Positions 1 through 64,000 of a stretch of DNA of 64,000 bases are shown piece after piece; the first letter of the stretch is position 1; the number at the start of each line of letters is the position of its first letter. The position numbers and the translations under genes were made by a program. The DNA is from Streptomyces griseochromogenes (GTDB lineage Bacteria; Actinomycetota; Actinomycetes; Streptomycetales; Streptomycetaceae), in NCBI RefSeq assembly GCF_001542625.1, contig NZ_CP016279.1, positions 3,968,001-4,032,000 on the forward strand, written 5' to 3'. The notes beneath the pieces are model-generated. The model was given only the letters and a program-made list of their open reading frames with translations, made no database searches and was not told where the DNA came from.

Positions 1-17
1 CCCCAGGAGAAATCGGC

Positions 18-503
18 ATGGCCATCACGGACGGCTTTCCCACCCTCACAGCCGACCGCCGGCGGCCACACCCGACACCACCGCCAAGGCCGCCTCGCTT
101 CCGGGCGCTGCGCGTCACCGAAGCGGTGGCCGCCGCCGTTCCGGAGTTACGTCACTTCGCGCGCCGTGCGGCACAGCGGTGGGCCGTTCCGGAGGATGCG
201 AGCGACACCCTGGTACTCGTCGTCAGCGAACTGGTGACCAACGCCGTGCTCCACAGCGGCAGTGCGGACGTCACACAACTGATCGTGTTCGACGGCGTCG
301 CCGTGACCGTCGAGGTCGCCGACTCCGGCCGGTGGCTGGTGCGTGACGCCAACCGCAGGGTGACGGAGGACGCGGGCGCCGAGTTCGGACGCGGACTGGA
401 CCTGGTCAGGGCCTGCAGCAGTTGGTTCACGATCCACCCGTCTGCCGTGGGAACCAAGGCCGTGGCCCGTATTTCCGTCAGGGTGTCCGGAGCCCATCGG
501 TGA
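18..503 (+). CDS. ATP-binding anti-sigma-type kinase (RsbW-like HATPase)
   Basis: A 161-residue protein with the GHKL/HATPase_c_2 fold typical of Streptomyces anti-sigma factors. The N box is VVSELVTNAVLHS (about residues 68-80), the G1-like motif is VEVADSG, and the later glycine-rich motif is EFGRGLDLVRACSS. Such proteins bind ATP and either sequester a sigma factor or phosphorylate an anti-anti-sigma protein in the cytoplasm. The first 35 residues are a proline/arginine-rich unstructured tail. Its TGA overlaps the GTG of the next gene (GTGA), so the two are translationally coupled and it probably acts on one of the following sigma-like proteins; that pairing is inference. Codon 44 (147-149) is TTA, a rare leucine codon in Streptomyces that usually implies dependence on the bldA tRNA. 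The start has a purine-rich upstream stretch (ccaggagaa) at 3-11. Confidence 0.85.
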   Translation: MAITDGFPTLTADRRRPHPTPPPRPPRFRALRVTEAVAAAVPELRHFARRAAQRWAVPEDASDTLVLVVSELVTNAVLHSGSADVTQLIVFDGVAVTVEVADSGRWLVRDANRRVTEDAGAEFGRGLDLVRACSSWFTIHPSAVGTKAVARISVRVSGAHR

Positions 504-2236
504 CCAACGCACCGGACACTGTGCCCACCGACGCCGATCTCACCGAACTGTTGAGCACCCCGGCGTCCGATGCCGCGGTCGAAGAACTGCACCGGCGCCA
601 CCGTCAAGCGGTCTTCTCCTACGCGTACGTCTGCTGCCGCACGGTGCACAGCGCCGAGGACCTCACCTCGGAAGTGTTCGCCCGTGCCCTGCGAGCCGTC
701 CGGTCCGGCAGCGGACCTCAGCACGCCTGGCGCCCTCATCTCCTCACCGTTGTCCGCCGTACCGCCGTCGCCTGGGCGGATTCCGGACGCCGCACCGACC
801 TGTCGCCCGAACTCGTGCGCTGGCTCGCCGACCTGCCCCAGAGCCCGGACACCAGGAGCTGCGATGCGCGCATGCGTCTCCTTGAGGACAGCAGCCTTGT
901 CCTGCGTGCGTTCCGCTCCCTGCCCGAGCGCTGGCAGACCGTCCTGTGGCACACCGGGGTGGAGGGGGACCAGGCCCGGTCGGTCGGTCGCCTGCTCGGC
1001 CTGGACGACGGTGGTGTCTCCTTGCTCGCCTCCCGAGCCAGGGAAGGCCTGCGCGAGGCCTGTCTTGCCGAACTCGCCGACAACCCCCGCACGGACGAAT
1101 GCCACCGCTACAGCCCCATACTCGGAGCTGTCGTGCGTCGCACGGGACGCCGCGGCTCCGACGACTTCGACCGGCACCTGTCGGGGTGCTGGCGCTGCCG
1201 CAGTGCGCTGACCGAGCTCGCCGAACTCGAAGAGGGGCTGCGCTCGGTGCTGTCGGCCGCGGTCCTGCTGTGGGGCAGCGGGGCGTATCTGGCGGCCAGA
1301 ACGACCGAAGCCGGCGTAGGAGCGGCCGGTACGGCGAGGAATTTCGAGATGCCGCGAGGCGGCATCTCCGCGGACCGCGACCGTGACCCGGCATGGCGGG
1401 CATGGGCCACGGGCGCCCCGCTCCGCTCCGCCGCGGTCGCCGGAGCCATGGTCGCCGCCGTCGGGCTCGCCGTCCTCGCCCTGCCGACTCGGTCGCACGG
1501 TCAGGGCGAGGTTCCCCCGTCCGCGCGGGCGGGCGCCATCCGCGCGAGTACGGTTCTCGCTGATCCGCCATCCGCCGCCAGCACGGCCGAGCCCTCCCCG
1601 CGCACGTCGTCGCGCCCGGCCGGACCGTCCCCCGCGGCGCCGTCCCGTACGGCATCGGCCAGACCGCCCGACCACCATCGGACTCACCTCGGATCCGTCA
1701 CATGGACGGGCACTCTCCGCAACGAGGGACTCAGAACTCAGTGTCTCGAGCATGTCGGCGCGACGGTCGTCCACACCAGGTGCAACGGCAGCGAGACCCA
1801 GCTCTGGGAAACCCTGTCCTTCGCTCCGAAACCGGGCTACGGCCTACTGCGCAACGCCGCCTCCGGCGAGTGTGTCGACTACCGTGCGGCAATCCGCAGC
1901 GCGGAATATCAGGACGTATTCGACATCGGAATGCGCCCGTGCCGTGCGGACGGCGACGGGCAGCTTTTCCGCTTCGCCCCGTACTCGGCTCCCGGCACAG
2001 GCGCGACGGACGGCAGCTACGCCCTACGTGCCGCACTCGGCAACGGATACGCGTCCGAAGAACTGCAACTCGGCCTGCCCACGTCGCAGGGAGGGAACGC
2101 CCCTTCCGCGACGTCCGCCCCCGTCGCGCTCACGTACGACTACTTCTACAGCGCTCAACTCCGCTACCTCGCCGAAGGCATGCCGGACAGCCCGGACCAT
2201 CCACCGCTCGTTCCCGCGAACGCGAAGGCTCCATGA
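500..2236 (+). CDS. ECF sigma factor fused to zinc-finger, TM helix and ricin-type lectin domain
   Basis: A 578-residue protein. I chose the GTG at 500 because it overlaps the upstream stop; a longer reading from 422 would run inside gene 1. Residues about 30-75 are sigma-70 region 2 (SAEDLTSEVFARALRAV) and about 135-190 are region 4 (LPERWQTVLWHTG). A ZAS-type anti-sigma zinc motif follows, H226-x3-C230-x2-C233. One hydrophobic helix (about 314-333) comes next, then a Pro/Ser/Ala-rich linker, then from about 397 a ricin-B-like domain (CLEHVG, CNGSETQLW, ECVDY). This order matches ECF groups whose C-terminal extension carries a zinc finger, a membrane helix and an outside carbohydrate-binding domain (ECF52-like, from memory). 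It is probably a membrane-tethered sigma factor that senses an external sugar ligand. It ends in an ATGA overlap with the next gene. Confidence 0.85.
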   Translation: MTNAPDTVPTDADLTELLSTPASDAAVEELHRRHRQAVFSYAYVCCRTVHSAEDLTSEVFARALRAVRSGSGPQHAWRPHLLTVVRRTAVAWADSGRRTDLSPELVRWLADLPQSPDTRSCDARMRLLEDSSLVLRAFRSLPERWQTVLWHTGVEGDQARSVGRLLGLDDGGVSLLASRAREGLREACLAELADNPRTDECHRYSPILGAVVRRTGRRGSDDFDRHLSGCWRCRSALTELAELEEGLRSVLSAAVLLWGSGAYLAARTTEAGVGAAGTARNFEMPRGGISADRDRDPAWRAWATGAPLRSAAVAGAMVAAVGLAVLALPTRSHGQGEVPPSARAGAIRASTVLADPPSAASTAEPSPRTSSRPAGPSPAAPSRTASARPPDHHRTHLGSVTWTGTLRNEGLRTQCLEHVGATVVHTRCNGSETQLWETLSFAPKPGYGLLRNAASGECVDYRAAIRSAEYQDVFDIGMRPCRADGDGQLFRFAPYSAPGTGATDGSYALRAALGNGYASEELQLGLPTSQGGNAPSATSAPVALTYDYFYSAQLRYLAEGMPDSPDHPPLVPANAKAP

Positions 2237-3480
2237 TGCAACTGCTCTTAGGCTTTCGGCCCCAGCAGCAGCCCCTGTCCGACGCGGCGTTGATGCTCGC
2301 GATACGCAAAGGAGAGATCGAGTCCTTTCGACAGCTCTATCGTCGGCACTATGCCGCGGTGCAGGCGTACGCCGCCCAGTGCACGGCAGATCCGCTGCAC
2401 GCGCAGGAAGTGACCTCGCATGTCTTTGCCGGCCTGCTGCAACAGATGCTGGCCGGTGAGTCCCTCATCGAGCGCCGCCACCCCGGTTGCCTGCGTCCCC
2501 ACTTGCTGGGCAACGTCCGTACGACCGCCATCGCGACCTGGCACCGAGAACCCGAAACCCTGGCACCGGACTTCCGGGACTGGGTCGCCGCGGGGTCCCG
2601 GTGGCCCTGGGGCGATGACGGACAACTGGCTCTCGCGTACGAGCGTCTCCCGGTGGGCACCCAGCTCCTTCTGTGGCACTCCCTGGTGGAACGGGACCCG
2701 TCCGCCTTGACGGCCCGCATCACGGGACTGGCCCACGTCGCGGTTCCGGCCGCGTGCGACCAGGCCAGGAGCGTGCTGCGGCAGGCCCGCACGGATCTGT
2801 ATCTGGAGCGACTGGAGCGTCGGGACTGCTGGGATGCCGTCAGGCACCTGTCCTCGTGGCCCGAGGCTCCCTTGGACGCGCAAGCCGCCGCCCATTTCCG
2901 TGTCTGTCCCGCCTGCATGAGTGTCTACAAGGATGTGACCCGGCTCGACACCCAGCTCGAAGCACAGCTGCCGGTACGGCTGTTGGGTTGGTGGACCGGC
3001 GAACCGTACCTGCGGGCGAAGGCCGCCATCCCGGTGCCTCTGGGCGAACCCCCCTTCATGGCAAGGCTCCTGGACCGAGCGCAGAACCATGTCTCTGCCG
3101 AGCGTTCGGCTACTCTCCGAGGCACCGCGGCCGGAGTTCCATGGCGCCACCGAGGAACAAGGTGGATGTCGCTCCTCCGGCGTTGTCTTCGGGGTGATGC
3201 CCTGGCGGGGCACCTGCCGGACTGGCCACGGGCCAAGGCGACCAGGAACTCGGGGCGCCACAGCAGGAAGAGGGACTTGCTCGTGCCGAGCCGCTCAGGA
3301 GCCGCCGCCGCGCTCGGCGGCTTCCTGACCGGCATTGGCGTGGGGATGCTCTTGTTGACCGGATGTGAAAGGCACGACGGGCAGCGACCGCCTTCGGTGC
3401 CCGTACCCGCGCCGCCCCAGGACCAGGACGGCCCGTCGGCGCAGCACGTCTCCGGTGGCGTCGGCGGACTATCCCCGTGA
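2233..3480 (+). CDS. Second sigma-70-like protein with ZAS motif and C-terminal TM helix
   Basis: A 415-residue protein whose ATG overlaps the preceding stop (ATGA). Residues about 15-75 resemble sigma region 2 (LYRRHYAAVQAYAAQCT, HAQEVTSHVFAGLLQQM). The region 4 equivalent (LPVGTQLLLWHSLVE) is recognisable but weak. A zinc-binding H221-x3-C225-x2-C228 motif follows, as in anti-sigma factors. A hydrophobic helix near the C-terminus (GGFLTGIGVGMLLLTGC) would anchor it, leaving a short proline-rich tail outside. It lacks the lectin domain of its neighbour. Codon 6 (2248-2250) is TTA, so translation probably needs the bldA tRNA, as for the first gene of this operon. It could be a true sigma factor or a degenerate partner of the preceding one; the weak region 4 leaves this open. 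The 197 bases to the next, convergent gene show nothing recognisable. Confidence 0.75.
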   Translation: MMQLLLGFRPQQQPLSDAALMLAIRKGEIESFRQLYRRHYAAVQAYAAQCTADPLHAQEVTSHVFAGLLQQMLAGESLIERRHPGCLRPHLLGNVRTTAIATWHREPETLAPDFRDWVAAGSRWPWGDDGQLALAYERLPVGTQLLLWHSLVERDPSALTARITGLAHVAVPAACDQARSVLRQARTDLYLERLERRDCWDAVRHLSSWPEAPLDAQAAAHFRVCPACMSVYKDVTRLDTQLEAQLPVRLLGWWTGEPYLRAKAAIPVPLGEPPFMARLLDRAQNHVSAERSATLRGTAAGVPWRHRGTRWMSLLRRCLRGDALAGHLPDWPRAKATRNSGRHSRKRDLLVPSRSGAAAALGGFLTGIGVGMLLLTGCERHDGQRPPSVPVPAPPQDQDGPSAQHVSGGVGGLSP

Positions 3481-3677
3481 GGTGCTGCATCACAGGGGCC
3501 GCTCCGGCGCGTCCACAGAGCGCAATGGGCACTCCCTGGATCACCTACACGTAAGGAAACCGCCGACGCCCAGCCGATCGGGCATCGTGCACACGGACGG
3601 GGTCCCTCAACGGCAAGGGGGTGAAAGGCGCTTCCTCACGGCCGGACAGCCTGGTCCCTCACCCCCCAAGTCTCCGC

Positions 3678-6524
3678 TCAACCCGACGTATCGCCGTTGT
3701 GGCTCACCGTCGCCAGATCGTGCCGGGAGAGCACGCCCAACTTCTTGCAGGCACGGGCAACATGCTGCTCCACGGTCCGCGGGGACAGGAACAGAGTGAT
3801 GGCGATTTCGCGGTTGCTCAGCCCGGCACCGACGAGCTGTGCGACTTCCTGCTCGCGTGGCGACAGCCGGTCACCGTAACCGCGACGGCCGCGCCTGCGA
3901 CGCTCGGACCCTGGATGGGCCCGCAGTTGCGCTCGTACTCGAGCGACATCCCATGTCGCGCCGAGGGCTTCGAGCTCGTTTGCGGCGGCGGACAGTTCCG
4001 AGATGCCGGCAGCGGTCTCCGGGCTGCTCGCCAGGGCGCACCGCCCGCTGGCCTCCGCGGCGAGGGCTGCTTCGTAAGGGCGGGGAAGCGTCTGGTACCG
4101 AGTGCAAGTGCGCCAGAAGTACTCGGCTGCCCCGGTGAGCTCGCCATCTGCCTCGGCCAGCAATGCCCGACACCACATCAGGGCTGCGTCGGCGGCCGGT
4201 GCCTGCCTGTCGGCGATGCCAGCCGCGAATTCGTCCACCATCGCCCGCGCCGTGCCCAGCTCCTCGGCACGGATGGTTGCTTCCACAGCCCACGGGGCCA
4301 GCTCGGCCGCCCACACCCACACGCTCTTCGCCTGCAACCTGCCCCATGCTTCGGCCGCCTCCCGTGCCGCGGCACCAAGGTCCTGGCGGGCGAGCGCGAG
4401 CCGTATGCGACCACCCGCGGCCGCCGCCACCAGCGGTACGGCGCCTTCGTCCCCGGTCAGGGCCGAGCCTGAGAGCCACCCGGCCACCTGGCTCCAGTCT
4501 CCCTTCGCCACGGCGAGCAGACCGAGCACCAGACCCGCGTGGCCCGCGATGAGCGGCATCTCGCCCGCCTCCGCCAACACCGCGCGGGCCCGGACGGCCA
4601 GGCCCGCCCAGTGGCCGGACATCAAATCCTGAATCAGCGACTTGGCCGATGCCATCTGTTGGAGGTACAAGTCACCGACGAGGGTGCCCAGCTTGGGGGC
4701 CTCGGCCAGCAGTTCGCGCGCTTGCGCGTACTCGCCCAGCCAGATCGCCGCGTCACCGGCGTTGCTCACGCCGCGGGCCGAGTGATGGAGAATCAGCGGA
4801 TCTTCGTCATCCCGGGGAAGTTCCTCCAGAAGCTGCCATCCATCCGGATCACCCATGCTGAGCAGTACGGTCAACCGGTTCGCCGTGACCGCAGCCTGGA
4901 TCACTTCATCCCCGCTGCCGGCCGCTGTTGCCTCGGCCCGTGCCAGCCAGGCGAGATTGTCCGCCAGCGATCCGGCGGGCCAGTAAGGCAACGCAAGCGC
5001 CGCCATGGCCCGCGCCGCCAGCGCTGGACGGGTACTCAACTCTTCGACCGCCTTGATGAGTTCCGCGCGTCCCTCGCTGTCCCGACCGATCTGATTGCCG
5101 AGGAGCAGCCCGAGTTCGAGCCGGATCTCGCCGCGCGCGGCGACGGGCAGCGCCTCGTCGTCGACCAGCCGTCGCAGGACCTCCACTGTCTGGTCGGAGC
5201 GCAGGCCGTTGTACGCGTTGCGAGCGAGCAACAAGGCCAGCCGAGACCGGTTCGACTGCCGGACCTGAGCATGTGCCAGTGTGTCCTCGAGCAGGGTGAT
5301 CGCCAGCTGGTGGTTCCGGGCCTCGACGGCTCGAAGGGCGGCGTTCTCCACGCTCCGCAGCCAGTCCTCGATCTGGCCGGAGGCGAGCTGGTGGCGGGCC
5401 AGCCGGGCCCACGGCTCCGGATGCCGGACTGTCAGGGCCTCGGCCGCGCGACGGTGCATCTCCCCCCGCACCGGGCCGGGCATCAGTTGATACACGGCCG
5501 TGGCCTCCATCGGTAACCGGAACCCGTACTGACCGACACTGACCTCGTGCAGCACCGCGTGGGACAGCGCGGCCGTCAGCGCCACTCGGCCGCTTCCCGT
5601 CGGCAGGGCCGCGACCGAGATCAACTCGTCCTCGCTCGCGGCCTCGTTGAGCACTGCCGCCGCTCGCACCACACGGCGTGGCTCCTCACCGAGCGCTGCC
5701 ATGCGGCCCAGTACCAGCTCGGCGCGCCGAACGGGTACCGGAGCCTCGTCCACGTCCCTGGCCGTCAGCCTGTCCAGGCCGGCCGGCGTGGCCTCTGGCC
5801 CGGGCAACGGACCGGCCTTCTTCAGCTCCGCCAGCAGATCGGCCACCACTTGTGCGATGCCGCCCGAGCGGTTGTGAAGACGGGCGACGAACCGGGCCGA
5901 GCAGCGGTCCTCGCCCAGCGCCTTGGTCGCCATCTGGCGGACCTCGGCTTCACCGAGCGGCCCTAGTCGCAGTTGGACGATGCCCAGCCCGGCCGGGTAA
6001 CCAACCGGAGCGCCAAGCACCAGCCCGGGTGTGGCCAGCTCCTCAGGGCGATAGGTCAGCACGGCGCGCAGCCCGGCCAAAGGGCGGGCGAGGAGCTTGC
6101 GCAGGGGGTATGCGTCCTGCTCGTCCGCCAGGTGAACGTCCTCAACCACCAGCAGCGTCGGGGCACCGGTGTCGAGCGAATCCGCCAGCTCTCTCAGTGC
6201 GGGAGCCCCGAGCGGGTTCGACCGGGGCGGCGCCAACGCCCCGGCCTGTGGGCGTCCGGGAGGACGCTCGAACCGGACACCGCCCGCCGCCGGGGCGGTT
6301 CCGGCCGGCGGGGCGGGCTCTTGGCGGACGACGGCGCCCGAACCAGTGAACGCCACATTGAGGCGAGGCACCCGGCACAGCTCCGGAAGCGTGACAAGCC
6401 ATTCGATGAACCGTGTCTTTCCCGTCCCGGCCTCCCCGCTGACGAGCACCAATATCGACGCACCTGGCTTGGCCGATGTCAGCGGCTCGCGCACCGCTGT
6501 AGCCCATTTCTGTTCACGAGTCAC
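3678..6524 (-). CDS. Large ATP-binding LuxR-family (LAL) transcriptional regulator
   Basis: A 948-residue regulator of the LAL type. A Walker A motif lies near the N-terminus (GEAGTGKT, about residues 30-37), and a Walker B-like stretch TLLVVEDVHLAD begins near residue 123. A long alpha-helical, TPR-like middle follows. The C-terminal LuxR helix-turn-helix occupies about 885-935 (LSPREQEVAQLVGAGLSNRE, then RTVEQHVARACKKLGV). LAL proteins are usually pathway-specific activators of secondary metabolism or carbon use. The GTG start at 6524 is preceded by GAGGGGGA on the minus strand. The gene is convergent with the sigma-factor operon and shares no visible operon. Its target cannot be read from the sequence. 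Confidence 0.9.
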   Translation of the reverse strand: MTREQKWATAVREPLTSAKPGASILVLVSGEAGTGKTRFIEWLVTLPELCRVPRLNVAFTGSGAVVRQEPAPPAGTAPAAGGVRFERPPGRPQAGALAPPRSNPLGAPALRELADSLDTGAPTLLVVEDVHLADEQDAYPLRKLLARPLAGLRAVLTYRPEELATPGLVLGAPVGYPAGLGIVQLRLGPLGEAEVRQMATKALGEDRCSARFVARLHNRSGGIAQVVADLLAELKKAGPLPGPEATPAGLDRLTARDVDEAPVPVRRAELVLGRMAALGEEPRRVVRAAAVLNEAASEDELISVAALPTGSGRVALTAALSHAVLHEVSVGQYGFRLPMEATAVYQLMPGPVRGEMHRRAAEALTVRHPEPWARLARHQLASGQIEDWLRSVENAALRAVEARNHQLAITLLEDTLAHAQVRQSNRSRLALLLARNAYNGLRSDQTVEVLRRLVDDEALPVAARGEIRLELGLLLGNQIGRDSEGRAELIKAVEELSTRPALAARAMAALALPYWPAGSLADNLAWLARAEATAAGSGDEVIQAAVTANRLTVLLSMGDPDGWQLLEELPRDDEDPLILHHSARGVSNAGDAAIWLGEYAQARELLAEAPKLGTLVGDLYLQQMASAKSLIQDLMSGHWAGLAVRARAVLAEAGEMPLIAGHAGLVLGLLAVAKGDWSQVAGWLSGSALTGDEGAVPLVAAAAGGRIRLALARQDLGAAAREAAEAWGRLQAKSVWVWAAELAPWAVEATIRAEELGTARAMVDEFAAGIADRQAPAADAALMWCRALLAEADGELTGAAEYFWRTCTRYQTLPRPYEAALAAEASGRCALASSPETAAGISELSAAANELEALGATWDVARVRAQLRAHPGSERRRRGRRGYGDRLSPREQEVAQLVGAGLSNREIAITLFLSPRTVEQHVARACKKLGVLSRHDLATVSHNGDTSG

Positions 6525-7726
6525 GGTTCCCCCTCAGTCTCATCTTGTTCCACTCATTGGTCGATCGATGCAGAATTCACAACTCTGTAACTCACGGCAT
6601 ATGGCGAGTCTGGTCAGGACCGCCACATCCCCCGACAGGGTGTGACCTGCGTCTGCGCTGTCCTTCGGGAATTCAGTTTTTCCCGTCTTCGGCTGCTCCT
6701 CTCGTCGGTGCCGTGGCGACCTTGCACCGGGGAGGGAGCGGGAGTGATCCGCGGTGTCCCGCCGCTTTACCGATACTTTAATTTCCCTGTTCGGCGGTCT
6801 GAGTCGGACAGCAGCGGCGCCGCCTCGGCGCGGTGCGCAGCAGATACGACCGACGACTCGCCGACACGGGCGTCGCGGCAGACCGCGTTGGTGCTGGACG
6901 GCCGAGCGGCAGGCCAGTGCCTCGCCCGCCTTCCGCCGCGGCCCGCCGGTTCCTGAACTCCCGCTGGGTGACTGGCTCGCCGAGTCCAGCGAGTGTGAGG
7001 CCAAGGAGATCCCCGCCTTTGCCAACGTCCTCAGCAAGGACCTCGGTGCCGTCATCGCCGGCGTCACGAACAATCAGGAGACGCTGGAACACGGACACCT
7101 GATCAATCGAGAGCGCCGAGCGGCACTGCTGTGGCCTTCGGTCCGGCAGATGGTGTCCCTCCGGTCGTGTCGTCACCGGCCGAGCCGGTTCGGCTTCGGT
7201 GGGGGAGGAATCCGGTGGCCGTCCGCGGTGGACGACGTCGGCCCGCAATACATCGCGTATCCGTACTTCGGCGACTCCTGCTTGTGGCAGCGGTATGGCA
7301 GCGGTCACCGTCGTGACCATGCCGCGCAGGCCCCACCAGCGGGTCAGCGGCGTCGCATGCGAGCTGTGTTCCCCGTAAGGAGATTCTGTGCCCCTGCCCG
7401 CGAATCCGTTACCCCGAGTGCGCAGGATCGTGCTGGTCCCGGTCGGCGCCGGTGCGGCCTTCGCGCCGTTGCCCTCCCAGGCCGATCGGGCGGTTGGGAA
7501 CGGCCGGCCTGACGGTTCGTGGCTCATGGTCCACACCGAGAGTTCATGGGTGATGCGGCGTCATGTCACGTGGCGGGCACGGGACGTAGACGGGCGGGGA
7601 AGAACTACGAAATGCCGAGCTGCCGTGTCTTGTTCGGTTGGAAAGATGTGCAGGCAATCGAAAATTGCCATGGTGTGGGGCCATGCTTGATGTCGTACCG
7701 AAGAGAAAGCGCTGAGGGGAAGACCT
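6525..7726. other. 1.2-kb stretch without an intact gene
   Basis: Apart from the ISL3-like remnant at 6952-7160, none of the reading frames here resembles a protein family I know. The last 15 bases hold a ribosome-binding site (GAGGGG, 7714-7719) for the roadblock fusion gene. The region is probably decayed mobile DNA. Confidence 0.5.
6952..7160 (+). pseudogene. Remnant of an ISL3-family transposase C-terminus
   Basis: The frame beginning PELPLGDWLAESSECEAKEI and continuing FANVLSKDLGAVIAGVT matches the pattern of ISL3 transposase C-termini (W-L-A, then E-L-x-S-F-A-x-G-L-x-D-x-x-A-V-x-A-G-L-T). The usual following motif EG-x-INR-x-K appears in worn form (EHGHLINRE). No start, no N-terminal part and no terminal repeats remain. 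The assignment rests on pattern memory of the family. Confidence 0.45.
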
Positions 7727-9472
7727 GTGGCGTCTCCTTCCCTTGACACCCTTGACAACGCGATGGCCATCCCCGGCGCACTGGCGGCCTCATTGGTCGA
7801 GGTGGGTACCGGCGAAACGTTGGGCATGGAGAGGTCCGCAGTCCCATACGGGGTTTCGTGGACAGAACTGGGGTCTGCCGTTCTGCGAGCGAGCATGGAG
7901 CAGACCCGTCTCCCCGGCAACGAGGATGAATTGGACGAGATCATCATCTGTGGCCGTCTGAGGTTCCACATCCTGAAGATCTTCCCGTGTCAACAGCCGG
8001 ATGGTCGGCAGACAGCAATCCACGTCACGTTCGATCGATCCCGGGTCAATTTTGCGATGGCGCGGCTCGAACTCAAGAACATGGCGGAGTCGGCGTGTCG
8101 CGATGTAATACCGAAATGCAGCCCGAGCATTCCTGTGCTGCCCCGACGTAACCCAGCCCTGCCCCGCCTCAAGGCCCTGGGCCGGTCCGGCTCACGGGCA
8201 CCCCTGGGCACCGTCCTGCCCGCGGTCACCTGCTCCGCCCAGTCCACCTTTCTCACCGGTGTACCGCCCTCCGAACACGGCGTCGTGGGCAACGGTTGGT
8301 ACTTCCGTGAACTCGGCGAGGTCCTTCTGTGGCGCCAGCACAACGGCCTCGTCGCCGGCGACAAACTGTGGGACGCCGCCCGTCGCGCCCATCCCGGCTA
8401 CACCGTCGCCAATATCTGCTGGTGGTACGCCATGGGCGCCGACACCGACATCACCGTCACCCCCCGTCCCGTGTACTACGCCGACGGCCGCAAAGAGCCC
8501 GACTGCTACACCCGTCCTCCGGCCTTGCACGACGAACTCACGGAGAAATTCGGTACATTCCCCCTCTTCCGCTTCTGGGGCCCAGGAGCGGACATCGTCT
8601 CCAGCCGGTGGATCGTGGAAGCCACCCGCCACATCCTCACCACTCGCGCCCCCGACCTGGCCCTGTGCTACATCCCTCACCTCGACTACGACCTGCAGCG
8701 CTACGGCCCCCACGACCCCCGCGCCCACCAGGCCGCCGCCGAGTTGGACGCCACCCTCGCACCGCTTCTCGACGACGCCGCGGCCGAGGGCCGTACCGTC
8801 GTCGTGCTCTCCGAATACGGCGTCACCCGCGCCGACCGGCCCGTCGACATCAACCGCGTCCTGCGCCGCGCGGGCCTCGTGGAGGTGCACACCCAGGACG
8901 GCATGGAGTATCTCGACACGACGGCGTCCCGCGCGTTCGCCGTCGCCGACCACCAGATCGCCCACGTCTACGTGCGTCGCTCCGATGACCTCGACGCCAC
9001 CCGCCACGCCCTTGTCGGACTGCCCGGAATCGACCAACTCCTGGACGACGAGGGCAAGAAGAGCAATGGCCTCGACCACCCGCGCTCGGGGGAGTTCGTA
9101 GCCGTCGCCGAGCCGGACGCCTGGTTCACGTACTACTACTGGCTGGACGACGCCCGCGCGCCCGACTTCGCGCGGCTCGTCGAGATCCACCGCAAGCCCG
9201 GCTACGACCCCGCCGAACTCTTCATGGACCCACAGAACCCCTACGTGAAGGTCAAGGCGGCCACGGCACTGGCCCGCAAGAAGCTCGGCATGCGCTACCG
9301 GATGGCGGTCGTACCCCTCGACCCGTCACCTGTTCGCGGCAGCCATGGCCGCCTTCCCGACCACCCCGACGACGGCCCCCTCATCCTCTGCTCCAGTCCG
9401 CACGCGGTCACCGGGCCGGTCCGGGCCACCGAGGTGAAGGCCTTGCTGATCGGTCTCGCGGGTGTCGGCTGA
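7727..9472 (+). CDS. Roadblock/LC7 domain fused to truncated alkaline-phosphatase-superfamily phosphodiesterase
   Basis: A 581-residue protein with GTG start and good ribosome-binding site. Residues 1 to about 125 are a Streptomyces roadblock/LC7 protein (SLVEVGTGETLG, ELDEIIICGRLRFHILKIF, DRSRVNFAMARLELK), the type that normally stands alone as a partner of small GTPases in conservons. From about residue 145 the sequence is a nucleotide pyrophosphatase/phosphodiesterase of the AP superfamily: nucleophile Thr168 in LPAVTCSAQSTFLTG, metal-site segments HLDYDLQRYGPHD, LSEYGVTR and FAVADHQIAHVYV. Standalone homologues start with a short beta strand carrying a metal-binding Asp (pattern LLVLDVVGL); that segment is absent, replaced by the roadblock part. 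The fusion may therefore be catalytically impaired, or may have arisen by deletion between two genes. The enzyme part is otherwise well preserved to its end. Confidence 0.8.
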   Translation: MASPSLDTLDNAMAIPGALAASLVEVGTGETLGMERSAVPYGVSWTELGSAVLRASMEQTRLPGNEDELDEIIICGRLRFHILKIFPCQQPDGRQTAIHVTFDRSRVNFAMARLELKNMAESACRDVIPKCSPSIPVLPRRNPALPRLKALGRSGSRAPLGTVLPAVTCSAQSTFLTGVPPSEHGVVGNGWYFRELGEVLLWRQHNGLVAGDKLWDAARRAHPGYTVANICWWYAMGADTDITVTPRPVYYADGRKEPDCYTRPPALHDELTEKFGTFPLFRFWGPGADIVSSRWIVEATRHILTTRAPDLALCYIPHLDYDLQRYGPHDPRAHQAAAELDATLAPLLDDAAAEGRTVVVLSEYGVTRADRPVDINRVLRRAGLVEVHTQDGMEYLDTTASRAFAVADHQIAHVYVRRSDDLDATRHALVGLPGIDQLLDDEGKKSNGLDHPRSGEFVAVAEPDAWFTYYYWLDDARAPDFARLVEIHRKPGYDPAELFMDPQNPYVKVKAATALARKKLGMRYRMAVVPLDPSPVRGSHGRLPDHPDDGPLILCSSPHAVTGPVRATEVKALLIGLAGVG

Positions 9473-9580
9473 GACCACGCTGTGTCGTCGGTTGCGCGAT
9501 CACCTCGGAGCTTGCCCGCTGGAGCCGAGAGTGAGTCGCGGCGGCCGAAGTGTCTCGGTGGCGGTCTCCTCGGTGCGTGC

Positions 9581-10207
9581 TCAACTAGCCTTCGTGGTGC
9601 GGTAGATGTGGTCGAGCACCGAGATGGTCTGGGTGGCACTGCCGGCCTGGAACGGGGAGGTACGTAGACGCCCACCCACAACCAGAGTGGGCGTCTCGGT
9701 CACCTGGTATCGCTCACGGAGTGCTGGTGCCGCTTGTACGGCGTCGGCAACTTTCTTGGATTCGTAGGCGGTTCGTACCGCCTTGACGTCGAGTCTCTGC
9801 GTGGCTGCCCACTTCAGGACGTTCGGCTCGGTGGTGAGGTTCTGTCGCTGGTCGCGCACCGCGTGGAAGACGGGGATGGCCTCTCGGTGTGCGAGGCCGA
9901 GCCTGTCCAGCGTGTAGTAGAGGCGGGCGTAGGCGACCATAACGGGCTTGTCCGTCCAGACTGCGGGGATTCGCAGCACCTTCACCGGGGGCTTCTGCCG
10001 GGCGGCCCACTCATTCAGCGGCCGTTCGATCTGGTAGGAATGCGGGCAGTCGTACCAGAACACCTCCACCACTTGCCGAGCGTCGACACCGGTGACCTGG
10101 TGCGCGAGCCGGATGTACTGCACCCCTTCCTTCGGTTCGCCGGAGGCGGCGCCGAGCAGGCAGGTGAAGACGGTGGACAAGGCGAGCAGGCGAGACAACC
10201 TCTTCAT
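9581..10207 (-). CDS. Secreted DsbA-like thioredoxin-fold protein with CPHS instead of CPHC
   Basis: A 208-residue protein starting at the ATG at 10207. It has a Sec-type signal peptide (about residues 1-22), then a thioredoxin/DsbA fold. The active-site segment FWYDCPHSYQIE has Cys54 but Ser57 where DsbA has the second cysteine. The cis-proline loop VTETPTLVVGG and the helical insertion (AYARLYYTLDRLGLAH) are typical of DsbA. With a single cysteine it cannot do a normal dithiol oxidation; it may act as a monothiol isomerase or reductase, or as a binding protein. It is convergent with the roadblock fusion gene, with 108 bases between them. No partner DsbB or DsbD gene is nearby. Confidence 0.8.
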   Translation of the reverse strand: MKRLSRLLALSTVFTCLLGAASGEPKEGVQYIRLAHQVTGVDARQVVEVFWYDCPHSYQIERPLNEWAARQKPPVKVLRIPAVWTDKPVMVAYARLYYTLDRLGLAHREAIPVFHAVRDQRQNLTTEPNVLKWAATQRLDVKAVRTAYESKKVADAVQAAPALRERYQVTETPTLVVGGRLRTSPFQAGSATQTISVLDHIYRTTKAS

Positions 10208-10527
10208 GGCGGCCACCCTTGCGCCATGCGTTGGGCGCACCCCGCCGACACACGCGATTGTCCCTCGATCGGATCAGTCGTAAGTCCTACGATCGAATTG
10301 TCCTGACGACCGCTGACGCAATGAGCCGGGTTGTCGGTGGCTGATCAGGCAGCGGGCGGGCCTGAGGAGCGCTTCAGCTCGGTGCCGGCCCCGGTGCGAC
10401 GCTCAGTACACGCACCGGACGGTCGGCCACGGCGGGTTGCCTTGCGTGAGCGGGGCCGGGCGCGGATGCTGCATGGTGCGTATCCCGGTCATCGAGGCCC
10501 GGCCACCGGATGTCGAGATGGGGCGTC

Positions 10528-11304
10528 ATGTCTGTCGGTGGGCTGTTCCGCGTGCTGCGGGCCGTGGTGTTCGCGGCCGTCTGCGTCGTGCTCGCGGCCA
10601 TCGGCCATGTGCTGATGTCGGGCTCACCGTTGCCCTGGTGGGCAGTGCTCGCCTCAGTGACCGGAGTGGGAGCCGTCGCTTGGGTGCTCGGGGGCACCGA
10701 GCGTGGCCGGACCGGTGTGATCGCCCTGACGGTCGGCGTGCAGACCTGCCTGCACATGTGCTTCACACTCGCTCAAGCAGGTCGGCATCCGGTTATGGCC
10801 GCACCGGATGACGCGGCCGCGGTCCGGCAGTGGGCCTGCTGTCTGCTGCGCGGGACCGGTCCCGGTCCAGGCTCTACGGCCACCGCCTACGACCTGGAGT
10901 TGCGTTTCGGGCTGACGCGCAGGATGCCCCTGCCGGTGGCGCATGACATCGTCCCCATGAACCATGTCGGCCACCCGATGACCGGCATGGGTGGTGTGGC
11001 CGGCATGCATCAGATGGGGGGTATGACCGGAACGGCCTCCTCCGGGATGCTCGCCGCCCACCTTCTGGCCGCCGTGCTGTGCGGGCTGTGGCTCGCCCAG
11101 GGCGAGCGTGCGGCATTCCGCCTGCTGCGGGCGCTTGCGGACAGGGCGTTCGTGCCGCTGCTGCTCGTGCTCGCCGTACTACTGCCGTTCCCGCGCCGGC
11201 CGCGTCCGCGGCTCTGCCACCGGCGGGTGCGCCGTCCTCGGCGGCTGCTGCTCGGCCACACGCTCACCACCCGAGGTCCGCCCGGGGAGATCGCTGTCGT
11301 CTGA
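10528..11304 (+). CDS. Integral membrane protein with Met/His-rich loop
   Basis: A 258-residue protein with about five membrane-spanning stretches (VFAAVCVVLAAIGHVLM, WWAVLASVTGVGAVAWVL, then IALTVGVQTCLHMCFTLA, MLAAHLLAAVLCGLWLA and VPLLLVLAVLLPF). The loop between the third and fourth contains a methionine- and histidine-rich run (MNHVGHPMTGMGG, MHQMGGMTG) of the kind that binds copper in other proteins. The ATG at 10528 is preferred to the ATG at 10510 because the hydrophobic N-terminus follows directly. An ECF sigma gene and a copper-chaperone-like gene follow on the same strand, which supports a metal-related role by context only. The C-terminal 50 residues are very Arg/Pro-rich. Confidence 0.65.
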   Translation: MSVGGLFRVLRAVVFAAVCVVLAAIGHVLMSGSPLPWWAVLASVTGVGAVAWVLGGTERGRTGVIALTVGVQTCLHMCFTLAQAGRHPVMAAPDDAAAVRQWACCLLRGTGPGPGSTATAYDLELRFGLTRRMPLPVAHDIVPMNHVGHPMTGMGGVAGMHQMGGMTGTASSGMLAAHLLAAVLCGLWLAQGERAAFRLLRALADRAFVPLLLVLAVLLPFPRRPRPRLCHRRVRRPRRLLLGHTLTTRGPPGEIAVV

Positions 11305-11479
11305 CAGCCGGATTCCCGCGCCGCGACCGACGCGGCGCAGGCTCCCGTTTGCGCACGGGCGCGAGCGGATCTCTCTCACTCGTGCGCGGCCGGCGGGACA
11401 ACCATGCCCGCCCGCCCAGGGCTTGAAGGTGTCCGCCTGTCGGCTCCGTCGCACGGGTTCGGTGAAAGGACCTCGGGCA

Positions 11480-12073
11480 ATGAGCCCTGCCCTGCCCGCC
11501 GTGACCGATGAGACGGTCACCGCATGGGCCCTCGCCGCCGCGGGCGGCGACCGTGACGCGGTCGACCGGTTCGTACGCGCGCTCCAGCGCGATGTGCGCC
11601 GCTATGTGGCATACCTGGCCGGAGACCCGCAGAAGGCCGACGACCTCACCCAGGACACCTTCCTGCGCGCCCTGGGCAGCCTGCACCGGTTCGAGGGACG
11701 CTCCTCGGCCAGGACGTGGCTGCTGACCATCGCCCGCCGCGCGGTGGTGGACAGCATGCGGCACGCGTCCGCCCGGCCCCGGCTGACGGACACCGGCGAC
11801 TGGCAGACCGCCGCCGAGCGCAGCCAGCCGCTGGGCCTGCCCGGTTTCGAGGAGGGGGTCGCTCTCATGGACCTCGTCGACTCCCTGCCGGACGACCGGC
11901 GCGAGGCATTCGTCCTCACCCAGATGCTCGGACTGCCGTACGCCGAGGCGGCTGCCGCGAGCAGGTGCCCGGTCGGCACCGTGCGCTCCCGGGTCGCCCG
12001 GGCGCGCCTGAGTCTGGCGGGGGCGCTGGAGGCAGCCGAACCGGTCCGCAAGGCGGAACCGGTCGCTGCCTGA
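11480..12073 (+). CDS. ECF RNA polymerase sigma factor
   Basis: A 197-residue ECF sigma factor with ATG start and a GAAAGGA ribosome-binding site at 11464-11470. Region 2 (VRRYVAYLAGDPQKADDLTQ, then DTFLRALGSLHRFEG, ARTWLLTIARRAVVDSMR) covers about residues 38-95. Region 4 (LPDDRREAFVLTQMLGLPYA, then EAAAASRCPVGTVRSRVARA) covers about 135-180. No anti-sigma gene overlaps it. The preceding Met/His-rich membrane protein ends 175 bases upstream on the same strand and could be its regulator or its target. Confidence 0.9.
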   Translation: MSPALPAVTDETVTAWALAAAGGDRDAVDRFVRALQRDVRRYVAYLAGDPQKADDLTQDTFLRALGSLHRFEGRSSARTWLLTIARRAVVDSMRHASARPRLTDTGDWQTAAERSQPLGLPGFEEGVALMDLVDSLPDDRREAFVLTQMLGLPYAEAAAASRCPVGTVRSRVARARLSLAGALEAAEPVRKAEPVAA

Positions 12074-12593
12074 CCGCATGCGTCCGCCGTTCCGGACCCG
12101 TCGACGGGCAGACCGTCAGTCAACGGCCGGAGCGGCGAACGCGCCCACAACCTGACGAAGTACAGGGCGAGGACGAGGCAAGGCAGCGCCCCACCCTGAC
12201 GTCATCGTCGGCCCCTCCCGACCAACCCCGTGAGTCCACTGTCAGACGCGTGCGACGGCGGGAGCCTGCCGGCCGCGACCCGTCAGTGGACAGGGTGTGG
12301 CGACACGGCGGCCAGCGGAATCAAGGGGGCACGCCCTGCGACTACCTGGCAGAAGTGTCGGCACGCCCGGGGGAGAGCCGACAGCCGAGCCGGGAGTTCG
12401 CGGGTGATCGCCGGTCGGCTTCGGTGCCCGCGCGGCCTCCGGGCCGCGCGTCGCTCTCGCGTGATCGACGCCACGGGGAACCCGACCGGTGCCCAAGCCG
12501 ACCGATCCGAAGACGGCACCGGATGAACACCTGCGACGGTGCATCCGTTGTCCGAGGCATACGTACGCCTCACCGACACTCAGGAGTGGCGCC
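12074..12593. other. Intergenic stretch of 520 bases
   Basis: I see no protein family in any frame here. An AGGAG ribosome-binding site for the following small gene lies at 12582-12586. Confidence 0.4.
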
Positions 12594-12809
12594 ATGGCAC
12601 GAAAGAACTACCTCGTCACCGGCATGAGCCGCGATCACTGCGCGGCAGGCATCACGGAGGAACTGCTCCAGGTCCCCGGAGTGAGCGAGGTGGACGTTGA
12701 CATCGCGAAAGGCACCGTCACTGTCGACGGCGCGGAGCCGGACGACGCGCTGCTACGCGCGGCAATCGTCGAGGCGGGCTACGAGGTGCGTGGCTCGGTC
12801 GCTGCCTGA
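12594..12809 (+). CDS. Heavy-metal-associated (CopZ-like) domain protein lacking the first metal cysteine
   Basis: A 71-residue single HMA-domain protein with ATG start, 7 bases after AGGAG. The beta-alpha-beta-beta-alpha-beta pattern is clear: YLVTGM, then ITEELLQVPGVSEVDVDIAK, GTVTVDG, LLRAAIVEAGYEV. CopZ and P-type ATPase HMA domains bind Cu(I) through GM-x-C-x-x-C. Here the loop is GMSRDHC, so position 13 is Arg and only Cys16 remains. Binding by the usual pair of thiolates is therefore impossible in a monomer. It may bind metal as a dimer or with another ligand, or have a structural role. It sits downstream of the ECF sigma gene and the Met/His-rich membrane protein. Confidence 0.8.
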   Translation: MARKNYLVTGMSRDHCAAGITEELLQVPGVSEVDVDIAKGTVTVDGAEPDDALLRAAIVEAGYEVRGSVAA

Positions 12810-13006
12810 GGCGCGTACCGCGTCCGGCCGGGACGTCGTGTCAGGTCCGGCTTCAGCAGCCGGGCTCCCTCCTCGCCGAGGGTCGGAGGGTCCGGACCAG
12901 TCTGCGGGGCGGCGTTCACCGGGACCCGACACGGCCCGTCGCAGGGCTCTGAGTACATCGGCCACGCGCTCACCCCTCCGGGCTCAGGAAGCCGACCGGC
13001 GGTGGG

Positions 13007-14149
13007 TCATCTGCGTGGGCGGAACTGAGGGCCGTAGGTCTCCTTGGTGCCGGTGATCGGGATCTCCATCAGCCCCACGGCCGGAGTCTCCAGCCTGCGC
13101 ATGCGCCGTACAGCAGCCTTCAGGCTACGCCGGTCGCCCTCTTCCCAGGCCGTGTCGAGCGCTTCCAGAACTGCGGTGTAGGTGTTGTCGAAGTCGTCCA
13201 GGAGCCGCTGGGCCTCGGCGGGCGGTTGGTCCCAGCCGCCCGCGGGGACCCTGGCCATGGGCCGGGTATCGGGGAAGTCCACCGGAGCACCGGTGAACTT
13301 CCAGTCGCCGTCGGCCTCACGCAGCCGTCGGCCGTGATAGATCTCGGCGAAGGCGTAGTAGTGCGCCAGGTGACCGTCCCCCTGGCCGTCGGCCGCAGAG
13401 GCCGCGGTGCCTTCACCCTGGTCTTTGATGATCTCGATCGAGCGCTCGACATCCTCGAGAGTCCTGACCGGCCTGAGTGTGTCCTCGCCGATGCGCTCGT
13501 GCATCTGCCGGTGCACTGACAGATCGGGCGCCACCACCCGGAAGGCTTTCAGTAGTTCCTCGTAGAAGACGCCGATGCTGCGTGGGTCGTGCGCGCCCTC
13601 GGTGAGCGGTACCGCGGGGGCTTCGATGGCCATCATCACGTCCCCGACGAGCGACTTGGTCAGGCCGGACAGGTACACGTTGACCCCCGGATGCACCCCG
13701 CCCGGCAACGGGCCCGGGTAAGTGGGTGCCGACTCCTTGATCCGCGGCCGTCCTCCCAGGCCTACCAGCAGGTTGCAGACGATACCGAGGTGATACATCT
13801 CGTCGGAGATGATGCGCCGGATCAACCGGGAGGCGTCACACTTCCGATTCTTGATGGACCACCAGCCGCACAGGTACGGCGGGATGGTGGAGAACTCGAT
13901 TTCCACGGCAACCTGAAGGGCCGATCTGAGCCAGTCGACGCCGCGGTTCTCCTCTGGCACTGCGAGGAGGCGGACCGCAGCCCCGTGCTGTGCTGCGGCG
14001 TGCCGCTCGGGCGCCGACAGTCTGGGGGTTCGAGCGGGAGCGGCCAGTGAGATCGGTGTGCCCGCCGCCAAGGCAGCCGACGCCAGGAGAGTACGACGCC
14101 GGAAGGGGTCACCGGTCGACTCCTCGGGAGATCTTCTCGTGTTCGCCAC
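13007..14149 (-). CDS. Ferritin-like (VioB / iminophenylpyruvate dimer synthase type) domain protein
   Basis: A 380-residue protein. I chose the GTG at 14149 because GGAGG lies 6 bases upstream; the frame is open further but has no better site. The N-terminus has a twin-arginine-like signal (FRRRTLLASAALAAG). The ferritin-like helices carry E and H ligands in AVEIEFSTIPPYLCGWWSI, IISDEMYHLGIVCNLLVGLG, and later HLAHYYAFAEIYHGRRL. These match the family that includes the N-terminal domain of VioB. Many Streptomyces homologues are of unknown function and probably bind a di-iron centre. No violacein or similar pathway genes are nearby, so the substrate cannot be inferred. Confidence 0.75.
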   Translation of the reverse strand: MANTRRSPEESTGDPFRRRTLLASAALAAGTPISLAAPARTPRLSAPERHAAAQHGAAVRLLAVPEENRGVDWLRSALQVAVEIEFSTIPPYLCGWWSIKNRKCDASRLIRRIISDEMYHLGIVCNLLVGLGGRPRIKESAPTYPGPLPGGVHPGVNVYLSGLTKSLVGDVMMAIEAPAVPLTEGAHDPRSIGVFYEELLKAFRVVAPDLSVHRQMHERIGEDTLRPVRTLEDVERSIEIIKDQGEGTAASAADGQGDGHLAHYYAFAEIYHGRRLREADGDWKFTGAPVDFPDTRPMARVPAGGWDQPPAEAQRLLDDFDNTYTAVLEALDTAWEEGDRRSLKAAVRRMRRLETPAVGLMEIPITGTKETYGPQFRPRR

Positions 14150-15127
14150 CGCAGCCTCCGCACACACGCCCGCGATCCGGGCCCTGACCTCGAACCAGGT
14201 GCGCGAAGCTAGCAGCCTCGGCCGGCCTCTCCTCGGCGCCCGCACCACATGACGCGCACTCCCACGCCATCGGCCCGCGGCCGGGAACTCAGCGTCCGTC
14301 GGCCGCGACTACGTACTGAATGGAGTGAACCCGCGCTTCGCCGGGTGAGGTCTCGTACCGCTCCACACGGCGTGGCCGTGGAGCATGCACCTGCCCTGAC
14401 CGCAGATCGTCGTGTTCGTCGCGGGCGCGCTGTCATTCACCCGCTCAGCCCCGCTTCGCGCGGGCTCTGCGGACCGGTCCGAAGTGTCTCTCGCCGCTGT
14501 GCCGCACGTGCTGATGACGGGGTCCATGGCGTGGATGGTGGCCGCTGTGGACTCCGCCGGCAAGGCGGTCGGCGGGGCGGGGAAGCGGTGTGATGCACGG
14601 CATGCGCAGGATGGACCCGGCGGGCTCCTCCGGCGCCGCGGCGATGGGTCTGACCTTGGCAGCGGGGTCGGTGGCTGTCCACCGGAGGCAGAAGCCAGGA
14701 CGGTGAGTGCGTCCCCCGCGGCCGTGGAGTCGAAGACCTGGGGTCTGGACGACGGCGAGTACGGCGGGCTCTCCGCACCGACGAGGCGTTCGCGTCGAGG
14801 CGTTCCGGAGCGGCCAAGACGCCCGCGCTTTCCCTCGAACAATGGCTGCTCGGACGCCCTCCATCCCCTTGATCCAGCGGTCGAGCCTGTCTGGTTCTGG
14901 GTGTGTCCCACTGGGTGTCAGGGCGGGGGTGGCGAGCCGGTGAGCCGCGGTGAGGGGCTGGGCGGAATCCGGCCACAATGGCCAGCTTATATATCGTACT
15001 GGTGACCGAAGGGTGAAGGTGGCGTGGGGGAGTTGTCGTATCTGGTCGACGCGCGTAGCGGATGCTGCCGCGAGTGCGCTTTTGTCATGTGCGCATCTCC
15101 ATTCCCCCCACGCATCATGGAGAATTC
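14150..15127. other. Intergenic stretch of about 980 bases, probably containing a decayed membrane-protein gene
   Basis: No intact gene is visible. Pieces between 14412 and 14703 read like a worn membrane protein and are listed separately. An AT-rich patch (ttatatatcgtact near 14987-15001) stands out and could be part of a promoter for the secreted nuclease gene; no clear -35 element accompanies it. Confidence 0.4.
14412..14703 (+). pseudogene. Possible frameshifted remnant of a small membrane protein (DUF5134-like?)
   Basis: Fragments in different plus frames read MFVAGALSFT, then HVLMTGSMAWMVAAVDSAG, then MHGMRRMDPAGSSGAAAMGL followed by a hydrophobic stretch and a stop at 14703. The Met/His-rich helix pattern recalls DUF5134-type membrane proteins of Streptomyces. 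The assignment is weak, because no single frame spans the pieces. Confidence 0.25.
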
Positions 15128-15760
15128 ATGCACCGCGCCGCTTTCGGCCTGCCCGTAACCGCCCTGCTTCTCATAGGCGTCAGTGCCGCTCCGGCCCTCG
15201 CGGAGCCGCCTGCGCCGCCGTCGACCGCGACCGCCCGCAGTGAGCTGGCCGCGCTGACCGTGGCCGTGCCGCATTCGATGAACGGCTACGCCCGCGACAA
15301 GTTCGACATCTGGTCCACCCAGCCGGACGGCTGTACCACCCGTCAGGACGTCCTGGCCCGTGACGGCAAGGACGTCCAGGACAAGCCCGGCCATTGCCAG
15401 CCCGCCTCCGGCTCCTGGTACTCGGTCTACGACGACACCACGGTCACCGACGTCGCCCAGGCCACCATCGACCACATGGTCCCTCTCGCCGAGGCCTGGC
15501 GCTCCGGCGCCGACGGCTGGACAGCCGATGAGCGCAAAGCCTTCGGCAACGATCTGAAAGACCCACAGCTGCTGATCGCCTCGGAGTCGTCCAACAGCTC
15601 GAAGTCGGACAGCGGGCCGGCGGACTGGAAGCCGACGAATCGTTCCTTCTGGTGCACCTACGCCAAGGACTACACGCACATCAAGTCCATCTGGAAGCTG
15701 ACTACCACCGACAAGGAGAAGTCGGCCTTGTCTTCCATGCTCGACACCTGCACCGGCTGA
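15128..15760 (+). CDS. Secreted HNH-type nuclease (GmrSD/DUF1524-like)
   Basis: A 210-residue protein with GGAGA 4 bases before the ATG. A Sec signal peptide (about residues 1-27, ending PALAEPP) precedes a domain common in Actinobacteria as a secreted HNH endonuclease. The core motif is TIDHMVPLAEAWRSGADGW, with the DH pair, followed by FGNDLKDPQLLIASESSNSS and SFWCTYAKDYTHIK, which supply the Asn and second His positions of a beta-beta-alpha-metal nuclease. Two cysteine pairs are consistent with life outside the cell. It probably digests extracellular DNA for nutrition or during development. It lies upstream of the M4 protease gene on the same strand, but 376 bases apart. Confidence 0.85.
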   Translation: MHRAAFGLPVTALLLIGVSAAPALAEPPAPPSTATARSELAALTVAVPHSMNGYARDKFDIWSTQPDGCTTRQDVLARDGKDVQDKPGHCQPASGSWYSVYDDTTVTDVAQATIDHMVPLAEAWRSGADGWTADERKAFGNDLKDPQLLIASESSNSSKSDSGPADWKPTNRSFWCTYAKDYTHIKSIWKLTTTDKEKSALSSMLDTCTG

Positions 15761-15879
15761 TTGTCGGAGCGCATGTGCGAGCCCGCCGCCCTGTTGTTCA
15801 CGTAGATCTCCGAGTCGTGACGAGGTGGCTGCGCCCGGCATGTTGCAGCGGCTCGTTGTCTTCTGTGGCCGCAGTGCGA

Positions 15880-15905
15880 GCTCAATCAGGGTGCCCTGAT
15901 TGAGC
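15880..15905. repeat. 26-bp perfect palindrome (2 x 12 bp, 2-base centre) between nuclease and protease genes
   Basis: The arms GCTCAATCAGGG (15880-15891) and CCCTGATTGAGC (15894-15905) are exact reverse complements. It lies 120 bases after the nuclease stop and 230 bases before the protease start. It could act as a hairpin terminator or as an operator for a dimeric repressor; there is no T-run to decide. Confidence 0.6.
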
Positions 15906-16136
15906 CAGCACAGGACGAGCCGCCGCCGGGAGTTCAGTCATGGCCCAGGACGGTATGTCTGCGCGTTCGGTCTTCGTTCGTCGATTGGCAAGTTTTGGGC
16001 AACGCCAACTTAGACGGACTGGCATGTACACGTCATGTATGTGATTCTTCTTCAACCGCCGCAGGAGCACGAGAACTTTCAGCACCCTCGGTCGGCCCCA
16101 CACCGGCCGGACATTCCCCCCACAAAAGGAGCTTGT

Positions 16137-17777
16137 GTGTCCTCCCGTAACACGCGTCACCAGCGCACAGCCTTGGCCGCGGCCACTGCCGTCGCGGCCG
16201 CAGCTCTCCTGAGTCCTGCACTCACTGCCACGGCCACCGCTCAGCCGGCCGCCGGCACCTCGCGCCTGGCCGCCGCCCCGGTCACTCTGTCGGGCGCTGC
16301 CCGTATGGGGCTGATTCAGAAGGCGCAGGCCGAGGCTGCCGAGACCGCACGGCAGATCGGCCTCGGCGTCAAGGAGAAGCTGGTTGTCAAGGACGTCGTC
16401 AAGGACGCCGACGGCACGACTCACACCCGATACGAGCGCACCTACGCGGGCCTGCCGGTGCTCGGCGGCGACCTGGTCGTCCACACCGCCAAGTCCGGCG
16501 CGACGCAGGGCGTGACGAGAGCGACGAAGGCAAACCTGGCGCTCGCCTCGCTCAAGCCGCAGATCGCCGCGTCCGCGGCACAGAAGCAGGCCCTGGGCCT
16601 GGCCAAGGCGGCCGGTTCGGCGAAGACCACCGCGGACCAGGCTCCGCGCAAGGTCATATGGGCGGTGAACGGCAAGCCGGTTCTCGCCTACGAAACGGTG
16701 GTCGGCGGCCTGCAGGACGACGGCACCCCGAACCAACTGCACGTCATCACCGATGCTGCCACCGGCAAGAAGCTCTTCCAGTACCAGGGCATCGAGACCG
16801 GCGTCGGTAACACGCAGTACAGCGGCAAGGTGGACCTGACGACGACCCAGTCAGGCTCGAACTACTCCCTCACCGACGCCTCCCGAGGCGGCCACAAGAC
16901 CTACAACCTCGACCACGGTACCTCCGGCACCGGCACGCTGTTCTCCCAGTCCAGCGACACCTGGGGCGACGGAACCGTGTCGAACGCGGGGACGGCCGGC
17001 GCCGACGCCGCCTACGGCGCGCAGGAGACCTGGGACTTCTACAAGAACACGTTCGGCCGCAGCGGCATCAAGAACGACGGCAAGGCCGCTTACTCCCGCG
17101 TCCACTACGGCAACTCGTACGTGAACGCCTTCTGGGACGACAGCTGCTTCTGCATGACCTACGGCGACGGTTCCGGCAACAAAGACCCGCTGACCGCGCT
17201 GGACGTCGCGGGGCACGAGATGAGCCACGGTGTCACCTCCAACACCGCGGGCCTGGAGTACAGCGGTGAGTCCGGCGGCCTGAACGAGGCCACCAGCGAC
17301 ATCATGGGCACCGGTGTCGAGTTCTACGCCAAGAACAGCACGGACGTCGGTGACTACCTCATCGGCGAGAAGATCAACATCAACGGCGACGGCAAGCCGC
17401 TGCGCTACATGGACAAGCCCAGCAAGGACGGCGGTTCGGCGGACTACTGGTCTTCCAGCGTGGGTGACCTGGACGTGCACAACTCGTCCGGCGTCGCGAA
17501 CCACTTCTTCTACCTCCTGTCGGAGGGCAGCGGCGCGAAGACGATCAACGGCGTGAACTACGACTCGCCGACGCACGACGGTTCCACGGTCACCGGCATC
17601 GGCCGGGACAAGGCGCTGCAGATCTGGTACAAGGCGCTGACGACGTACTTCACGTCGACCACCGACTACGCGGGCGCGCGCAAGGGCACCCTCTCCGCGG
17701 CGTCCGACCTGTACGGCGCCTCCAGCGCCGAGTACAAGGCGGTCGCGGCGGCCTGGTCGGCAGTCAACGTCAACTGA
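16137..17777 (+). CDS. Secreted M4-family (thermolysin-like) neutral metalloprotease precursor
   Basis: A 547-residue preproenzyme with GTG start, AAAAGGAG 5 bases upstream. It has a signal peptide (about 1-36), then an FTP/PepSY propeptide (YERTYAGLPVLGGDLVVHT, about 50-200), then the M4 catalytic domain. Zinc ligands and catalytic base fit thermolysin spacing: His360-Glu361-x-x-His364 (HEMSH) and Glu384 in GGLNEATSDIMG, twenty residues after the second histidine. The later catalytic histidine is His448 (DLDVHNSSG). CFC (DDSCFCMTYGD) is a local disulfide candidate. It is exported and self-activated in this family. A strong hairpin follows the gene. Just upstream, CATGTA occurs twice 11 bases apart (16023 and 16034), which could be a regulator site. 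Confidence 0.95.
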   Translation: MSSRNTRHQRTALAAATAVAAAALLSPALTATATAQPAAGTSRLAAAPVTLSGAARMGLIQKAQAEAAETARQIGLGVKEKLVVKDVVKDADGTTHTRYERTYAGLPVLGGDLVVHTAKSGATQGVTRATKANLALASLKPQIAASAAQKQALGLAKAAGSAKTTADQAPRKVIWAVNGKPVLAYETVVGGLQDDGTPNQLHVITDAATGKKLFQYQGIETGVGNTQYSGKVDLTTTQSGSNYSLTDASRGGHKTYNLDHGTSGTGTLFSQSSDTWGDGTVSNAGTAGADAAYGAQETWDFYKNTFGRSGIKNDGKAAYSRVHYGNSYVNAFWDDSCFCMTYGDGSGNKDPLTALDVAGHEMSHGVTSNTAGLEYSGESGGLNEATSDIMGTGVEFYAKNSTDVGDYLIGEKININGDGKPLRYMDKPSKDGGSADYWSSSVGDLDVHNSSGVANHFFYLLSEGSGAKTINGVNYDSPTHDGSTVTGIGRDKALQIWYKALTTYFTSTTDYAGARKGTLSAASDLYGASSAEYKAVAAAWSAVNVN

Positions 17778-17796
17778 GGCATTCATTCGTGAAGGA

Positions 17797-17823
17797 CGGC
17801 ACCCGGGCATGGCCCGGGTGCCG
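17797..17823 (+). terminator. Hairpin terminator after the M4 protease gene
   Basis: A perfect 12-bp GC-rich stem (CGGCACCCGGGC, 17797-17808, with its complement at 17812-17823) closes a 3-base loop 19 bases after the stop codon. There is no long T-run, as is usual in Streptomyces. Confidence 0.8.
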
Positions 17824-18143
17824 CATGCTCAGATCCACGGCTCTGACGACGTCTTGGCCGACGGGCAGGCGGTTCTAGCCGGCCTTGCCCATCACCTGGG
17901 CGTCATGCTCCCTCCGGCACACCCCAGAGTGCTCCCGGCTCACACGGGGTGCTGGATCCGACGTTCGTCACCACCGGCAGGATCGCAGGCCCGCCGTCCG
18001 CGGCCGTGTACCCGCACGGGCTCAGGTGCCGCTCCATGAGGCTGAGCCGGACGGGTGTCAACGGCCTGGCAGGTGTGGCTTGTTCACACCCTGCTCTCGT
18101 AACTCGAAATGCTGGGGCTACGCCGGCGGGTTAGGATCGCGGC

Positions 18144-18611
18144 GTGATTTCGGCCTGGTCTTCCTCCGGCGTGCAGCGGAGCCGCTCATCAGCGGCTCTG
18201 TGGCGTGTGCTGGGACTGGGCCTGCTCCTCTTCGGGATGCTGTACACGCACGCCTTCGATCCGGACTCGACGGTCAGTCACCTCACTCCTGACGCAGGTG
18301 TATTGGCATCAGGGACTCACTTTCCGGCCTTCGTCGAAGGTGGAAGCGTGGCGAGTGCCGCATCGGAATCATCTGCGGGCCGGCAGAGCGAGAGCCCTCA
18401 CGACGGCGACGGGCAGCAGCATGCCGGCGAGGACTGTGCGCTGGGACACCCGCCGCAGGGACCCGATCTGGTCGTGCCCTGCCTCTCCCCGCTGAATTCC
18501 GAGGGCGACGAGGGCCGGATGCCCTGGTCTCTGCCCGTGAGTCACTCCGCTGCGCGGGACCTTGTCGCCCCGATGACGCATGCGGCGGACTCGGCGGTTC
18601 TACGTATCTAG
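18144..18611 (+). CDS. Small membrane/secreted protein, DUF6153-like
   Basis: A 155-residue protein from a GTG start. One hydrophobic segment near the N-terminus (WRVLGLGLLLFGMLYTHAF, about 20-38) acts as anchor or signal. The rest is exposed and His/Asp-rich (SPHDGDGQQHAGEDCALGHP) with two cysteines. Small proteins of this layout in Streptomyces fall in DUF6153; their function is unknown and a metal-binding role is only a guess from composition. The match is by pattern, not alignment. The upstream region carries a TAGGAT at 18132-18137 but no convincing -35 element. Confidence 0.6.
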   Translation: MISAWSSSGVQRSRSSAALWRVLGLGLLLFGMLYTHAFDPDSTVSHLTPDAGVLASGTHFPAFVEGGSVASAASESSAGRQSESPHDGDGQQHAGEDCALGHPPQGPDLVVPCLSPLNSEGDEGRMPWSLPVSHSAARDLVAPMTHAADSAVLRI

Positions 18612-18834
18612 GTCGACGCTTCCAGAACCGGTTCAGGTCTTCGCGAGAGACACGACTCAGCCCCAGGCCGGGGTCGTGCTCCCTTGTCGCGACCGGTTCA
18701 CGGCGTTCGACCTCCTGCGCATGGCGTTCTTCGGTGTGACGCGGGGATGGTCGACGGCTCGTTCCCTCACCACCCACTGATCTCCGCCCGTGCCGTGAGT
18801 GTTCCGGCGAGGGCAGCAGCCGCGCGGAGGACGT

Positions 18835-19266
18835 GTGCCGCCCACCTCTGTCACCTGCCGTGCCCATACCGCATGGGCGCGTCCGCTCTGCCGGAGCCGA
18901 CTTGCCCGAACCGCCCTGTACGCCGTCCTGTTCGCGCTACTGGTGTGCCTCGGTGACCGACTCCATACGCCGGAAAAGCTGTACGACCGCTCAGCCGCCG
19001 CGTCGAGTGAATCCACCGCACCCGCGGAGACCACCGCGAGGGAGACGGTCGACGAGCCCGAGTGGCCCGACTCCTGCCTCGGCTTCCATCCTGGGGTCGC
19101 CGCGTTCCCGCAGTCGCCGACGCGCATCCCTCCGCCCGCCGTCACCGCACCGGTCCTGACGGTCGAGACGGACAGCCTGTCGCGCAGCCCCTCCGACACT
19201 GGGCGAGGTCTGCTCTCCACCGGCGGTAGATCCGTGCTCACAGCGATCTGTCGGTGGCGCGTATAG
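18835..19266 (+). CDS. Hypothetical single-span membrane protein upstream of the cysteine-synthase gene
   Basis: A 143-residue protein. GTG at 18835 is preferred because GGAGG lies at 18826-18830; an in-frame GTG at 18799 has no such site. An Arg-rich N-terminus precedes one membrane helix (LYAVLFALLVCLGDRL, about 35-50). The outside part contains WPDSCLGFHPGVAAFPQSPT and ends TAICRWRV, segments that look conserved rather than random. It ends 108 bases before the cysteine-synthase homologue, and the two may be co-transcribed. I do not recognise a function. Confidence 0.55.
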   Translation: MPPTSVTCRAHTAWARPLCRSRLARTALYAVLFALLVCLGDRLHTPEKLYDRSAAASSESTAPAETTARETVDEPEWPDSCLGFHPGVAAFPQSPTRIPPPAVTAPVLTVETDSLSRSPSDTGRGLLSTGGRSVLTAICRWRV

Positions 19267-19374
19267 ATGCCCGCCCCGCGGGCCGGCCGTGCCTTGGCCG
19301 ACCGCCGCGCGACGCGCTCGACCGCCGCGCGAGACGAGCATCCATACGCGTCACACCGAATGAGAGCGAAAGCA

Positions 19375-20484
19375 ATGCACTCCTTGACCACGAGCGACTT
19401 CACCCCGGCCGGCTCCACCCTCCAAGGGCTGGTCGGCAACACCGCCGTCCTGCATGTGTCCCAGCCCTTCACCCCGCCCGACCGAGGCTTCTGGGCCAAG
19501 CTCGAGGGCTTCAACCCTGGCGGCATCAAGGACCGTCCCGCCCTGCACATGGTCGAACGCGTCCGCGCCCGAGGTGAGTTGCAGCCTGGACGTCCGATCA
19601 TCGAGTCGACCAGCGGCACGCTGGGACTCGGCCTCGCTCTGGCCGGGATGGTCCACGGCCACCCCGTCACCCTTGTCACCGACCCCGGCCTGGAACCGTC
19701 GATGAACCGGTTGCTGGCCGCCTACGGCGCGACCGTCGACATGGTGTCCGAGCCGCATCCGACCGGAGGCTGGCAGCAGGCCCGCCTCGACCGCGTGGCC
19801 GAGCTGCTGGCCCAGCAGCCCGGCGCCTGGTGCCCTGACCAGTACAACAACCCCGACAACGTCGCCTCCTACACTCCACTCGCCCTCGAACTCGCTGCCC
19901 AGCTGGGGCACATCGACGTGCTGGTCTGCAGCGTCGGTACAGGAGGGCATTCGGCCGGCATCTCGCGCGTGCTGCGGCAGCTGTATCCCGGGATGCGCCT
20001 GGTGGGGGTGGACACCGTCGGCTCGACCATCTTCGGCCAGCCCGCCCGGCCCCGTCTCATGCGCGGACTCGGCTCCAGCATCTACCCGCGCAACGTCGCC
20101 TACGGGCACTTCAGCGAGGTGCACTGGGTCGCTCCGGGCGAATCTGTGTGGGCGTGTCGGCAGTTGGCGGCCTCTCACTACGCGACGGGCGGCTGGAGCG
20201 TGGGCGCCGTCGCGCTGGTGGCGGGCTGGCTCGCCCGCGAGACTCCGCACAGCACCAGGGTCGTGGCGATCTTCCCGGACGGGCCCCAACGGTACCTGGA
20301 GACCGTCTACAACGATCAGTTCTGCGCCGAGCACGGGCTGTTGGGAGTGACACCGGCAGCCGAACCGGATGTCATCGGCCGTCCCGATGAGAAGGAGGTC
20401 ACCCGCTGGACCCGCTGTACGGCAGTGAGCGACCCCCTCTCCCTCACGGCAGAACCGGTCGGCGTGGAGGGCGGCGAGAAGTGA
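19375..20484 (+). CDS. PLP-dependent cysteine-synthase-family enzyme
   Basis: A 369-residue fold-type II PLP enzyme. The PLP lysine is Lys52 in [13 protein letters not shown]. The substrate loop [14 protein letters not shown] corresponds to TSGNTG of CysK, and the phosphate-binding loop is GTGGHSAGI. CysK enzymes replace the acetyl group of O-acetylserine with sulfide; relatives use other nucleophiles to make beta-substituted alanines, for example SbnA in siderophore synthesis. The altered substrate loop and a long C-terminal extension (about 60 residues beyond the core) suggest a specialised role. ATG 19375 is chosen (GAGAG upstream at 19362); ATG 19360 is also possible. Its TGA overlaps the start of an MFS exporter gene, so the product is probably exported or the substrate imported. 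Confidence 0.85.
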
Positions 20485-21779
20485 AGGCGATGCTCACGCA
20501 GATCCGCTCCTACGAGCGCAGCGTCCAACTCCTCCTGGTGAACCAGTTCACCATCAACCTCGGCTTCTACATGCTGATGCCGTACCTGGCCCAGCACCTG
20601 TCCGGAGCTCTCGGTCTGGCAGGCTGGCTCGTCGGACTGATCCTGGGCGTACGGAACTTCAGCCAGCAGGGCATGTTCCTGATCGGTGGCACGCTGGCCG
20701 ACCGACTCGGCTACAAGCCGCTGATCGTCGCCGGATGCATCCTGCGCACCGTCGGCTTCGCCGCCCTCGGACTGGTCGACTCCGTCCCGGCACTGCTCGC
20801 GGCCTCGGCAGTCGCCGGATTCGCCGGGGCGCTGTTCAACCCGGCCGTGCGTGCCTATGTCGCCACCGACGCCGGGGAGCGCAGGGTAGAGGCGTTCGCG
20901 CTCTTCAACGTCTTCTACCAGGCGGGCATCCTGCTCGGGCCGCTGGTGGGAATGGTGTTGACCGGCCTCGACTTCCGCATCACCTGCCTTGTCGCGGCGG
21001 CGGTCTTCGCGCTGCTCAGCCTCGTACAGATCCGGTCACTGCCGGCTCGAAGGGCAGACCACGCCACGCACGCCGGTGCCGCCGACCGGGAGAGCGTGCT
21101 GGTGCAGTGGCGGGGCGTCGTGCGCAATCGTGCGTTCCTGCTCTTCGCCACGGCCATGATCGGCTCGTACGTCCTGTCCTTCCAGGTCTATCTCGCCCTG
21201 CCATTGGAAGTACGGCGGCTCGGCGGCCAGGGGGAGTTCGGGACGGCGGCCGTGGCGCTGTTGTTCGGCGCGTCCGGGCTGGCGACGATCTTCGGCCAGA
21301 CCCGGGTGACGGCGTGGTGCAGGGCGCGGCTGGCACCCGGACAGGCTCTGGCCTGGGGGCTGCTGAGCATGGGCCTCGCCTTCGTACCGCTGCTCGCGGC
21401 CACGGCCGTAGGCGTTCCGGACGAGGGAATCGGGCGCCGGCTGCTCGCCGCCGTACCGCCGACACTGGCCGCGCTGCTGCTGGCGCTGGGGACGATGATC
21501 GCGTACCCGTTCGAGATGGACACGATCGTCCAACTCTCCGGTGACCGTCTCGTGGCCACGCACTACGGGCTGTACAACACCATCTGCGGCATCGGCATCA
21601 CGCTGGGCAATCTGCTCACCGGAGCCGCTCTCGACGCGGCACGCTCGGCCGGCATGTCCGCGCTGCCGTGGCTGGCGCTGCTCGTGCTCGGAGTGGCCTG
21701 TGCCGGATCCCTCTACGGACTGCATCGAGCCGGTCACCTGACCTCCACGACCGCTGAACCCGAGCCCGCCGTGGCCTGA
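20481..21779 (+). CDS. MFS transporter coupled to the cysteine-synthase homologue
   Basis: A 432-residue major facilitator with twelve hydrophobic segments. The loop 2-3 motif is [14 protein letters not shown], the MFS signature G-x-L-a-D-r-x-G-r-k. The start is a GTG overlapping the previous stop (GTGA), so the proteins are made together. The family match is to drug or metabolite exporters of the MdtG/MdtH type. A plausible job is to export the amino-acid derivative made by the PLP enzyme, or to export cysteine-like thiols; this is inference from coupling. A very strong terminator follows the stop, closing the operon. Confidence 0.9.
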
Positions 21780-21793
21780 CGTCCGAACGACTC

Positions 21794-21841
21794 GGGGCGG
21801 GGGCGGGCGGCAGCGTCGCCGCTGCCGCCCGCCCCCGCCCC
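21794..21841 (+). terminator. Strong terminator after the MFS gene
   Basis: A perfect 21-bp GC-only-rich stem: arm 21794-21814 (GGGGCGGGGGCGGGCGGCAG then C), 6-base loop, complementary arm 21821-21841. It begins 15 bases after the MFS stop. Confidence 0.9.
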
Positions 21842-21919
21842 TGGTCTCGGAGATGAGGAGATTTTGGGACGACCCGGCAAGGGGCACATCTGCCGCTACG
21901 GCGAACGCCACTTCCGCGA

Positions 21920-21972
21920 ATGCCAGGTCGTTCGAGAATCCCGGGCCTCCGCCTTCTCGAACGACCTGGCAT
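21920..21972. repeat. 19-bp perfect inverted repeat with 15-base loop
   Basis: Arm ATGCCAGGTCGTTCGAGAA (21920-21938) is exactly complementary to 21954-21972. It lies 80 bases beyond the MFS terminator and 240 bases before the next gene. It may be a second terminator, or the ends of a small mobile element; no ORF lies between the arms. Confidence 0.7.
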
Positions 21973-22213
21973 CCCAGCAGGTCAACGGCTCGCTATCTGA
22001 AGGATGCGCTGCGTCAGGGCACCGCGTAGCGCCCGTCGAGAGGGGCGAGCAGGAGCAGGTGGTACGGCCCGTCCCTCGATCCGCACGGACCGAGGGACGC
22101 CTCATGCCCGGTGCCAGGGCCGGCACAGCGCGCCCCGGCAGCACGGGGTTTACGGTCGGGAACCGTGGCGGGGCCGGGTCGCGTCCTTTTCCGGAACCGT
22201 GGAAGGGACGCCC

Positions 22214-23182
22214 ATGAGCCTCGACCCACCCCGCCCGTCCGGGCGGTCGCCATACGGCGGGCCGCGGCCCGCGGGCGACCCGCCGCGGCCGTACACGCCG
22301 CTGTGGCGACGGCTGCGTGAGGACGAATGGCCGCCGCTGGGTGAGGTGTTGCGGGGGAGGCGGGAGCAGGCGGCCCCCGGGGTGTTGCTGGTGCTGGTCC
22401 TCCCGTGCCTGTGGTGGCTGACCGTGCCGCTGCTGGTCGGCTACCAACTGGCCCGTACGGCCCGCCGCATGGCACGCCGGGTCTTCCCCGTACGTCCGGC
22501 AGGGCACGTCGAGGATCCCGAGGTGCTCCGGGTACAGCGGGTGCGGGCCAGGGTGGCCCTCGTCATTTCGGTGGGGCTGTTGGCCGCGTTCGGTGGCTGG
22601 CAGGACGTGGCGGGGGCACAGAAGCAGTTCCTGGACCGGCTGTTGTTCGCGCCCTGGCTGGCGCTGTTGAGTGCGGTGGTGGTGGCGGCGCCGCTCTTCT
22701 GGGCGGCCGGGCCCGGGACGCGGCGGGTCATGCGGACGCAGCTGTGGCCGGCCGGCCGGTCGGCCCTGTGGTACTTCGGCGCCTGGACGCTGGTGCCGCT
22801 GCTGTTGACGGCGGCGGGCAAGGGGATGGGGCTGCTGCCCAGCAGCGCCAACGGGCTGTTCGGGCTGCTGCTCTGGGCGTCCGTGATGTTCGTGTGCTGG
22901 GCGCCGTTCTGGTGGGTGATCTTCTTCCTCTGCTTCGCCTCCGGTCCGGCGCTGCGCCACGCCTTCAACCTGTCCGCCGTGCACGCGGCGCTGCCCGCGC
23001 TGGTCACCACCGTGCTGGTCTGGGTGTTCGCCTTCCTCGGCCTGTCGTCGGGCGGCCTGCCACCGGGCCCGGTGCCGCTCGCGGTCTGCGCGTTCCTCGG
23101 TGGCCCGGTGTCGGTGACGGCATTGGCCTGGTGGGAGATCCACCGGCTGCGGCGGCGGCACGGGGTGCGTTGGCGGGGTTAG
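22214..23182 (+). CDS. Polytopic membrane protein of unknown function
   Basis: A 322-residue protein with ATG start preceded by GGAAGGGA. The N-terminal 60 residues are Pro/Arg-rich and cytoplasmic. About seven hydrophobic segments follow (for example LLVLVLPCLWWLTVPLLVGY, VALVISVGLLAAFGGW, WLALLSAVVVAAPLFWA, LFGLLLWASVMFVCWAPFWW). It ends in an Arg-rich tail. I recognise no transporter or enzyme motif. It stands alone between the inverted repeat upstream and a decayed region downstream. Confidence 0.7.
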   Translation: MSLDPPRPSGRSPYGGPRPAGDPPRPYTPLWRRLREDEWPPLGEVLRGRREQAAPGVLLVLVLPCLWWLTVPLLVGYQLARTARRMARRVFPVRPAGHVEDPEVLRVQRVRARVALVISVGLLAAFGGWQDVAGAQKQFLDRLLFAPWLALLSAVVVAAPLFWAAGPGTRRVMRTQLWPAGRSALWYFGAWTLVPLLLTAAGKGMGLLPSSANGLFGLLLWASVMFVCWAPFWWVIFFLCFASGPALRHAFNLSAVHAALPALVTTVLVWVFAFLGLSSGGLPPGPVPLAVCAFLGGPVSVTALAWWEIHRLRRRHGVRWRG

Positions 23183-23489
23183 CGCCGCGGAGCTGCGTGT
23201 TCCGTTCGGCCGGACGCGGCATGGCGGCACGCCAGGCCGCGGCGAGCGCTCGCACGGAGGCCGCACGCAGACAACTCTTCGACGGCCGCACACACCGAAA
23301 CAGCTCTGGACGGGGCGCGGGTTCGACCGCGTTGAGGCTGGGGATTCAAACACTCCCTGAACGCTTCCGGCCCGGGCCGGCCCCGGCCGAAAGCGTTCAG
23401 GACGGCGAGCGGCAGAGCGGATGGTTGGCCAGGAATCCGCAGGTCACAGCTCCGTCATATGAGGCGGGGCGTGAGGCCTGCACACCGAG

Positions 23490-23740
23490 CGGGCCCAGGA
23501 ACTCCCCGCCGCTGGCGTCTCGTTGCGCGAGCGGTGGGCGGCCATCGCCCCACGAGCTGCCCGGACACGTCGCGGCCGTCGGCTATGACGCCGACTCCGG
23601 CCGGCTCACCGTGTGCCTGAAGCCGATGGCCTGGGCGACAAGACACGCCTGGAGCAGGCCCGCGCGATCGATGCCGCCAACAAATCGGCGGTCCGCGCCG
23701 CGTGGTCGTCCGCGCCCTGCGAATCCTCGCGCCTGGCTCC
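23490..23740 (+). pseudogene. Frameshifted remnant of a DUF721 (DciA-like) protein
   Basis: Four pieces in shifting plus frames together follow the DUF721 domain of Streptomyces. They are SLRERWAAIAP, then ELPGHVAAVGYDADSGRLTV, then KTRLEQARAIDAANKSA, then VVRALRILAPGS. At least three single-base indels separate them, so no protein can be made. DUF721 proteins near recF are linked to replicative helicase loading; extra copies occur on mobile elements. The identification is from memory of the family pattern. Confidence 0.65.
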
Positions 23741-23760
23741 GCAACTGACGGAGCTATCGA

Positions 23761-23786
23761 GGGCTCGAAGCGCTTCACGCAGGTCA
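23761..23786 (+). repeat. 26-bp direct repeat, left copy
   Basis: It begins GGGCTCGAAG and ends CTTCACGCAGGTCA. An almost identical copy (one indel, one mismatch) is at 26390-26416. The pair brackets the two-gene cassette 24064-26363. Confidence 0.7.
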
Positions 23787-24063
23787 GACAGGTGATCTTG
23801 GGTAAGGCAAGTTCGGTATGTAGGACTTGGAAACGGTTTGCCCGAACGGCTTCCGGGACCCATGTTCGAGGCGCGGCAATGCGGACACTCCCTTTGCTGC
23901 TGTCAACAAATGAATACACTGCTGGTCAAGATCCGCAGATGCTCACTCCGACGTGCAGGGCATGCACTGTTTTGGTGTGCCTGCGGGTGAGTGTGTAGTT
24001 ACGGGAACGGCGCACGTGGGGGACCGGTTGGCGACGGCTGCCTGCGCCGGAGGGGATCACGGG

Positions 24064-25197
24064 GTGAGTGAGACAGACGAGGCGCCCGCGGCGCCCGGTC
24101 GGCTGCGCCGAGCGCTGCCGAACAGCAGGCGCGGCCGGTTGTCGCTGATATCCGCGCTGGTGCTCGCGCTTGCGGGCACCGGGCTCGGCACGTGGGCGGC
24201 GCACACCTGGCCGTGGCCGAAGGACCGCTACTGCTGGGGCGCATGGGAGGAGGACAGCGGCCCGGACTTCCTCGGCGACGATGACGACGGGTCACGCACC
24301 GGCAAGGAGACGGCGCCGACCCGCGAGCACCCGACCGGCAGCTGCGAGGTCGCCATCGCCAGCGACTACAAGAGCAGTTACGACGGCGACAAGGTCTCCA
24401 CCGACCAGCAGGTGACCGTCGAGTACGGCCCGGTCCCCAAGGCCGCGGAGGCCCGGCTCGCGATGGTCCACGACGGTTTCCTGGGCGGCGACATGGTCCC
24501 GCTCCCGGACGGCCTGCCAGGCACGGTGAACGGGCGCGGTGGCCTGCTGGTGCTCCCGAAGTCCTGCGACACGCACGACGGCCGGCCCACCGTCGTCACC
24601 ATGCACGCGTCCGGCACGTACACCAGAAACGGCCCCTCGTACACCCAGAACGATCCGGCCGATCTGGGCGGTGCCCGTCAGGCGGCGGTTCTGCTCGTCG
24701 CGGCGGCCAACCGTGGAATGGCTGCGGCCGGTTGCGCGCCGGACGAGCCGCTGAAGGTCAGCTCGCCGCTCTACGACCTGCCGGGCAAACCGGAGGCAAT
24801 CTTCGGCACCTCTGACGACGTCTGCGGCATCCGCGGCCTGCACCTCGACACGAAGGACATCGAGGACCAGACCGGCGCGGCCACCCGCGACCTGCAAACG
24901 TGCAGCGTCCGTGGCGATCGCGACGGCGTGCCGTACTTGCAGCTGGCGATGGTCGCGCAACCCCGGCTGGCCGCGGTGTTCGACGGCGTCACGGGCGAAC
25001 ACCCCGCGGCCCGTGGCTGGCGCGGCACGGGCACCATCGGTGAGAAGCACGCGATCGTACGAGCCGACTGCGCCGGCCGGCCCGCCACCTTCCTGATGGG
25101 CGCCTCCACCGACCCCGGCCACCTCGCCGCCTTCGCCAACGCGGCCGCCGCCCGCCTGGGCTGCGCCCCCATCGCCCCCAAGGGAGCCGCCCGATGA
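24064..25197 (+). CDS. Membrane-anchored extracellular protein, paralogue 1
   Basis: A 377-residue protein. GTG at 24064 is chosen for its CGGAGGGG site at 24048-24055. A basic N-terminus is followed by one helix (SLISALVLALAGTGLGTWAA, about 28-47), then an extracellular part. Conserved Trp/Cys motifs (DRYCWGAWEED, TGSCEVAI, VCGIRGLHL) recur in the next gene's product, so the two are paralogues in tandem. Six or more cysteines suggest disulfides outside. No enzyme motif is visible. Translation is coupled to the next gene by ATGA. Homologues in Streptomyces are annotated only as hypothetical or secreted proteins, as far as I recall. Confidence 0.75.
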   Translation: MSETDEAPAAPGRLRRALPNSRRGRLSLISALVLALAGTGLGTWAAHTWPWPKDRYCWGAWEEDSGPDFLGDDDDGSRTGKETAPTREHPTGSCEVAIASDYKSSYDGDKVSTDQQVTVEYGPVPKAAEARLAMVHDGFLGGDMVPLPDGLPGTVNGRGGLLVLPKSCDTHDGRPTVVTMHASGTYTRNGPSYTQNDPADLGGARQAAVLLVAAANRGMAAAGCAPDEPLKVSSPLYDLPGKPEAIFGTSDDVCGIRGLHLDTKDIEDQTGAATRDLQTCSVRGDRDGVPYLQLAMVAQPRLAAVFDGVTGEHPAARGWRGTGTIGEKHAIVRADCAGRPATFLMGASTDPGHLAAFANAAAARLGCAPIAPKGAAR

Positions 25198-26363
25198 GCA
25201 GCACTGCGGACGAGCCGAACCGATACGACCAGGCTCTGCCCGCCGACCGGGAACCGCTCGGCGAGCGGCGCCTGCGCCGGTGGCACTGGCGCAGACTGCT
25301 GCGCGGCGGGGTCCGGCCGCTGCTGGCCGCAGGTCTCGCCGGGGCGCTGCTCGGCGCCGGAGGCATGGCCTGGCAGACGCAGGCCGGGCCGTTCGCGCCG
25401 GACGAGGTGTGCTGGGGCGCGCTGTCCCGCGATGACCTCGCCCCGACGTTCCGCAAGCCCGAGGACGTCAAGGCGGTCGAGGCGCCCGTGCTGCACGGCG
25501 GGCGCTCCATGGACGGCCCCACCGGCAGTTGCCAGTTGACGAACAGCGACGGCGACGAATGGGCGCTCACCGCTCGGGTGCACCGGCTGGACGACCGGGC
25601 CGGCGACGACGGCAAGTGGGCTGATGAGTTCCTCTCCGCCCGTCTCACCCCGTTCGGCGGCGGCCTCCTGGGCATGGCCTCGGACAACCGCGCCTGGCTC
25701 GCCGTCCCGGACGGCTGCCTGGGCCGCCCCGGCGACCTCGACGGGCCAACCGTCGTGGACATCGCCCAGGGCAGCTGGATCACCGACATGGAGCCGCGTA
25801 CCAAAGAGCGGGACGCTATGGCCCGAATGGTCGTGAAGCTCGTCAACAAGGTCAGCGCGGACCTGGGCTGCACCGGCACGATCGCCGATCCGGTCGAACG
25901 CCTGCCGAAGGCCGCCCGCTACACCCGCACGGAGAAGCCAGACGCGCTCTGCGGCATCAAGGGGCTGACCCTGGGCAAGAAGCGCAAGCCGGACAAGTAC
26001 CCGATGATCACCGACGGGCACGGCCCGGTGCGCACCTGCGACCGGGACATCACCGGCTCGCAGCCGGAGCAGCGCCTGATGACCGTCGAGGACCCGCGGC
26101 TCGCCGCGATCTTCACGAGGATGACGCTGGACGAGGGCGACCGGGTGCGCTCCGCCGCCGGATACGGCGGCCTCGGCCCCAACCTCGGCGTCTTCCGGGT
26201 CCGTTGCCAGGCGGGCCAGACAGTGTTCCTCGTACAGGCCAACGAAGCCGGGATGAGCGCGGACCTGCGCACCCTCTTCCCCCGCTACGTCGAGGCCGAG
26301 GCCGCCCGCCTCGGTTGCGGCCCGCTGAACCTGAAACCGCCACGGCCGGGCGGGAGCCGCTGA
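25194..26363 (+). CDS. Membrane-anchored extracellular protein, paralogue 2
   Basis: A 389-residue protein whose ATG overlaps the stop of paralogue 1. It has the same plan: basic N-terminus, one helix (VRPLLAAGLAGALLGAGGMA, about 43-62), then an extracellular domain. Shared landmarks are DEVCWGALSRDDL, PTGSCQLTNSDGDEW, ALCGIKGLTLG and a closing AARLGCGPLN, matching CWGAWEED, PTGSCEV, VCGIRGL and AARLGCAPI in paralogue 1. The pair probably arose by tandem duplication and may form a hetero-oligomer on the surface. Function unknown. A hairpin overlaps the stop codon. Confidence 0.75.
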   Translation: MSSTADEPNRYDQALPADREPLGERRLRRWHWRRLLRGGVRPLLAAGLAGALLGAGGMAWQTQAGPFAPDEVCWGALSRDDLAPTFRKPEDVKAVEAPVLHGGRSMDGPTGSCQLTNSDGDEWALTARVHRLDDRAGDDGKWADEFLSARLTPFGGGLLGMASDNRAWLAVPDGCLGRPGDLDGPTVVDIAQGSWITDMEPRTKERDAMARMVVKLVNKVSADLGCTGTIADPVERLPKAARYTRTEKPDALCGIKGLTLGKKRKPDKYPMITDGHGPVRTCDRDITGSQPEQRLMTVEDPRLAAIFTRMTLDEGDRVRSAAGYGGLGPNLGVFRVRCQAGQTVFLVQANEAGMSADLRTLFPRYVEAEAARLGCGPLNLKPPRPGGSR

Positions 26364-26377
26364 CTCCCGCCCGGCCG
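26343..26377 (+). terminator. Hairpin overlapping the stop of paralogue 2
   Basis: A perfect 14-bp stem, CGGCCGGGCGGGAG (26343-26356) with 26364-26377, has a 7-base loop that contains the TGA stop. It probably terminates the two-gene operon. Confidence 0.75.
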
Positions 26378-26389
26378 GACACTTATCCA

Positions 26390-26416
26390 GGGCTCGAAGG
26401 CACTTCACGCAGGTCA
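26390..26416 (+). repeat. 27-bp direct repeat, right copy
   Basis: This matches 23761-23786 with one inserted base and one mismatch. It lies 27 bases after paralogue 2. Confidence 0.7.
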
Positions 26417-26489
26417 AAAGCGAGAGGGCCTCGGACGGGCCAGCGGGCCTTCTTCCTCGCCCACAAGCCCAACGCATCGTGACCAGTTG

Positions 26490-26540
26490 CCTCAGATCGA
26501 TCGAGACAGACGAACGCTCGGCGTCTCGCTCGACCTGAGG
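26490..26540. terminator. Imperfect inverted repeat between convergent genes
   Basis: CCTCAGATCGATCGAGAC (26490-26507) pairs with 26523-26540 apart from two mismatches, with a 15-base loop. It lies between two convergent genes, so a two-way terminator is likely. Confidence 0.5.
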
Positions 26541-26566
26541 CAGGTCAACGCATTTCGCTGGTTGGC

Positions 26567-28321
26567 CTAGAAGGGTTCCGCGGCCCACAGGAGATCCTGC
26601 GGAAGGTAGGGGGAGTCGACGCGGATGGCCGAGCCGCGGCGGCGGGCGTGGCAGGCCAGGGCGAGGATGTCCAGGTTCACGGAAGCGTCCGGGTCATCGG
26701 CGCGGTCGGCGACCTGGTAGTAGTCGCGGTGGGCTTCGAGCGCGTCGGCCAGGGCCAGGTTGAAGCTCTCCTCGTCGCCCTCCACGAGCTGTGACAGCAG
26801 CACGGCCGGCGGCATGGCGAAGCCCCAGTCCTTGGCCTTCTCGGCTTGTTGGAGCGCCCGCTGCGCGGCCGGTTCGGGATCAACGCCCTTCAGGTAGGCA
26901 TGGAGGGCTTCGCGGTACGCGCTGAAGGCGGAACCGTCCGGGCCGGCGAAGGCGGGGCCGGTGAGGACCAGCGGGGCGAGGTCCTCGCGTGCGCCGGTGA
27001 TGAGGGCCAATGCGGTGGCCGTCTGCCAGTTGCCGGCGCCGGCCTCCTCGTCCCGCTCGGCCGGGTAGCGCAGCGTGCGGCCGCCGACAGTCACCTCGGC
27101 CTCGGTGCCCGGCTCCGCGAGGGCGATACGGAAGAGGGCCGCCCCCGTCTGGGAGGCCAGCCGGAGGTTCGCGAGCAGGGCGTCTGTAACCGCGGAGTCA
27201 CCCGCACGCCACTTGAACAGGCGCTCCTGATCGCCCATGACGCTGCCGAGCCGCCAGACGGCGAGGGGTTCTCCGTCGACGGCGGTGAACGCCTCCTGGA
27301 CGTCTTCCTCGTACATGGCCTCGATCTGCGGGCTCACCGTCCGTGCGCAGGAGGGCCGTTCCACCACCAGCGGGCCCGCGGCGAGCGCGGCGACCGCGTC
27401 CGGGCGCCGGTTCCGGCCGAACCCGCCCACCCGAGGGCCCCGGGTCTCGAAGCCGGTGATCAGCGCGTGCGGGAGGTAGTCGGTGCGGACGGCCGGGGTC
27501 CAGCCCAGGGTCCGGTACGCGAGAGCGGCGAGGGCGATGGGAACGAGCGGGAGGAGAGTGCTCGGGGAGGCCGCGGGGCCGTGCAGAGTGGTGTACCTGG
27601 CCAGGAGGCCGGCCAGCGCGGCATCGAAGGCTTCCCGGTCCTCGGCGGTCAGGGCGCGCAGCGTGAGCAGCGCCGCACTGTCCGGCCGGTCCAGGAGCGG
27701 CTCGCCGGTCTCCTGAGCGCGGGTTCGGACGCGGTCCAGGGCCGCGTCGACGGCGGCGAGCTTGGCCTGCGCGCCCGGCGGATACTCCTCGTCGTTGCCG
27801 GTGTCGTCCAGGACCACGGCCGTCAATCCGGTGGCGAGCTCGCCGATGGGCGTCCCCTGCGCCTTCTCGGCGAACTTCTGCCGGGCGAAGTGGAAGGCCT
27901 CGCCGTGCCACTTGGCCCTGTCCCTGAGTACCGTCAGGCAGAGCGCATCGATCCACTCCCCGGGCGTGACGCTCTCCTCAGGGGCATCCTCACCGGGGTC
28001 GTAGCTCATGCCGAAGTTCACGTACTCCAGGAAGACCTGGAAGCTGCAGTGCGGGTGGTAGGCGGCGTAGGCGACGGCGCCGGCTGCTGCTTCGGAGGCG
28101 TCCTTGAGGGCGGCCTTGGCCTCCGGGGAGTCGAGGTCGGGTGTCGCGACGGAGAGGGCGCCGAGGTAGTCGAGGAACTCGTCCGCGATCGACTGCCATT
28201 CGTAGGTGGCCATCCGGCCGGCCCTCGACATGGACCGCACCTGCCCCCCGATGCGGTTCGTGAAGTCCTCGCGTGCTGCCGACACGACGGCCCCGCCCAC
28301 CTGGTGACGCTCTATTCGCAC
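26567..28321 (-). CDS. Imm49-family immunity protein (orphan)
   Basis: A 584-residue protein from a GTG start with AAGGAG upstream on the minus strand. The C-terminal third fits Imm49: GAGNWQTATALALITG, then AFSAYREALHAYLKG, then FNLALADALEAHRDYYQ, and the terminal SPYLPQDLL. The N-terminal half repeats a similar all-alpha layout (SIADEFLDYLGALSV, DRAKWHGEAFHFARQKFAEK). Imm49 proteins protect against polymorphic toxins delivered by neighbouring cells. No toxin gene lies next to it, so it may be an orphan immunity gene guarding against non-self toxins, or be used in another role. It is larger than the ~250-residue members I recall. Confidence 0.75.
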   Translation of the reverse strand: MRIERHQVGGAVVSAAREDFTNRIGGQVRSMSRAGRMATYEWQSIADEFLDYLGALSVATPDLDSPEAKAALKDASEAAAGAVAYAAYHPHCSFQVFLEYVNFGMSYDPGEDAPEESVTPGEWIDALCLTVLRDRAKWHGEAFHFARQKFAEKAQGTPIGELATGLTAVVLDDTGNDEEYPPGAQAKLAAVDAALDRVRTRAQETGEPLLDRPDSAALLTLRALTAEDREAFDAALAGLLARYTTLHGPAASPSTLLPLVPIALAALAYRTLGWTPAVRTDYLPHALITGFETRGPRVGGFGRNRRPDAVAALAAGPLVVERPSCARTVSPQIEAMYEEDVQEAFTAVDGEPLAVWRLGSVMGDQERLFKWRAGDSAVTDALLANLRLASQTGAALFRIALAEPGTEAEVTVGGRTLRYPAERDEEAGAGNWQTATALALITGAREDLAPLVLTGPAFAGPDGSAFSAYREALHAYLKGVDPEPAAQRALQQAEKAKDWGFAMPPAVLLSQLVEGDEESFNLALADALEAHRDYYQVADRADDPDASVNLDILALACHARRRGSAIRVDSPYLPQDLLWAAEPF

Positions 28322-28754
28322 TGCCCTGCTCCTTGATCGGTCTCTGCGACAGCCAGCCTAGGTGCGGGATCTGACAGGACAGCGACTGCTGTGCCCCGGG
28401 AGCCCTGGCCGGGCCGCGGGGTTTCGTGGCAGGTGCGTCAGCGGTGGTGCGTGCTGTGCTGCCCCTGGGAGCCTCGCGAGCCCGGGACGGGGGCGATCGT
28501 TCGTGAGTCTGGACCGTGGTCAGACGTCCATCTCGCCCAGTGATCACTGCCCGGGCCGGTGAGCCTTTCAGTGTTGCCTCTCCAGGGTGGGTGAGTTCGC
28601 CGCCCGGCGGCCGATTGAGGCCGGTGGTCCCGTGTGGGCCGGTGCCCTGGTAGGCGCAGCGAGTGCTGTGCCCGCGTAGGTTCGCCGGGTTGGTGCTCAT
28701 GGTCCTCGTGCCGGTTGGATGTGACGACACGTCCGATCGGTGCGGGGAGGCGGG
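28322..28754. other. Intergenic stretch of 430 bases
   Basis: A minus-strand open frame (28322-28730) can be read but shows no family features. I see no other structure besides the AAGGAG site of the Imm49 gene. Confidence 0.4.
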
Positions 28755-29090
28755 ATGGCACAGCCGGTAAGGGGCCGTACGTTGACCGAGCAGGAGGGGC
28801 AGACAATGCAGCGGATCGTGCGACGGGGCAGCACGGCACGGTGCGGTTCTGCAGAGCGATGATGCTGCTGGCCTCGGCGGGCGGGAACACCGTGCAGGTG
28901 ATCACGCGGCTCGTGCAGGCGGACGAGGTCACTGTCCGGGACGTGATCCACAAGTTCAACGAGATCGGGCTGGCCTGCCCGGCCCCTCGTTGGGCGGGAG
29001 GCCGTCTCCGCCTGCTCAGCGATGACGACGAGGACTTCGTGGTCCAGACGGCCACCACCCGCCGGCCAAGCTCGGCAGGCCAAGGGTGTT
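28755..29090 (+). pseudogene. N-terminal remnant of an IS630-family transposase
   Basis: From ATG 28755 the frame reads MAQPVRGRTLTEQEGQTMQR then IVRRGSTA. After a frameshift near 28840 it continues RAMMLLASAGGNTVQVITRL, VQADEVTVRDVIHKFNEIGL, RWAGGRLRLLSDDDEDFVVQ. This is the helix-turn-helix N-terminus of actinobacterial IS630 transposases. Another frameshift near 29060 follows (PAKLGRP), and the DDE catalytic part is missing. It sits immediately left of the pirin fragment. Confidence 0.75.
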
Positions 29091-29171
29091 TGCTCACGCC
29101 GTCTGAGCGAACCGGGCGGGGTGCGTTTCACCTCGCCCGGCTATGTGCACGCCAGGCTGAAGAGTCACAGT

Positions 29172-29336
29172 TCAGCGCACACGACCCCGCGGCTTCAGCG
29201 GCACAGTCGGCAGTTCCGGCGCAGGCAACGGATCCCCGTCGTACCCCTTCACTTCCCCGAATCTCTTCCCGTTCATCCAGTTCTCCCGGGCCTGTTCGAT
29301 GTCGTCCTGCGTACGCCCGACGAAGTTCCACCACAT
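29172..29336 (-). pseudogene. 3' fragment of a pirin-family gene (left copy, attachment-site remnant)
   Basis: The minus strand from 29336 reads MWWNFVGRTQDDIEQARENW, then MNGKRFGEVKGYDGDPLPAP, then ELPTVPLKPRGRVR and a TGA at 29172. This is the C-terminal 54 residues of a pirin (cupin) protein; the 5' two-thirds is absent. A homologous fragment of exactly the same length is at 62851-63015, again directly in front of a tyrosine recombinase gene. Such displaced 3' ends are left when an integrative element inserts into a gene and supplies a replacement 3' end. Confidence 0.8.
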
Positions 29337-29339
29337 ATC
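29322..29339. other. Putative attachment-site core, left copy
   Basis: The 18-base GAAGTTCCACCACATATC is identical at 63001-63018. It covers the first codons of each pirin fragment, exactly where similarity to pirin stops and the recombinase leader begins. Confidence 0.5.
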
Positions 29340-29429
29340 GAACTCCATCGGTATTTCCGCAGGTCAGCGACCTTCGGGACCGCTGCTGGTCAGCAAAAGG
29401 TCAGCATCGGTCGCGAGGAGTCGATTCGC

Positions 29430-30584
29430 GTGGCGCAGGGTTCGTTGCCCCGGGGGATGGGTTCGTTCTTCAAGGAGTGCGAGCATCCGCGCTCGCGGTG
29501 GGCGAAGTGCCCCCACCTCTACAAGATCCGGTACCGGTCGGCCGCCGGTAATCAGTTGGAGGAGACGGGGTTCGCCACCCAGGACGACGCCATCGAGCGT
29601 TTGACGGAGATCTACAAGGAGAAGAAGGCCGCAAGGCAGTCGCAGCCGAAGGCGGAGCGCATCCGGAAGTACGGGGCGATGCGCTTCGAGGAATACGCTG
29701 AGGAGTGGAGGGCCGGGCAAAGGCACCTGGCTGTGGGCTCTCTTCGGCACCTCGACTCCCTCCTGGAGCACCACATCTATCCGACGCTTGGCAGACGGCG
29801 GATGAACTCCTTCGACCATAAGGTGGTCGACGGCTTCATTCGCACGATGGAGCGCAACGGCGTTGGTCTGGCCACGCAGTCCAACGCCTTCGACAAGTTG
29901 CGTTCGATCCTCCTCGACGCCCATCGGCTCGGGCTCTTCTCCGACAACCCTGTGGCTGGTGTGAAGGAACCGCAGTACGACCCCGCGCGGGCTGTCATCC
30001 CCTCGCCCGAGCAACTCCGCGGGATACGTGCTGCGGGCGATGACGCGTTCATGTTGATCGTCGACATGATGAGTGGTTGCGGCCTGCGGAACGGCGAAGC
30101 GTACGCGGTCAATATCAACAACATTGTGGCCGACGACGTGTACCGAGTCTCCGAGCAGGTGGTCATGGCCTCCCGGCAGTACGGGCCGCTCAAGCACCGG
30201 AAGCCGGGGGACTATCGCGATGTTCCCCTGCCGGCCCAGGTCAGGGAGACGATCGAGTGGTACGTCGACAAGCATGGAACGGTCGATGGCTATCTGCTCC
30301 GCCAGCCCAGCGACCCCACTAGGCCGTATCCGCACTACGCGGTGGACAATCAGTGGAAGCGGATCAAGGCGTCGGGCACGGTGGACATCCCGAAGGGCAT
30401 GGTGGTTTACGGGAATCGCCACTTCTTCGCGTCCAACTGCCTTACGCACGGCATCCCCATCACGGACGTTGCTGAGTGGATGGGGCACAAGAGCATCGAA
30501 GTCACGTTCAAGATCTACCGGCATCTCATGCCCGGCTCGATCAGCTCCGCCGCCCAGATCCTCAATCTCGGCTTGGCTGCTTGA
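29430..30584 (+). CDS. Tyrosine recombinase / integrase 1
   Basis: A 384-residue phage-type integrase. GTG at 29430 is chosen because GAGGAG lies at 29415-29420 and it aligns with the ATG of the second copy at 63111. The N-terminus has an arm-binding domain (KIRYRSAAGNQLEETGFATQ), a core-binding SAM-like domain about residues 70-165, then the catalytic domain. Catalytic residues seen: Arg220 (CGLRNGEA), Arg330 (GNRHFFAS, with Tyr in place of the usual His three residues before), His353 (WMGHKS) and the nucleophile Tyr363 (FKIYRHL). It is adjacent to the pirin fragment and shares roughly three-quarters of its residues with the copy at 63111. GGTCAGC-like repeats in its leader are candidate arm sites. 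Confidence 0.9.
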   Translation: MAQGSLPRGMGSFFKECEHPRSRWAKCPHLYKIRYRSAAGNQLEETGFATQDDAIERLTEIYKEKKAARQSQPKAERIRKYGAMRFEEYAEEWRAGQRHLAVGSLRHLDSLLEHHIYPTLGRRRMNSFDHKVVDGFIRTMERNGVGLATQSNAFDKLRSILLDAHRLGLFSDNPVAGVKEPQYDPARAVIPSPEQLRGIRAAGDDAFMLIVDMMSGCGLRNGEAYAVNINNIVADDVYRVSEQVVMASRQYGPLKHRKPGDYRDVPLPAQVRETIEWYVDKHGTVDGYLLRQPSDPTRPYPHYAVDNQWKRIKASGTVDIPKGMVVYGNRHFFASNCLTHGIPITDVAEWMGHKSIEVTFKIYRHLMPGSISSAAQILNLGLAA

Positions 30585-30748
30585 GCGAAGAGCCCCAGTT
30601 GACCGGAAGCTCCGTCGAGATGCAGCGCTGAGCAGGCGCTCACTTGCTCACGCTGAGCCGTCCCGGAGTGATCCAGCGGCGCGCCTGTGCAAAAGGCTGC
30701 GTCGGCGCTCTCGCCCCGCATTTCGCAGGTCGCTGATTCAGGTCTGTG

Positions 30749-31380
30749 GCCAGCGGGTTCGTCTGATGTCGACGTCGAGTAGGTCGAGGAGGTGAAGTTG
30801 GACGCCGCGGGTGATCTGAATGGTGGGTGGGTCGGTCACGTTGCCGAGGCGCAGGGTGAGTTCGGCGAGGTGGTAGAGGATCATCCGGCCGGTGGGGCGT
30901 GCCTGGCGGCTGTCGAGATAGAAGCCGGTCACGGTCTGCCCGGTGCCCAGAGCGCGTCTGACCTGCCGCTCGATCAGGCAGAAGACCAGCAGAGCCAGGC
31001 AGATCACCTGGATCAGTTCCACCGCGCGGCAGTTGTGCTGGACGAAGATGGGTTTGACCGCGAGGGGGCCCTTGAAGTCTGCGTAGCGGCGCTCGATGGC
31101 GCCGTGGCCCTTGACCAAGACCTGTGCGGGCGTGGCCCGCTCGGACGGGAGCGTGGTGATCAGCCCGTAGGCGTCTGCCGCCCCGCGGGCCAGCTTGTCC
31201 ATCCCTCGCCCCGGCCTTCGCCAGACGTTCCGTGGGGCTGGCGTGCTGCCCGGCGGCGTTGGCGGTGGAATGCATCAGGACGCGCCGCACCGTGAGCACC
31301 TCGTCCCGCTGGCGGGGCCCGATCAGGGTGTGGACGTCGTGCAGCACGCGGTAGCCCTCCGCCGCCCGGGTGGAGGGCTG
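30749..31380 (-). pseudogene. Decayed IS1634-type transposase, C-terminal part
   Basis: On the minus strand the pieces YDVHT-like VLHDVHTLIGPRQRDEVLTV, RRVLMHSTANAAGQ, then in another frame VLVKGHGAIERRYADFKGPL, AVKPIFVQHNCRAVELIQVI, CLALLVFCLIERQVRRALG and finally LLDLLDVDIRRTRW follow the end of IS1634/IS4-like transposases. Frameshifts and a deletion separate the parts. The N-terminal half is missing. Confidence 0.6.
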
Positions 31381-31384
31381 ACAG

Positions 31385-31598
31385 TTACGCGGCGAGTGCG
31401 AGGTTGAGGTTGAGGATCTGAGCGGCGGAGCTGATCGAGCCGGGCATGAGGTGCCGGTAGATCTTGAACGTGACACCGATGCTCTTGTGGCCCATCCACT
31501 CGGCGACGTCTGTGATGGGGATGCCGTGCGCGAGGCAGTTGGACGCGAAGAAGTGCCGGAAGCTGTAGATCACCATTCCCTCAGGGACGTCGATTTCA
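31385..31598 (-). pseudogene. Integrase C-terminal fragment (third recombinase copy)
   Basis: The frame GEIDVPEGMVIYSFRHFFAS, NCLAHGIPITDVAEWMGHKS, then FKIYRHLMPGSISSAAQILN and LNLALAA is the last 71 residues of a recombinase closely related to those at 29430 and 63111. It retains the catalytic Arg, His and Tyr, but nothing upstream. It abuts the end of the pentapeptide-repeat pseudogene and points the opposite way from the intact integrase. Confidence 0.8.
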
Positions 31599-32250
31599 CC
31601 GCTTTTCAGCGAGTGCCTCGGCCAGCTGTAGCGTCTGGGCCCGGTCGATGACCACCTGCCTGAGCGAGGCGATGCCGCGGAGCTGTGCGAGGTCGTTGCC
31701 ACGCAGATCCATGCCGCGGTACGTGCCGCCGTTGAACTCGGCGAGCCGTGGATCGCAGTCGTCGAACGCTGCCGTCTGCAGGTCGGCAGTGTCGAACGTG
31801 GTCTCGCGCAGGGAGCACTGGGGAGAAGATCACCGGACCGGTGGCCCGGAGGCGGAGGATGCTGTAGTCGAGCTTGCAGTTCTCGAACAGCACGTCGTCG
31901 AGGGTGTTGTCCTCCAGGGGGGCGTCCATCAGTTTGCAGTCCCGGAAGACGACGCGGGTGATCTTGCTGTCAGACCAGTGCAGGGAGGACAGGTCGCAGC
32001 CGGTGAATTCCACCGAGTCGACGCGGAGCTTCTCGAACCGGGCGCGCTGGATCTTGAGCGCGGAGATGCGTCCGTCGATCAGGTGCGTGTCGGCCAGGTC
32101 GAGGGCACGCAGGGCTGCGTCGCCGTAGTGGAACTCGGCGACTCGGCCACGACCACCTTCGAGCGACGTCACGTTGGACAGATACAGGCCGGGCTCGTCC
32201 AGCGAGGGCAGGGTGACGCTCGTGCGGTGGATCGTGCGGGAAGCTCCATC
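31596..32250 (-). pseudogene. Pentapeptide-repeat protein gene with one-base frameshift and lost start
   Basis: The minus strand reads RTIHRTSVTLPSLDEPGLYL, SNVTSLEGGRGRVAEFHYGD, then pentapeptide-like units (CDLSSLHWSDSKITRVVFRD, CKLMDAPLEDNTLDDVLFEN, CKLDYSILRLRATGPVIFS). One extra base in a run of four at 31820-31823 shifts the frame. After correction it continues QCSLRETTFDTADLQTAAFD, LAEFNGGTYRGMDLRGNDLA, and ends LQLAEALAEKR at a TGA (31596). No start codon with a ribosome-binding site is visible upstream, so the 5' end seems lost too. Related repeats form a right-handed beta helix; several protect DNA gyrase, but nothing here shows that role. Confidence 0.65.
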
Positions 32251-32259
32251 GACGATCTG

Positions 32260-32382
32260 ATGGTCTGCCCCCTGTGCGAGGGCAAGGCGACCGTCATGAC
32301 TCTGGAGTGCCGCATGTGCTCCAGCCGCTTCCTGCTCACCGAGAACCGGCGAGGTGAATCGGAATGGGCGATGGACCGGTGA
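32260..32382 (+). CDS. Small zinc-ribbon-like protein
   Basis: A 40-residue frame starting MVCPLCEGKATVMTLECRMC. Cysteines 3/6 and 17/20 form two CxxC knuckles, enough for one zinc ion. Its TGA overlaps the GTG of the following small gene (GTGA). It has no strong ribosome-binding site, so the start is uncertain. Function unknown. Confidence 0.5.
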   Translation: MVCPLCEGKATVMTLECRMCSSRFLLTENRRGESEWAMDR

Positions 32383-32567
32383 AGCCGTACACCTTCCACG
32401 CGGACGGCACCGCGGTGAACACGGTCCTCGTCCTGCACTGGGACGACGGGGAAGACCTCGTCCTCCCCATCGACAGCGCCCACTGGCTCAACCGCGCCAA
32501 CGGCGAGACGGAGCTGGAGGTCACGATTCCGGGCCACCTCGTACGCGTGGTGCCGGAGGAGCGGTAA
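32379..32567 (+). CDS. Small hypothetical protein coupled to the zinc-ribbon gene
   Basis: A 62-residue acidic protein (KPYTFHADGTAVNTVLVLHW, then DDGEDLVLPIDSAHWLN). The predicted layout is all beta. It starts at a GTG overlapping the upstream stop; an ATG at 32364 is an alternative. I recognise no family. The two coupled small genes sit next to the pentapeptide pseudogene and transcribe away from it. Confidence 0.5.
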   Translation: MKPYTFHADGTAVNTVLVLHWDDGEDLVLPIDSAHWLNRANGETELEVTIPGHLVRVVPEER

Positions 32568-32874
32568 ACGGGGCCCCTATCACTCTTCTGCTGTCCTTCG
32601 CGTTCGGCGCGTTCCGTCGTCTTGAAGGGCTTTCCGGGCCTGGGCGATGAACTCGTCCCGTTCGTCGCCCAGTTCGTTCGCCAAGGAGCGCTTGTCGCTT
32701 CGGGAGGTAACCGCCTCCCGAGGCTGCGCTCGCAGACACCGCAGATCGCTCCGTATCGACTTGCTGATGTCTCCAACCTTGTGCAGGACTTCGACCCCTG
32801 CGTCTGCGACGGATCGAGGGCCTTCCACGGCAACGCGGGACCACAAGCGATTTATCGTGCGCTCGTGCTCCTTA

Positions 32875-33759
32875 GAGGTCCTAACAGAAGCCGTTGATCA
32901 TGTGACTTTCGGCTTGAGCGGTCGTTGGTCTACTCGTGGGGAAACGTCAGTCGCGACCTTGGATCGTGTCGGATGAACTGTGGTCGCTGATCGAGCCATT
33001 GCTGCCTGAACCGGGTCCGAAGCTGGTGGAGGGGCGGCCCCGGATCCCGGACCGGCAGGCGTTGTGCGGGATCCTGTTCGTGCTGCATACCGGCATTCAG
33101 TGGGAGTACCTGCCCCAGGAACTGGGCTTCGGCTCGGGGATGACGTGCTGGCGGCGCCTGGCCGCGTGGAACGAAGCCGGTGTCTGGGACGCGCTCCACT
33201 TGGTGCTGCTGAAGAAGCTGCGGGCCGCGAAGAAGCTGGACTGGTCGCGGGCGGTGATCGACTCCTCCCACGTGCGGGCCGCTCGGCGGGGCCCAAAAGC
33301 GGCCCCAGCCCGGTCGATCGCGCACGGCCAGGCAGCAAACACCACGTCCTCACCGACGCCCAGGGCATCCCGCTCGCGGTGTCGCTGACCGGCGGAAACC
33401 GCAACGACGTCACCCAGCTCCTGCCCCTGCTCGACAAGGTCCCCGCCGTTGTCGGCGCCGTCGGCCGGCCCAGACGCCGACCGGATGCGCTCCTCGCGGA
33501 CCGCGGCTACGACCACGACAAGTACCGCCGACTGGTGTGGCGGCGCGGTATCCGCCCGGTCATTGCCGAACGAGGCGAGCCCCACGGCTCTGGCCTCGGC
33601 GTCTTCCGCTGGGTGGTCGAGCGCACGATTGCCTGGCTGCACGGATTCCGCCGCCTGCGGATCCGCTGGGAACGACGCGACGACATCCACGAAGCCTTCC
33701 TCGGCCTCGCCACCTGCCTCATCACCCACCGACACGTCCGACGCCTTTGTTAGGACCTC
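32875..33759 (+). mobile_element. Complete IS5-family insertion sequence, 885 bp
   Basis: Terminal inverted repeats GAGGTCCTAACA (32875-32886) and TGTTAGGACCTC (33748-33759) are exact over 12 bp. They are flanked by the 3-bp target repeat TTA (32872-32874 and 33760-33762), the TNA type seen in IS5 subgroups. It encodes one transposase in two frames. Confidence 0.9.
32936..33753 (+). CDS. IS5-family transposase made by -1 frameshifting
   Basis: OrfA (32936 onward) carries the helix-turn-helix N-terminus (IVSDELWSLIEPLLPEPGPK) and the first catalytic Asp in WSRAVIDSSHVRA. OrfB ends at the TAG at 33753 and carries the second Asp (LLADRGYDHDKYR) and the Glu region (VVERTIAWLHGFRRLRIRWE). The frames overlap at a canonical slippery heptamer C-CCA-AAA (33292-33298), where a -1 slip gives GPKSGPSP. 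All DDE elements appear intact, so the element may be active. OrfA reads from ATG-like GTG at 32936 just inside the left repeat. Confidence 0.85.
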
Positions 33760-34183
33760 TTAGCCGTTGCCAATACGGCGTCTCCAACTTGTGGGTCCTC
33801 TGGTAGGCCGGCGATCCAATGGTCTTCCAGGTAGTCGAGCAATACGTCTACGGCACTGACGAACTCCGCGTAGTGCTGACTCCTGGGCTCCCTGCGCTGC
33901 TCCAGAAGCTGGGCGCGTATCTGGAGCTTGAGATGCTCGGTCTGGGCCGCGATTTGCGCGGTCTGGGCCTCCAGCTGCCTCTCCTGGTTCTTCTTCGACC
34001 ACCAAGCGCCGAGCAACGCCGGAACGCCCACGAACACCCCACCGATGATGGAGCCGATCAACCCTGCCTGCGCACTGCTCATGGCGCGCAAGTGTTGTCG
34101 ATCTTCGGCCTCTGTGTCAGCCGGACGCCAAGATCATCTTGCACTCGCGTTCGCCGAAACCAATGCCCCCGCGAAAGAGGACC

Positions 34184-34506
34184 ATGGCGGATCACGAGCA
34201 CTGCCCGGACTGCGCCTGCTGCGGCCAGAAGCCCATGCCGCTGACCGTCGAGCAGGAGGCTGCGGCCATCACCCGCGACGGCGACCGCCAGCGCACCCAC
34301 GGCCACCCCTGCGAGGACTACACCCGCACCGCGGCGATGTGGTCGGCGATCCTCGGCACCGAGGTGACCCCGTAGAAGGCCACGCTCTGTATGGTCGCCG
34401 TGAAGCTGTCCCGCCTGTGCCACACCCCCGAGCACCGGGCCGTGTCGTCGACCTCATCGGGTACGGCATCGTCTACGACCGGATCGTCCGCGAGGACCCG
34501 GAGTAG
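34184..34506 (+). pseudogene. Broken phage-type gene (DUF6378-like)
   Basis: From ATG 34184 the frame reads EQEAAAITRDGDRQRTHGHP, then DYTRTAAMWSAILGTEVTP, and meets a TAG (34373-34375). The same frame continues KATLCMVAVKLSRLCHTPEH. One missing base near 34438 then shifts it to RVVDLIGYGIVYDRIVRED and a stop at 34506. The motif order GDR-x-x-x-(Y/H)GHP, DYTR, VKLSRL, VDLIGY is that of DUF6378 proteins of actinobacterial phages. An upstream CxxC pair (CPDCACC) is present. One nonsense mutation plus one deletion inactivate it. Confidence 0.65.
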
Positions 34507-34701
34507 GCCGCGCTAAAAATGCCGTTCCGCCGGTGATCTGCCGCGGCGTGGGTCGGGGACTTGGAGCCTCTTGACCTGACGCCGTATCCGCTTGGACAGG
34601 ACTTTTATTGACCCTTCACTAGTGCTGAATTCAACGGACGCTAGGCAAGTTGCGATCAGGCTGGCGCGATGGAAGCGTAATACCAATGGGGGCCTTCCAA
34701 T

Positions 34702-36870
34702 GTGTCCGACCCCTTCTATGGAAACGGCATGCAGCCTTCCCGTGGCAAGTTGGACACCTGGTCCACCCGCTGCGACGCGCAACGAATTCGAGCAGTGATT
34801 CAAATGGCTGATATTCGCTACCTCGCAGAAGAGATTCATGACGTCAGGGACTGGATCAAAATCGCTGGGCAAGCCCTACTGACCCTGGAGAACAAGGATT
34901 CTCCTGATTTCCCTAGCTTTATTCGGAGCAAGGACAGTGGCTCCCCGCCAGACCCAGACAAGTCAGAACCAGCCAAGACGTCAACACACAGGTCGTTTGC
35001 TGCACTCATCGATTTCCTCCGCTTCCTCACTGAAGAGAGAAAGAAAGAGAACGAACCGGAGAAAGGAGAGAAGGAAGCGCGTGACCTTGCCGTGAGGCTG
35101 ATCAAAGGCTATTACGACAAAATAGGCTCAGAGGATATAAAACGGTACCGGGGAGATAATCCCTCAACATTCAGGGATGGCCACCTTCTTCTGGCCCTTG
35201 CACGCCTGAATATGGCCCGCACTCTCCTTGATATTGGGCCACCAGATGCCGAATTTAAGAAGGTAATTGGCGAAATGTCAGCCGCCATCGCTGAGGACAT
35301 TCGCAAGACCCGATTCAGTATTGACGAACAGTCTCGGCACCTATTTCACGATTACATAACGCTCTTCGCAGTGAGAGCTGCGGATACCGTCGGCTCCACC
35401 TATAAGGACGAGTCGATAGTCGCGGAGATAACTGACCTCTATCCAAATTTGGCTAGAACAGTGCATCAAGGCATCCTAGCCCAACTCGGCGCATACCATG
35501 CCCAGGATGCTTCGCGCTTCGACCCAGCGGAACTCGCTTTCCGGATATGTCTACTCCACAGGCTTGATGAACACGGGTTCGCACAGATTGGAGGCCCCAC
35601 GCTCAGTGTCATCAAGGAAGCGCAATCTTTGAACGGTTCTTGGCCTACCGCGAGGCGCGTGTTTCTCCAAAATCACCAGATCAATGGGCGCATGGGGGAA
35701 TTGCATGTGGGGAGCAATGACATAGCACTTGCTCTCGCAGTCATTCTCTGTGGTGAGATAAACCGAGGCCGGGGAGAAAACGTCCCTCTGATGCTTGATG
35801 TGCTTCACCGTGCTTTCCTCAACGCCAAGGCGAGCATTTCTGACCTAGGTGACAGGAAGGGATGGTCTAGTGACCGGACTCGCCCACAGGACCACGTGGA
35901 GTCATGGACTACTGCGGTGGTTCTGTCCTTCTTTGATCGCTACCACACAGCCTTGCGAAGGTTGCGGCAGCGAGAAATACTCGGAAAATACCCGTCAGTT
36001 ACATACGCTGACGCAGACGCTTTCCAGTGGCCGGATCTCACACCATCGATTCGTTCGGATCCATCCGATCCAGGAGCCGAGCGTACCTTCACGGTCCGCG
36101 ATCCCACAGCGAGTCGCAAGCTCAACGCGAAAATAACCGAAAAATTCCTCTCTCCCGTGAAAGATAGCCCCGTAAGGCGGCCGAAGAATATTTCTCTACT
36201 GCTCTCTGGTCCACCCGGGACAGGGAAGACGAGGCTCGTGGAAGAGATGGCGAAATCTCTTAACTGGCCTCTGCTAACTCTTTCTCCGCCTGACTTCCTT
36301 CAAGGTGGTCTTGAGAAATTTGAGGTCTCTTCGGCAAAGATCTTCGATGACTTGCAAAAGCTCCGTAGGGTGGTGGTTCTGTTTGACGAGTGCGAGGACT
36401 TTTTCCGCCGCCGGGAGACGGAGACTACAGCGGCCGTAAGCGAGAGGACAATGGGTGCATTCATCACCGCCGGGATGCTACCCAGACTGGTGCTCCTACG
36501 CGAGCAGGGCTGGCTCATTTTTGCCCTGTCAACTAACATATCGATCGATCAACTCGATCCCGCAGTCATCAGGCCCGGCAGGTTTGACTTCGAACAATAT
36601 CTCCCGCATCCGTCACAGTCGGCCCAGAAGGAATATATACGCACAGAGGGGTTGGATGAGGGTCTTGCTAAGCTTCTGGAGAACGTGTTGGGTAACTGGA
36701 CAGAGCGAGAACAAGAGCGCGGTCAACAGGATTATCAGCCAGTTTCCTTCCGCATCCTGGACGAACTCATCGCTTTCCTCAAAAGCAAAGAAGACGCTAG
36801 TGAGGAGGAGCTGGAGAGGGAGATACGTAGACGGATGAGTCCTGGACCTCCTCGACTTACGGATTCTTAA
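34702..36870 (+). CDS. Large AAA+ ATPase, AT-richer than surroundings
   Basis: A 722-residue protein. The first 480 residues are alpha-helical, charged and unlike anything I recognise. The last 240 are an AAA+ module: Walker A GPPGTGKT (about 503-510), Walker B VVVLFDECEDFF (about 556-567), sensor 1 FALSTN (about 607), and RPGRFDFEQY (about 622), the usual arginine-rich second-region motif. Base use is visibly AT-richer than its neighbours, indicating recent arrival. The GTG at 34702 (GGGGG upstream) is used; ATG 34804 is an alternative. No protease, nuclease or effector gene is fused or overlapping. Position on an integrative element near pentapeptide and membrane proteins would fit a defence or stress function, but the sequence does not prove one. 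Confidence 0.8.
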   Translation: MSDPFYGNGMQPSRGKLDTWSTRCDAQRIRAVIQMADIRYLAEEIHDVRDWIKIAGQALLTLENKDSPDFPSFIRSKDSGSPPDPDKSEPAKTSTHRSFAALIDFLRFLTEERKKENEPEKGEKEARDLAVRLIKGYYDKIGSEDIKRYRGDNPSTFRDGHLLLALARLNMARTLLDIGPPDAEFKKVIGEMSAAIAEDIRKTRFSIDEQSRHLFHDYITLFAVRAADTVGSTYKDESIVAEITDLYPNLARTVHQGILAQLGAYHAQDASRFDPAELAFRICLLHRLDEHGFAQIGGPTLSVIKEAQSLNGSWPTARRVFLQNHQINGRMGELHVGSNDIALALAVILCGEINRGRGENVPLMLDVLHRAFLNAKASISDLGDRKGWSSDRTRPQDHVESWTTAVVLSFFDRYHTALRRLRQREILGKYPSVTYADADAFQWPDLTPSIRSDPSDPGAERTFTVRDPTASRKLNAKITEKFLSPVKDSPVRRPKNISLLLSGPPGTGKTRLVEEMAKSLNWPLLTLSPPDFLQGGLEKFEVSSAKIFDDLQKLRRVVVLFDECEDFFRRRETETTAAVSERTMGAFITAGMLPRLVLLREQGWLIFALSTNISIDQLDPAVIRPGRFDFEQYLPHPSQSAQKEYIRTEGLDEGLAKLLENVLGNWTEREQERGQQDYQPVSFRILDELIAFLKSKEDASEEELEREIRRRMSPGPPRLTDS

Positions 36871-37106
36871 GTCCCCTCCGAGGCGTGGCCAGCGCTCGTC
36901 AGCGAGCGGTGACCCCCGACGTGGGCGTAACGGCGGCAAGGACGCCGATGCCGAGTATTGGTCGCGAGGACGCAGGTGGCCGGTCGCTCGCGGTCCCGCG
37001 GCCGGGTCCCTGCTCGTGTCCGTGGCCCCGGCCCGGGAATGCCGTTCGGCCTTACCCGGGACACCATGGAAATAGAACCGTTTCCACACCCTGGGGGTGA
37101 GCAACG

Positions 37107-38435
37107 ATGCCTGCCGGGATCGTCCCCGATTATCTGGCTTTGGTTCCTCCGGCTACGGCTGCTCATCTGTCCGCCGCCGGCGCAGGCCCCTCGGGTTCCA
37201 GCTCGACGCCCGTGTGGGCCGCGATCCTGGCCAGTTCCGTTGTCGGCGCTTGCGTGGCCGCCGCGACCAGCATCCTCACCACGAAATGGAGAAATAAGCA
37301 AGCGGACAAAGAAATGAGCCAAGCTGCGTCTCTGGCGGAGACACAAATGAGCGAAACTGCGCGTATAGCGGGCAATACCATCAGTGACGCACAACACCGC
37401 TTGAGAGACGAGCTCGATGCGCAGCGGGAGCGACTGGCGAAGCAGCTGGCGCAGGATAGGAGGAAGCTGCTGTCCGATCGGTTCGCCGCGATCTCCGTCC
37501 AGCTGGGGGATGACTCGCGTTCGGCGCGGCTGGCCGCGGTGTACGGGCTGGCGGGGCTGGCCGACGACTGGGACCAGCCGGACGAGGCAGGTCAGCGCCA
37601 GACCTGCATCGACGTCCTATGCGCGTACTTGCGGATGCCGGTCGCCCCCTACCCCGGTGACAAGGCGTGTGCCGAGGTGTTGGGCCCGTGGCGGGCCGAG
37701 CATGAGGTCCGGCACGCCATCGTCGGGCTTATCCGCGCCCATCTCCTCAGTGGTGCGCACAAGTCGTGGCAGGGATGTGACTTCGACTTCACCCGCGCGA
37801 CCTTCGATGGCGGCAGTTTCAAGGATGCCGAGTTCTGCAAGCGGGTGAGGTTCCACGGCGCGACCTTCCGTCCCGGCAACGGAGCGGAGGTGACGTTCGA
37901 GGAGGCGGCGTTCCGCCCCGGCTGCGAGGTGGAGTTCTGGGGAGCCACCTTCGCCGGCACCCGTTCCATCGTGTTCCGGAAGGCGAAGTTCACTGGCGGC
38001 TCGGTGATGTTCCGTGATGCCCACTTCAACGAGGGCGCCGTCGTGTTCGATGATGCCCAGTTCACCGGCGGAAAGGTCGATTTCAGTGGTGCTGAGTTCA
38101 GCGGCGGCGAGATCACGTTCAGGCACGCGCGTTTCGGCGGCGCCACCGTCCTGTTCGACAACTCCACCTACTCCGATGCCACGGTCGGCTTCTGGGATAC
38201 CAAGTTCAAGAAGGGGCAGGTCAGCTTCGACCGTGCGGCCTTCGGCCCGGGAAGCGGGAAGGTGGACTTCGGCGGCTCGTTCTTCATAGGGGCGGACGTA
38301 CAGCTCGAGACGGCGGCCTACAACGGCCTCTCCGTCAACCTCGCCCATGTGAGCGGGAGCCGGCCGCCGAAACTCCCTCCGGGACCCCGTCGAGGACTAT
38401 CCCGGCCGTCGAAATTCCCCTCCGCGGCTGCGTAA
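37107..38435 (+). CDS. Membrane-anchored pentapeptide-repeat-like protein
   Basis: A 442-residue protein with ATG start after GGGGGTGAG. One membrane helix (VWAAILASSVVGACVAAATS, about 36-55) is followed by a coiled coil (about 60-115, DELDAQRERLAKQLAQDRRK) and an alpha-helical linker (about 120-210). From about 215 a run of degenerate repeats of about 10 residues appears: CDFDFTRATFDGGSFKDAEF, ATFRPGNGAEVTFEEAAF, then AKFTGGSVMFRDAHFNEGAV and VDFSGAEFSGGEITFRHARF. This is the pattern of pentapeptide-type right-handed beta helices with central Phe. It should sit on the cytoplasmic face of the membrane. It follows the AAA+ gene by 236 bases on the same strand; co-function is possible. The last 35 residues are Pro/Arg-rich. 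Confidence 0.75.
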   Translation: MPAGIVPDYLALVPPATAAHLSAAGAGPSGSSSTPVWAAILASSVVGACVAAATSILTTKWRNKQADKEMSQAASLAETQMSETARIAGNTISDAQHRLRDELDAQRERLAKQLAQDRRKLLSDRFAAISVQLGDDSRSARLAAVYGLAGLADDWDQPDEAGQRQTCIDVLCAYLRMPVAPYPGDKACAEVLGPWRAEHEVRHAIVGLIRAHLLSGAHKSWQGCDFDFTRATFDGGSFKDAEFCKRVRFHGATFRPGNGAEVTFEEAAFRPGCEVEFWGATFAGTRSIVFRKAKFTGGSVMFRDAHFNEGAVVFDDAQFTGGKVDFSGAEFSGGEITFRHARFGGATVLFDNSTYSDATVGFWDTKFKKGQVSFDRAAFGPGSGKVDFGGSFFIGADVQLETAAYNGLSVNLAHVSGSRPPKLPPGPRRGLSRPSKFPSAAA

Positions 38436-38867
38436 ACGGTCGGAACTTGCCGCCTGAAGCTGCTCAGCAGGTTTCCGCAGTCATCCCCGCACGGCCAGGG
38501 GTCACCGTCCGTACAGCGGTGGATTTCAGTAGGGTCGGGGACTGGCACATGGTGGCGTGATGCTCCGTTTCCAGTCCCCGCCGCTACTCTCCGTCGGCGC
38601 GGAAAAACGGTTGGACGCTGGCAGAGGGGGGCTGGATGCGGGCCCGGACCGCGTCCACCGGCTGCTGAACCGGATCGCTGGACACGTCGACGCCCGACGG
38701 GTAGATAAGCACATGAAGCCTATGGTGGAGACGGTTCTCTTGGTCGAAAACCCATCTACCAGAGGCTTCACCACGTTGTCAGCCCGACCGCCGGACTCAA
38801 CAGCCAGGAGGTGACGGCCTGCAAAGCGCAACGAGCGAGGCCCCCGGGCTGTTGATCGAGATGCGCG
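38436..38867. other. Intergenic stretch of 430 bases
   Basis: Frames on both strands are open but show no family pattern. A segment around 38560-38810 may be old transposon DNA, as it directly precedes a transposase remnant. Confidence 0.35.
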
Positions 38868-39273
38868 CCGACTACTCCCAGAAGCCCGCCGGCACGGCGT
38901 GAACGTGCAGCTGGTCACCGATCCGGACGGCAGGCTGCTGTGGATCTCACCCGCGTTGCCGGGCCGAACCCACGACCTGGCCGCCGCCCGCACCCACCGG
39001 ATCATCCGCATCTGCGAGCGTCAGGGCGTCCCCGTCCTGGCCGACCTCGCCTACCAGGGCGGCGGCCCCTGGGTGACCACGGGCATCAAGCGCAGACCCC
39101 TGCAGGAACTCACCCTCACCGAGAAGACCCTGAACCGTGCCCTGGCCGCGGGCACCGGTCGAGCGCGGCGTCGCTCGCCTGAAGTCCTGGCGGATCTTTC
39201 GCAGATCCCGGTGGAGTCCCAACCGCATGACGTCAATTGCCAAGGCCATCCTCACCCTGGAGCGGCAACGCTG
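38868..39273 (+). pseudogene. IS5-family (DDE_Tnp_4) transposase remnant, C-terminal half
   Basis: The frame NVQLVTDPDGRLLWISPALP, GRTHDLAAARTHRIIRICER, QGVPVLADLAYQGGGPW is the catalytic core of a DDE_Tnp_4 transposase. After a frameshift near 39160 it continues PVERGVARLKSWRIFRRSR, then NRMTSIAKAILTLERQR and a stop at 39273. Another frameshift near 38885 separates DYSQK. The N-terminal half is missing. Confidence 0.75.
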
Positions 39274-39383
39274 AAGAAGCTCATTGACGCAATACGCGGG
39301 CCTCTGGTTTCTCACCCCGCACAGGAGGTAACGGACCTGCTGCTCCGCTGAGCCGCCGGTCGACGTGGGTACCCGCTCTGGGG

Positions 39384-42300
39384 TCACACGGTGGGGTTAC
39401 CGCCGAGCGCCCCGGCGAGGGTCACGATGAGGTTGGCTCCGCCCCGCCCGTCCGGGTCGGCGATCTCCGGTGGGTGCGCCAGTGGAGCACCCGGGGCGTG
39501 GGGGTCGGGTCCGGGCCAGAGGGGTAGCAGCTTGCCCAGGCCGCCTGCCGCGAGGACGTCGGTGAAGGCTTCGTGGGCGGAAGTGGGCTGGTGCAGGCGC
39601 ACCCAGTCCGCCGTTGGGGCGCCGACCGTGCTCGGTGCGGCGCCGCCGCCGACACCGCCTGTTCCCGCTGCCACACCCAGGTGGGCTGCCATGAGCTCCT
39701 TGCGGTGTGCGCGGATCGCCGTGCCGGCGCCCCGGTCGAGCTGCCAGTCGGTGAGGACGACGTCGTTTGCACCGTCGAAGGTCATGCCGCGTCGGCTGAG
39801 CGTGCTGGTGCCGCTGATGAGCCATACGTCGTCGACGATGACCGTCGTGGTGCGCAGGACCAGGGGCCTGCCCGGAATGCCCATCGGGTGTGCGATGAGG
39901 ACGCGGGGGCGGGTACCGCCGCCGGGTGCGGTCACGTTGCCTGCCGCGGCCTGGAGGGCTTGGGCCACCTGAGTGCGCGCGCTGTGGAAGTACATCGACC
40001 AGGGCTCGTAGCCGTGCGTGAACGGTGGCGTGCGCGGGACGAGGATCACCGCCCGCAGGCGTGGCTCGCTGCTGAGGCGGTTCGCGAGTTCGGTGAACAG
40101 ATCGACCGCAGCCGCGCCGTCGGCGGGGGCGCCTTGCGTGTGCGACGTCGGTGCCAGCAGCGGCGTCTCGATGTAGACGAGCCGGCGTGCGTGGCGGATC
40201 GCCCGCAGCAGCGCCCACTGGGCGTCGCGGCGCCCGTGCTTGCAGGTGCGGATCTCCCGGGTCAACTGGCGGGCGATCTCCGGCCGGTTGGGGAGCGTCG
40301 GGTAGGAGGGCAGTTCGTTGGTGACGAAGTTTTCGACCGCGGCCGTGTCGTCGTCGGGGATGAGTGCAAGCTCGGGCGTCTCGACGTACGCGGGTACGGT
40401 CTGCAGCACGGCGCCCGCGATCGATGACGGCGTGGCGGGTGGGGCCGGGGGCATGGATGCGGTGTTGGCCTGCAACAGCACCCAGTTGGACGGGGCGCCG
40501 GTGTTGGGCCCCCCTCCCAACGGCCCGGCGACGTCGGCCGTCGGTACGACCGGGCGTGCACGGTGCGCGGCCGCTGCCCACAGGTCGAAGCCGAGCTGGG
40601 ACGAGGCTCCCACGCCTGGCGCGTGGACCTCGTGTGCGCCCGCCGCGGCCGGGTTGGCGATGCGGTAGGAGTGGGTGTCGGTCTCGCTGGTGAGCCAGCC
40701 GCCGGTGAGCACCGACCGATAGAGGTCGGCACCGGCGGTAGCCGGCAACTGGGCTGCGAGCAGCGATTCCGTACGGGCCATGGTGGGCAGGCGGGGAGCC
40801 CGGCGAGGGTTCTGGTCGGTCGTCATCTGCCGGACGACGCTCTGGACGAAGGCGACCGGGTCGGCGAACGTGGTGGACAGCGTGAACGAGCCGGTCGCCG
40901 GCGAGCCGAGCAGCGGGGCGTCCGCCACGCCGCGCCAGAACTGGGCGGCCAGCAGGTTCGTCGGCGCACCGGCCGGACGGGGGACGTCAGCGGTGACAGG
41001 CCACGACAGGTTCGACACCAGCTTGACCTTCGGCCGACCACCTCCGGTGGGCAGCCAGGTCACGGTGGCATCGGCCCGCAGGTGCGCGGATCCGCCGCGC
41101 ACGGGCGTCGTGCCCAGTGAGAACGGGTCGGTGAGGACGATCGTGTCGGTGCCGCCGGTGACGACGGCGGCTCCGCCGTCGGCGCGCAGCAGCAGCGGTT
41201 GCTCGTCCGGGCCGGTACCGAGCAGGACCTTGACGGGGTAAAGGCGCACAGCGGCGCCGACGGGCAGTCCGGGGGGCAGCGTCACCAGGACGTCGTTGCC
41301 ACCGGCGATCCATTGCGCAGTCGTGGCGGTGCGCAAGGCGGCGCACCGGCCGAGGACGTCTGCGTCGCTGCCGGCCACAGGCACGGCGGCAGGGCTGGTG
41401 GGCCATCGGCCGGAGTTCCCGGGGGAGACGGCGAGCGGCCATTTCCCGTCGTCGAACATCACGCTCGCCGCGAAGACCGGACCGGACGTGAAGGTGCCCG
41501 ACGGGTTGCCGCCCTGGAGGCCGAGGATCGCCTGTGCGAAGAAGCCGAGGCAGGAACGGCCGTCGGGGAGCAGGGTGACCGGGCTGCCGTCGCGCACCGC
41601 GGGCGCCTCCTCCCCGGCGGTCGTCGCGTCCACGCCGGTGACACCGTCGCGGGTCGTCGTGGTGCGGTTGCCGAGCAGGTGAAAGGCCGGGTCGGTGATG
41701 GTGACACGCAGCCAGTCGCGGACGGGCGTGCGGGTTCCGGCGGACGGCCTGCTGAGCGGGGTGGTGGCCATGCGGCCGACGGTGCTCCAGCCGAAGCGCA
41801 GCAGGGTGGCCGGTGGTGGTGTCTGAGCGCCGTCGGGGTCGGCTCGGGCGCTGAGCACGGCCCCGGCCGGCCAGGAGTACGGCCTGCTGTCGTCGAGATG
41901 GGTGCCCTCGGTGCGGGATCCGGCGGTGCCGGTGTAGAAGCTGAGTCCGGTGTTGGGGCCGGGTGGGTCGGTCCAGGGCCTGCCGTGGAGGTCGACGAGG
42001 TGGACGAAGGTGCCGGCGCTCACGCTCGCGGCGATGGCCTGCGGGGTGCCCGTGGTCGCCCCACCGGGCGGCTGTGCGCCGAGGGCGGGGGTCCGGGTGA
42101 GGACCTCGGCGACCTGGGCGGCGAAGGCGAAGGGGTCGATGATGATGCCGTGCTCGTCGTGGAAGCTCACTTCTCCCGCCGGCATGAGCAGTTCTGCTGC
42201 GGCCAGGGAGAACGCCTGGGTCAGGGGAGTGGTGAGGTTGCGGACGAGGATGGTGGCGGGAACCGGGCGCAGCGACTGGTCGGGTGCTCCGCCGGTCTGC

Positions 42301-42626
42301 AGGGCTGCTACCCATTCCCGTTCCAGGCGCAGTCGTGCCTGAGGGTGGACGCGCAGTACGGCGCAGGGGGCGCTTGCGGGTTCGGCGGGGCTGCCGTCGA
42401 GGCGGGACAGGCCCAGCCGGCTCCCGTCGGCCACGGGCAGCAGCATCCCGGCGAGGGGCGCGTACCAGCTGGTCATCGTGGTGAACGTCAGCCTGTTCTC
42501 GTCCGTGGCGGGCGGTGTCTGGGTCCAGGCGGGGGAGAGGAGCGGGCCTGTCAGACCGAGTGTCGCGAGGCCGTCGGTGTTCAGGCGCCGGCGGATGTCG
42601 GCCTGTCCGGCCACGGTGAGGGTCAT
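39384..42626 (-). CDS. Giant-operon protein 3, about 1080 residues, with phospholipase-D-like C-terminal region
   Basis: ATG at 42626 overlaps the stop of the upstream gene (ATGA); the frame is open beyond it but that is inside the neighbour. Residues 1 to about 790 are beta-rich with no family I know. From about 803 it resembles phospholipase-D proteins: ALLRAIRHARRLVYIETPLL, then LRAVILVPRTPPFTHGYEPW, then LRTTTVIVDDVWLISGTSTL with SRRGMTFDGANDVVLTD. In active PLD the last segment is H-x-K-x4-D; here the His and Lys positions read Arg and Thr, while Asp and the small-residue loop remain. It may thus bind lipid or phosphodiester without cutting it. No signal peptide or membrane helix. Last gene of the operon. 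Confidence 0.75.
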   Translation of the reverse strand: MTLTVAGQADIRRRLNTDGLATLGLTGPLLSPAWTQTPPATDENRLTFTTMTSWYAPLAGMLLPVADGSRLGLSRLDGSPAEPASAPCAVLRVHPQARLRLEREWVAALQTGGAPDQSLRPVPATILVRNLTTPLTQAFSLAAAELLMPAGEVSFHDEHGIIIDPFAFAAQVAEVLTRTPALGAQPPGGATTGTPQAIAASVSAGTFVHLVDLHGRPWTDPPGPNTGLSFYTGTAGSRTEGTHLDDSRPYSWPAGAVLSARADPDGAQTPPPATLLRFGWSTVGRMATTPLSRPSAGTRTPVRDWLRVTITDPAFHLLGNRTTTTRDGVTGVDATTAGEEAPAVRDGSPVTLLPDGRSCLGFFAQAILGLQGGNPSGTFTSGPVFAASVMFDDGKWPLAVSPGNSGRWPTSPAAVPVAGSDADVLGRCAALRTATTAQWIAGGNDVLVTLPPGLPVGAAVRLYPVKVLLGTGPDEQPLLLRADGGAAVVTGGTDTIVLTDPFSLGTTPVRGGSAHLRADATVTWLPTGGGRPKVKLVSNLSWPVTADVPRPAGAPTNLLAAQFWRGVADAPLLGSPATGSFTLSTTFADPVAFVQSVVRQMTTDQNPRRAPRLPTMARTESLLAAQLPATAGADLYRSVLTGGWLTSETDTHSYRIANPAAAGAHEVHAPGVGASSQLGFDLWAAAAHRARPVVPTADVAGPLGGGPNTGAPSNWVLLQANTASMPPAPPATPSSIAGAVLQTVPAYVETPELALIPDDDTAAVENFVTNELPSYPTLPNRPEIARQLTREIRTCKHGRRDAQWALLRAIRHARRLVYIETPLLAPTSHTQGAPADGAAAVDLFTELANRLSSEPRLRAVILVPRTPPFTHGYEPWSMYFHSARTQVAQALQAAAGNVTAPGGGTRPRVLIAHPMGIPGRPLVLRTTTVIVDDVWLISGTSTLSRRGMTFDGANDVVLTDWQLDRGAGTAIRAHRKELMAAHLGVAAGTGGVGGGAAPSTVGAPTADWVRLHQPTSAHEAFTDVLAAGGLGKLLPLWPGPDPHAPGAPLAHPPEIADPDGRGGANLIVTLAGALGGNPTV

Positions 42627-45600
42627 GTGGTCACCTGGTGTGCGGTGGCGGAGGAGCCGTCGGAGTTGGTCAGCTGGAGCGCGACGTCCAGGGCGGACTC
42701 GGCTCGCAGCCACATCAGGATCCGGGCCGTGCCGTCGATGCGGCCGATCGCGAAGTCTGCGGGATCGAGCAGTGGGTCGGGCATTCCTGCCGCCGTCGGG
42801 ACGGTCGGGATGCCCGTCACGGCGAACGTCAGCATGGTGGCCGGCCCCACCGGGAAGGAGGCGCGCCGGATCCGGACCTTCAGGACCCAGTCGTGTGCCG
42901 GATCGGGCGGCAGGGGGATGTTGGTGTCGATCCTCAGATGCGCGATGCCCCCGTTCCGTACGGCGACGAGGTGCACGACGGGATGTGGGTCCGGCACGTG
43001 GGCCGGTACGTCGATGACGGCGTGGGTGGCGCGGTCCAGCGGATCGGTGAGGTCGACGGCCAGGCCGAGCGCCTGTCCGTCGAGTCGGTCGAGCCGTAGA
43101 TGCAAGACGTCCTCCACGTAGCCGGCGGGCTCGCCGCTGCCGGCGAACACGGAGGCCGAGGAGAATCCAGGCACCGCGCTCAGGGAGGACCGGAAGCGGA
43201 CCGGCGCGGTGCGCGCGGCGGTGACGGAGAAGGCCAGCGAGAAGTCGCCGATGTCCGAACCGCGCCGCAGGGCATCGGTGTCCACCCGTACGACGGCCGT
43301 CGTGCCGGTGCTCCCTGGCACGTTCGGTGTCAGGGTGAGCGCCGGTGCCGCCGGCGGCGGGTTGAGCAGGGCATACGAGCGTGACGCGGTGGACGGGACG
43401 GCCATCCCCGCGTGTTCGGGATCATCGGTGGTGAGGGCGACGACGCGGTACTGCAGGCGTGTCCAGCCGACGGGTGCGGTGGTGTCGGTGAACGTGGTCG
43501 TCCGCCAGGATGCGGGAGCGGTGGGGACGGTGGCGACGACTTCCATCGTGCCGGTGTGCCGGGCCAGGACGGCGTTGGTGGCACGGTGGATGCGCAGGGT
43601 GCTCACCGGGACGGCGCCGCCGACGTTCACGGTCAGCCGCGGATGACCCTGGTCGTCGAGGCTTGCGGTGATCTCCGGTTGCGCGGGCTGAAGGGGACGC
43701 GGGATCGCATAGGCGAAGAACGCCTTGCGGCCGTCGGCGTCCGGTTCCGGCCAGGCGGAGACGAGGTTCGCCTCGCTCACTCCGGCCACGACGTAGCAAT
43801 GGATGAGTGAACTGCCGCGCGGGAGCAGGGACTCGCATCGCATGGTGCCGTCGGTCTGCGGGACCGGCAGTACCGGGTCGGTGCCGAGTTTCCGGAACGC
43901 CGCTTTGAGTCCCGGCAGGTTGTTCGGGTCCTTGTACAGATCGAACAGCGCCTGCATGCGCGTGGACAGCTGCTCGGTGAGCACGGGGCCGGGCTTGCCA
44001 CAGGCGGCCAGCAGGGCGGCCTCGGTCGCCTCGTACACCCGGTAGCGCCACGCGCCGGTCGGGGTCCAGCTCACGGGGGCGTACGACAGTCCGGCGGCGT
44101 CCGGGAGGGACGCCCGCTCGGGGTACACGAGGGGTAGGGGGGCGGGCACGGGCGGGGGCAGGGGACTGGCGGCGATGGCGGCTTCGCGCGGATGCGACCA
44201 CGCGCTCCATTCCCCCGGCCGTACCGTCTCCTCTGCCTGGGCGTACACGGCGACGGCGAGTTCCGGGTTGCTGCCGTAGGTTGCCGGAAGGCCGGACAGC
44301 TCGATGCGGTAGCGGCGGTCGTCGCCTTGCGCGGGGTCGAGCGGGGTGACGGGCGTGTCGTCGTCGTGTACGGCGGTGACGGTGATCCCGGCGGGCGGCG
44401 CGGCCGGTGTGCCGTCGGCGGCGAAGGACAGGAAGACGTCGGCGACGGTGGCCGTTCCGCCCTGTGGGGCAGGCAGCGGCGCGTCGTACGGCGCAGGGGG
44501 CCCGGGTGTGGGCGGGTAGATGTCGACGGCCAGGCGCAAGCGGGCCAGCGAACGTTCGCGCCGGTTCCACACGACCTCAGTGGTGACCGCCATGTCGCAC
44601 GGATCGGTGTCCCCGGGACCGGCCGTGGCACGGGCCCGTACGGTGGCGACGGCAGGGGTCTGGACGTCGGGGGCGGCAAGGGAGAGCCACGCCGTCGACC
44701 ACGCGCTCCACTGACCGAACAGGTCGGTGGCGGCGGCCGCGTACTGAAAGGCCCCCGGTGAGCCGCTGATGGGCCGGTCGACGCCACTGTCGCGCAGCAT
44801 GACGGTGCCGGGCAGCAGCTCGGGGTCGGGCGGGTCCTGCGGCCGGCGTACGGGCTCGGCGGAGCCGATGGGGATCCAGCCCTCCGCCTGGGGGTGCTCC
44901 CGCAGCGCGTAGTGGCCGGTGCCGGGGCCGTCGAAACGGGCCAGGCCGTATGCGGACGGGCGTGGTTGCCCGGGCACCGGGGTCGGCCGTGTCGTGCGGA
45001 TCACCACGTTGGCCCGGTACGGCGCGTCGACGGCGTCCGTGCCCTCTTCGAAGGACGTTCGGGGTGTCAGCGGCGTGGGCGGTGACGGTGCTGCGCGCAG
45101 ACGTGGGGCCAGAGCGATGGCGACGAGTTCTCGCTCCACGTCAGCGGTGTCGTACTGCAGGGGAGGCCCGCCCGCGAGCCACGGCCAGGGCCATGGGGAG
45201 GGCACCGGGAAGCGGATCTGCCCGTGCCAGGGAACGGTGACCATGTAGTCGTAGCCGTCATGTGCCACATTGCGGTCGGGCAACGTGTCGCCGGTGCCGA
45301 AGCCCAGAGCCAGGCCGGCCCAGATGTCGCAGGCGACGGCCGCTGACAGCGATTGCAAGGGACGTACCGTCACGTGTGAGATGTTCTGGCCGCTCAGCGG
45401 CTGAGAGCGGGTACCGACGACTTGGCGCAGCTCGTCGAGCTTGTGCGCGACCTCGTGCGTGATCTGGCCGGCGACGAGCGGTGGCGGGTAGGCGGCCATC
45501 GCCTCGGCCAGGTCGGGCAGCACGTACTCCTGCATCTCCTTGACCAGGAGTTCGGGGTCCGGGGGCCGCCAGGGCGGGATTCCGGTGAGCGGGGCCCAGC

Positions 45601-46285
45601 CGAGGACCGGGCCCCAGCTCTTCAGGCGCCGTACGGCGGCGTCGAAGGCGCTGATTGGTGCTCCCACCGGACCCTGCTGCGTGCCCTGGTAGTAGGTGGT
45701 GGCTGCCAGGCCGGGGTCGAAGGGCAGACCGACAGTCTCCAAGGGCTGCCATCCGGGTCCGTCGGCCAGAGACAGGGTGGACTGGCCGCGGACGCCGGAG
45801 AACGATCCGGCCTGGTCGAGCCGGACGCCGAGCATCGGCCCGGCGTCCAGGACGACAGTCTCTCCGGCATTGCCCGAGACGGTCTGGACCGGGTCCAGCT
45901 CTGCCCGGCCGAGGCCCTGAGCCACCACGGGGCCGGTGAGGTCGATTTCGATGCGCTGCATCTCGGTGACGCCGTCCCAGCCCCAGGTGTCGGAGCCGGT
46001 GCGGTGCCAGCCCGGGATGGGTTGGGCCGGGCCGCGTTGACCGGCCGGGCGCCGCCAGACAGTGAAGGGCTCCGGCGGAACGCCCAGCGCCGGGTTGAGC
46101 GCCCAGCGCAACGCGACGTAGGGGGCGCGTTGCTGCACGCGCTGCAGGGTCGCCTCGTCGAACGGCGCGACGGTCGCCCAGTCCTGAGGGTTGCCGCTCT
46201 GTTCGAGGAGCTTCAGCTCCCGGCCCGGGTCGATGACGATCGCGTCGAGGAACAGTTCGCCCGGCAGGCTCGCGCGGGGTGCCAT
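42623..46285 (-). CDS. Giant-operon protein 2, 1220 residues, with fibronectin-III-like segments
   Basis: ATG at 46285 lies 3 bases after the stop of gene 1, and its own stop overlaps gene 3. The sequence is Pro/Ala/Thr-rich and predicted mostly beta. WSAWS-type strand ends occur twice (FGQWSAWSTAW near residue 521, RPGEWSAWSHPREA near 690), and about 890-960 reads like a fibronectin III unit (STLRIHRATNAVLARHTG, then FTDTTAPVGWTRLQYRVVAL). These resemble modular binding proteins. The N-terminal 350 residues have aromatic- and Trp-rich motifs (GWHRTGSDTWGWDGVTEMQR) without a family I know. There is no signal peptide, so export would need another route. It may be a scaffold linking proteins 1 and 3; this is inference from coupling only. 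Confidence 0.7.
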   Translation of the reverse strand: MAPRASLPGELFLDAIVIDPGRELKLLEQSGNPQDWATVAPFDEATLQRVQQRAPYVALRWALNPALGVPPEPFTVWRRPAGQRGPAQPIPGWHRTGSDTWGWDGVTEMQRIEIDLTGPVVAQGLGRAELDPVQTVSGNAGETVVLDAGPMLGVRLDQAGSFSGVRGQSTLSLADGPGWQPLETVGLPFDPGLAATTYYQGTQQGPVGAPISAFDAAVRRLKSWGPVLGWAPLTGIPPWRPPDPELLVKEMQEYVLPDLAEAMAAYPPPLVAGQITHEVAHKLDELRQVVGTRSQPLSGQNISHVTVRPLQSLSAAVACDIWAGLALGFGTGDTLPDRNVAHDGYDYMVTVPWHGQIRFPVPSPWPWPWLAGGPPLQYDTADVERELVAIALAPRLRAAPSPPTPLTPRTSFEEGTDAVDAPYRANVVIRTTRPTPVPGQPRPSAYGLARFDGPGTGHYALREHPQAEGWIPIGSAEPVRRPQDPPDPELLPGTVMLRDSGVDRPISGSPGAFQYAAAATDLFGQWSAWSTAWLSLAAPDVQTPAVATVRARATAGPGDTDPCDMAVTTEVVWNRRERSLARLRLAVDIYPPTPGPPAPYDAPLPAPQGGTATVADVFLSFAADGTPAAPPAGITVTAVHDDDTPVTPLDPAQGDDRRYRIELSGLPATYGSNPELAVAVYAQAEETVRPGEWSAWSHPREAAIAASPLPPPVPAPLPLVYPERASLPDAAGLSYAPVSWTPTGAWRYRVYEATEAALLAACGKPGPVLTEQLSTRMQALFDLYKDPNNLPGLKAAFRKLGTDPVLPVPQTDGTMRCESLLPRGSSLIHCYVVAGVSEANLVSAWPEPDADGRKAFFAYAIPRPLQPAQPEITASLDDQGHPRLTVNVGGAVPVSTLRIHRATNAVLARHTGTMEVVATVPTAPASWRTTTFTDTTAPVGWTRLQYRVVALTTDDPEHAGMAVPSTASRSYALLNPPPAAPALTLTPNVPGSTGTTAVVRVDTDALRRGSDIGDFSLAFSVTAARTAPVRFRSSLSAVPGFSSASVFAGSGEPAGYVEDVLHLRLDRLDGQALGLAVDLTDPLDRATHAVIDVPAHVPDPHPVVHLVAVRNGGIAHLRIDTNIPLPPDPAHDWVLKVRIRRASFPVGPATMLTFAVTGIPTVPTAAGMPDPLLDPADFAIGRIDGTARILMWLRAESALDVALQLTNSDGSSATAHQVTT

Positions 46286-46288
46286 GAC

Positions 46289-49200
46289 CTACACCACCTC
46301 CCAGGTCGCCGCGTCCAGGGTCAGAGCCAGCAGTGAGGTGTCGGTGTAGCCGGCTGCTTCGCCGAGGAAGGCGTTGCCGTGCTCGCGCAACGTCAGGCCG
46401 ATGGGTGCGCCGCGTCCGGCGTCGACGATCACGACGAGGGTGTTCAGTCCCGGCTGGGAGACGATGTGGAGGCCGGGCGCACCTGCGATGCCCTCGGTGG
46501 GCACGACTTCCAGGTGGGGCCGGTCCTGAAGGGTGATCACCTTGCGCTGCAGCCGGGGCACGCCGGGCGGTGCGTAGTCGACCGGTTCGCGGCGTGTGCG
46601 CACCAGTGGTTCCGGTGTGCGGACGATGAGAACGCGCGGCTGGAGCACCCCGGCCATGCTCACCCACAGCACGTCGACGGCCGGGTCGGTGACCGGCATC
46701 ACGGGACGCAGCCCGGCCTGCAGCAGCGCGGCGTCGAGCGCAGCCGCCGACAGCCGCCCGGGCGCGGTGACCAGCGCCTCGAGTCCGGCCACGGCGGAGC
46801 GCTCGGCGGGTGCCTCGGCCACCTCCGAGGTGGCGACGTCGGCCGCCATCGGTACGGGGTCGCGGTAGCGTGAGGTGGTGAACCCGCGCCGGAACAGGGG
46901 GCGTTGTAGGGCCTCGGTGGTCGGCTGGGGGGTGGCCTGCTCGATGTCGAAGACATAATCGGTGCGGGGCTCCAGCAGCAGGTCGAGGTCGAGGAGCTGG
47001 TGGCGGCTGATGCCTCCCGACATGTCGACGCAGGACTGGTCGGTGGCGATCGTGCGCACCATGTCCTCCCAGGGGGTGAAGACCGCGACGTTCTTCAGCG
47101 GCAGTGCATCCGCGGCCGTGAGGTCCTTGAACGTCTTGTCGAAGTCCGGGGACGCCGGGTCGGAGTGGCGGTACGACGCGGAGCGGACTCGGGCCCGCAG
47201 TGGTACGCCGTAGGTCTCGTACATGTTCAGGAGGTAGTCGACGGAGAACACCACGCGCAGCGGCCTGCCGTAGAAGCGGAAATGCTCCCCCTCGTCGGGG
47301 TCGGTGAGCAGGACCCAGGGGTCGAGGCGGGTGGGCATGGTGACCGTCTTGCCGTCGTCCGGCTTGGTGACCGTGGAGGGCCGGAGGGGCTCGGTGTCCG
47401 TCAGGAAGTGGAAGTCCTGGCCGGTACCGGCCGTCCACACCGCGTCGTCGGCGACGGCGCCGGCGGCGTCGCAGGTCGTCCATTCCCAGTCGACGTGCAG
47501 GGTGTACTGCGTGCCCGGCTGGAGGAGCGCCGGTGGATCCGGCATGCCCTTCAGCGCCCCGTTCACTGTGGTGATCTTGCTGTTTCTGATCAGGGTGTCG
47601 GTTTCCTCGCGGACTACTTCGGCGGCGGTGAGGGTTTCGACGATGCCGACGAGGTAGGCGGGCCGGCTCAGCCCCTTGCCGGTCAGCTCCGCCGCCTCGC
47701 GGATGCCGAGCTGGATGTAGGAGGTGCCTTCCTTGACCGGGGTGTCGACGAGCACCAGGCGCAGACTCTGCTGCCTCTGCCCGGCGTTGATTCCGGTGAG
47801 GAGGCTTCCGACCTCGCGGACGCGGCAGTACCACGGGCCGTCGGGGTCCAGCCAGCTGCCCGGTACATCGCCTGCCGAGGTGACGAAGCGGCTGTGGCCC
47901 GTCCCGTTGACCGGGAACTCGTCGAGGATCTTGCCGCTGCCGGAGAAGCAGCGCAGAACGAGGGAGTCGGTCTTGACCAGGAGCGCCGGCACGTCCAGCA
48001 GAATGCGGACGGAGACGACGGGGCCGGTCCTGAGGGCGATGATGTCGTCGAGGTGGTCGGTGCGCTGCTGTTCCGCCGCCTGGGCGAGAGAGCCGAGGAC
48101 GTCGCCGAGCGGGTGTCCCTGGAGCAGCGCGGGATCGGTGTGGCGCAGGAACGGCGCTTCGAGGGCGTGTGCCCAGCATGCGCCGCGGTCGGCTGCGGCC
48201 AGCCGTGCGTTGGCGACCGGGTCGTGCCGGGCGGCGAGATGCAGCAGTTCGCTGCCTGGGCGCGGGCGCGAGACGTCGAGGCCGGGTGACTGGGGCCAGC
48301 AGCGATCGTCGCAGCCGACGGTGTCGCCGATGACGCGTGCCGGTGCGATGTCGGTGATCAGGTCGATCGCGGCATCGCCGGTGCGCCAGGTCTCGGCGAC
48401 GTCGAGACGCAGTTCGGGGGGCATGCTGCGGGTGCTGCCCGGGGGGTCGGGCCAGGCGGTTCCGGTCAGGGCCCAGCCGACGGTGGACGGTCCCAGGGGC
48501 GTGTCGTGGAAGGTCCACAGCACCGATGTGGCGGGAGCGACCGGATCGCAGAGCGTCGACCACGTCTGGGTGAGTTGGTCGTCCCGGTGCCGGCTGCGCT
48601 CCACGGCGCAGGGGTGCGGGTCGGGTACGCGGGTCAGCAGCGCCAGTTCGCGCTTGCTCTCAGAGCCGGGGTGCGGTTCGGTGGGCCACCAGACGACGGG
48701 TACGTCGCCGCGGGTCAGCGCGTGGTCGAGGGCGATGGACTTGATCCGGTAGGTGTAGTAGGGCTCGCCACGACGCACCGCCGGCGCGGCGGGGCCGTCG
48801 GGAGTGGCCAGCGGCACGCTCACCGAGCCGTCGGGATTGGCGGTGGTGAACGCGGCGTTCTTGACGATGCGCGGTGTGCAGTCAAGGTGCACGACGATGA
48901 TGGAGTCGATGGGCACGGCCTCGCCGGCCGGGGCAGGACCGTCGGCGTGCGCGTCACAGAGCTTGCCGTCGATGGGGCGGTCGCTGGAGACGCCGGTGAG
49001 CAGTGCGGCGGCGCGTGACTGCAGGCTGACACCGGTGACGAGCGGGGGCGGCGCTGTCGTGCTGTCGGGCTTCGTACCGAGTTCGACATGGACGGAGCCC
49101 TCGATACTGAAGAAGAAGAAGTCGACCTTTCCGTGGACTTCACCCTCGATGTGGGCGACGTCCTGGCCGGCGAGGTGGCCGGCGATCACCGAGAGCCGGG

Positions 49201-52200
49201 CCGATGCCTCGACGCCGATGATCCACAGGTGGAGTTCGCCCCAGAGCCTCAGCTCCCCGGTGAAGGTGAGCGGCTCGAATCCGACGCCGACATCGATCGA
49301 GGCGCCGACGGAGAGGTAGAGACCGCTGCCGCGGTCACCCCAGACGAATGACGCCGAGACACCGGCCATGATCGCGAAGCCGGTGAGCGGCCGGGGCAGC
49401 GGGAAGTTGCCCTGGCCCGCGTCGTAGTTGTCGGTGGGCGCCGAGGTGTCGGGAATGCCCTTGCCACGGATCATCACGTAGCCGTGCGCGGCGAAGACCT
49501 CGAAGAACGTCACCGTCGCGGGCGCGTACCAGCTGCCGGCGTCGATGGCGAAGTGCTCCAGGTCGTCGAACGGGAAGACGGCTCGGACCGGGATGTGGAC
49601 GTGGAGCAGCGGCTTGATCCCGTAGTCCAGGGTGAGTCCGATGCTGATGCGGTGGCGGCCGAGGTCGAGGTCGATGACGGCGAGGATGGTGGCGGTGACG
49701 TCTCCCTGGCGCGGTGGGCGCGGGGAGAGGACGTCGGCTTTCATCACCATGAGGATGCGCGGTCCCGGCAGCTCAAAGATGATCAGGCCCTTGACGTTCA
49801 GGGTGAACCCGCTGTCGACCGTGCCGAGCACGGCGCCGAGGCCGATGGCCCAGCCATCGATGTCGGGCACCCACCCGCTGATGTCGAGCGGGTTGCCGTG
49901 CACCCTGGTCAGCCAGTCCAGCGCCGGCACCGGCGTGTTCGGGTTCTCGTCGCGCCTGTGATGCTGGGCGAACAGTCCGCCGAAGCCGTAGACGCCCAGG
50001 CCGGAGTTGCCGAGCGGGATCGGCACGGGGAAGTCGACCTCGAGGGTGACGAGCACCGCCGTGGCGGTGCGGCGCGCGTCCCGGGGATCGGCGACGTGAC
50101 GTACGGAGAGTCCGGCGGCCAGCCGGACGCCCAGGCCCGGCAGGGCCACGTCCAGCTGACCGGCGAAGCCGTCCGGGTAGATCGCGAGATATCCGTGGCC
50201 GTCGATCGCGCCGGGTACGCTGATGTGCACGCCGAGCGCGCCGATCTGCGGGAGGTTGCCTCCTTCGAGCGGGATGCGGATCGTGGTGCGGTCGATCGAC
50301 ACCACGCCGAGGTCGGCCTTGAGTTCGAGGTCGAGTTCCAGGTTGACCGGGTTCGACCGGGCGATGCGGGCCCCGGCCACCTGGAGGATGTCACCGAGCG
50401 GTGCGGGCACCTTGATGCCGCCGGTGCTCGGGATGTTGACGGTGTAGCCCTTGGAGGAGTCGAAGACCGGCAGCAGGTCACGGAGTTGCGGCTGGCCGGA
50501 GGTCTTGAAACCGACCGCCTTGTACCGGACGGTGACGGGGCTCTTCGGATCCGTATCGATGATCTTGGTACCGCTGAGGTCGAGGACGATGACGAGCGCG
50601 ACCTCCACGTCCAGCAACAGCACACCGCGGGTCCCGGCGGCATCGTGCACGACCGTGAGTTCGCCCCCGTAGAGGGTGATCCTCGGGACGCTCACCGCCT
50701 TGAGCTTCAGCGCGGCGAAGGGAATTCCCGCCGATACGGTGAGAGCGACGACGTCACCGGCTGGAGTGTTCGAGGCTGCGAGCGCGTCGGTGAGCGGCGC
50801 CAGGGCGATCAGCATCCCGAAGAACGACCGCCAGAACCGCTCGGCGTCCGCCCCCTCGGACGCCGCAGTCGGAGGCGGCGTCTGTAGGAAGCCGTCCTTG
50901 TCGTCCTCGAAGAGGCCGGCCACCACCTGCCAGCGGTCCACCGTGTCGTCGAGCGTCAACTGCACCCGGATGTCGAGCACACCGTCGTGCGCGTCGGCCC
51001 GATTGCCCACCGGCAGCAGCGTCGGCCCCTGCCCCTCGGGCGGCACCTCGCCCGGGTTGCCGGTCTTCACCTTGCTGAGATAGCTCTCCAGCGCCGTCTC
51101 GATGTCGACCTTGAGCTTGACCTCCACCGCGATCAGCCGGTTGTGATCGATCTCGACCCGTACGTGCAGTTCCTTGAAGCGCACGGTGTCGGTGCCGGCC
51201 GGCTGCCGCGGCACGACCGACGGCTTCACCGGCGTGTTTTTCGCCGGTCGAGCCGGGCGGGAGAGACGGACCGCGGCATGCTCGGTCCTGGCGGGCGAGC
51301 CACCGGTCAGCACCGTGGCGTCGACCCGGCGATACTCGCTGCGGCCCGGTGCGAAGAAGCCGGTGTGGACAGGCGGCGGCTGCTCGCCCAACGGGTGCTC
51401 GACGATGGTATTGCTGATCCCGTGGGCGGTGAGGAACGCGCGCATGGCCCAGATCCGTCGTTGCGACAGCCGGAGGTTGTAGGTGTCGAGGGGCTGGTGT
51501 TCCTTGCTCGCCATGCCTTTCAGCTCGACGGGTTGGGCCGGGTTGGCCTGTGCCGCCGTCTGCCATGCCTCGAACTCAGTACTCGTAGCGAGATAGTTGC
51601 CGGGCTCCTTCCACCCAGGGCTGTCCGGGCCGCCCTCGTCGTCCGACGGGACCGTGCGCATGGCGGCGGCATCGGAGGCGAACGCCGCCCACACCGGGTC
51701 GTCCGGGGACTGCACCTCATGGGGCGTACGGGCGGGCTGGTCATAGGCGAAATATGCGGTGAGGGTCGTCGGCGTCGACGGCGGCACGGCGTCGACCGCC
51801 CAGGTCGCCGCCACATCGAGCTGGGTGCCGTGCGCCAGGTCGACCGTGACCCGGCCGGAACCGTCCACGGCGAGAGGGGCGCCGTCGACGGTCACCGCCG
51901 TAGGAACCGGCGGGGTGAAGACGAGTGTCACCTTCTCCCCGGCGGGCGAGTCCTCCATCGTGATCACGTAACCGGCGGAGCCGGGCGTGGTCACGTCGAT
52001 GCCGGCGGCCTGGTCGCCGCCCTGGGGCGTGCCCGCGGTGAGCGAGGCCGCTGTGAGCCTGACCGGGAACGTCGCCGAGCGGTTCTGCCCTCCGGTGTGC
52101 ACGTCCTGGACCTGCACCGCCACGTCCTTGCCGCTCTGACCGGCAGGGATCGTGACGAGGACCGGGGCGGCGTTCTGCACCGTCCCGTCGACTTGGATGT

Positions 52201-53371
52201 TGTACGGCGGCTGGCCACCCGCCACGTCCACGACCCACTGCGTCCTGGCGGGCACGAAGAGAGGTTCTGCCGTGTACGGCGCGCCGCCGGCCGGCAGTTC
52301 CTGCCGATGGAGAAACGCGCCGAATTCGTCGTAGATCCCGACCGACACGTGCTGAGGTGCATCCGGTTTGACGATGTCCAGACCGAAGACCCCGGACACA
52401 CCGCCTTCTGGGCCAATGCCGATGAGAAGCTCACGGGCCGAGACGTCGACGCCGAGGCCGTCGAGGCCCGGCGGTCGGACGAACACCCGAACGTCGGGCA
52501 GGTACACCCCACGGAAGTCCGCGCCGACGCCGAATTTGTCGAGCAGTTCGGGGGGTGTCTCGGTGCCCGACAGATCGAGGATCAGCGACTGGAACCCGAA
52601 CCCCAGCACCGCGCCAGGGCCGATCAGTGCGTACGGCGGACTCATTCGCAGCAACTCGGCATAGGCATCGCCGGCCGGGTCGTCGATGTCGTGCGCGGCC
52701 CACGAGTCGAGTGAGATGTCCAGCTGCGGGTCGGTGGTGGCAGTGCCGGCCGTCTGCTCGAGCGACAGCTTGATACGGGGAAGGGTGAGAGTGACCTCGG
52801 GATGGACGGGGTCCTCGGCGAGCATGCCGTCCGGGCCGAGCATCGCACCGGTCAGGAAGGGAAGGTGCAACGTCGCCGCGTCCAGGAGCAGATCGAGGTG
52901 GAACACCGTCCCCGGGGCATCCTGCCCGGGCGCGCCAGGCCCGGGCACGCCCTGGCCGAGCCCGGCCAGTACGCCTGCCAGCGCGGCATCGTCGATCTGT
53001 GGAGCCGGCGTGCCGCCCGGACCGCCGGTGAGCGTGTCGACCGCGGGTGAGGAGGCTCGCGGGGCGACGAGCCGGAACCGGATGCCGATGTCCGGGAAGT
53101 CCCACCAGGCCCCGGCCCGCCGTACGGTGCGGTGGTCCACCGCGGCCTTCCCCCCGAAGGAGACCGAGGACGGTGGGGTGAACCTTGGCGGATTCCCGGT
53201 CAGCTCGGCACTGAAGCGGGCCATCCCGGAGACGACGACACCGCCGTCGTCGAAGGCCGTTTCGACGTCCTGCACGAACAACGCCGACAGCAGTTCGTGC
53301 AAAGGCTCGCCGATGGCCGCCCCGCCGAGTGCGTACGGCGCCATGATGTCGATGAGCGCGAGACTTCCCAT
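46289..53371 (-). CDS. Giant-operon protein 1, about 2360 residues, beta-rich with internal OmpA-like segment
   Basis: ATG at 53371 is preferred (GGGAGG 11 bases upstream); an in-frame GTG at 53383 is too close to that site. Residues 1-590 are beta-rich. About 612-690 resemble an OmpA C-terminal domain: VELKGMASKEHQPLDTYNLR, LSQRRIWAMRAFLTAHGIS, then RSEYRRVDATV. About 720-1600 contain long alternating strands (LELDLELKADLGVVSIDRTT, FPVPIPLGNSGLGVYGFGGL, LYLSVGASIDVGVGFEPLTF) recalling DUF6603-type giant proteins; that link is from memory. The last 750 residues are mixed. No signal peptide, transmembrane helix or catalytic motif is visible. It is the first gene of a tight three-gene operon. 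A near-identical fragment of residues about 291-349 is encoded at 57871-58044. Confidence 0.75.
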   Translation of the reverse strand: MGSLALIDIMAPYALGGAAIGEPLHELLSALFVQDVETAFDDGGVVVSGMARFSAELTGNPPRFTPPSSVSFGGKAAVDHRTVRRAGAWWDFPDIGIRFRLVAPRASSPAVDTLTGGPGGTPAPQIDDAALAGVLAGLGQGVPGPGAPGQDAPGTVFHLDLLLDAATLHLPFLTGAMLGPDGMLAEDPVHPEVTLTLPRIKLSLEQTAGTATTDPQLDISLDSWAAHDIDDPAGDAYAELLRMSPPYALIGPGAVLGFGFQSLILDLSGTETPPELLDKFGVGADFRGVYLPDVRVFVRPPGLDGLGVDVSARELLIGIGPEGGVSGVFGLDIVKPDAPQHVSVGIYDEFGAFLHRQELPAGGAPYTAEPLFVPARTQWVVDVAGGQPPYNIQVDGTVQNAAPVLVTIPAGQSGKDVAVQVQDVHTGGQNRSATFPVRLTAASLTAGTPQGGDQAAGIDVTTPGSAGYVITMEDSPAGEKVTLVFTPPVPTAVTVDGAPLAVDGSGRVTVDLAHGTQLDVAATWAVDAVPPSTPTTLTAYFAYDQPARTPHEVQSPDDPVWAAFASDAAAMRTVPSDDEGGPDSPGWKEPGNYLATSTEFEAWQTAAQANPAQPVELKGMASKEHQPLDTYNLRLSQRRIWAMRAFLTAHGISNTIVEHPLGEQPPPVHTGFFAPGRSEYRRVDATVLTGGSPARTEHAAVRLSRPARPAKNTPVKPSVVPRQPAGTDTVRFKELHVRVEIDHNRLIAVEVKLKVDIETALESYLSKVKTGNPGEVPPEGQGPTLLPVGNRADAHDGVLDIRVQLTLDDTVDRWQVVAGLFEDDKDGFLQTPPPTAASEGADAERFWRSFFGMLIALAPLTDALAASNTPAGDVVALTVSAGIPFAALKLKAVSVPRITLYGGELTVVHDAAGTRGVLLLDVEVALVIVLDLSGTKIIDTDPKSPVTVRYKAVGFKTSGQPQLRDLLPVFDSSKGYTVNIPSTGGIKVPAPLGDILQVAGARIARSNPVNLELDLELKADLGVVSIDRTTIRIPLEGGNLPQIGALGVHISVPGAIDGHGYLAIYPDGFAGQLDVALPGLGVRLAAGLSVRHVADPRDARRTATAVLVTLEVDFPVPIPLGNSGLGVYGFGGLFAQHHRRDENPNTPVPALDWLTRVHGNPLDISGWVPDIDGWAIGLGAVLGTVDSGFTLNVKGLIIFELPGPRILMVMKADVLSPRPPRQGDVTATILAVIDLDLGRHRISIGLTLDYGIKPLLHVHIPVRAVFPFDDLEHFAIDAGSWYAPATVTFFEVFAAHGYVMIRGKGIPDTSAPTDNYDAGQGNFPLPRPLTGFAIMAGVSASFVWGDRGSGLYLSVGASIDVGVGFEPLTFTGELRLWGELHLWIIGVEASARLSVIAGHLAGQDVAHIEGEVHGKVDFFFFSIEGSVHVELGTKPDSTTAPPPLVTGVSLQSRAAALLTGVSSDRPIDGKLCDAHADGPAPAGEAVPIDSIIVVHLDCTPRIVKNAAFTTANPDGSVSVPLATPDGPAAPAVRRGEPYYTYRIKSIALDHALTRGDVPVVWWPTEPHPGSESKRELALLTRVPDPHPCAVERSRHRDDQLTQTWSTLCDPVAPATSVLWTFHDTPLGPSTVGWALTGTAWPDPPGSTRSMPPELRLDVAETWRTGDAAIDLITDIAPARVIGDTVGCDDRCWPQSPGLDVSRPRPGSELLHLAARHDPVANARLAAADRGACWAHALEAPFLRHTDPALLQGHPLGDVLGSLAQAAEQQRTDHLDDIIALRTGPVVSVRILLDVPALLVKTDSLVLRCFSGSGKILDEFPVNGTGHSRFVTSAGDVPGSWLDPDGPWYCRVREVGSLLTGINAGQRQQSLRLVLVDTPVKEGTSYIQLGIREAAELTGKGLSRPAYLVGIVETLTAAEVVREETDTLIRNSKITTVNGALKGMPDPPALLQPGTQYTLHVDWEWTTCDAAGAVADDAVWTAGTGQDFHFLTDTEPLRPSTVTKPDDGKTVTMPTRLDPWVLLTDPDEGEHFRFYGRPLRVVFSVDYLLNMYETYGVPLRARVRSASYRHSDPASPDFDKTFKDLTAADALPLKNVAVFTPWEDMVRTIATDQSCVDMSGGISRHQLLDLDLLLEPRTDYVFDIEQATPQPTTEALQRPLFRRGFTTSRYRDPVPMAADVATSEVAEAPAERSAVAGLEALVTAPGRLSAAALDAALLQAGLRPVMPVTDPAVDVLWVSMAGVLQPRVLIVRTPEPLVRTRREPVDYAPPGVPRLQRKVITLQDRPHLEVVPTEGIAGAPGLHIVSQPGLNTLVVIVDAGRGAPIGLTLREHGNAFLGEAAGYTDTSLLALTLDAATWEVV

Positions 53372-53383
53372 GCCGCCGCCCAC

Positions 53384-53811
53384 CTCCCGGGCCGTACGGG
53401 TACGGAGGAACAGACTGACCCGATCCGGACATTGGGGCCAGCCTCGACACAGGTTGCGAAGACGCGTTCGTCGTGTGCCATTCCAGGCCCCTGACCAGCA
53501 AGAACATGGCTCTTGCCCCTGCCGTTCAGTAACAGTTCAGGAGCACACAATCAGGCGACGAGATGACAGACGAATGGCGTAGAAGACCCCGCGTGGACGA
53601 GAGTGAGGAGGACGAGGCGCTGGCGTCCCCTGGTTCTGTCTCTTTGGCCATGTCGTGTCCAAATAAGGATGGCCACTGGGTGGAGTGCGGCCAGGTATGC
53701 GATGGCGAGTTTGATCCCTCTTATGGATGTCAACCGGCGGGGCTGGTGCAGGGGCACCACATGCTTTAGGTACATCCACTGAGCTTGTCCTACCTTCCAA
53801 GCGTGGGTCTA
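53384..53811. other. Upstream region of the giant operon, about 430 bases
   Basis: It should contain the operon promoter on the minus strand; I see no clear consensus. A 75-codon minus frame (53551-53775) has a hydrophobic stretch but no ribosome-binding site and is probably not a gene. Confidence 0.4.
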
Positions 53812-54665
53812 GGAGGTCATCTCATTTGGGGTGTTCGATAGGCTCCAGATGTGGGGATCGTTGAGCGGCTTGTGCCGGATGAGCTGTGGGAGTTGTTCCA
53901 GCGAGTGGTTCCGGAGGCGCCGAGTCGGCCTCAGGGTGGTGGCCGGCGCCGGCACGGCGACCGGGAGGTGTTGGCTGCGATCGTGTTCGTGGCCACGTCG
54001 GGCTGCACGTGGCAGCAACTGCCGTCCGCCTCGTTCGGGCTTTCAGGGCCCACGGCTCACCGGCGCTTCGCCGAGTGGTCGAAGGCCCGGGTGTGGGCGA
54101 AGCTCCATCGCCTGGTCCTCGACGAACTCGGCTCTCGCGGTGAACTGGACTGGTCTCGCTGCGCGATCGACTCGGTGAACATGCGAGCCCTGAAAAAGGG
54201 GACCTGACAGGTCCGAATCCGGTGGATCGCGGCAAGTACGGTTCAAAGATCCACTTGATCACCGAGCGTACCGGGCTGCCCCTGTCCGTCGGGATATCCG
54301 GTGCCAACCTGCACGACAGCCAGGCCCTCGAACCGCTCGTGCGAGGCATCCCACCCATTCGCTCCCGGCGCGGACCGCGCCGACGACGGCCCGCCAAACT
54401 CCACGGCGACAAAGGCTACGACTACAACCACCTGCGCCGATGGTTACGCAGCCGCGGCATCCGACATCGCATCGCCCGCAAAGGCATCGAGCCCTCCACA
54501 CGGCTGGGCCGCCACCGCTGGACGATCGAACGCACCATGGCCTGGCTCGCCGGATGCCGCCGCCTCCACCGCCGCTACGAACGCAAAGCCGAACACTTCC
54601 TGGCCTTCACCAGCATCGCCTGCACCCTCATCTGCTACCGCAGACTCACCAAATGAGATGACTTC
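53812..54665 (+). mobile_element. IS5-family insertion sequence, about 854 bp
   Basis: Inverted ends share GTCATCTCATTTGG (53816-53829) and its exact complement (54649-54662). The match extends outward with two mismatches. The flanking triplets are CTA and TTA, a TNA-type target with one difference, so the target repeat is not perfect. Confidence 0.8.
53851..54656 (+). CDS. IS5-family transposase in two frames
   Basis: OrfA (GTG 53851) has the N-terminal helix-turn-helix (VERLVPDELWELFQRVVPEA) and first Asp (WSRCAIDSVNMRALKKG); it stops at the TGA ending at 54207. OrfB has KYGSKIHLITERTGLPLSVG, the second Asp in LHGDKGYDYNHLRRW and the Glu region TIERTMAWLAGCRRLHRRYE, ending at 54656. A -1 slip on G-AAA-AAG (54192-54198) would join them as LKKGDLTGPNPVDRGK. 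The slippery site is close to the classic A-AAA-AAG. All catalytic parts are present. Confidence 0.8.
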
Positions 54666-54755
54666 TTAGCCGCCCGGAGCCCCGCGACGACTCGACCGCT
54701 GGTCGCCGCCGTCGGCGGCTCCCTGGGCGAGTCCCTCGCCGAGGTTGTCGCCCGC

Positions 54756-54983
54756 CTACTGCCCGGCGCTGTCCGCCGCGGCGGCGATCTGGTCACCGCC
54801 CGCCTGCACGGCGGCGCTGGCGTGGTGGACGGCGACGCAGTGCTCGGCGAGCAGGCGGGCAAGGCCGTCAAGCAGATCAGCGGTGTAACTCACGATCGGA
54901 TCTCCAAACCCTTCCCGCTGTTCGCCGCGCAGCAGAAGGCGCGTCTGCCATTCGTCGCGTGCTCGTTTGGGGGAATGCCACAT
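54756..54983 (-). CDS. Small hypothetical protein
   Basis: A 75-residue helical frame (MWHSPKRARDEWQTRLLLRG, then LLDGLARLLAEHCVAVHHAS). Charged helices and Ala-rich C-terminus look coding, but there is no ribosome-binding site. It is divergent from the next gene with 56 bases between. I do not recognise it. Confidence 0.3.
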   Translation of the reverse strand: MWHSPKRARDEWQTRLLLRGEQREGFGDPIVSYTADLLDGLARLLAEHCVAVHHASAAVQAGGDQIAAAADSAGQ

Positions 54984-55039
54984 GACGGAGAGCGGGCGGC
55001 GTGAGTTGATGATACAGGGATGACCAGGAGGAGGCGAAC

Positions 55040-55741
55040 GTGCCGGACACAATTTCTCATTCTGTTGAGCCAACGTTGCCCGATGCCTTTTGGCGTCATT
55101 TCACCTCGACGCTGGCACCTGCCGTTGAGAAGGAATTCGGAGATCATCAGGTCACTCAAATTCAGATCACGCTCACGCTACCGGACGAGACCATTCCATA
55201 CGTCGGCCGTACGTTGTCAGACGTGGAGACTTGGTTTCGCTGGTGTATGCGGCTTGAAGAATTGCTGAGCGAGTATCCAAGTTCGCCCCCTCCTGTTCAT
55301 TTGACTTACCCGTCAAAGATGCAATTTGCTGTCGTCAGCGTTCGACGGGAAAGCCCCCTCAAAGTCACCCTGGAGGCCAATCCCAGAGACGTCCACTACA
55401 CGCTTAAGAGCGTGTGGGTGGCTTTGGAAATCATTCGCATGTTGGCAGGGGGAGCGGCTAGTGACCTCACGGTCCACGGACCAACTCATGCCGCGCACGG
55501 CGACGTCGTTAGGGCTAATCAGCTACCAGAGCCATCCCCGCAGGTAAAGAAGCAAGAGCTAGCTCTCGGAGGGGTCCGTGAAGGGGGCAGTGTCGGCCAG
55601 GGTGTGCAGGGTGAGCTCAAAGTGAAACTGTCGAATGGGGACGAAATCGACTGTAAGATCACGATGTTTGCGCGGGCTGTCGATAATGACACTGCTTTCA
55701 TCGCAGATATCGCTACAGCCTGCGTCCAGTTCCCGCAATAA
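55040..55741 (+). CDS. Hypothetical protein, AT-richer than surroundings
   Basis: A 233-residue protein starting at GTG 55040 with GGAGGAGG at 55026-55033. It has mixed alpha/beta composition (THQVTQIQITLTL-like strands, then DVETWFRWCMRLEELLSEYP) and a beta-rich C-terminus (GELKVKLSNGDEIDCKITMF). No signal, membrane helix or known motif. Base composition is lower in GC than its neighbours, as for the AAA+ gene, suggesting transfer. Its 3' end overlaps the decayed phage gene on the other strand. Confidence 0.6.
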   Translation: MPDTISHSVEPTLPDAFWRHFTSTLAPAVEKEFGDHQVTQIQITLTLPDETIPYVGRTLSDVETWFRWCMRLEELLSEYPSSPPPVHLTYPSKMQFAVVSVRRESPLKVTLEANPRDVHYTLKSVWVALEIIRMLAGGAASDLTVHGPTHAAHGDVVRANQLPEPSPQVKKQELALGGVREGGSVGQGVQGELKVKLSNGDEIDCKITMFARAVDNDTAFIADIATACVQFPQ

Positions 55742-56107
55742 GAAAACGAGGCTTCCAGCGCAAAGCACGCCGGATCTGCGCGGCGATGAGCGCCTGCACG
55801 TCGTCGGCGACTTCGGGCAGTCCCGATTCGAGGTACTTCGCGCTGCGGCCGGGCGAGTGCCGGGCGGCCATGTTCTCGTGGACGCGGACGGCGTAAATGG
55901 TGTCATAGGAGACAGCTGTCGTCAGGTTCTGCTCATCGACCGAGGTCGTGCCACTGCGTTCGAGGATGCCCTCGTTGATCGGCACCCGCTGTCGGCTGGC
56001 GCCGAGGAAGTGCTCGGCGCGAAGCAGTGCCCCGCGGGATGCTGCCTGGCGCCGGTCACTGCGGCGCCATTCCAGCGCAGGCGGGCGCGCTGGGGACTCA
56101 CTCGCAC
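55713..56107 (-). pseudogene. Remnant of a phage head-tail connector gene (HK97 gp10-like)
   Basis: GTG at 56107 follows a strong GGAGGTGA site and reads VRVSPQRARLRWNGAAVTGA. After a frameshift near 56050 it continues ASRGALLRAEHFLGASRQRV, PINEGILERSG, AVSYDTIYAVRVHENMAARH and AKYLESGLPEVADDVQALIA followed by AQIRRALR. The motifs VPI-x-EG-x-LERSG, YDT-x-YA-x-R-x-HE and AKYLE are those of actinophage minor capsid/connector proteins. It is the only capsid-type gene in the window, so it is a stray prophage piece. Confidence 0.65.
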
Positions 56108-56199
56108 ATCACCTCCGAGCAGGCAGGGACTGGAAGGCTTGGGGCGGAGTGGTGCGCGACCGAGATCACAGTGCGGGAGCGTTCTCCTTGAACTTGCGA

Positions 56200-56530
56200 T
56201 GTGGCGGTGTCACCACCCGTCCGCCGGTCCGCGCGCCCATGCCTGATAGCTGGCATCCGCAAGGATCTCCATGAACGGACCGTCGGCCAGGAGGTTGACC
56301 AGGTCGAGCGGTCGGGCCTGGGCGATGCCCGCGCAACTGCCCGGTCAGACGGGGCTGTAGTACAGCACGCGCCCGTCAGCGTCCGTGAGGACCATGGACG
56401 TCACGGCGTTCTGCTTGGCCTTGCCGGAGACGAACTTGTTCCGGCCTTTGCGACCTGCGGCCGGGCGTCGCACGCTGATCTCCGTGCCGTCGATGATCCC
56501 GGTCTGACCGCTGGCGCCCAGCCCGCGGTC
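56200..56530 (-). pseudogene. DDE transposase remnant (IS5-type)
   Basis: The minus frame IIDGTEISVRRPAAGRKGRN, KFVSGKAKQNAVTSMVLTDA, DGRVLYYSPV meets a TGA (56345-56347), then continues in frame PGSCAGIAQARPLDLVNLLA, DGPFMEILADASYQAWARG. It is the catalytic middle of a DDE_Tnp_4 transposase with one nonsense mutation (probably CGA to TGA). Both ends are missing. Confidence 0.7.
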
Positions 56531-56858
56531 CGGGCGGCGTTCATCCTCGGGCGTGTGCGGGCAGGTCTCGCGTTGCTGGTGGCTTCCCGGCACGCCTGTG
56601 CCTACAGCCCCCAGAAGGCCCGGGAGTCCTGGAAGTGGCCACTCAGGGTGTGTCAGGGGCACCGCCACGGCCGCGGCCGGCGGGCCGGTTAGAGGACCCG
56701 CCCGTCGTGCTGTTCGTGTCCTGTTGCCCGGCTGCCGTGGCGCCCGCCCGCCCAAGTTGACGGTGCATGGCGCAGGGGATTCCCCCGGACGGCGGAGCGG
56801 GCAGGCTGAGGCGGCCATGACATACCCATACGGTGCTGACCCGAAGGGGGACCGTCTC

Positions 56859-57521
56859 GTGCTCCGTAAGCCAAGCGCCCTGCTCGCCGCCTCCGCCCTG
56901 CTCCTCCTCGGCACCGCGACGCAGGCCGCGGCCGACACCCCGCCCCCTGCCGCGCCGTCGGCCGCCTGCACCTACACGCCGGCCGTTCCCGCAGACAACT
57001 TCAAGGGGATACCGGTCTTCGACCCGGTGAAGGCCGCCAAGCCGTACAGCGCGACGCTGCGCACCGGCCAGGGCGCGATCACCTTCCGGGCACTGACCGA
57101 CAACGCTCCCTGCACCACGTACTCCTTCAAGTTCCTCGCCCAGCGCGACTACTTCGACCGCTCGCACTGCCACCGGCTCACCACCGCGCACATCTACGTG
57201 CTCCAGTGCGGCGACCCGACCGGCACCGGGAGCGGCGGACCCGGCTACGCCTTCCCCGACGAGAACTTGACCGGGGCGACCTATCCCGCCGGGACGGCGG
57301 CGATGGCCAACGCTGGGCCCAATACCAACGGAAGCCAGTTCTTCTTCGTCTGGAAGGACACCAAACTCTCGCCCGCCTACACGCCATTCGGCAAAGTCAC
57401 CGCGGGCCTCGACGTGCTCCAGAGGATCGCGGTGGGCGGCGAGGACGACCAGAACGGGCCGGGAGACGGCTTTCCGATGCTGCCGGTGAACATCAAGCGC
57501 GTACAAATCAAGAGCAGGTAG
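56859..57521 (+). CDS. Secreted cyclophilin-type peptidyl-prolyl isomerase
   Basis: A 220-residue protein. GTG at 56859 is chosen (GGGGGA at 56844-56849, and the signal peptide starts at once); ATG 56817 is in frame but would bury the signal. A Sec signal (SALLAASALLLLGTATQAAA) precedes a cyclophilin domain: TGQGAITFRALTDNAPCTTY, active-site FDRSHCHRLTTAHIYVLQCG, then NTNGSQFFFVWKDTKL and YTPFGKVTAGLDVL. The catalytic Arg lies in HCHRL; the usual aromatic is present in FFFVWKD. It would speed folding of exported proteins. It shares no operon with its neighbours. Confidence 0.9.
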   Translation: MLRKPSALLAASALLLLGTATQAAADTPPPAAPSAACTYTPAVPADNFKGIPVFDPVKAAKPYSATLRTGQGAITFRALTDNAPCTTYSFKFLAQRDYFDRSHCHRLTTAHIYVLQCGDPTGTGSGGPGYAFPDENLTGATYPAGTAAMANAGPNTNGSQFFFVWKDTKLSPAYTPFGKVTAGLDVLQRIAVGGEDDQNGPGDGFPMLPVNIKRVQIKSR

Positions 57522-57870
57522 TACGGTCCGGCGCCGGCCCGGTCCTTGCCGGAGGCTTCGTCCGTCCCGGTCATGGTCGGCGTCGTACGAGTTGGCCGAC
57601 GAGACCGTCCAGCGGGGAAGAAATTCCATGGGGACGCGGCCCACTTGGAGAAAGGTGACCTTGTCGCCGTGGTCGGCGACATGATGGCTTGTAAGCAGAG
57701 TGATCTTGCTGATCGGGTGGGCGAACGACAACAGCTGTAGACCGCCGGCCCGGTCGCGCGCTGCGCGCCCTCACGAGCTATGTGGGGCAGCAGTGCATCG
57801 CAGTGCCTCGGCGCCTCGCTGTCCTGGTGCAGACGGTGTAGTCGACGGCGAAGGCGTATCACCGGCGGAA

Positions 57871-58044
57871 CTCGTCGTAGATCCCGACCGACACGTGCTG
57901 AGGTGCATCCGGTTTGACGATGTCCAGACCGAAGACTCCGGACACGCCGGCTTCTGGGCCAATGCCGATGAGAAGCTCACGGGCCGAGACGTCGACGCCG
58001 GGGCCGTCGAGGCCCGGCGGTCGGACGAGCACCCGGACGTCGGG
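57871..58044 (-). pseudogene. Duplicate fragment of giant-operon gene 1
   Basis: These 174 bases match 52325-52498 with about six differences (roughly 97 % identity). In the minus frame both encode VRPPGLDG-type sequence through SARELLIGIGPE and DIVKPDAPQHVSVGIYDEF. Similarity stops abruptly at both ends. The rest of 57522-58194 shows nothing I recognise. Confidence 0.85.
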
Positions 58045-58194
58045 ATGGGGATGAGGCGCTGGCGGCCACTGCCTGATTCCGGTGCAACAGGCTGGGGCTG
58101 GTGCCAGTCAAGCGAGACGTCGGTCGATGGCTGCCGGTTGGGGTCCTCGGCACGAGGCGGTATGGCGGAGTCGATATCGGGCGCCGCTGCTTCC

Positions 58195-59991
58195 TCAGGC
58201 GTCCTGCGACAGGGTGACGGCGCTGTAGGGGCCGACGCCGATTGCGCCCGACCATGGCTGCCCGTCCTGCGCGATTCCCTCTGCACGGGTGTCGAGGCTG
58301 GGTGAGTTGTCGAACTCTGGGTCGTAGCCTGCCCAATCGCTGTTGAACCGGACGTACCAGTCTCCTGCACGTGGTAGCCCGACGCGATAGCCGTTATAGC
58401 GACGATTGCCGAAGTTGAGGACGACGATGGTGCTGTCGCGTGGGCCGCCCCGCGCGTATCGGTGAAAGGCGATGACCTTGTCGGCGTCGTTGCAGTGGTA
58501 CACGTCGACTTGGTTGCCTCGCAGGCCGGCGGTGGTGTGGTCGCGGTTGCGCCGGAGTGCGATGAGGTCCGTGTAGAGCTGGACGATGCCGCGGTGGCGC
58601 CCGCGCTTGTCCCAGTCGAGCGGGGTGCGGTCGTCGAATGTCCGGTCTTCCAGGAACTCCTGTCCTTGGAAGAGCATCGGTATCCCGGGTGCAGTCAGCA
58701 ATGTCGCGGCGCCGAGTGTGGTGCGCTTCTTGGCGTACCAACTCTGGGCGTTTCCCGGCCAGATCGCCTCGGGCAGGCGTCCATGAGCCTCGGCCGCGGT
58801 GTCGTGGGACTCGGTGTAGATGACCCGAGCCAGCGCGTTGCCGCCGAGCCGGTGCTCGATCGCGGTGCGCACTTGGGCCATGCTGCGTTCGCCGTCCTGC
58901 GCGGCGGTGAGTGCCAGGCGGAGCACGTGGGCGAACCCGGCGTCCCACTGGGAGTCGAAGCCGGCACCCGTTGGGGTGGCGGTAGTGATGGCGGGATCGT
59001 CCTGGAGGTCCTCCGCGATGCTGATCTTCCATGGCTGGCGGGCGTCGATCTCGTCGTTGACCCACCGCATCAGAGTCCACCCGTCGGGAATCTCGGCGGG
59101 GTCGTCGTCGTCGACGTTTCGGATGCGCGAGGTGGCGTCCCAGCGCAGGCCATCCATGCGGTACTCCTCTAGCCAGAACAGCGCGCTTTCGCACAGATAC
59201 CGGCGGACTTCGACTCGGCCGTAGTCGGGGCGCGGACCCCAGCCTGACTCGCGGCGCAGGTCGTTGTAGAAGTAGATGCCGTCGCCGTCGTTCTCGTACC
59301 AGCCGTCGAAGCGACGCAGCCCGTCGTCGAGGTCGTCCGGTCCGAGGTGGTTGTAGACGACATCGACCAGCACGGCCAGGCCGTGCGCGTGGGCCGCCCT
59401 GACCAGGGCCTTCAGCTCACTTGGGGAGCCGTAGTCGGCTGATACCGCAAATGTAGACACCGGGTTGTAGCCCCAGGAGGACTCGCCGGCATACTCGGTG
59501 ACCGGCATGAGTTCGATTGCTGTCACCCCGAGTTCTGCCAACTCGTCCAGTCGCTCGACCACGTTGCACAGCCGCCCGGGCGCGCGTCCGGAGCCGCGGC
59601 TGAAGGTGCCGACGTGTAGTTCGTAGATGACGAGCTCGTCCCAGCCCGGGCAGTGCCAGGGGTCTGCGCTCCAGTCGAAGTGCGAGAACTCCGTGGTATC
59701 GATCACGGCGTTGCCGGCTGAGCTGGTTAGCCTGCGCGCGTACGGGTCGATCTTCCACTTCGCGGCGCCTTGGGCGGGGGTGACGAGGTACTTGTACTCG
59801 TCGCCCGGCCGAGCTACCGCCAGCTGTATGGACCAGTAGCCGCCGTTCTCGGCGGTCATCGGATGCACCACGGCCCAGCCGTCGAACGATCCGGCGATGC
59901 CCACAGCCTCGGCGTTCGGAGCCCAAACCCGGAATGCGGTGCCGTGCGAGAGGGCGGTGGCACCCATGGTGGGGAGTGGGTCGGCACTCAT
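58195..59991 (-). CDS. GH13-family alpha-glucan enzyme (branching enzyme / maltooligosyltrehalose hydrolase type)
   Basis: A 598-residue protein. An N-terminal CBM48-like domain (FRVWAPNAEAVGIAGSFDGW, about 20-40) precedes a GH13 TIM barrel. Conserved regions: VLVDVVYNHLG (region I), nucleophile Asp285 in MDGLRWDATSRI (II), acid/base Glu327 in ISIAEDL (III), Asp397 in YTESHDTA (IV). A C-terminal beta domain ends the protein. The family pattern is that of GlgB/TreZ relatives, and the exact reaction (branching or trehalose release) cannot be fixed here. Its ATG overlaps the stop of a membrane/coiled-coil gene (ATGA), an odd partner for a glycogen enzyme, and no other glycogen or trehalose gene is near. 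No signal peptide; cytoplasmic. Confidence 0.85.
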   Translation of the reverse strand: MSADPLPTMGATALSHGTAFRVWAPNAEAVGIAGSFDGWAVVHPMTAENGGYWSIQLAVARPGDEYKYLVTPAQGAAKWKIDPYARRLTSSAGNAVIDTTEFSHFDWSADPWHCPGWDELVIYELHVGTFSRGSGRAPGRLCNVVERLDELAELGVTAIELMPVTEYAGESSWGYNPVSTFAVSADYGSPSELKALVRAAHAHGLAVLVDVVYNHLGPDDLDDGLRRFDGWYENDGDGIYFYNDLRRESGWGPRPDYGRVEVRRYLCESALFWLEEYRMDGLRWDATSRIRNVDDDDPAEIPDGWTLMRWVNDEIDARQPWKISIAEDLQDDPAITTATPTGAGFDSQWDAGFAHVLRLALTAAQDGERSMAQVRTAIEHRLGGNALARVIYTESHDTAAEAHGRLPEAIWPGNAQSWYAKKRTTLGAATLLTAPGIPMLFQGQEFLEDRTFDDRTPLDWDKRGRHRGIVQLYTDLIALRRNRDHTTAGLRGNQVDVYHCNDADKVIAFHRYARGGPRDSTIVVLNFGNRRYNGYRVGLPRAGDWYVRFNSDWAGYDPEFDNSPSLDTRAEGIAQDGQPWSGAIGVGPYSAVTLSQDA

Positions 59992-60863
59992 TGGGAGGCA
60001 CTCAGCTGCTCAGGGGGCTTCAAGCGCTCCGGGGGTCTGCCTTGCAGATCCTCCCAGGACGGCTCGCTCATCAAGCCGGCCTGGGCAGCGAAGTCCACGA
60101 TCTCCGGCCAGTCCCTAGCCGGCCCGTAGCGCTTCCCGCCGATCCTCACCTCGCCTGCGGAAGTGACATATATTTTCGGAGCCCAGCTTGCGTAAAGTTC
60201 CAGGTATTTCCGGCCCAAGGCTGTAATTTGCACGTACTTTTTAAGGTGGAGCCACTCACTCTCACGGTGTTCGAACTCGTTCTTCATATCTATTAGTCCC
60301 TGCGAACCCTCGTGCGATTTCAAATATCCAAGTGCTCGAAGGTGGTCCAGTTCCCGGTACATCGAATCTCGGTACTGCACGTCATCGCCCCTTTCGTCCC
60401 CGGCCAGTTTCTCCAGATGACTCCGCTCATGGCATGTGAGCAAGCTGAGGACGGCCAACTGGAGTGACTCAACTCTGGTTTCGAGCTCCTTGATCCGCCA
60501 TTTTGCCTTGAATGGGCCAAATGAGAGTTCCTCCAGTGCGCCTGGACTCGCCAATGCAAGGAATGCCAGAGCCAGGGTGCCGAAAACCGCGATGACCGAA
60601 GCGACCAGGTTCTGAGTGTGTTCTATCGCGCTGGTGTAGAAGGTATCCGCGAGCATTGCAAATAGCAGGACCGCGAACACAATCGTCAAGCCGCGAAGCA
60701 CCCTTACGGGGGTAAACGTGCGACCCAGAGCTTTTCTTGCGAGAAGCAGATCTTCTCTCGTGATGCAGATGCGTTTCCCCAGCTTGCTCTGCGGCTTGGG
60801 TATGCTATCGGTGATTCGGTCGGTTCTCTCGACGAAAAATTGCGCGCGACACATCGTCGACAT
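59988..60863 (-). CDS. Hypothetical membrane protein with coiled coil, coupled to the GH13 gene
   Basis: A 291-residue protein with GGAAGG upstream of ATG 60863. Two membrane helices (VLRGLTIVFAVLLFAMLADT, then VASVIAVFGTLALAFLALAS) are followed by a coiled-coil segment (IKELETRVESLQLAVLSLL) and a cytoplasmic alpha/beta part with winged-helix-like features (LDHLRALGYLKSHEGSQGLI). Codon use is AT-richer than nearby genes. I do not recognise the family. It overlaps the GH13 gene by 4 bases, so the two are co-translated. Confidence 0.65.
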   Translation of the reverse strand: MSTMCRAQFFVERTDRITDSIPKPQSKLGKRICITREDLLLARKALGRTFTPVRVLRGLTIVFAVLLFAMLADTFYTSAIEHTQNLVASVIAVFGTLALAFLALASPGALEELSFGPFKAKWRIKELETRVESLQLAVLSLLTCHERSHLEKLAGDERGDDVQYRDSMYRELDHLRALGYLKSHEGSQGLIDMKNEFEHRESEWLHLKKYVQITALGRKYLELYASWAPKIYVTSAGEVRIGGKRYGPARDWPEIVDFAAQAGLMSEPSWEDLQGRPPERLKPPEQLSASQ

Positions 60864-61057
60864 CGCCTTCCCCTCGCTGCCGGGTCAGCGAATCATCAAG
60901 GCCAGCAGAAGGATCTTCCAAGATCCAGTATCCCACCTCGGGCCTCCAACGACTACAGACACAGAAGAGCCATAGGGCGTCCGGCTTGCCTCGCCTGGTG
61001 GACCAGCACCATGGGCGAGTGTGGGCACGCCGAGAAGTGCACCCCTGCTCGCCGAGC

Positions 61058-61195
61058 GTGGTCACCTTGCCGTCGGACTGCCTGGAGCTGCTGCTGCCGC
61101 AGCTTGGGCGACGCTTCCGCTACCCGGGTCGAAAGCCGCTGCCGGATCGGGATGTGCTGTGCCGGATCCTCCACGTCTTGACATCGGGATCCACC
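61058..61195 (+). pseudogene. N-terminal scrap of an IS5-type transposase
   Basis: The plus frame LPSDCLELLLPQLGRRFRYP, GRKPLPDRDVLCRILHVLTS corresponds to the DNA-binding N-terminus of IS5 transposases (pattern P-x-R-x-x-L-x-x-I-L-x-V-L-x-x-G). It is broken off after that. No other gene is visible in 60864-61546. Confidence 0.45.
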
Positions 61196-61546
61196 GACAG
61201 CACCGTGACGATAGTTTCGTCGCCGGCCGGTCGATCTCGGTTCTCCTTCAGTCACCGAGCAGCAACATAGCGCCGCCTCTCAGGGAATCGGCGCCCGTGG
61301 TCGTTGCCTAGCCGGTCCGCCGGCAGAAATCACCAGTTGAACCCGTTCGTTCTTCGGTACTGCGCGGCAGAGCGCGCTACTGTGAGTGACCATCCTTCGT
61401 TTCTGTCGTCGGGGTCGCGGGCGGTCAGCGCGGGCGTATCCCCGCCTCGCCCTACCCAGCACGAGATTTTCCGCTGCTGGTTTGGTGCTGACTTCGGAGG
61501 GTCAATGGTGGAAAAACTGCAGGTTGTCGCTCTGATCGAATGAGTT

Positions 61547-62317
61547 GTCGTACCACTCGATGGTGGTGCCGATGAGGCTGGCGGCGACGATGCGGGGGAG
61601 GCTGGACGGGGCTGGTGGAGCGCTCGCGGGCGACGGCATCGGCACCACTTCCTGGCGTTCGAGGACGACCGCAGCCAGGGGGGAACGCAGCCGCTCGGTC
61701 CGCTGGCCGTGACGGCGGGTCAGGCCCGGTGTCTGCTTGACGAAGGTCCGTCGCCCACACAAGACGTTCTTGCAGGTGAACCGGCGCACCCTCAGGCGGA
61801 GGACAACGCTTCGTCCAGCGTTGGGCGCGGCGGCTGGAAACCGCAGGTAGGAACCGTGAGCCCGGGTGGACCACCTTCCGCAGTCCGGGCACGAGGTGCC
61901 CGTCGCGGTGCACTGCGCGTCAACGTGCACTATCCACACCCGGCTGTTCCACCCTCCGGACCGCGCGCATGAGAGGCGTTCAGACATGGAGTAGACGCAG
62001 ACGCACACGGGCCCGAAGTGGTCCGCGTCGGCGAGGGCGAATCGCACGGCCTGCCCATCCTGCCTATCGCGTACGCCGTCCTCGAGCGACGACGACCGGG
62101 CAGACGGGTGGGCGGCATCCTTCAGGCTCACCGACCCCAGCGGCAGCCCGGCGTGGCCGCCCCGCTCCCGCGTGCCGACGACCAACCTGTCGGCGTCCGC
62201 AGCTGCGGCCAGGAGGGCGTCGACTGGATGATCCCGGACACGGACGGTCTCAACGCGCAGACTCGGATGTGCGGTGGCGAGCCGGGGCCGGGTGCCGTCC
62301 AGTACATCGGCGGCCAC
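61547..62317 (-). pseudogene. In-frame chimera of three gene pieces: universal stress protein, ISL3 transposase, MHS-type transporter
   Basis: One open minus frame (61502-62317) joins three unrelated parts. Residues 1-64 are the C-terminal half of a UspA domain (ADADRLVVGTRERGGHAGLP, LGSVS). Residues about 128-220 are the zinc-finger N-terminus of an ISL3 transposase (CPDCGRWSTRAHGSYLRFPA, VVLRLRVRRFTCKNVLCGRR, TFVKQTPGLTRRHGQRTERL). Residues 227-257 start a metabolite/H+ symporter (SLPRIVAASLIGTTIEWYD). Each part is cut off before its essential remainder: no DDE core and no transporter helices follow. It is most likely decayed DNA that happens to stay open. Confidence 0.7.
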
Positions 62318-62850
62318 GTCCAGGGGAAACTTGGCTCCGTTGATGCCGCGGACGGCATTCCCGACCCGCCCGGGGCATGCCGCCGGGCCGTTCGCGCAGG
62401 GCTTCCAGCACGTTGTCCGATCGTGTCAGGGGTGGGTCTCCCGGGCGGGGGTGCCTCCAGTCTCGATGTTCTTTCGTTCGGCGCGCCCGAACCTGTGAGG
62501 TTCCGACAATCACACATGGGCTGGTCCGTGCGGGCGGGAGTCTCGCGAAGTCGGTCGGTTCCAAGAGCAGCTTCAATAGACGACCCCGTCTGCTAGCCGT
62601 GTCCCCTGCCGACCTCACGGGAGAGAAGGCGCTGGCTCACTCTGCTGACGGCCCGTCAGAAAAGTCAGCATTGAGTCAGCATTCGTCCGACCAAACTTGC
62701 CCGCAGATGGTCACACGTTGGGATCAGGGACAGCTATGGAGGCGTCTGCCGCGGCGACCTCCGCAGCTCCCGGCGTACCGAGGGGTCGCCGCAAGGTGAG
62801 CACGCAGGTAGCTCCCGGCGTGCCCGTAGTGAAAACGGTGTTTTCCCAGG
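62318..62850. other. About 530 bases left of the second attachment region
   Basis: The part next to 62317 should be the missing start of the UspA gene, but no clear frame continues it. GTCAGCATT occurs twice at about 62657-62678; similar GTCAGC motifs recur in both recombinase leaders. Confidence 0.4.
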
Positions 62851-63015
62851 TCAGCGCACCCGTCCGCGAGGTTTCAGTGGTACCGTCGGCAGTTCCGGTG
62901 CTGGCAGCGGGAGCCCGTCGTAGCTCTGCACCTCACCGAAACGGGCCCCCTTCATCCAGTCCTCTCGAGCCTGTACGATCTCTTCTTGAGACCGGCAGAT
63001 GAAGTTCCACCACAT
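62851..63015 (-). pseudogene. 3' fragment of a pirin-family gene (right copy)
   Basis: The minus strand from 63015 reads MWWNFICRSQEEIVQAREDW, MKGARFGEVQSYDGLPLPAP, ELPTVPLKPRGRVR and a TGA. It has the same 54-residue length as the left copy and the same truncation point. It is followed by the second recombinase gene. It should be the 3' end displaced when the next element inserted, or the end brought by the element to its left. Confidence 0.8.
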
Positions 63016-63018
63016 ATC
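63001..63018. other. Putative attachment-site core, right copy
   Basis: Identical over 18 bases to 29322-29339. The distance between the two copies, 33.7 kb, would be the size of the integrated element. Confidence 0.5.
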
Positions 63019-63110
63019 ACGTGATCAGCGGTTCTTCCCAGGTCAGGGGTATCGCACACCCTCGGGCGTCAGTAAAAGGTCAGCATCGGACGCCGAGGAG
63101 TCAGCACCAC

Positions 63111-64000
63111 ATGGCAGCACGCACGCTCGCACGCGGTATGGGCACCTTCTTCAAGCACTGCGAACACCCTGAGTCCCGTTGGTCGAAGTGCCCGCACGAG
63201 TACAAGATCCGGTACCGCAACGCGGCGGGCAAGCAGACCGAGGAGGCCGGTTTCGAGACGCAGGACAGGGCGATCGCTCGTTTGACGGAGATCTACAACG
63301 AGAAGAAGGCGGCGCCGCGGTCTCAGGCGAAGGCGGAGCGCATTCAGAAGTACGGGACGATGCTGTTCGAGGAGTACACCGAGGAATGGAAGGTTGGCCA
63401 ACGGCACCTGGCCGTCTCGTCGGTACGACACCTCGACTCGCTCCTGGAGCATCACCTCTACCCGGCGCTCGGCAGTAGGCGGATGAACTCCTTCGACCAC
63501 AAGGTGGTCGACGGCTTCATACGCACCATGGAACGCGCGCGAACGGGAGTGGCCACTCAAGCGAATGCCTTCGACAAGCTGCGCGCGATCCTCCTCGATG
63601 CGCAGCGGCTCGGCATCTTCACCGACAACCCGCTGGCAGGCGTTAAACCGCCGCAGTACGACCCGGCACGGGCCGTGATCCCGTCCCTCGAACAGCTCCG
63701 CGCGATACGTACCGCAGGCGACGACGCCTTCATGCTGATCGTCGACCTGATGAGCGGCTGCGGCATGCGGAACGGAGAGGCCGCGGCGGTGAACCTCAAC
63801 AACATTGTGGCCGACGACGTGTATCGGATCACCGAGCAGGTCGTCCTGTCGACGCGGCAGTACGGGCCGCTCAAGCACAGGAAGGTGGGGGAGTACCGCG
63901 ATGTGCCCCTACCGGCTCGGATCAGGGAGACGGTCGAGTGGTACGCCGGGAAGTACGGCACGGTCGACGGCTACCTGCTGCGCCAGCAGAACGATACCCG
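63111..64000 (+). CDS. Tyrosine recombinase / integrase 2 (cut by window end)
   Basis: Open from ATG 63111 (GAGGAG at 63095-63100) through the window edge, 296 codons seen. It aligns throughout with integrase 1: KIRYRNAAGKQTEEAGFETQ, RRMNSFDHKVVDGFIRTMER and the first catalytic Arg in SGCGMRNGEAA are shared. Most differences are conservative, so the two are homologues from related elements rather than a recent duplication. The second catalytic Arg, the His and the Tyr lie beyond the window. The leader resembles that of integrase 1 (GTCAG-T/C-AAAAGGTCAGCATCGG). Confidence 0.9.
   Translation, partial: MAARTLARGMGTFFKHCEHPESRWSKCPHEYKIRYRNAAGKQTEEAGFETQDRAIARLTEIYNEKKAAPRSQAKAERIQKYGTMLFEEYTEEWKVGQRHLAVSSVRHLDSLLEHHLYPALGSRRMNSFDHKVVDGFIRTMERARTGVATQANAFDKLRAILLDAQRLGIFTDNPLAGVKPPQYDPARAVIPSLEQLRAIRTAGDDAFMLIVDLMSGCGMRNGEAAAVNLNNIVADDVYRITEQVVLSTRQYGPLKHRKVGEYRDVPLPARIRETVEWYAGKYGTVDGYLLRQQNDT

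Follow-up and report, generated by a model that had tools for sequence, protein, structure and literature searches.

Three adjacent giant genes, g1, g2 and g3, form a 14-kb cassette on the minus strand of the Streptomyces griseochromogenes chromosome, and they raise the question of what they encode together and whether they belong to any described system. The window analysed here is a 64,000-nucleotide stretch of this chromosome, and the features of the cassette are listed in Table 1.

Table 1. Features of the g1-g2-g3 cassette (positions in the window)
Feature	Position	Strand	Details
g1	46289..53371	-	2360 aa; OmpA-like domain and DUF6603-related amphipathic beta core
OmpA-like domain	51257..51694	-	g1 residues 560-705
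DUF6603-related core, long amphipathic strands (AF2 model)	49076..50695	-	g1 residues about 893-1432
g2	42623..46285	-	1220 aa; no known family
g3	39384..42626	-	1080 aa; whole phospholipase D (PLD) fold predicted inside
Predicted PLD fold with inserted segment	39456..41699	-	g3 residues about 310-1057
Former second HKD motif, now RTT...DD...RRG.TFDG	39771..39854	-	g3 residues 925-952

Layout, conservation and spread of the cassette

The original prediction had described a minus-strand trio, and its coordinates, strands, lengths, 3-base gap between g1 and g2 (46286-46288) and 4-base overlap of g2 and g3 (42623-42626) were all reproduced. The lengths in Table 1 assume ATG starts at 53371 (g1) and 42626 (g3), and database copies of equal length were found for g1 (P0144, 2360 aa) and g3 (P0001, 1080 aa). 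Codon composition gave a GC3 of 0.87-0.89 and a GC2 of 0.50-0.60 across the three genes, indicating that all of them are coding, since GC3 lies far above GC2. The 19-residue hydropathy maxima were 2.00 for g1 (seven segments above 1.6), 1.44 for g2 and 1.16 for g3, and the g1 peak (residues 916-934) fell within a predicted strand of the core in the AF2 model. Neither a signal-peptide-like N-terminus nor a convincing membrane helix was seen in g1, g2 or g3 by hydropathy alone, no dedicated predictor being used, and the proteins thus appear non-secreted, as had been claimed. In the host genome, a single 10.76-Mb contig, g2, g3 and the g1 core gave one match each.

Protein searches returned at least 199 homologues of the g1 core, 39 of g2 and 104 of g3, which are named in databases as hypothetical, 'OmpA family', 'large repetitive', 'DUF6603 domain-containing', 'cadherin-like' or 'phospholipase D-like'. 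Two g3 peptide patterns were scanned over 84,980 species genomes, which yielded at least 63 loci. All three genes, each counted as present when it had an open frame of more than 500 aa, occurred in 54 of the 60 loci examined, and every one of these 54 kept the order g1-g2-g3 on a single strand, which answers the question, raised with the original prediction, of whether the order is conserved in other genomes. The frames were long and single in 51 of the 54, some being broken in L019, L058 and L061; among the six incomplete loci, four (L016, L036, L039 and L049) begin only partway through the cassette, one (L055) is reduced, and in L059 just the PLD-like part is present. Because homologues exist and the gene order is conserved, a chance association is excluded. 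The pairwise distances of the three genes correlated at 0.957-0.967 (55 rows, raw correlation). The dN/dS ratio was 0.029-0.432 in 29 of 30 comparisons, one being undefined and some saturated, and the cassette is judged to be under purifying selection. The surroundings showed no such constancy: 30 stretches upstream of g1 had nothing in common but the g1 start, no downstream family (the cassette and its antisense frames aside) was shared by more than 8 of the 64 loci, and a Pfam scan of 88 of the 267 flanking ORFs picked within 4.5 kb found no family in more than four.

The g3 tree (58 rows, quick method) covered nine phyla with 15 phylum changes, against a minimum of 8 and a shuffled mean of 25.7, and is best described as clustered by phylum, yet with cross-phylum placements. 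The row nearest to the window's copy was Rhizobium tropici, 60% identical. None of 60 genomes searched within the same genus had g3; relatives were found in two other Streptomyces, S. geranii (L028) and S. naphthomycinicus (P0105, g2 92%). Among 398 genomes searched in the phylum of G022, no further g1 core was detected, bar a fragment (E 8.8e-4). The hosts of the cassette include both monoderm and diderm bacteria. A Granulosicoccus genome carries, beside a typical cassette, a second, strongly diverged one in the same order (L095 and L102), whose g2 is weakly related (20%) and whose g3 likewise has no HxK.

Because the first set of loci had been collected through g3, it could not reveal the absence of g3. 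When 296 genomes of the class were searched from g1 instead, six matched strongly (the window's own genome, G124, G732, G747, G914 and G112). In five of the six loci g2 followed g1, with G914 weak (E 5.5e-18), and no g3 was found after g2 in the 4 to 10 kb fetched from G124, G732, G747 and G914, which leaves the window's genome as the only one of the five in which g3 adjoins g1-g2. A strict three-gene rule was rejected on this evidence, and g1-g2 looks like a constant core whose third partner varies. In the sixth genome, the actinomycete G112, the contig stops 277 bases past the g1-like frame (2957 aa). Here a PLD gene lies directly upstream of the g1-like giant (L134:1270-8998), and by eye it has HxK pairs in both halves and the canonical HxKxxxxD spacing in the second.

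Domains of g1 and g2

The original prediction had named OmpA-like, fibronectin-III-like and phospholipase-D-like modules. The first was confirmed by family profile and the last by model plus profile, whereas the fibronectin-III-like module of g2 was not confirmed. A profile of the OmpA-like region of g1 (33 rows) matched OprF with an E-value of 9.7e-7, with further rows matching too, and 22 of 33 g1 members matched Pfam OmpA at E<=0.1, the best of them at 3.1e-9. Taken alone, the g1 copy of the window scored 17.2 bits against Pfam OmpA, below the 27.2 cut-off (E 0.3 as a single sequence), and in an NCBIfam search the OmpA-type matches for the g1-g3 set were far under the cut-off. In OmpA-like domains the motif Asp and Arg contact the ligand. 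The g1 domain keeps the motif N and R of the OprF, Pal and YfiB domains, with Arg80 invariant, but has an invariant Ser63 where the motif Asp is expected (alignment A7, 33 rows). Unlike those domains, it sits in a giant protein without a signal peptide, monoderm hosts included. One g1 homologue, P0215, additionally carries PF01471, a peptidoglycan-binding domain.

We compared the g1 core with the alignment of DUF6603 (PF20248), a Pfam entry listed without function, and hhalign gave an E-value of 6.4e-11 over 391 columns. Pfam DUF6603 was found in 15 of 48 g1 members at E<=1 (best 2.1e-12), the annotation is precomputed for many g1 homologues, and the window's own g1 alone gave no match. Judged by these profiles, the g1 core is homologous to DUF6603. 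Polar and apolar residues alternated strongly along its predicted strands (z 9.0). Profile searches of the PDB with the g1 core and the g1 C-terminus gave nothing useful. A 180-bp piece at 57865-58044, 4.5 kb upstream of g1, is 95.6% identical to part of it (residues 296-354 of its long frame) and is presumably a second-copy relic or duplication.

Pfam found nothing in g2 at E<=1, fibronectin type III included, and the best PDB match of the g2 profile, which bears on the fibronectin-III question, had an E-value of 0.2. That g2 might be a beta-sandwich is only an impression gained from its sequence.

The predicted phospholipase D fold of g3

The AF2 model of g3 had a pLDDT of 89.4 and a pTM of 0.93, and it predicted a two-lobed PLD fold on which PDB matches and profile agree. 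Pfam gave no match for the single g3 sequence, and a PDB sequence search with the g3 profile gave nothing useful. When aligned to PLD by hhalign, the catalytic columns of the second motif held H in 1 of 92 rows and K in none, while D932 was kept in all 92. The region 476-503 had no conserved H or K, with R481 present in 91 of 92; going by strand order, this may be the position of the first HKD motif. According to the model, the PLD fold in g3 is complete but has lost the catalytic residues of the second motif, and its active site seems to have been rebuilt rather than lost.

Human PLD1 and PLD2, plant PLD alpha and Pseudomonas PldA have the two-lobed fold in common with g3, but g3 differs from them in having no HxK pair in the second motif (92/92), about 310 extra N-terminal residues and a new invariant RRG.TFDG motif. 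A comparable case is that of the vertebrate FAM83 pseudo-PLDs, whose PLD-like domain is reported to be without PLD activity (PMC6008594, whose title presents them as CK1 anchors); in g3 a loss of activity is predicted.

A possible intracellular complex and the wider DUF6603 class

From the computed unit and order, g1-DUF6603 and g1-OmpA relations, amphipathic predicted strands, predicted PLD fold and second-motif HxK loss, we infer complex formation, localisation, lipid as the ligand and a role for the g3 site. We tentatively favour the reading that g1, g2 and g3 are co-produced and probably assemble into one giant complex in the cytoplasm, which would interact with lipid and envelope; this is quite possible but far from assured, and lipid or envelope engagement is our best reading of the cassette. 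The working surface would be g1, where the apolar face of the long amphipathic beta sheet may hold lipid or another hydrophobic cargo and the OmpA-like domain could dock on peptidoglycan or protein. Paired with it, g2 would serve as scaffold. As a PLD turned binder, in which the fold persists and other residues replace the catalytic H and K in the second motif, g3 could bind a phosphate or an anionic headgroup at its new, conserved Arg/Asp-rich site and leave it uncut. Of the original interpretation, the operon-like unit, the giant and apparently non-secreted proteins and the conserved order are supported, and travel with integrases is not; the analysis gave no evidence for or against an effector set free by lysis.

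Alternatively, the cassette could encode a membrane-inserting device directed against rivals or used in programmed lysis, in which the g1 meander closes into a large membrane beta barrel, lipid binding by g3 steers it and the OmpA-like domain holds it. This is unlikely, because hydropathy shows no secretion signal, no common immunity-like gene or secretion system lies near the loci, PADLOC had no match, monoderm and diderm hosts both carry the cassette, and an rmsd near 10 A is insufficient to establish a barrel. Slightly less likely still is a leaderless surface or extracellular coat, whose beta-rich giants would exit by a route not yet known or by lysis and whose PLD and OmpA folds would merely bind wall or matrix. 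The OmpA-like domain of g1 and the PF01471 of P0215 are consistent with such a coat, but the hydropathy without a signal peptide, the replacement of the OmpA ligand Asp by Ser and the want of an exporter common to the neighbourhoods argue against it.

As a third alternative, the cassette may be carried by a mobile island and act in defence or selfishly. Within the window, an integrase gene (29165-30306, the one of the pair covered by the Pfam scan) and a second stretch (62844-63987) are 77% identical over 1147 bp and lie 33.7 kb apart; the frame of a DDE_Tnp_4 transposase stops 32 bases short of the g3 end, and an IS4/5-type transposase gene lies upstream of g1 between 33-nt inverted arms (53802-53834 and 54644-54676). 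This pair is what stood of the predicted bracketing by attachment sites, as the window had no tRNA and no att-like repeat was seen beyond the two integrase stretches. Together with the absence of g3 from the 60 same-genus genomes, these features favour an island, but elsewhere just 2 of the 88 flanking ORFs scanned matched Phage_integrase, and the big flanking ORFs resemble, by eye, ordinary and mutually unrelated host genes. Phage genomes held no relative, none of 146 pattern stretches in viral contigs was confirmed, and g3 was found on one plasmid record (Rhizobium tropici). Travel with integrases is not supported, and mobile-element cargo was rejected as a general rule. With the PADLOC search of g1-g3 empty and relatives present in two other Streptomyces, island cargo is improbable. 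A known defence system was likewise rejected on the PADLOC result, and a phage structural module on the phage and viral-contig results and a lone PHROGs match for g1-g3 (E 0.024).

Three observations belong to this context. A strong Imm49 immunity-protein match (26567-28321, E 1e-63) lies just outside the integrase-bracketed stretch. An AAA-ATPase gene and a pentapeptide-repeat gene (34702-38435) lie in the window's lowest-GC patch (57-61%). The lone PLD-like domain of g3 in a Rhodanobacteraceae bin (L059:9782-10846, short contig) has, by eye, phage-tail-like neighbours.

Beyond the cassette, PF20248 turned up in 3 of the 198 genomes searched in the phylum, in 8 of 398 from the phylum of G022 and in 30 of 296 from the class. 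All 23 DUF6603 loci fetched had at least two recurrent giant-cluster families on one strand, a raw count in which L129 is a g1-g2 locus and the DUF6603 frame itself was not among the picked ORFs of L120 and L128. In L107-L128, DUF6603 giants stand beside giant co-directional partners in at least two differing sets; these include a PhoD-like protein (L107, E 3.5e-5, below the Pfam cut-off) and an M64 peptidase (L109). These clusters are like the cassette in having a core homologous to that of g1 and giant co-directional partners, but their partners differ. When g2 and g3 were compared by hhalign with alignments of four of these partners, one of which has only 2 rows, the E-values were 0.11-0.78, and no relation to the four was seen. 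Rather speculatively, DUF6603 giants may mark out a so far undescribed class of multi-protein machines in the cytoplasm, each with a huge lipid-facing beta sheet, its own giant partners and often a partner with an enzyme fold (PhoD-like, M64 peptidase, motif-intact PLD or PLD rewired to a phosphate-binding pseudoenzyme), spread across phyla as compact cassettes.

Literature searches on the g1-g2-g3 gene set, giant genes and pseudo-PLDs, mostly by multi-term queries, found no described system or function, and the term 'DUF6603' occurred in none of 5.39 million papers. This agrees with the original view that no known system has this gene set, g1 belonging with the function-less DUF6603. What the cassette specifies appears to be a so far undescribed protein machine inside the cell, which combines a large oily-faced sheet with a phospholipase-shaped protein that has lost catalytic residues. 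Given purifying selection and spread in scattered genomes of many phyla, the 14-kb cassette must be useful. It offers a concrete entry point to the DUF6603 giants, and g3 provides a bacterial case of a PLD fold with an active site seemingly rebuilt, of which the motif-intact PLD beside the g1-like gene in G112 may be the evolutionary counterpart.
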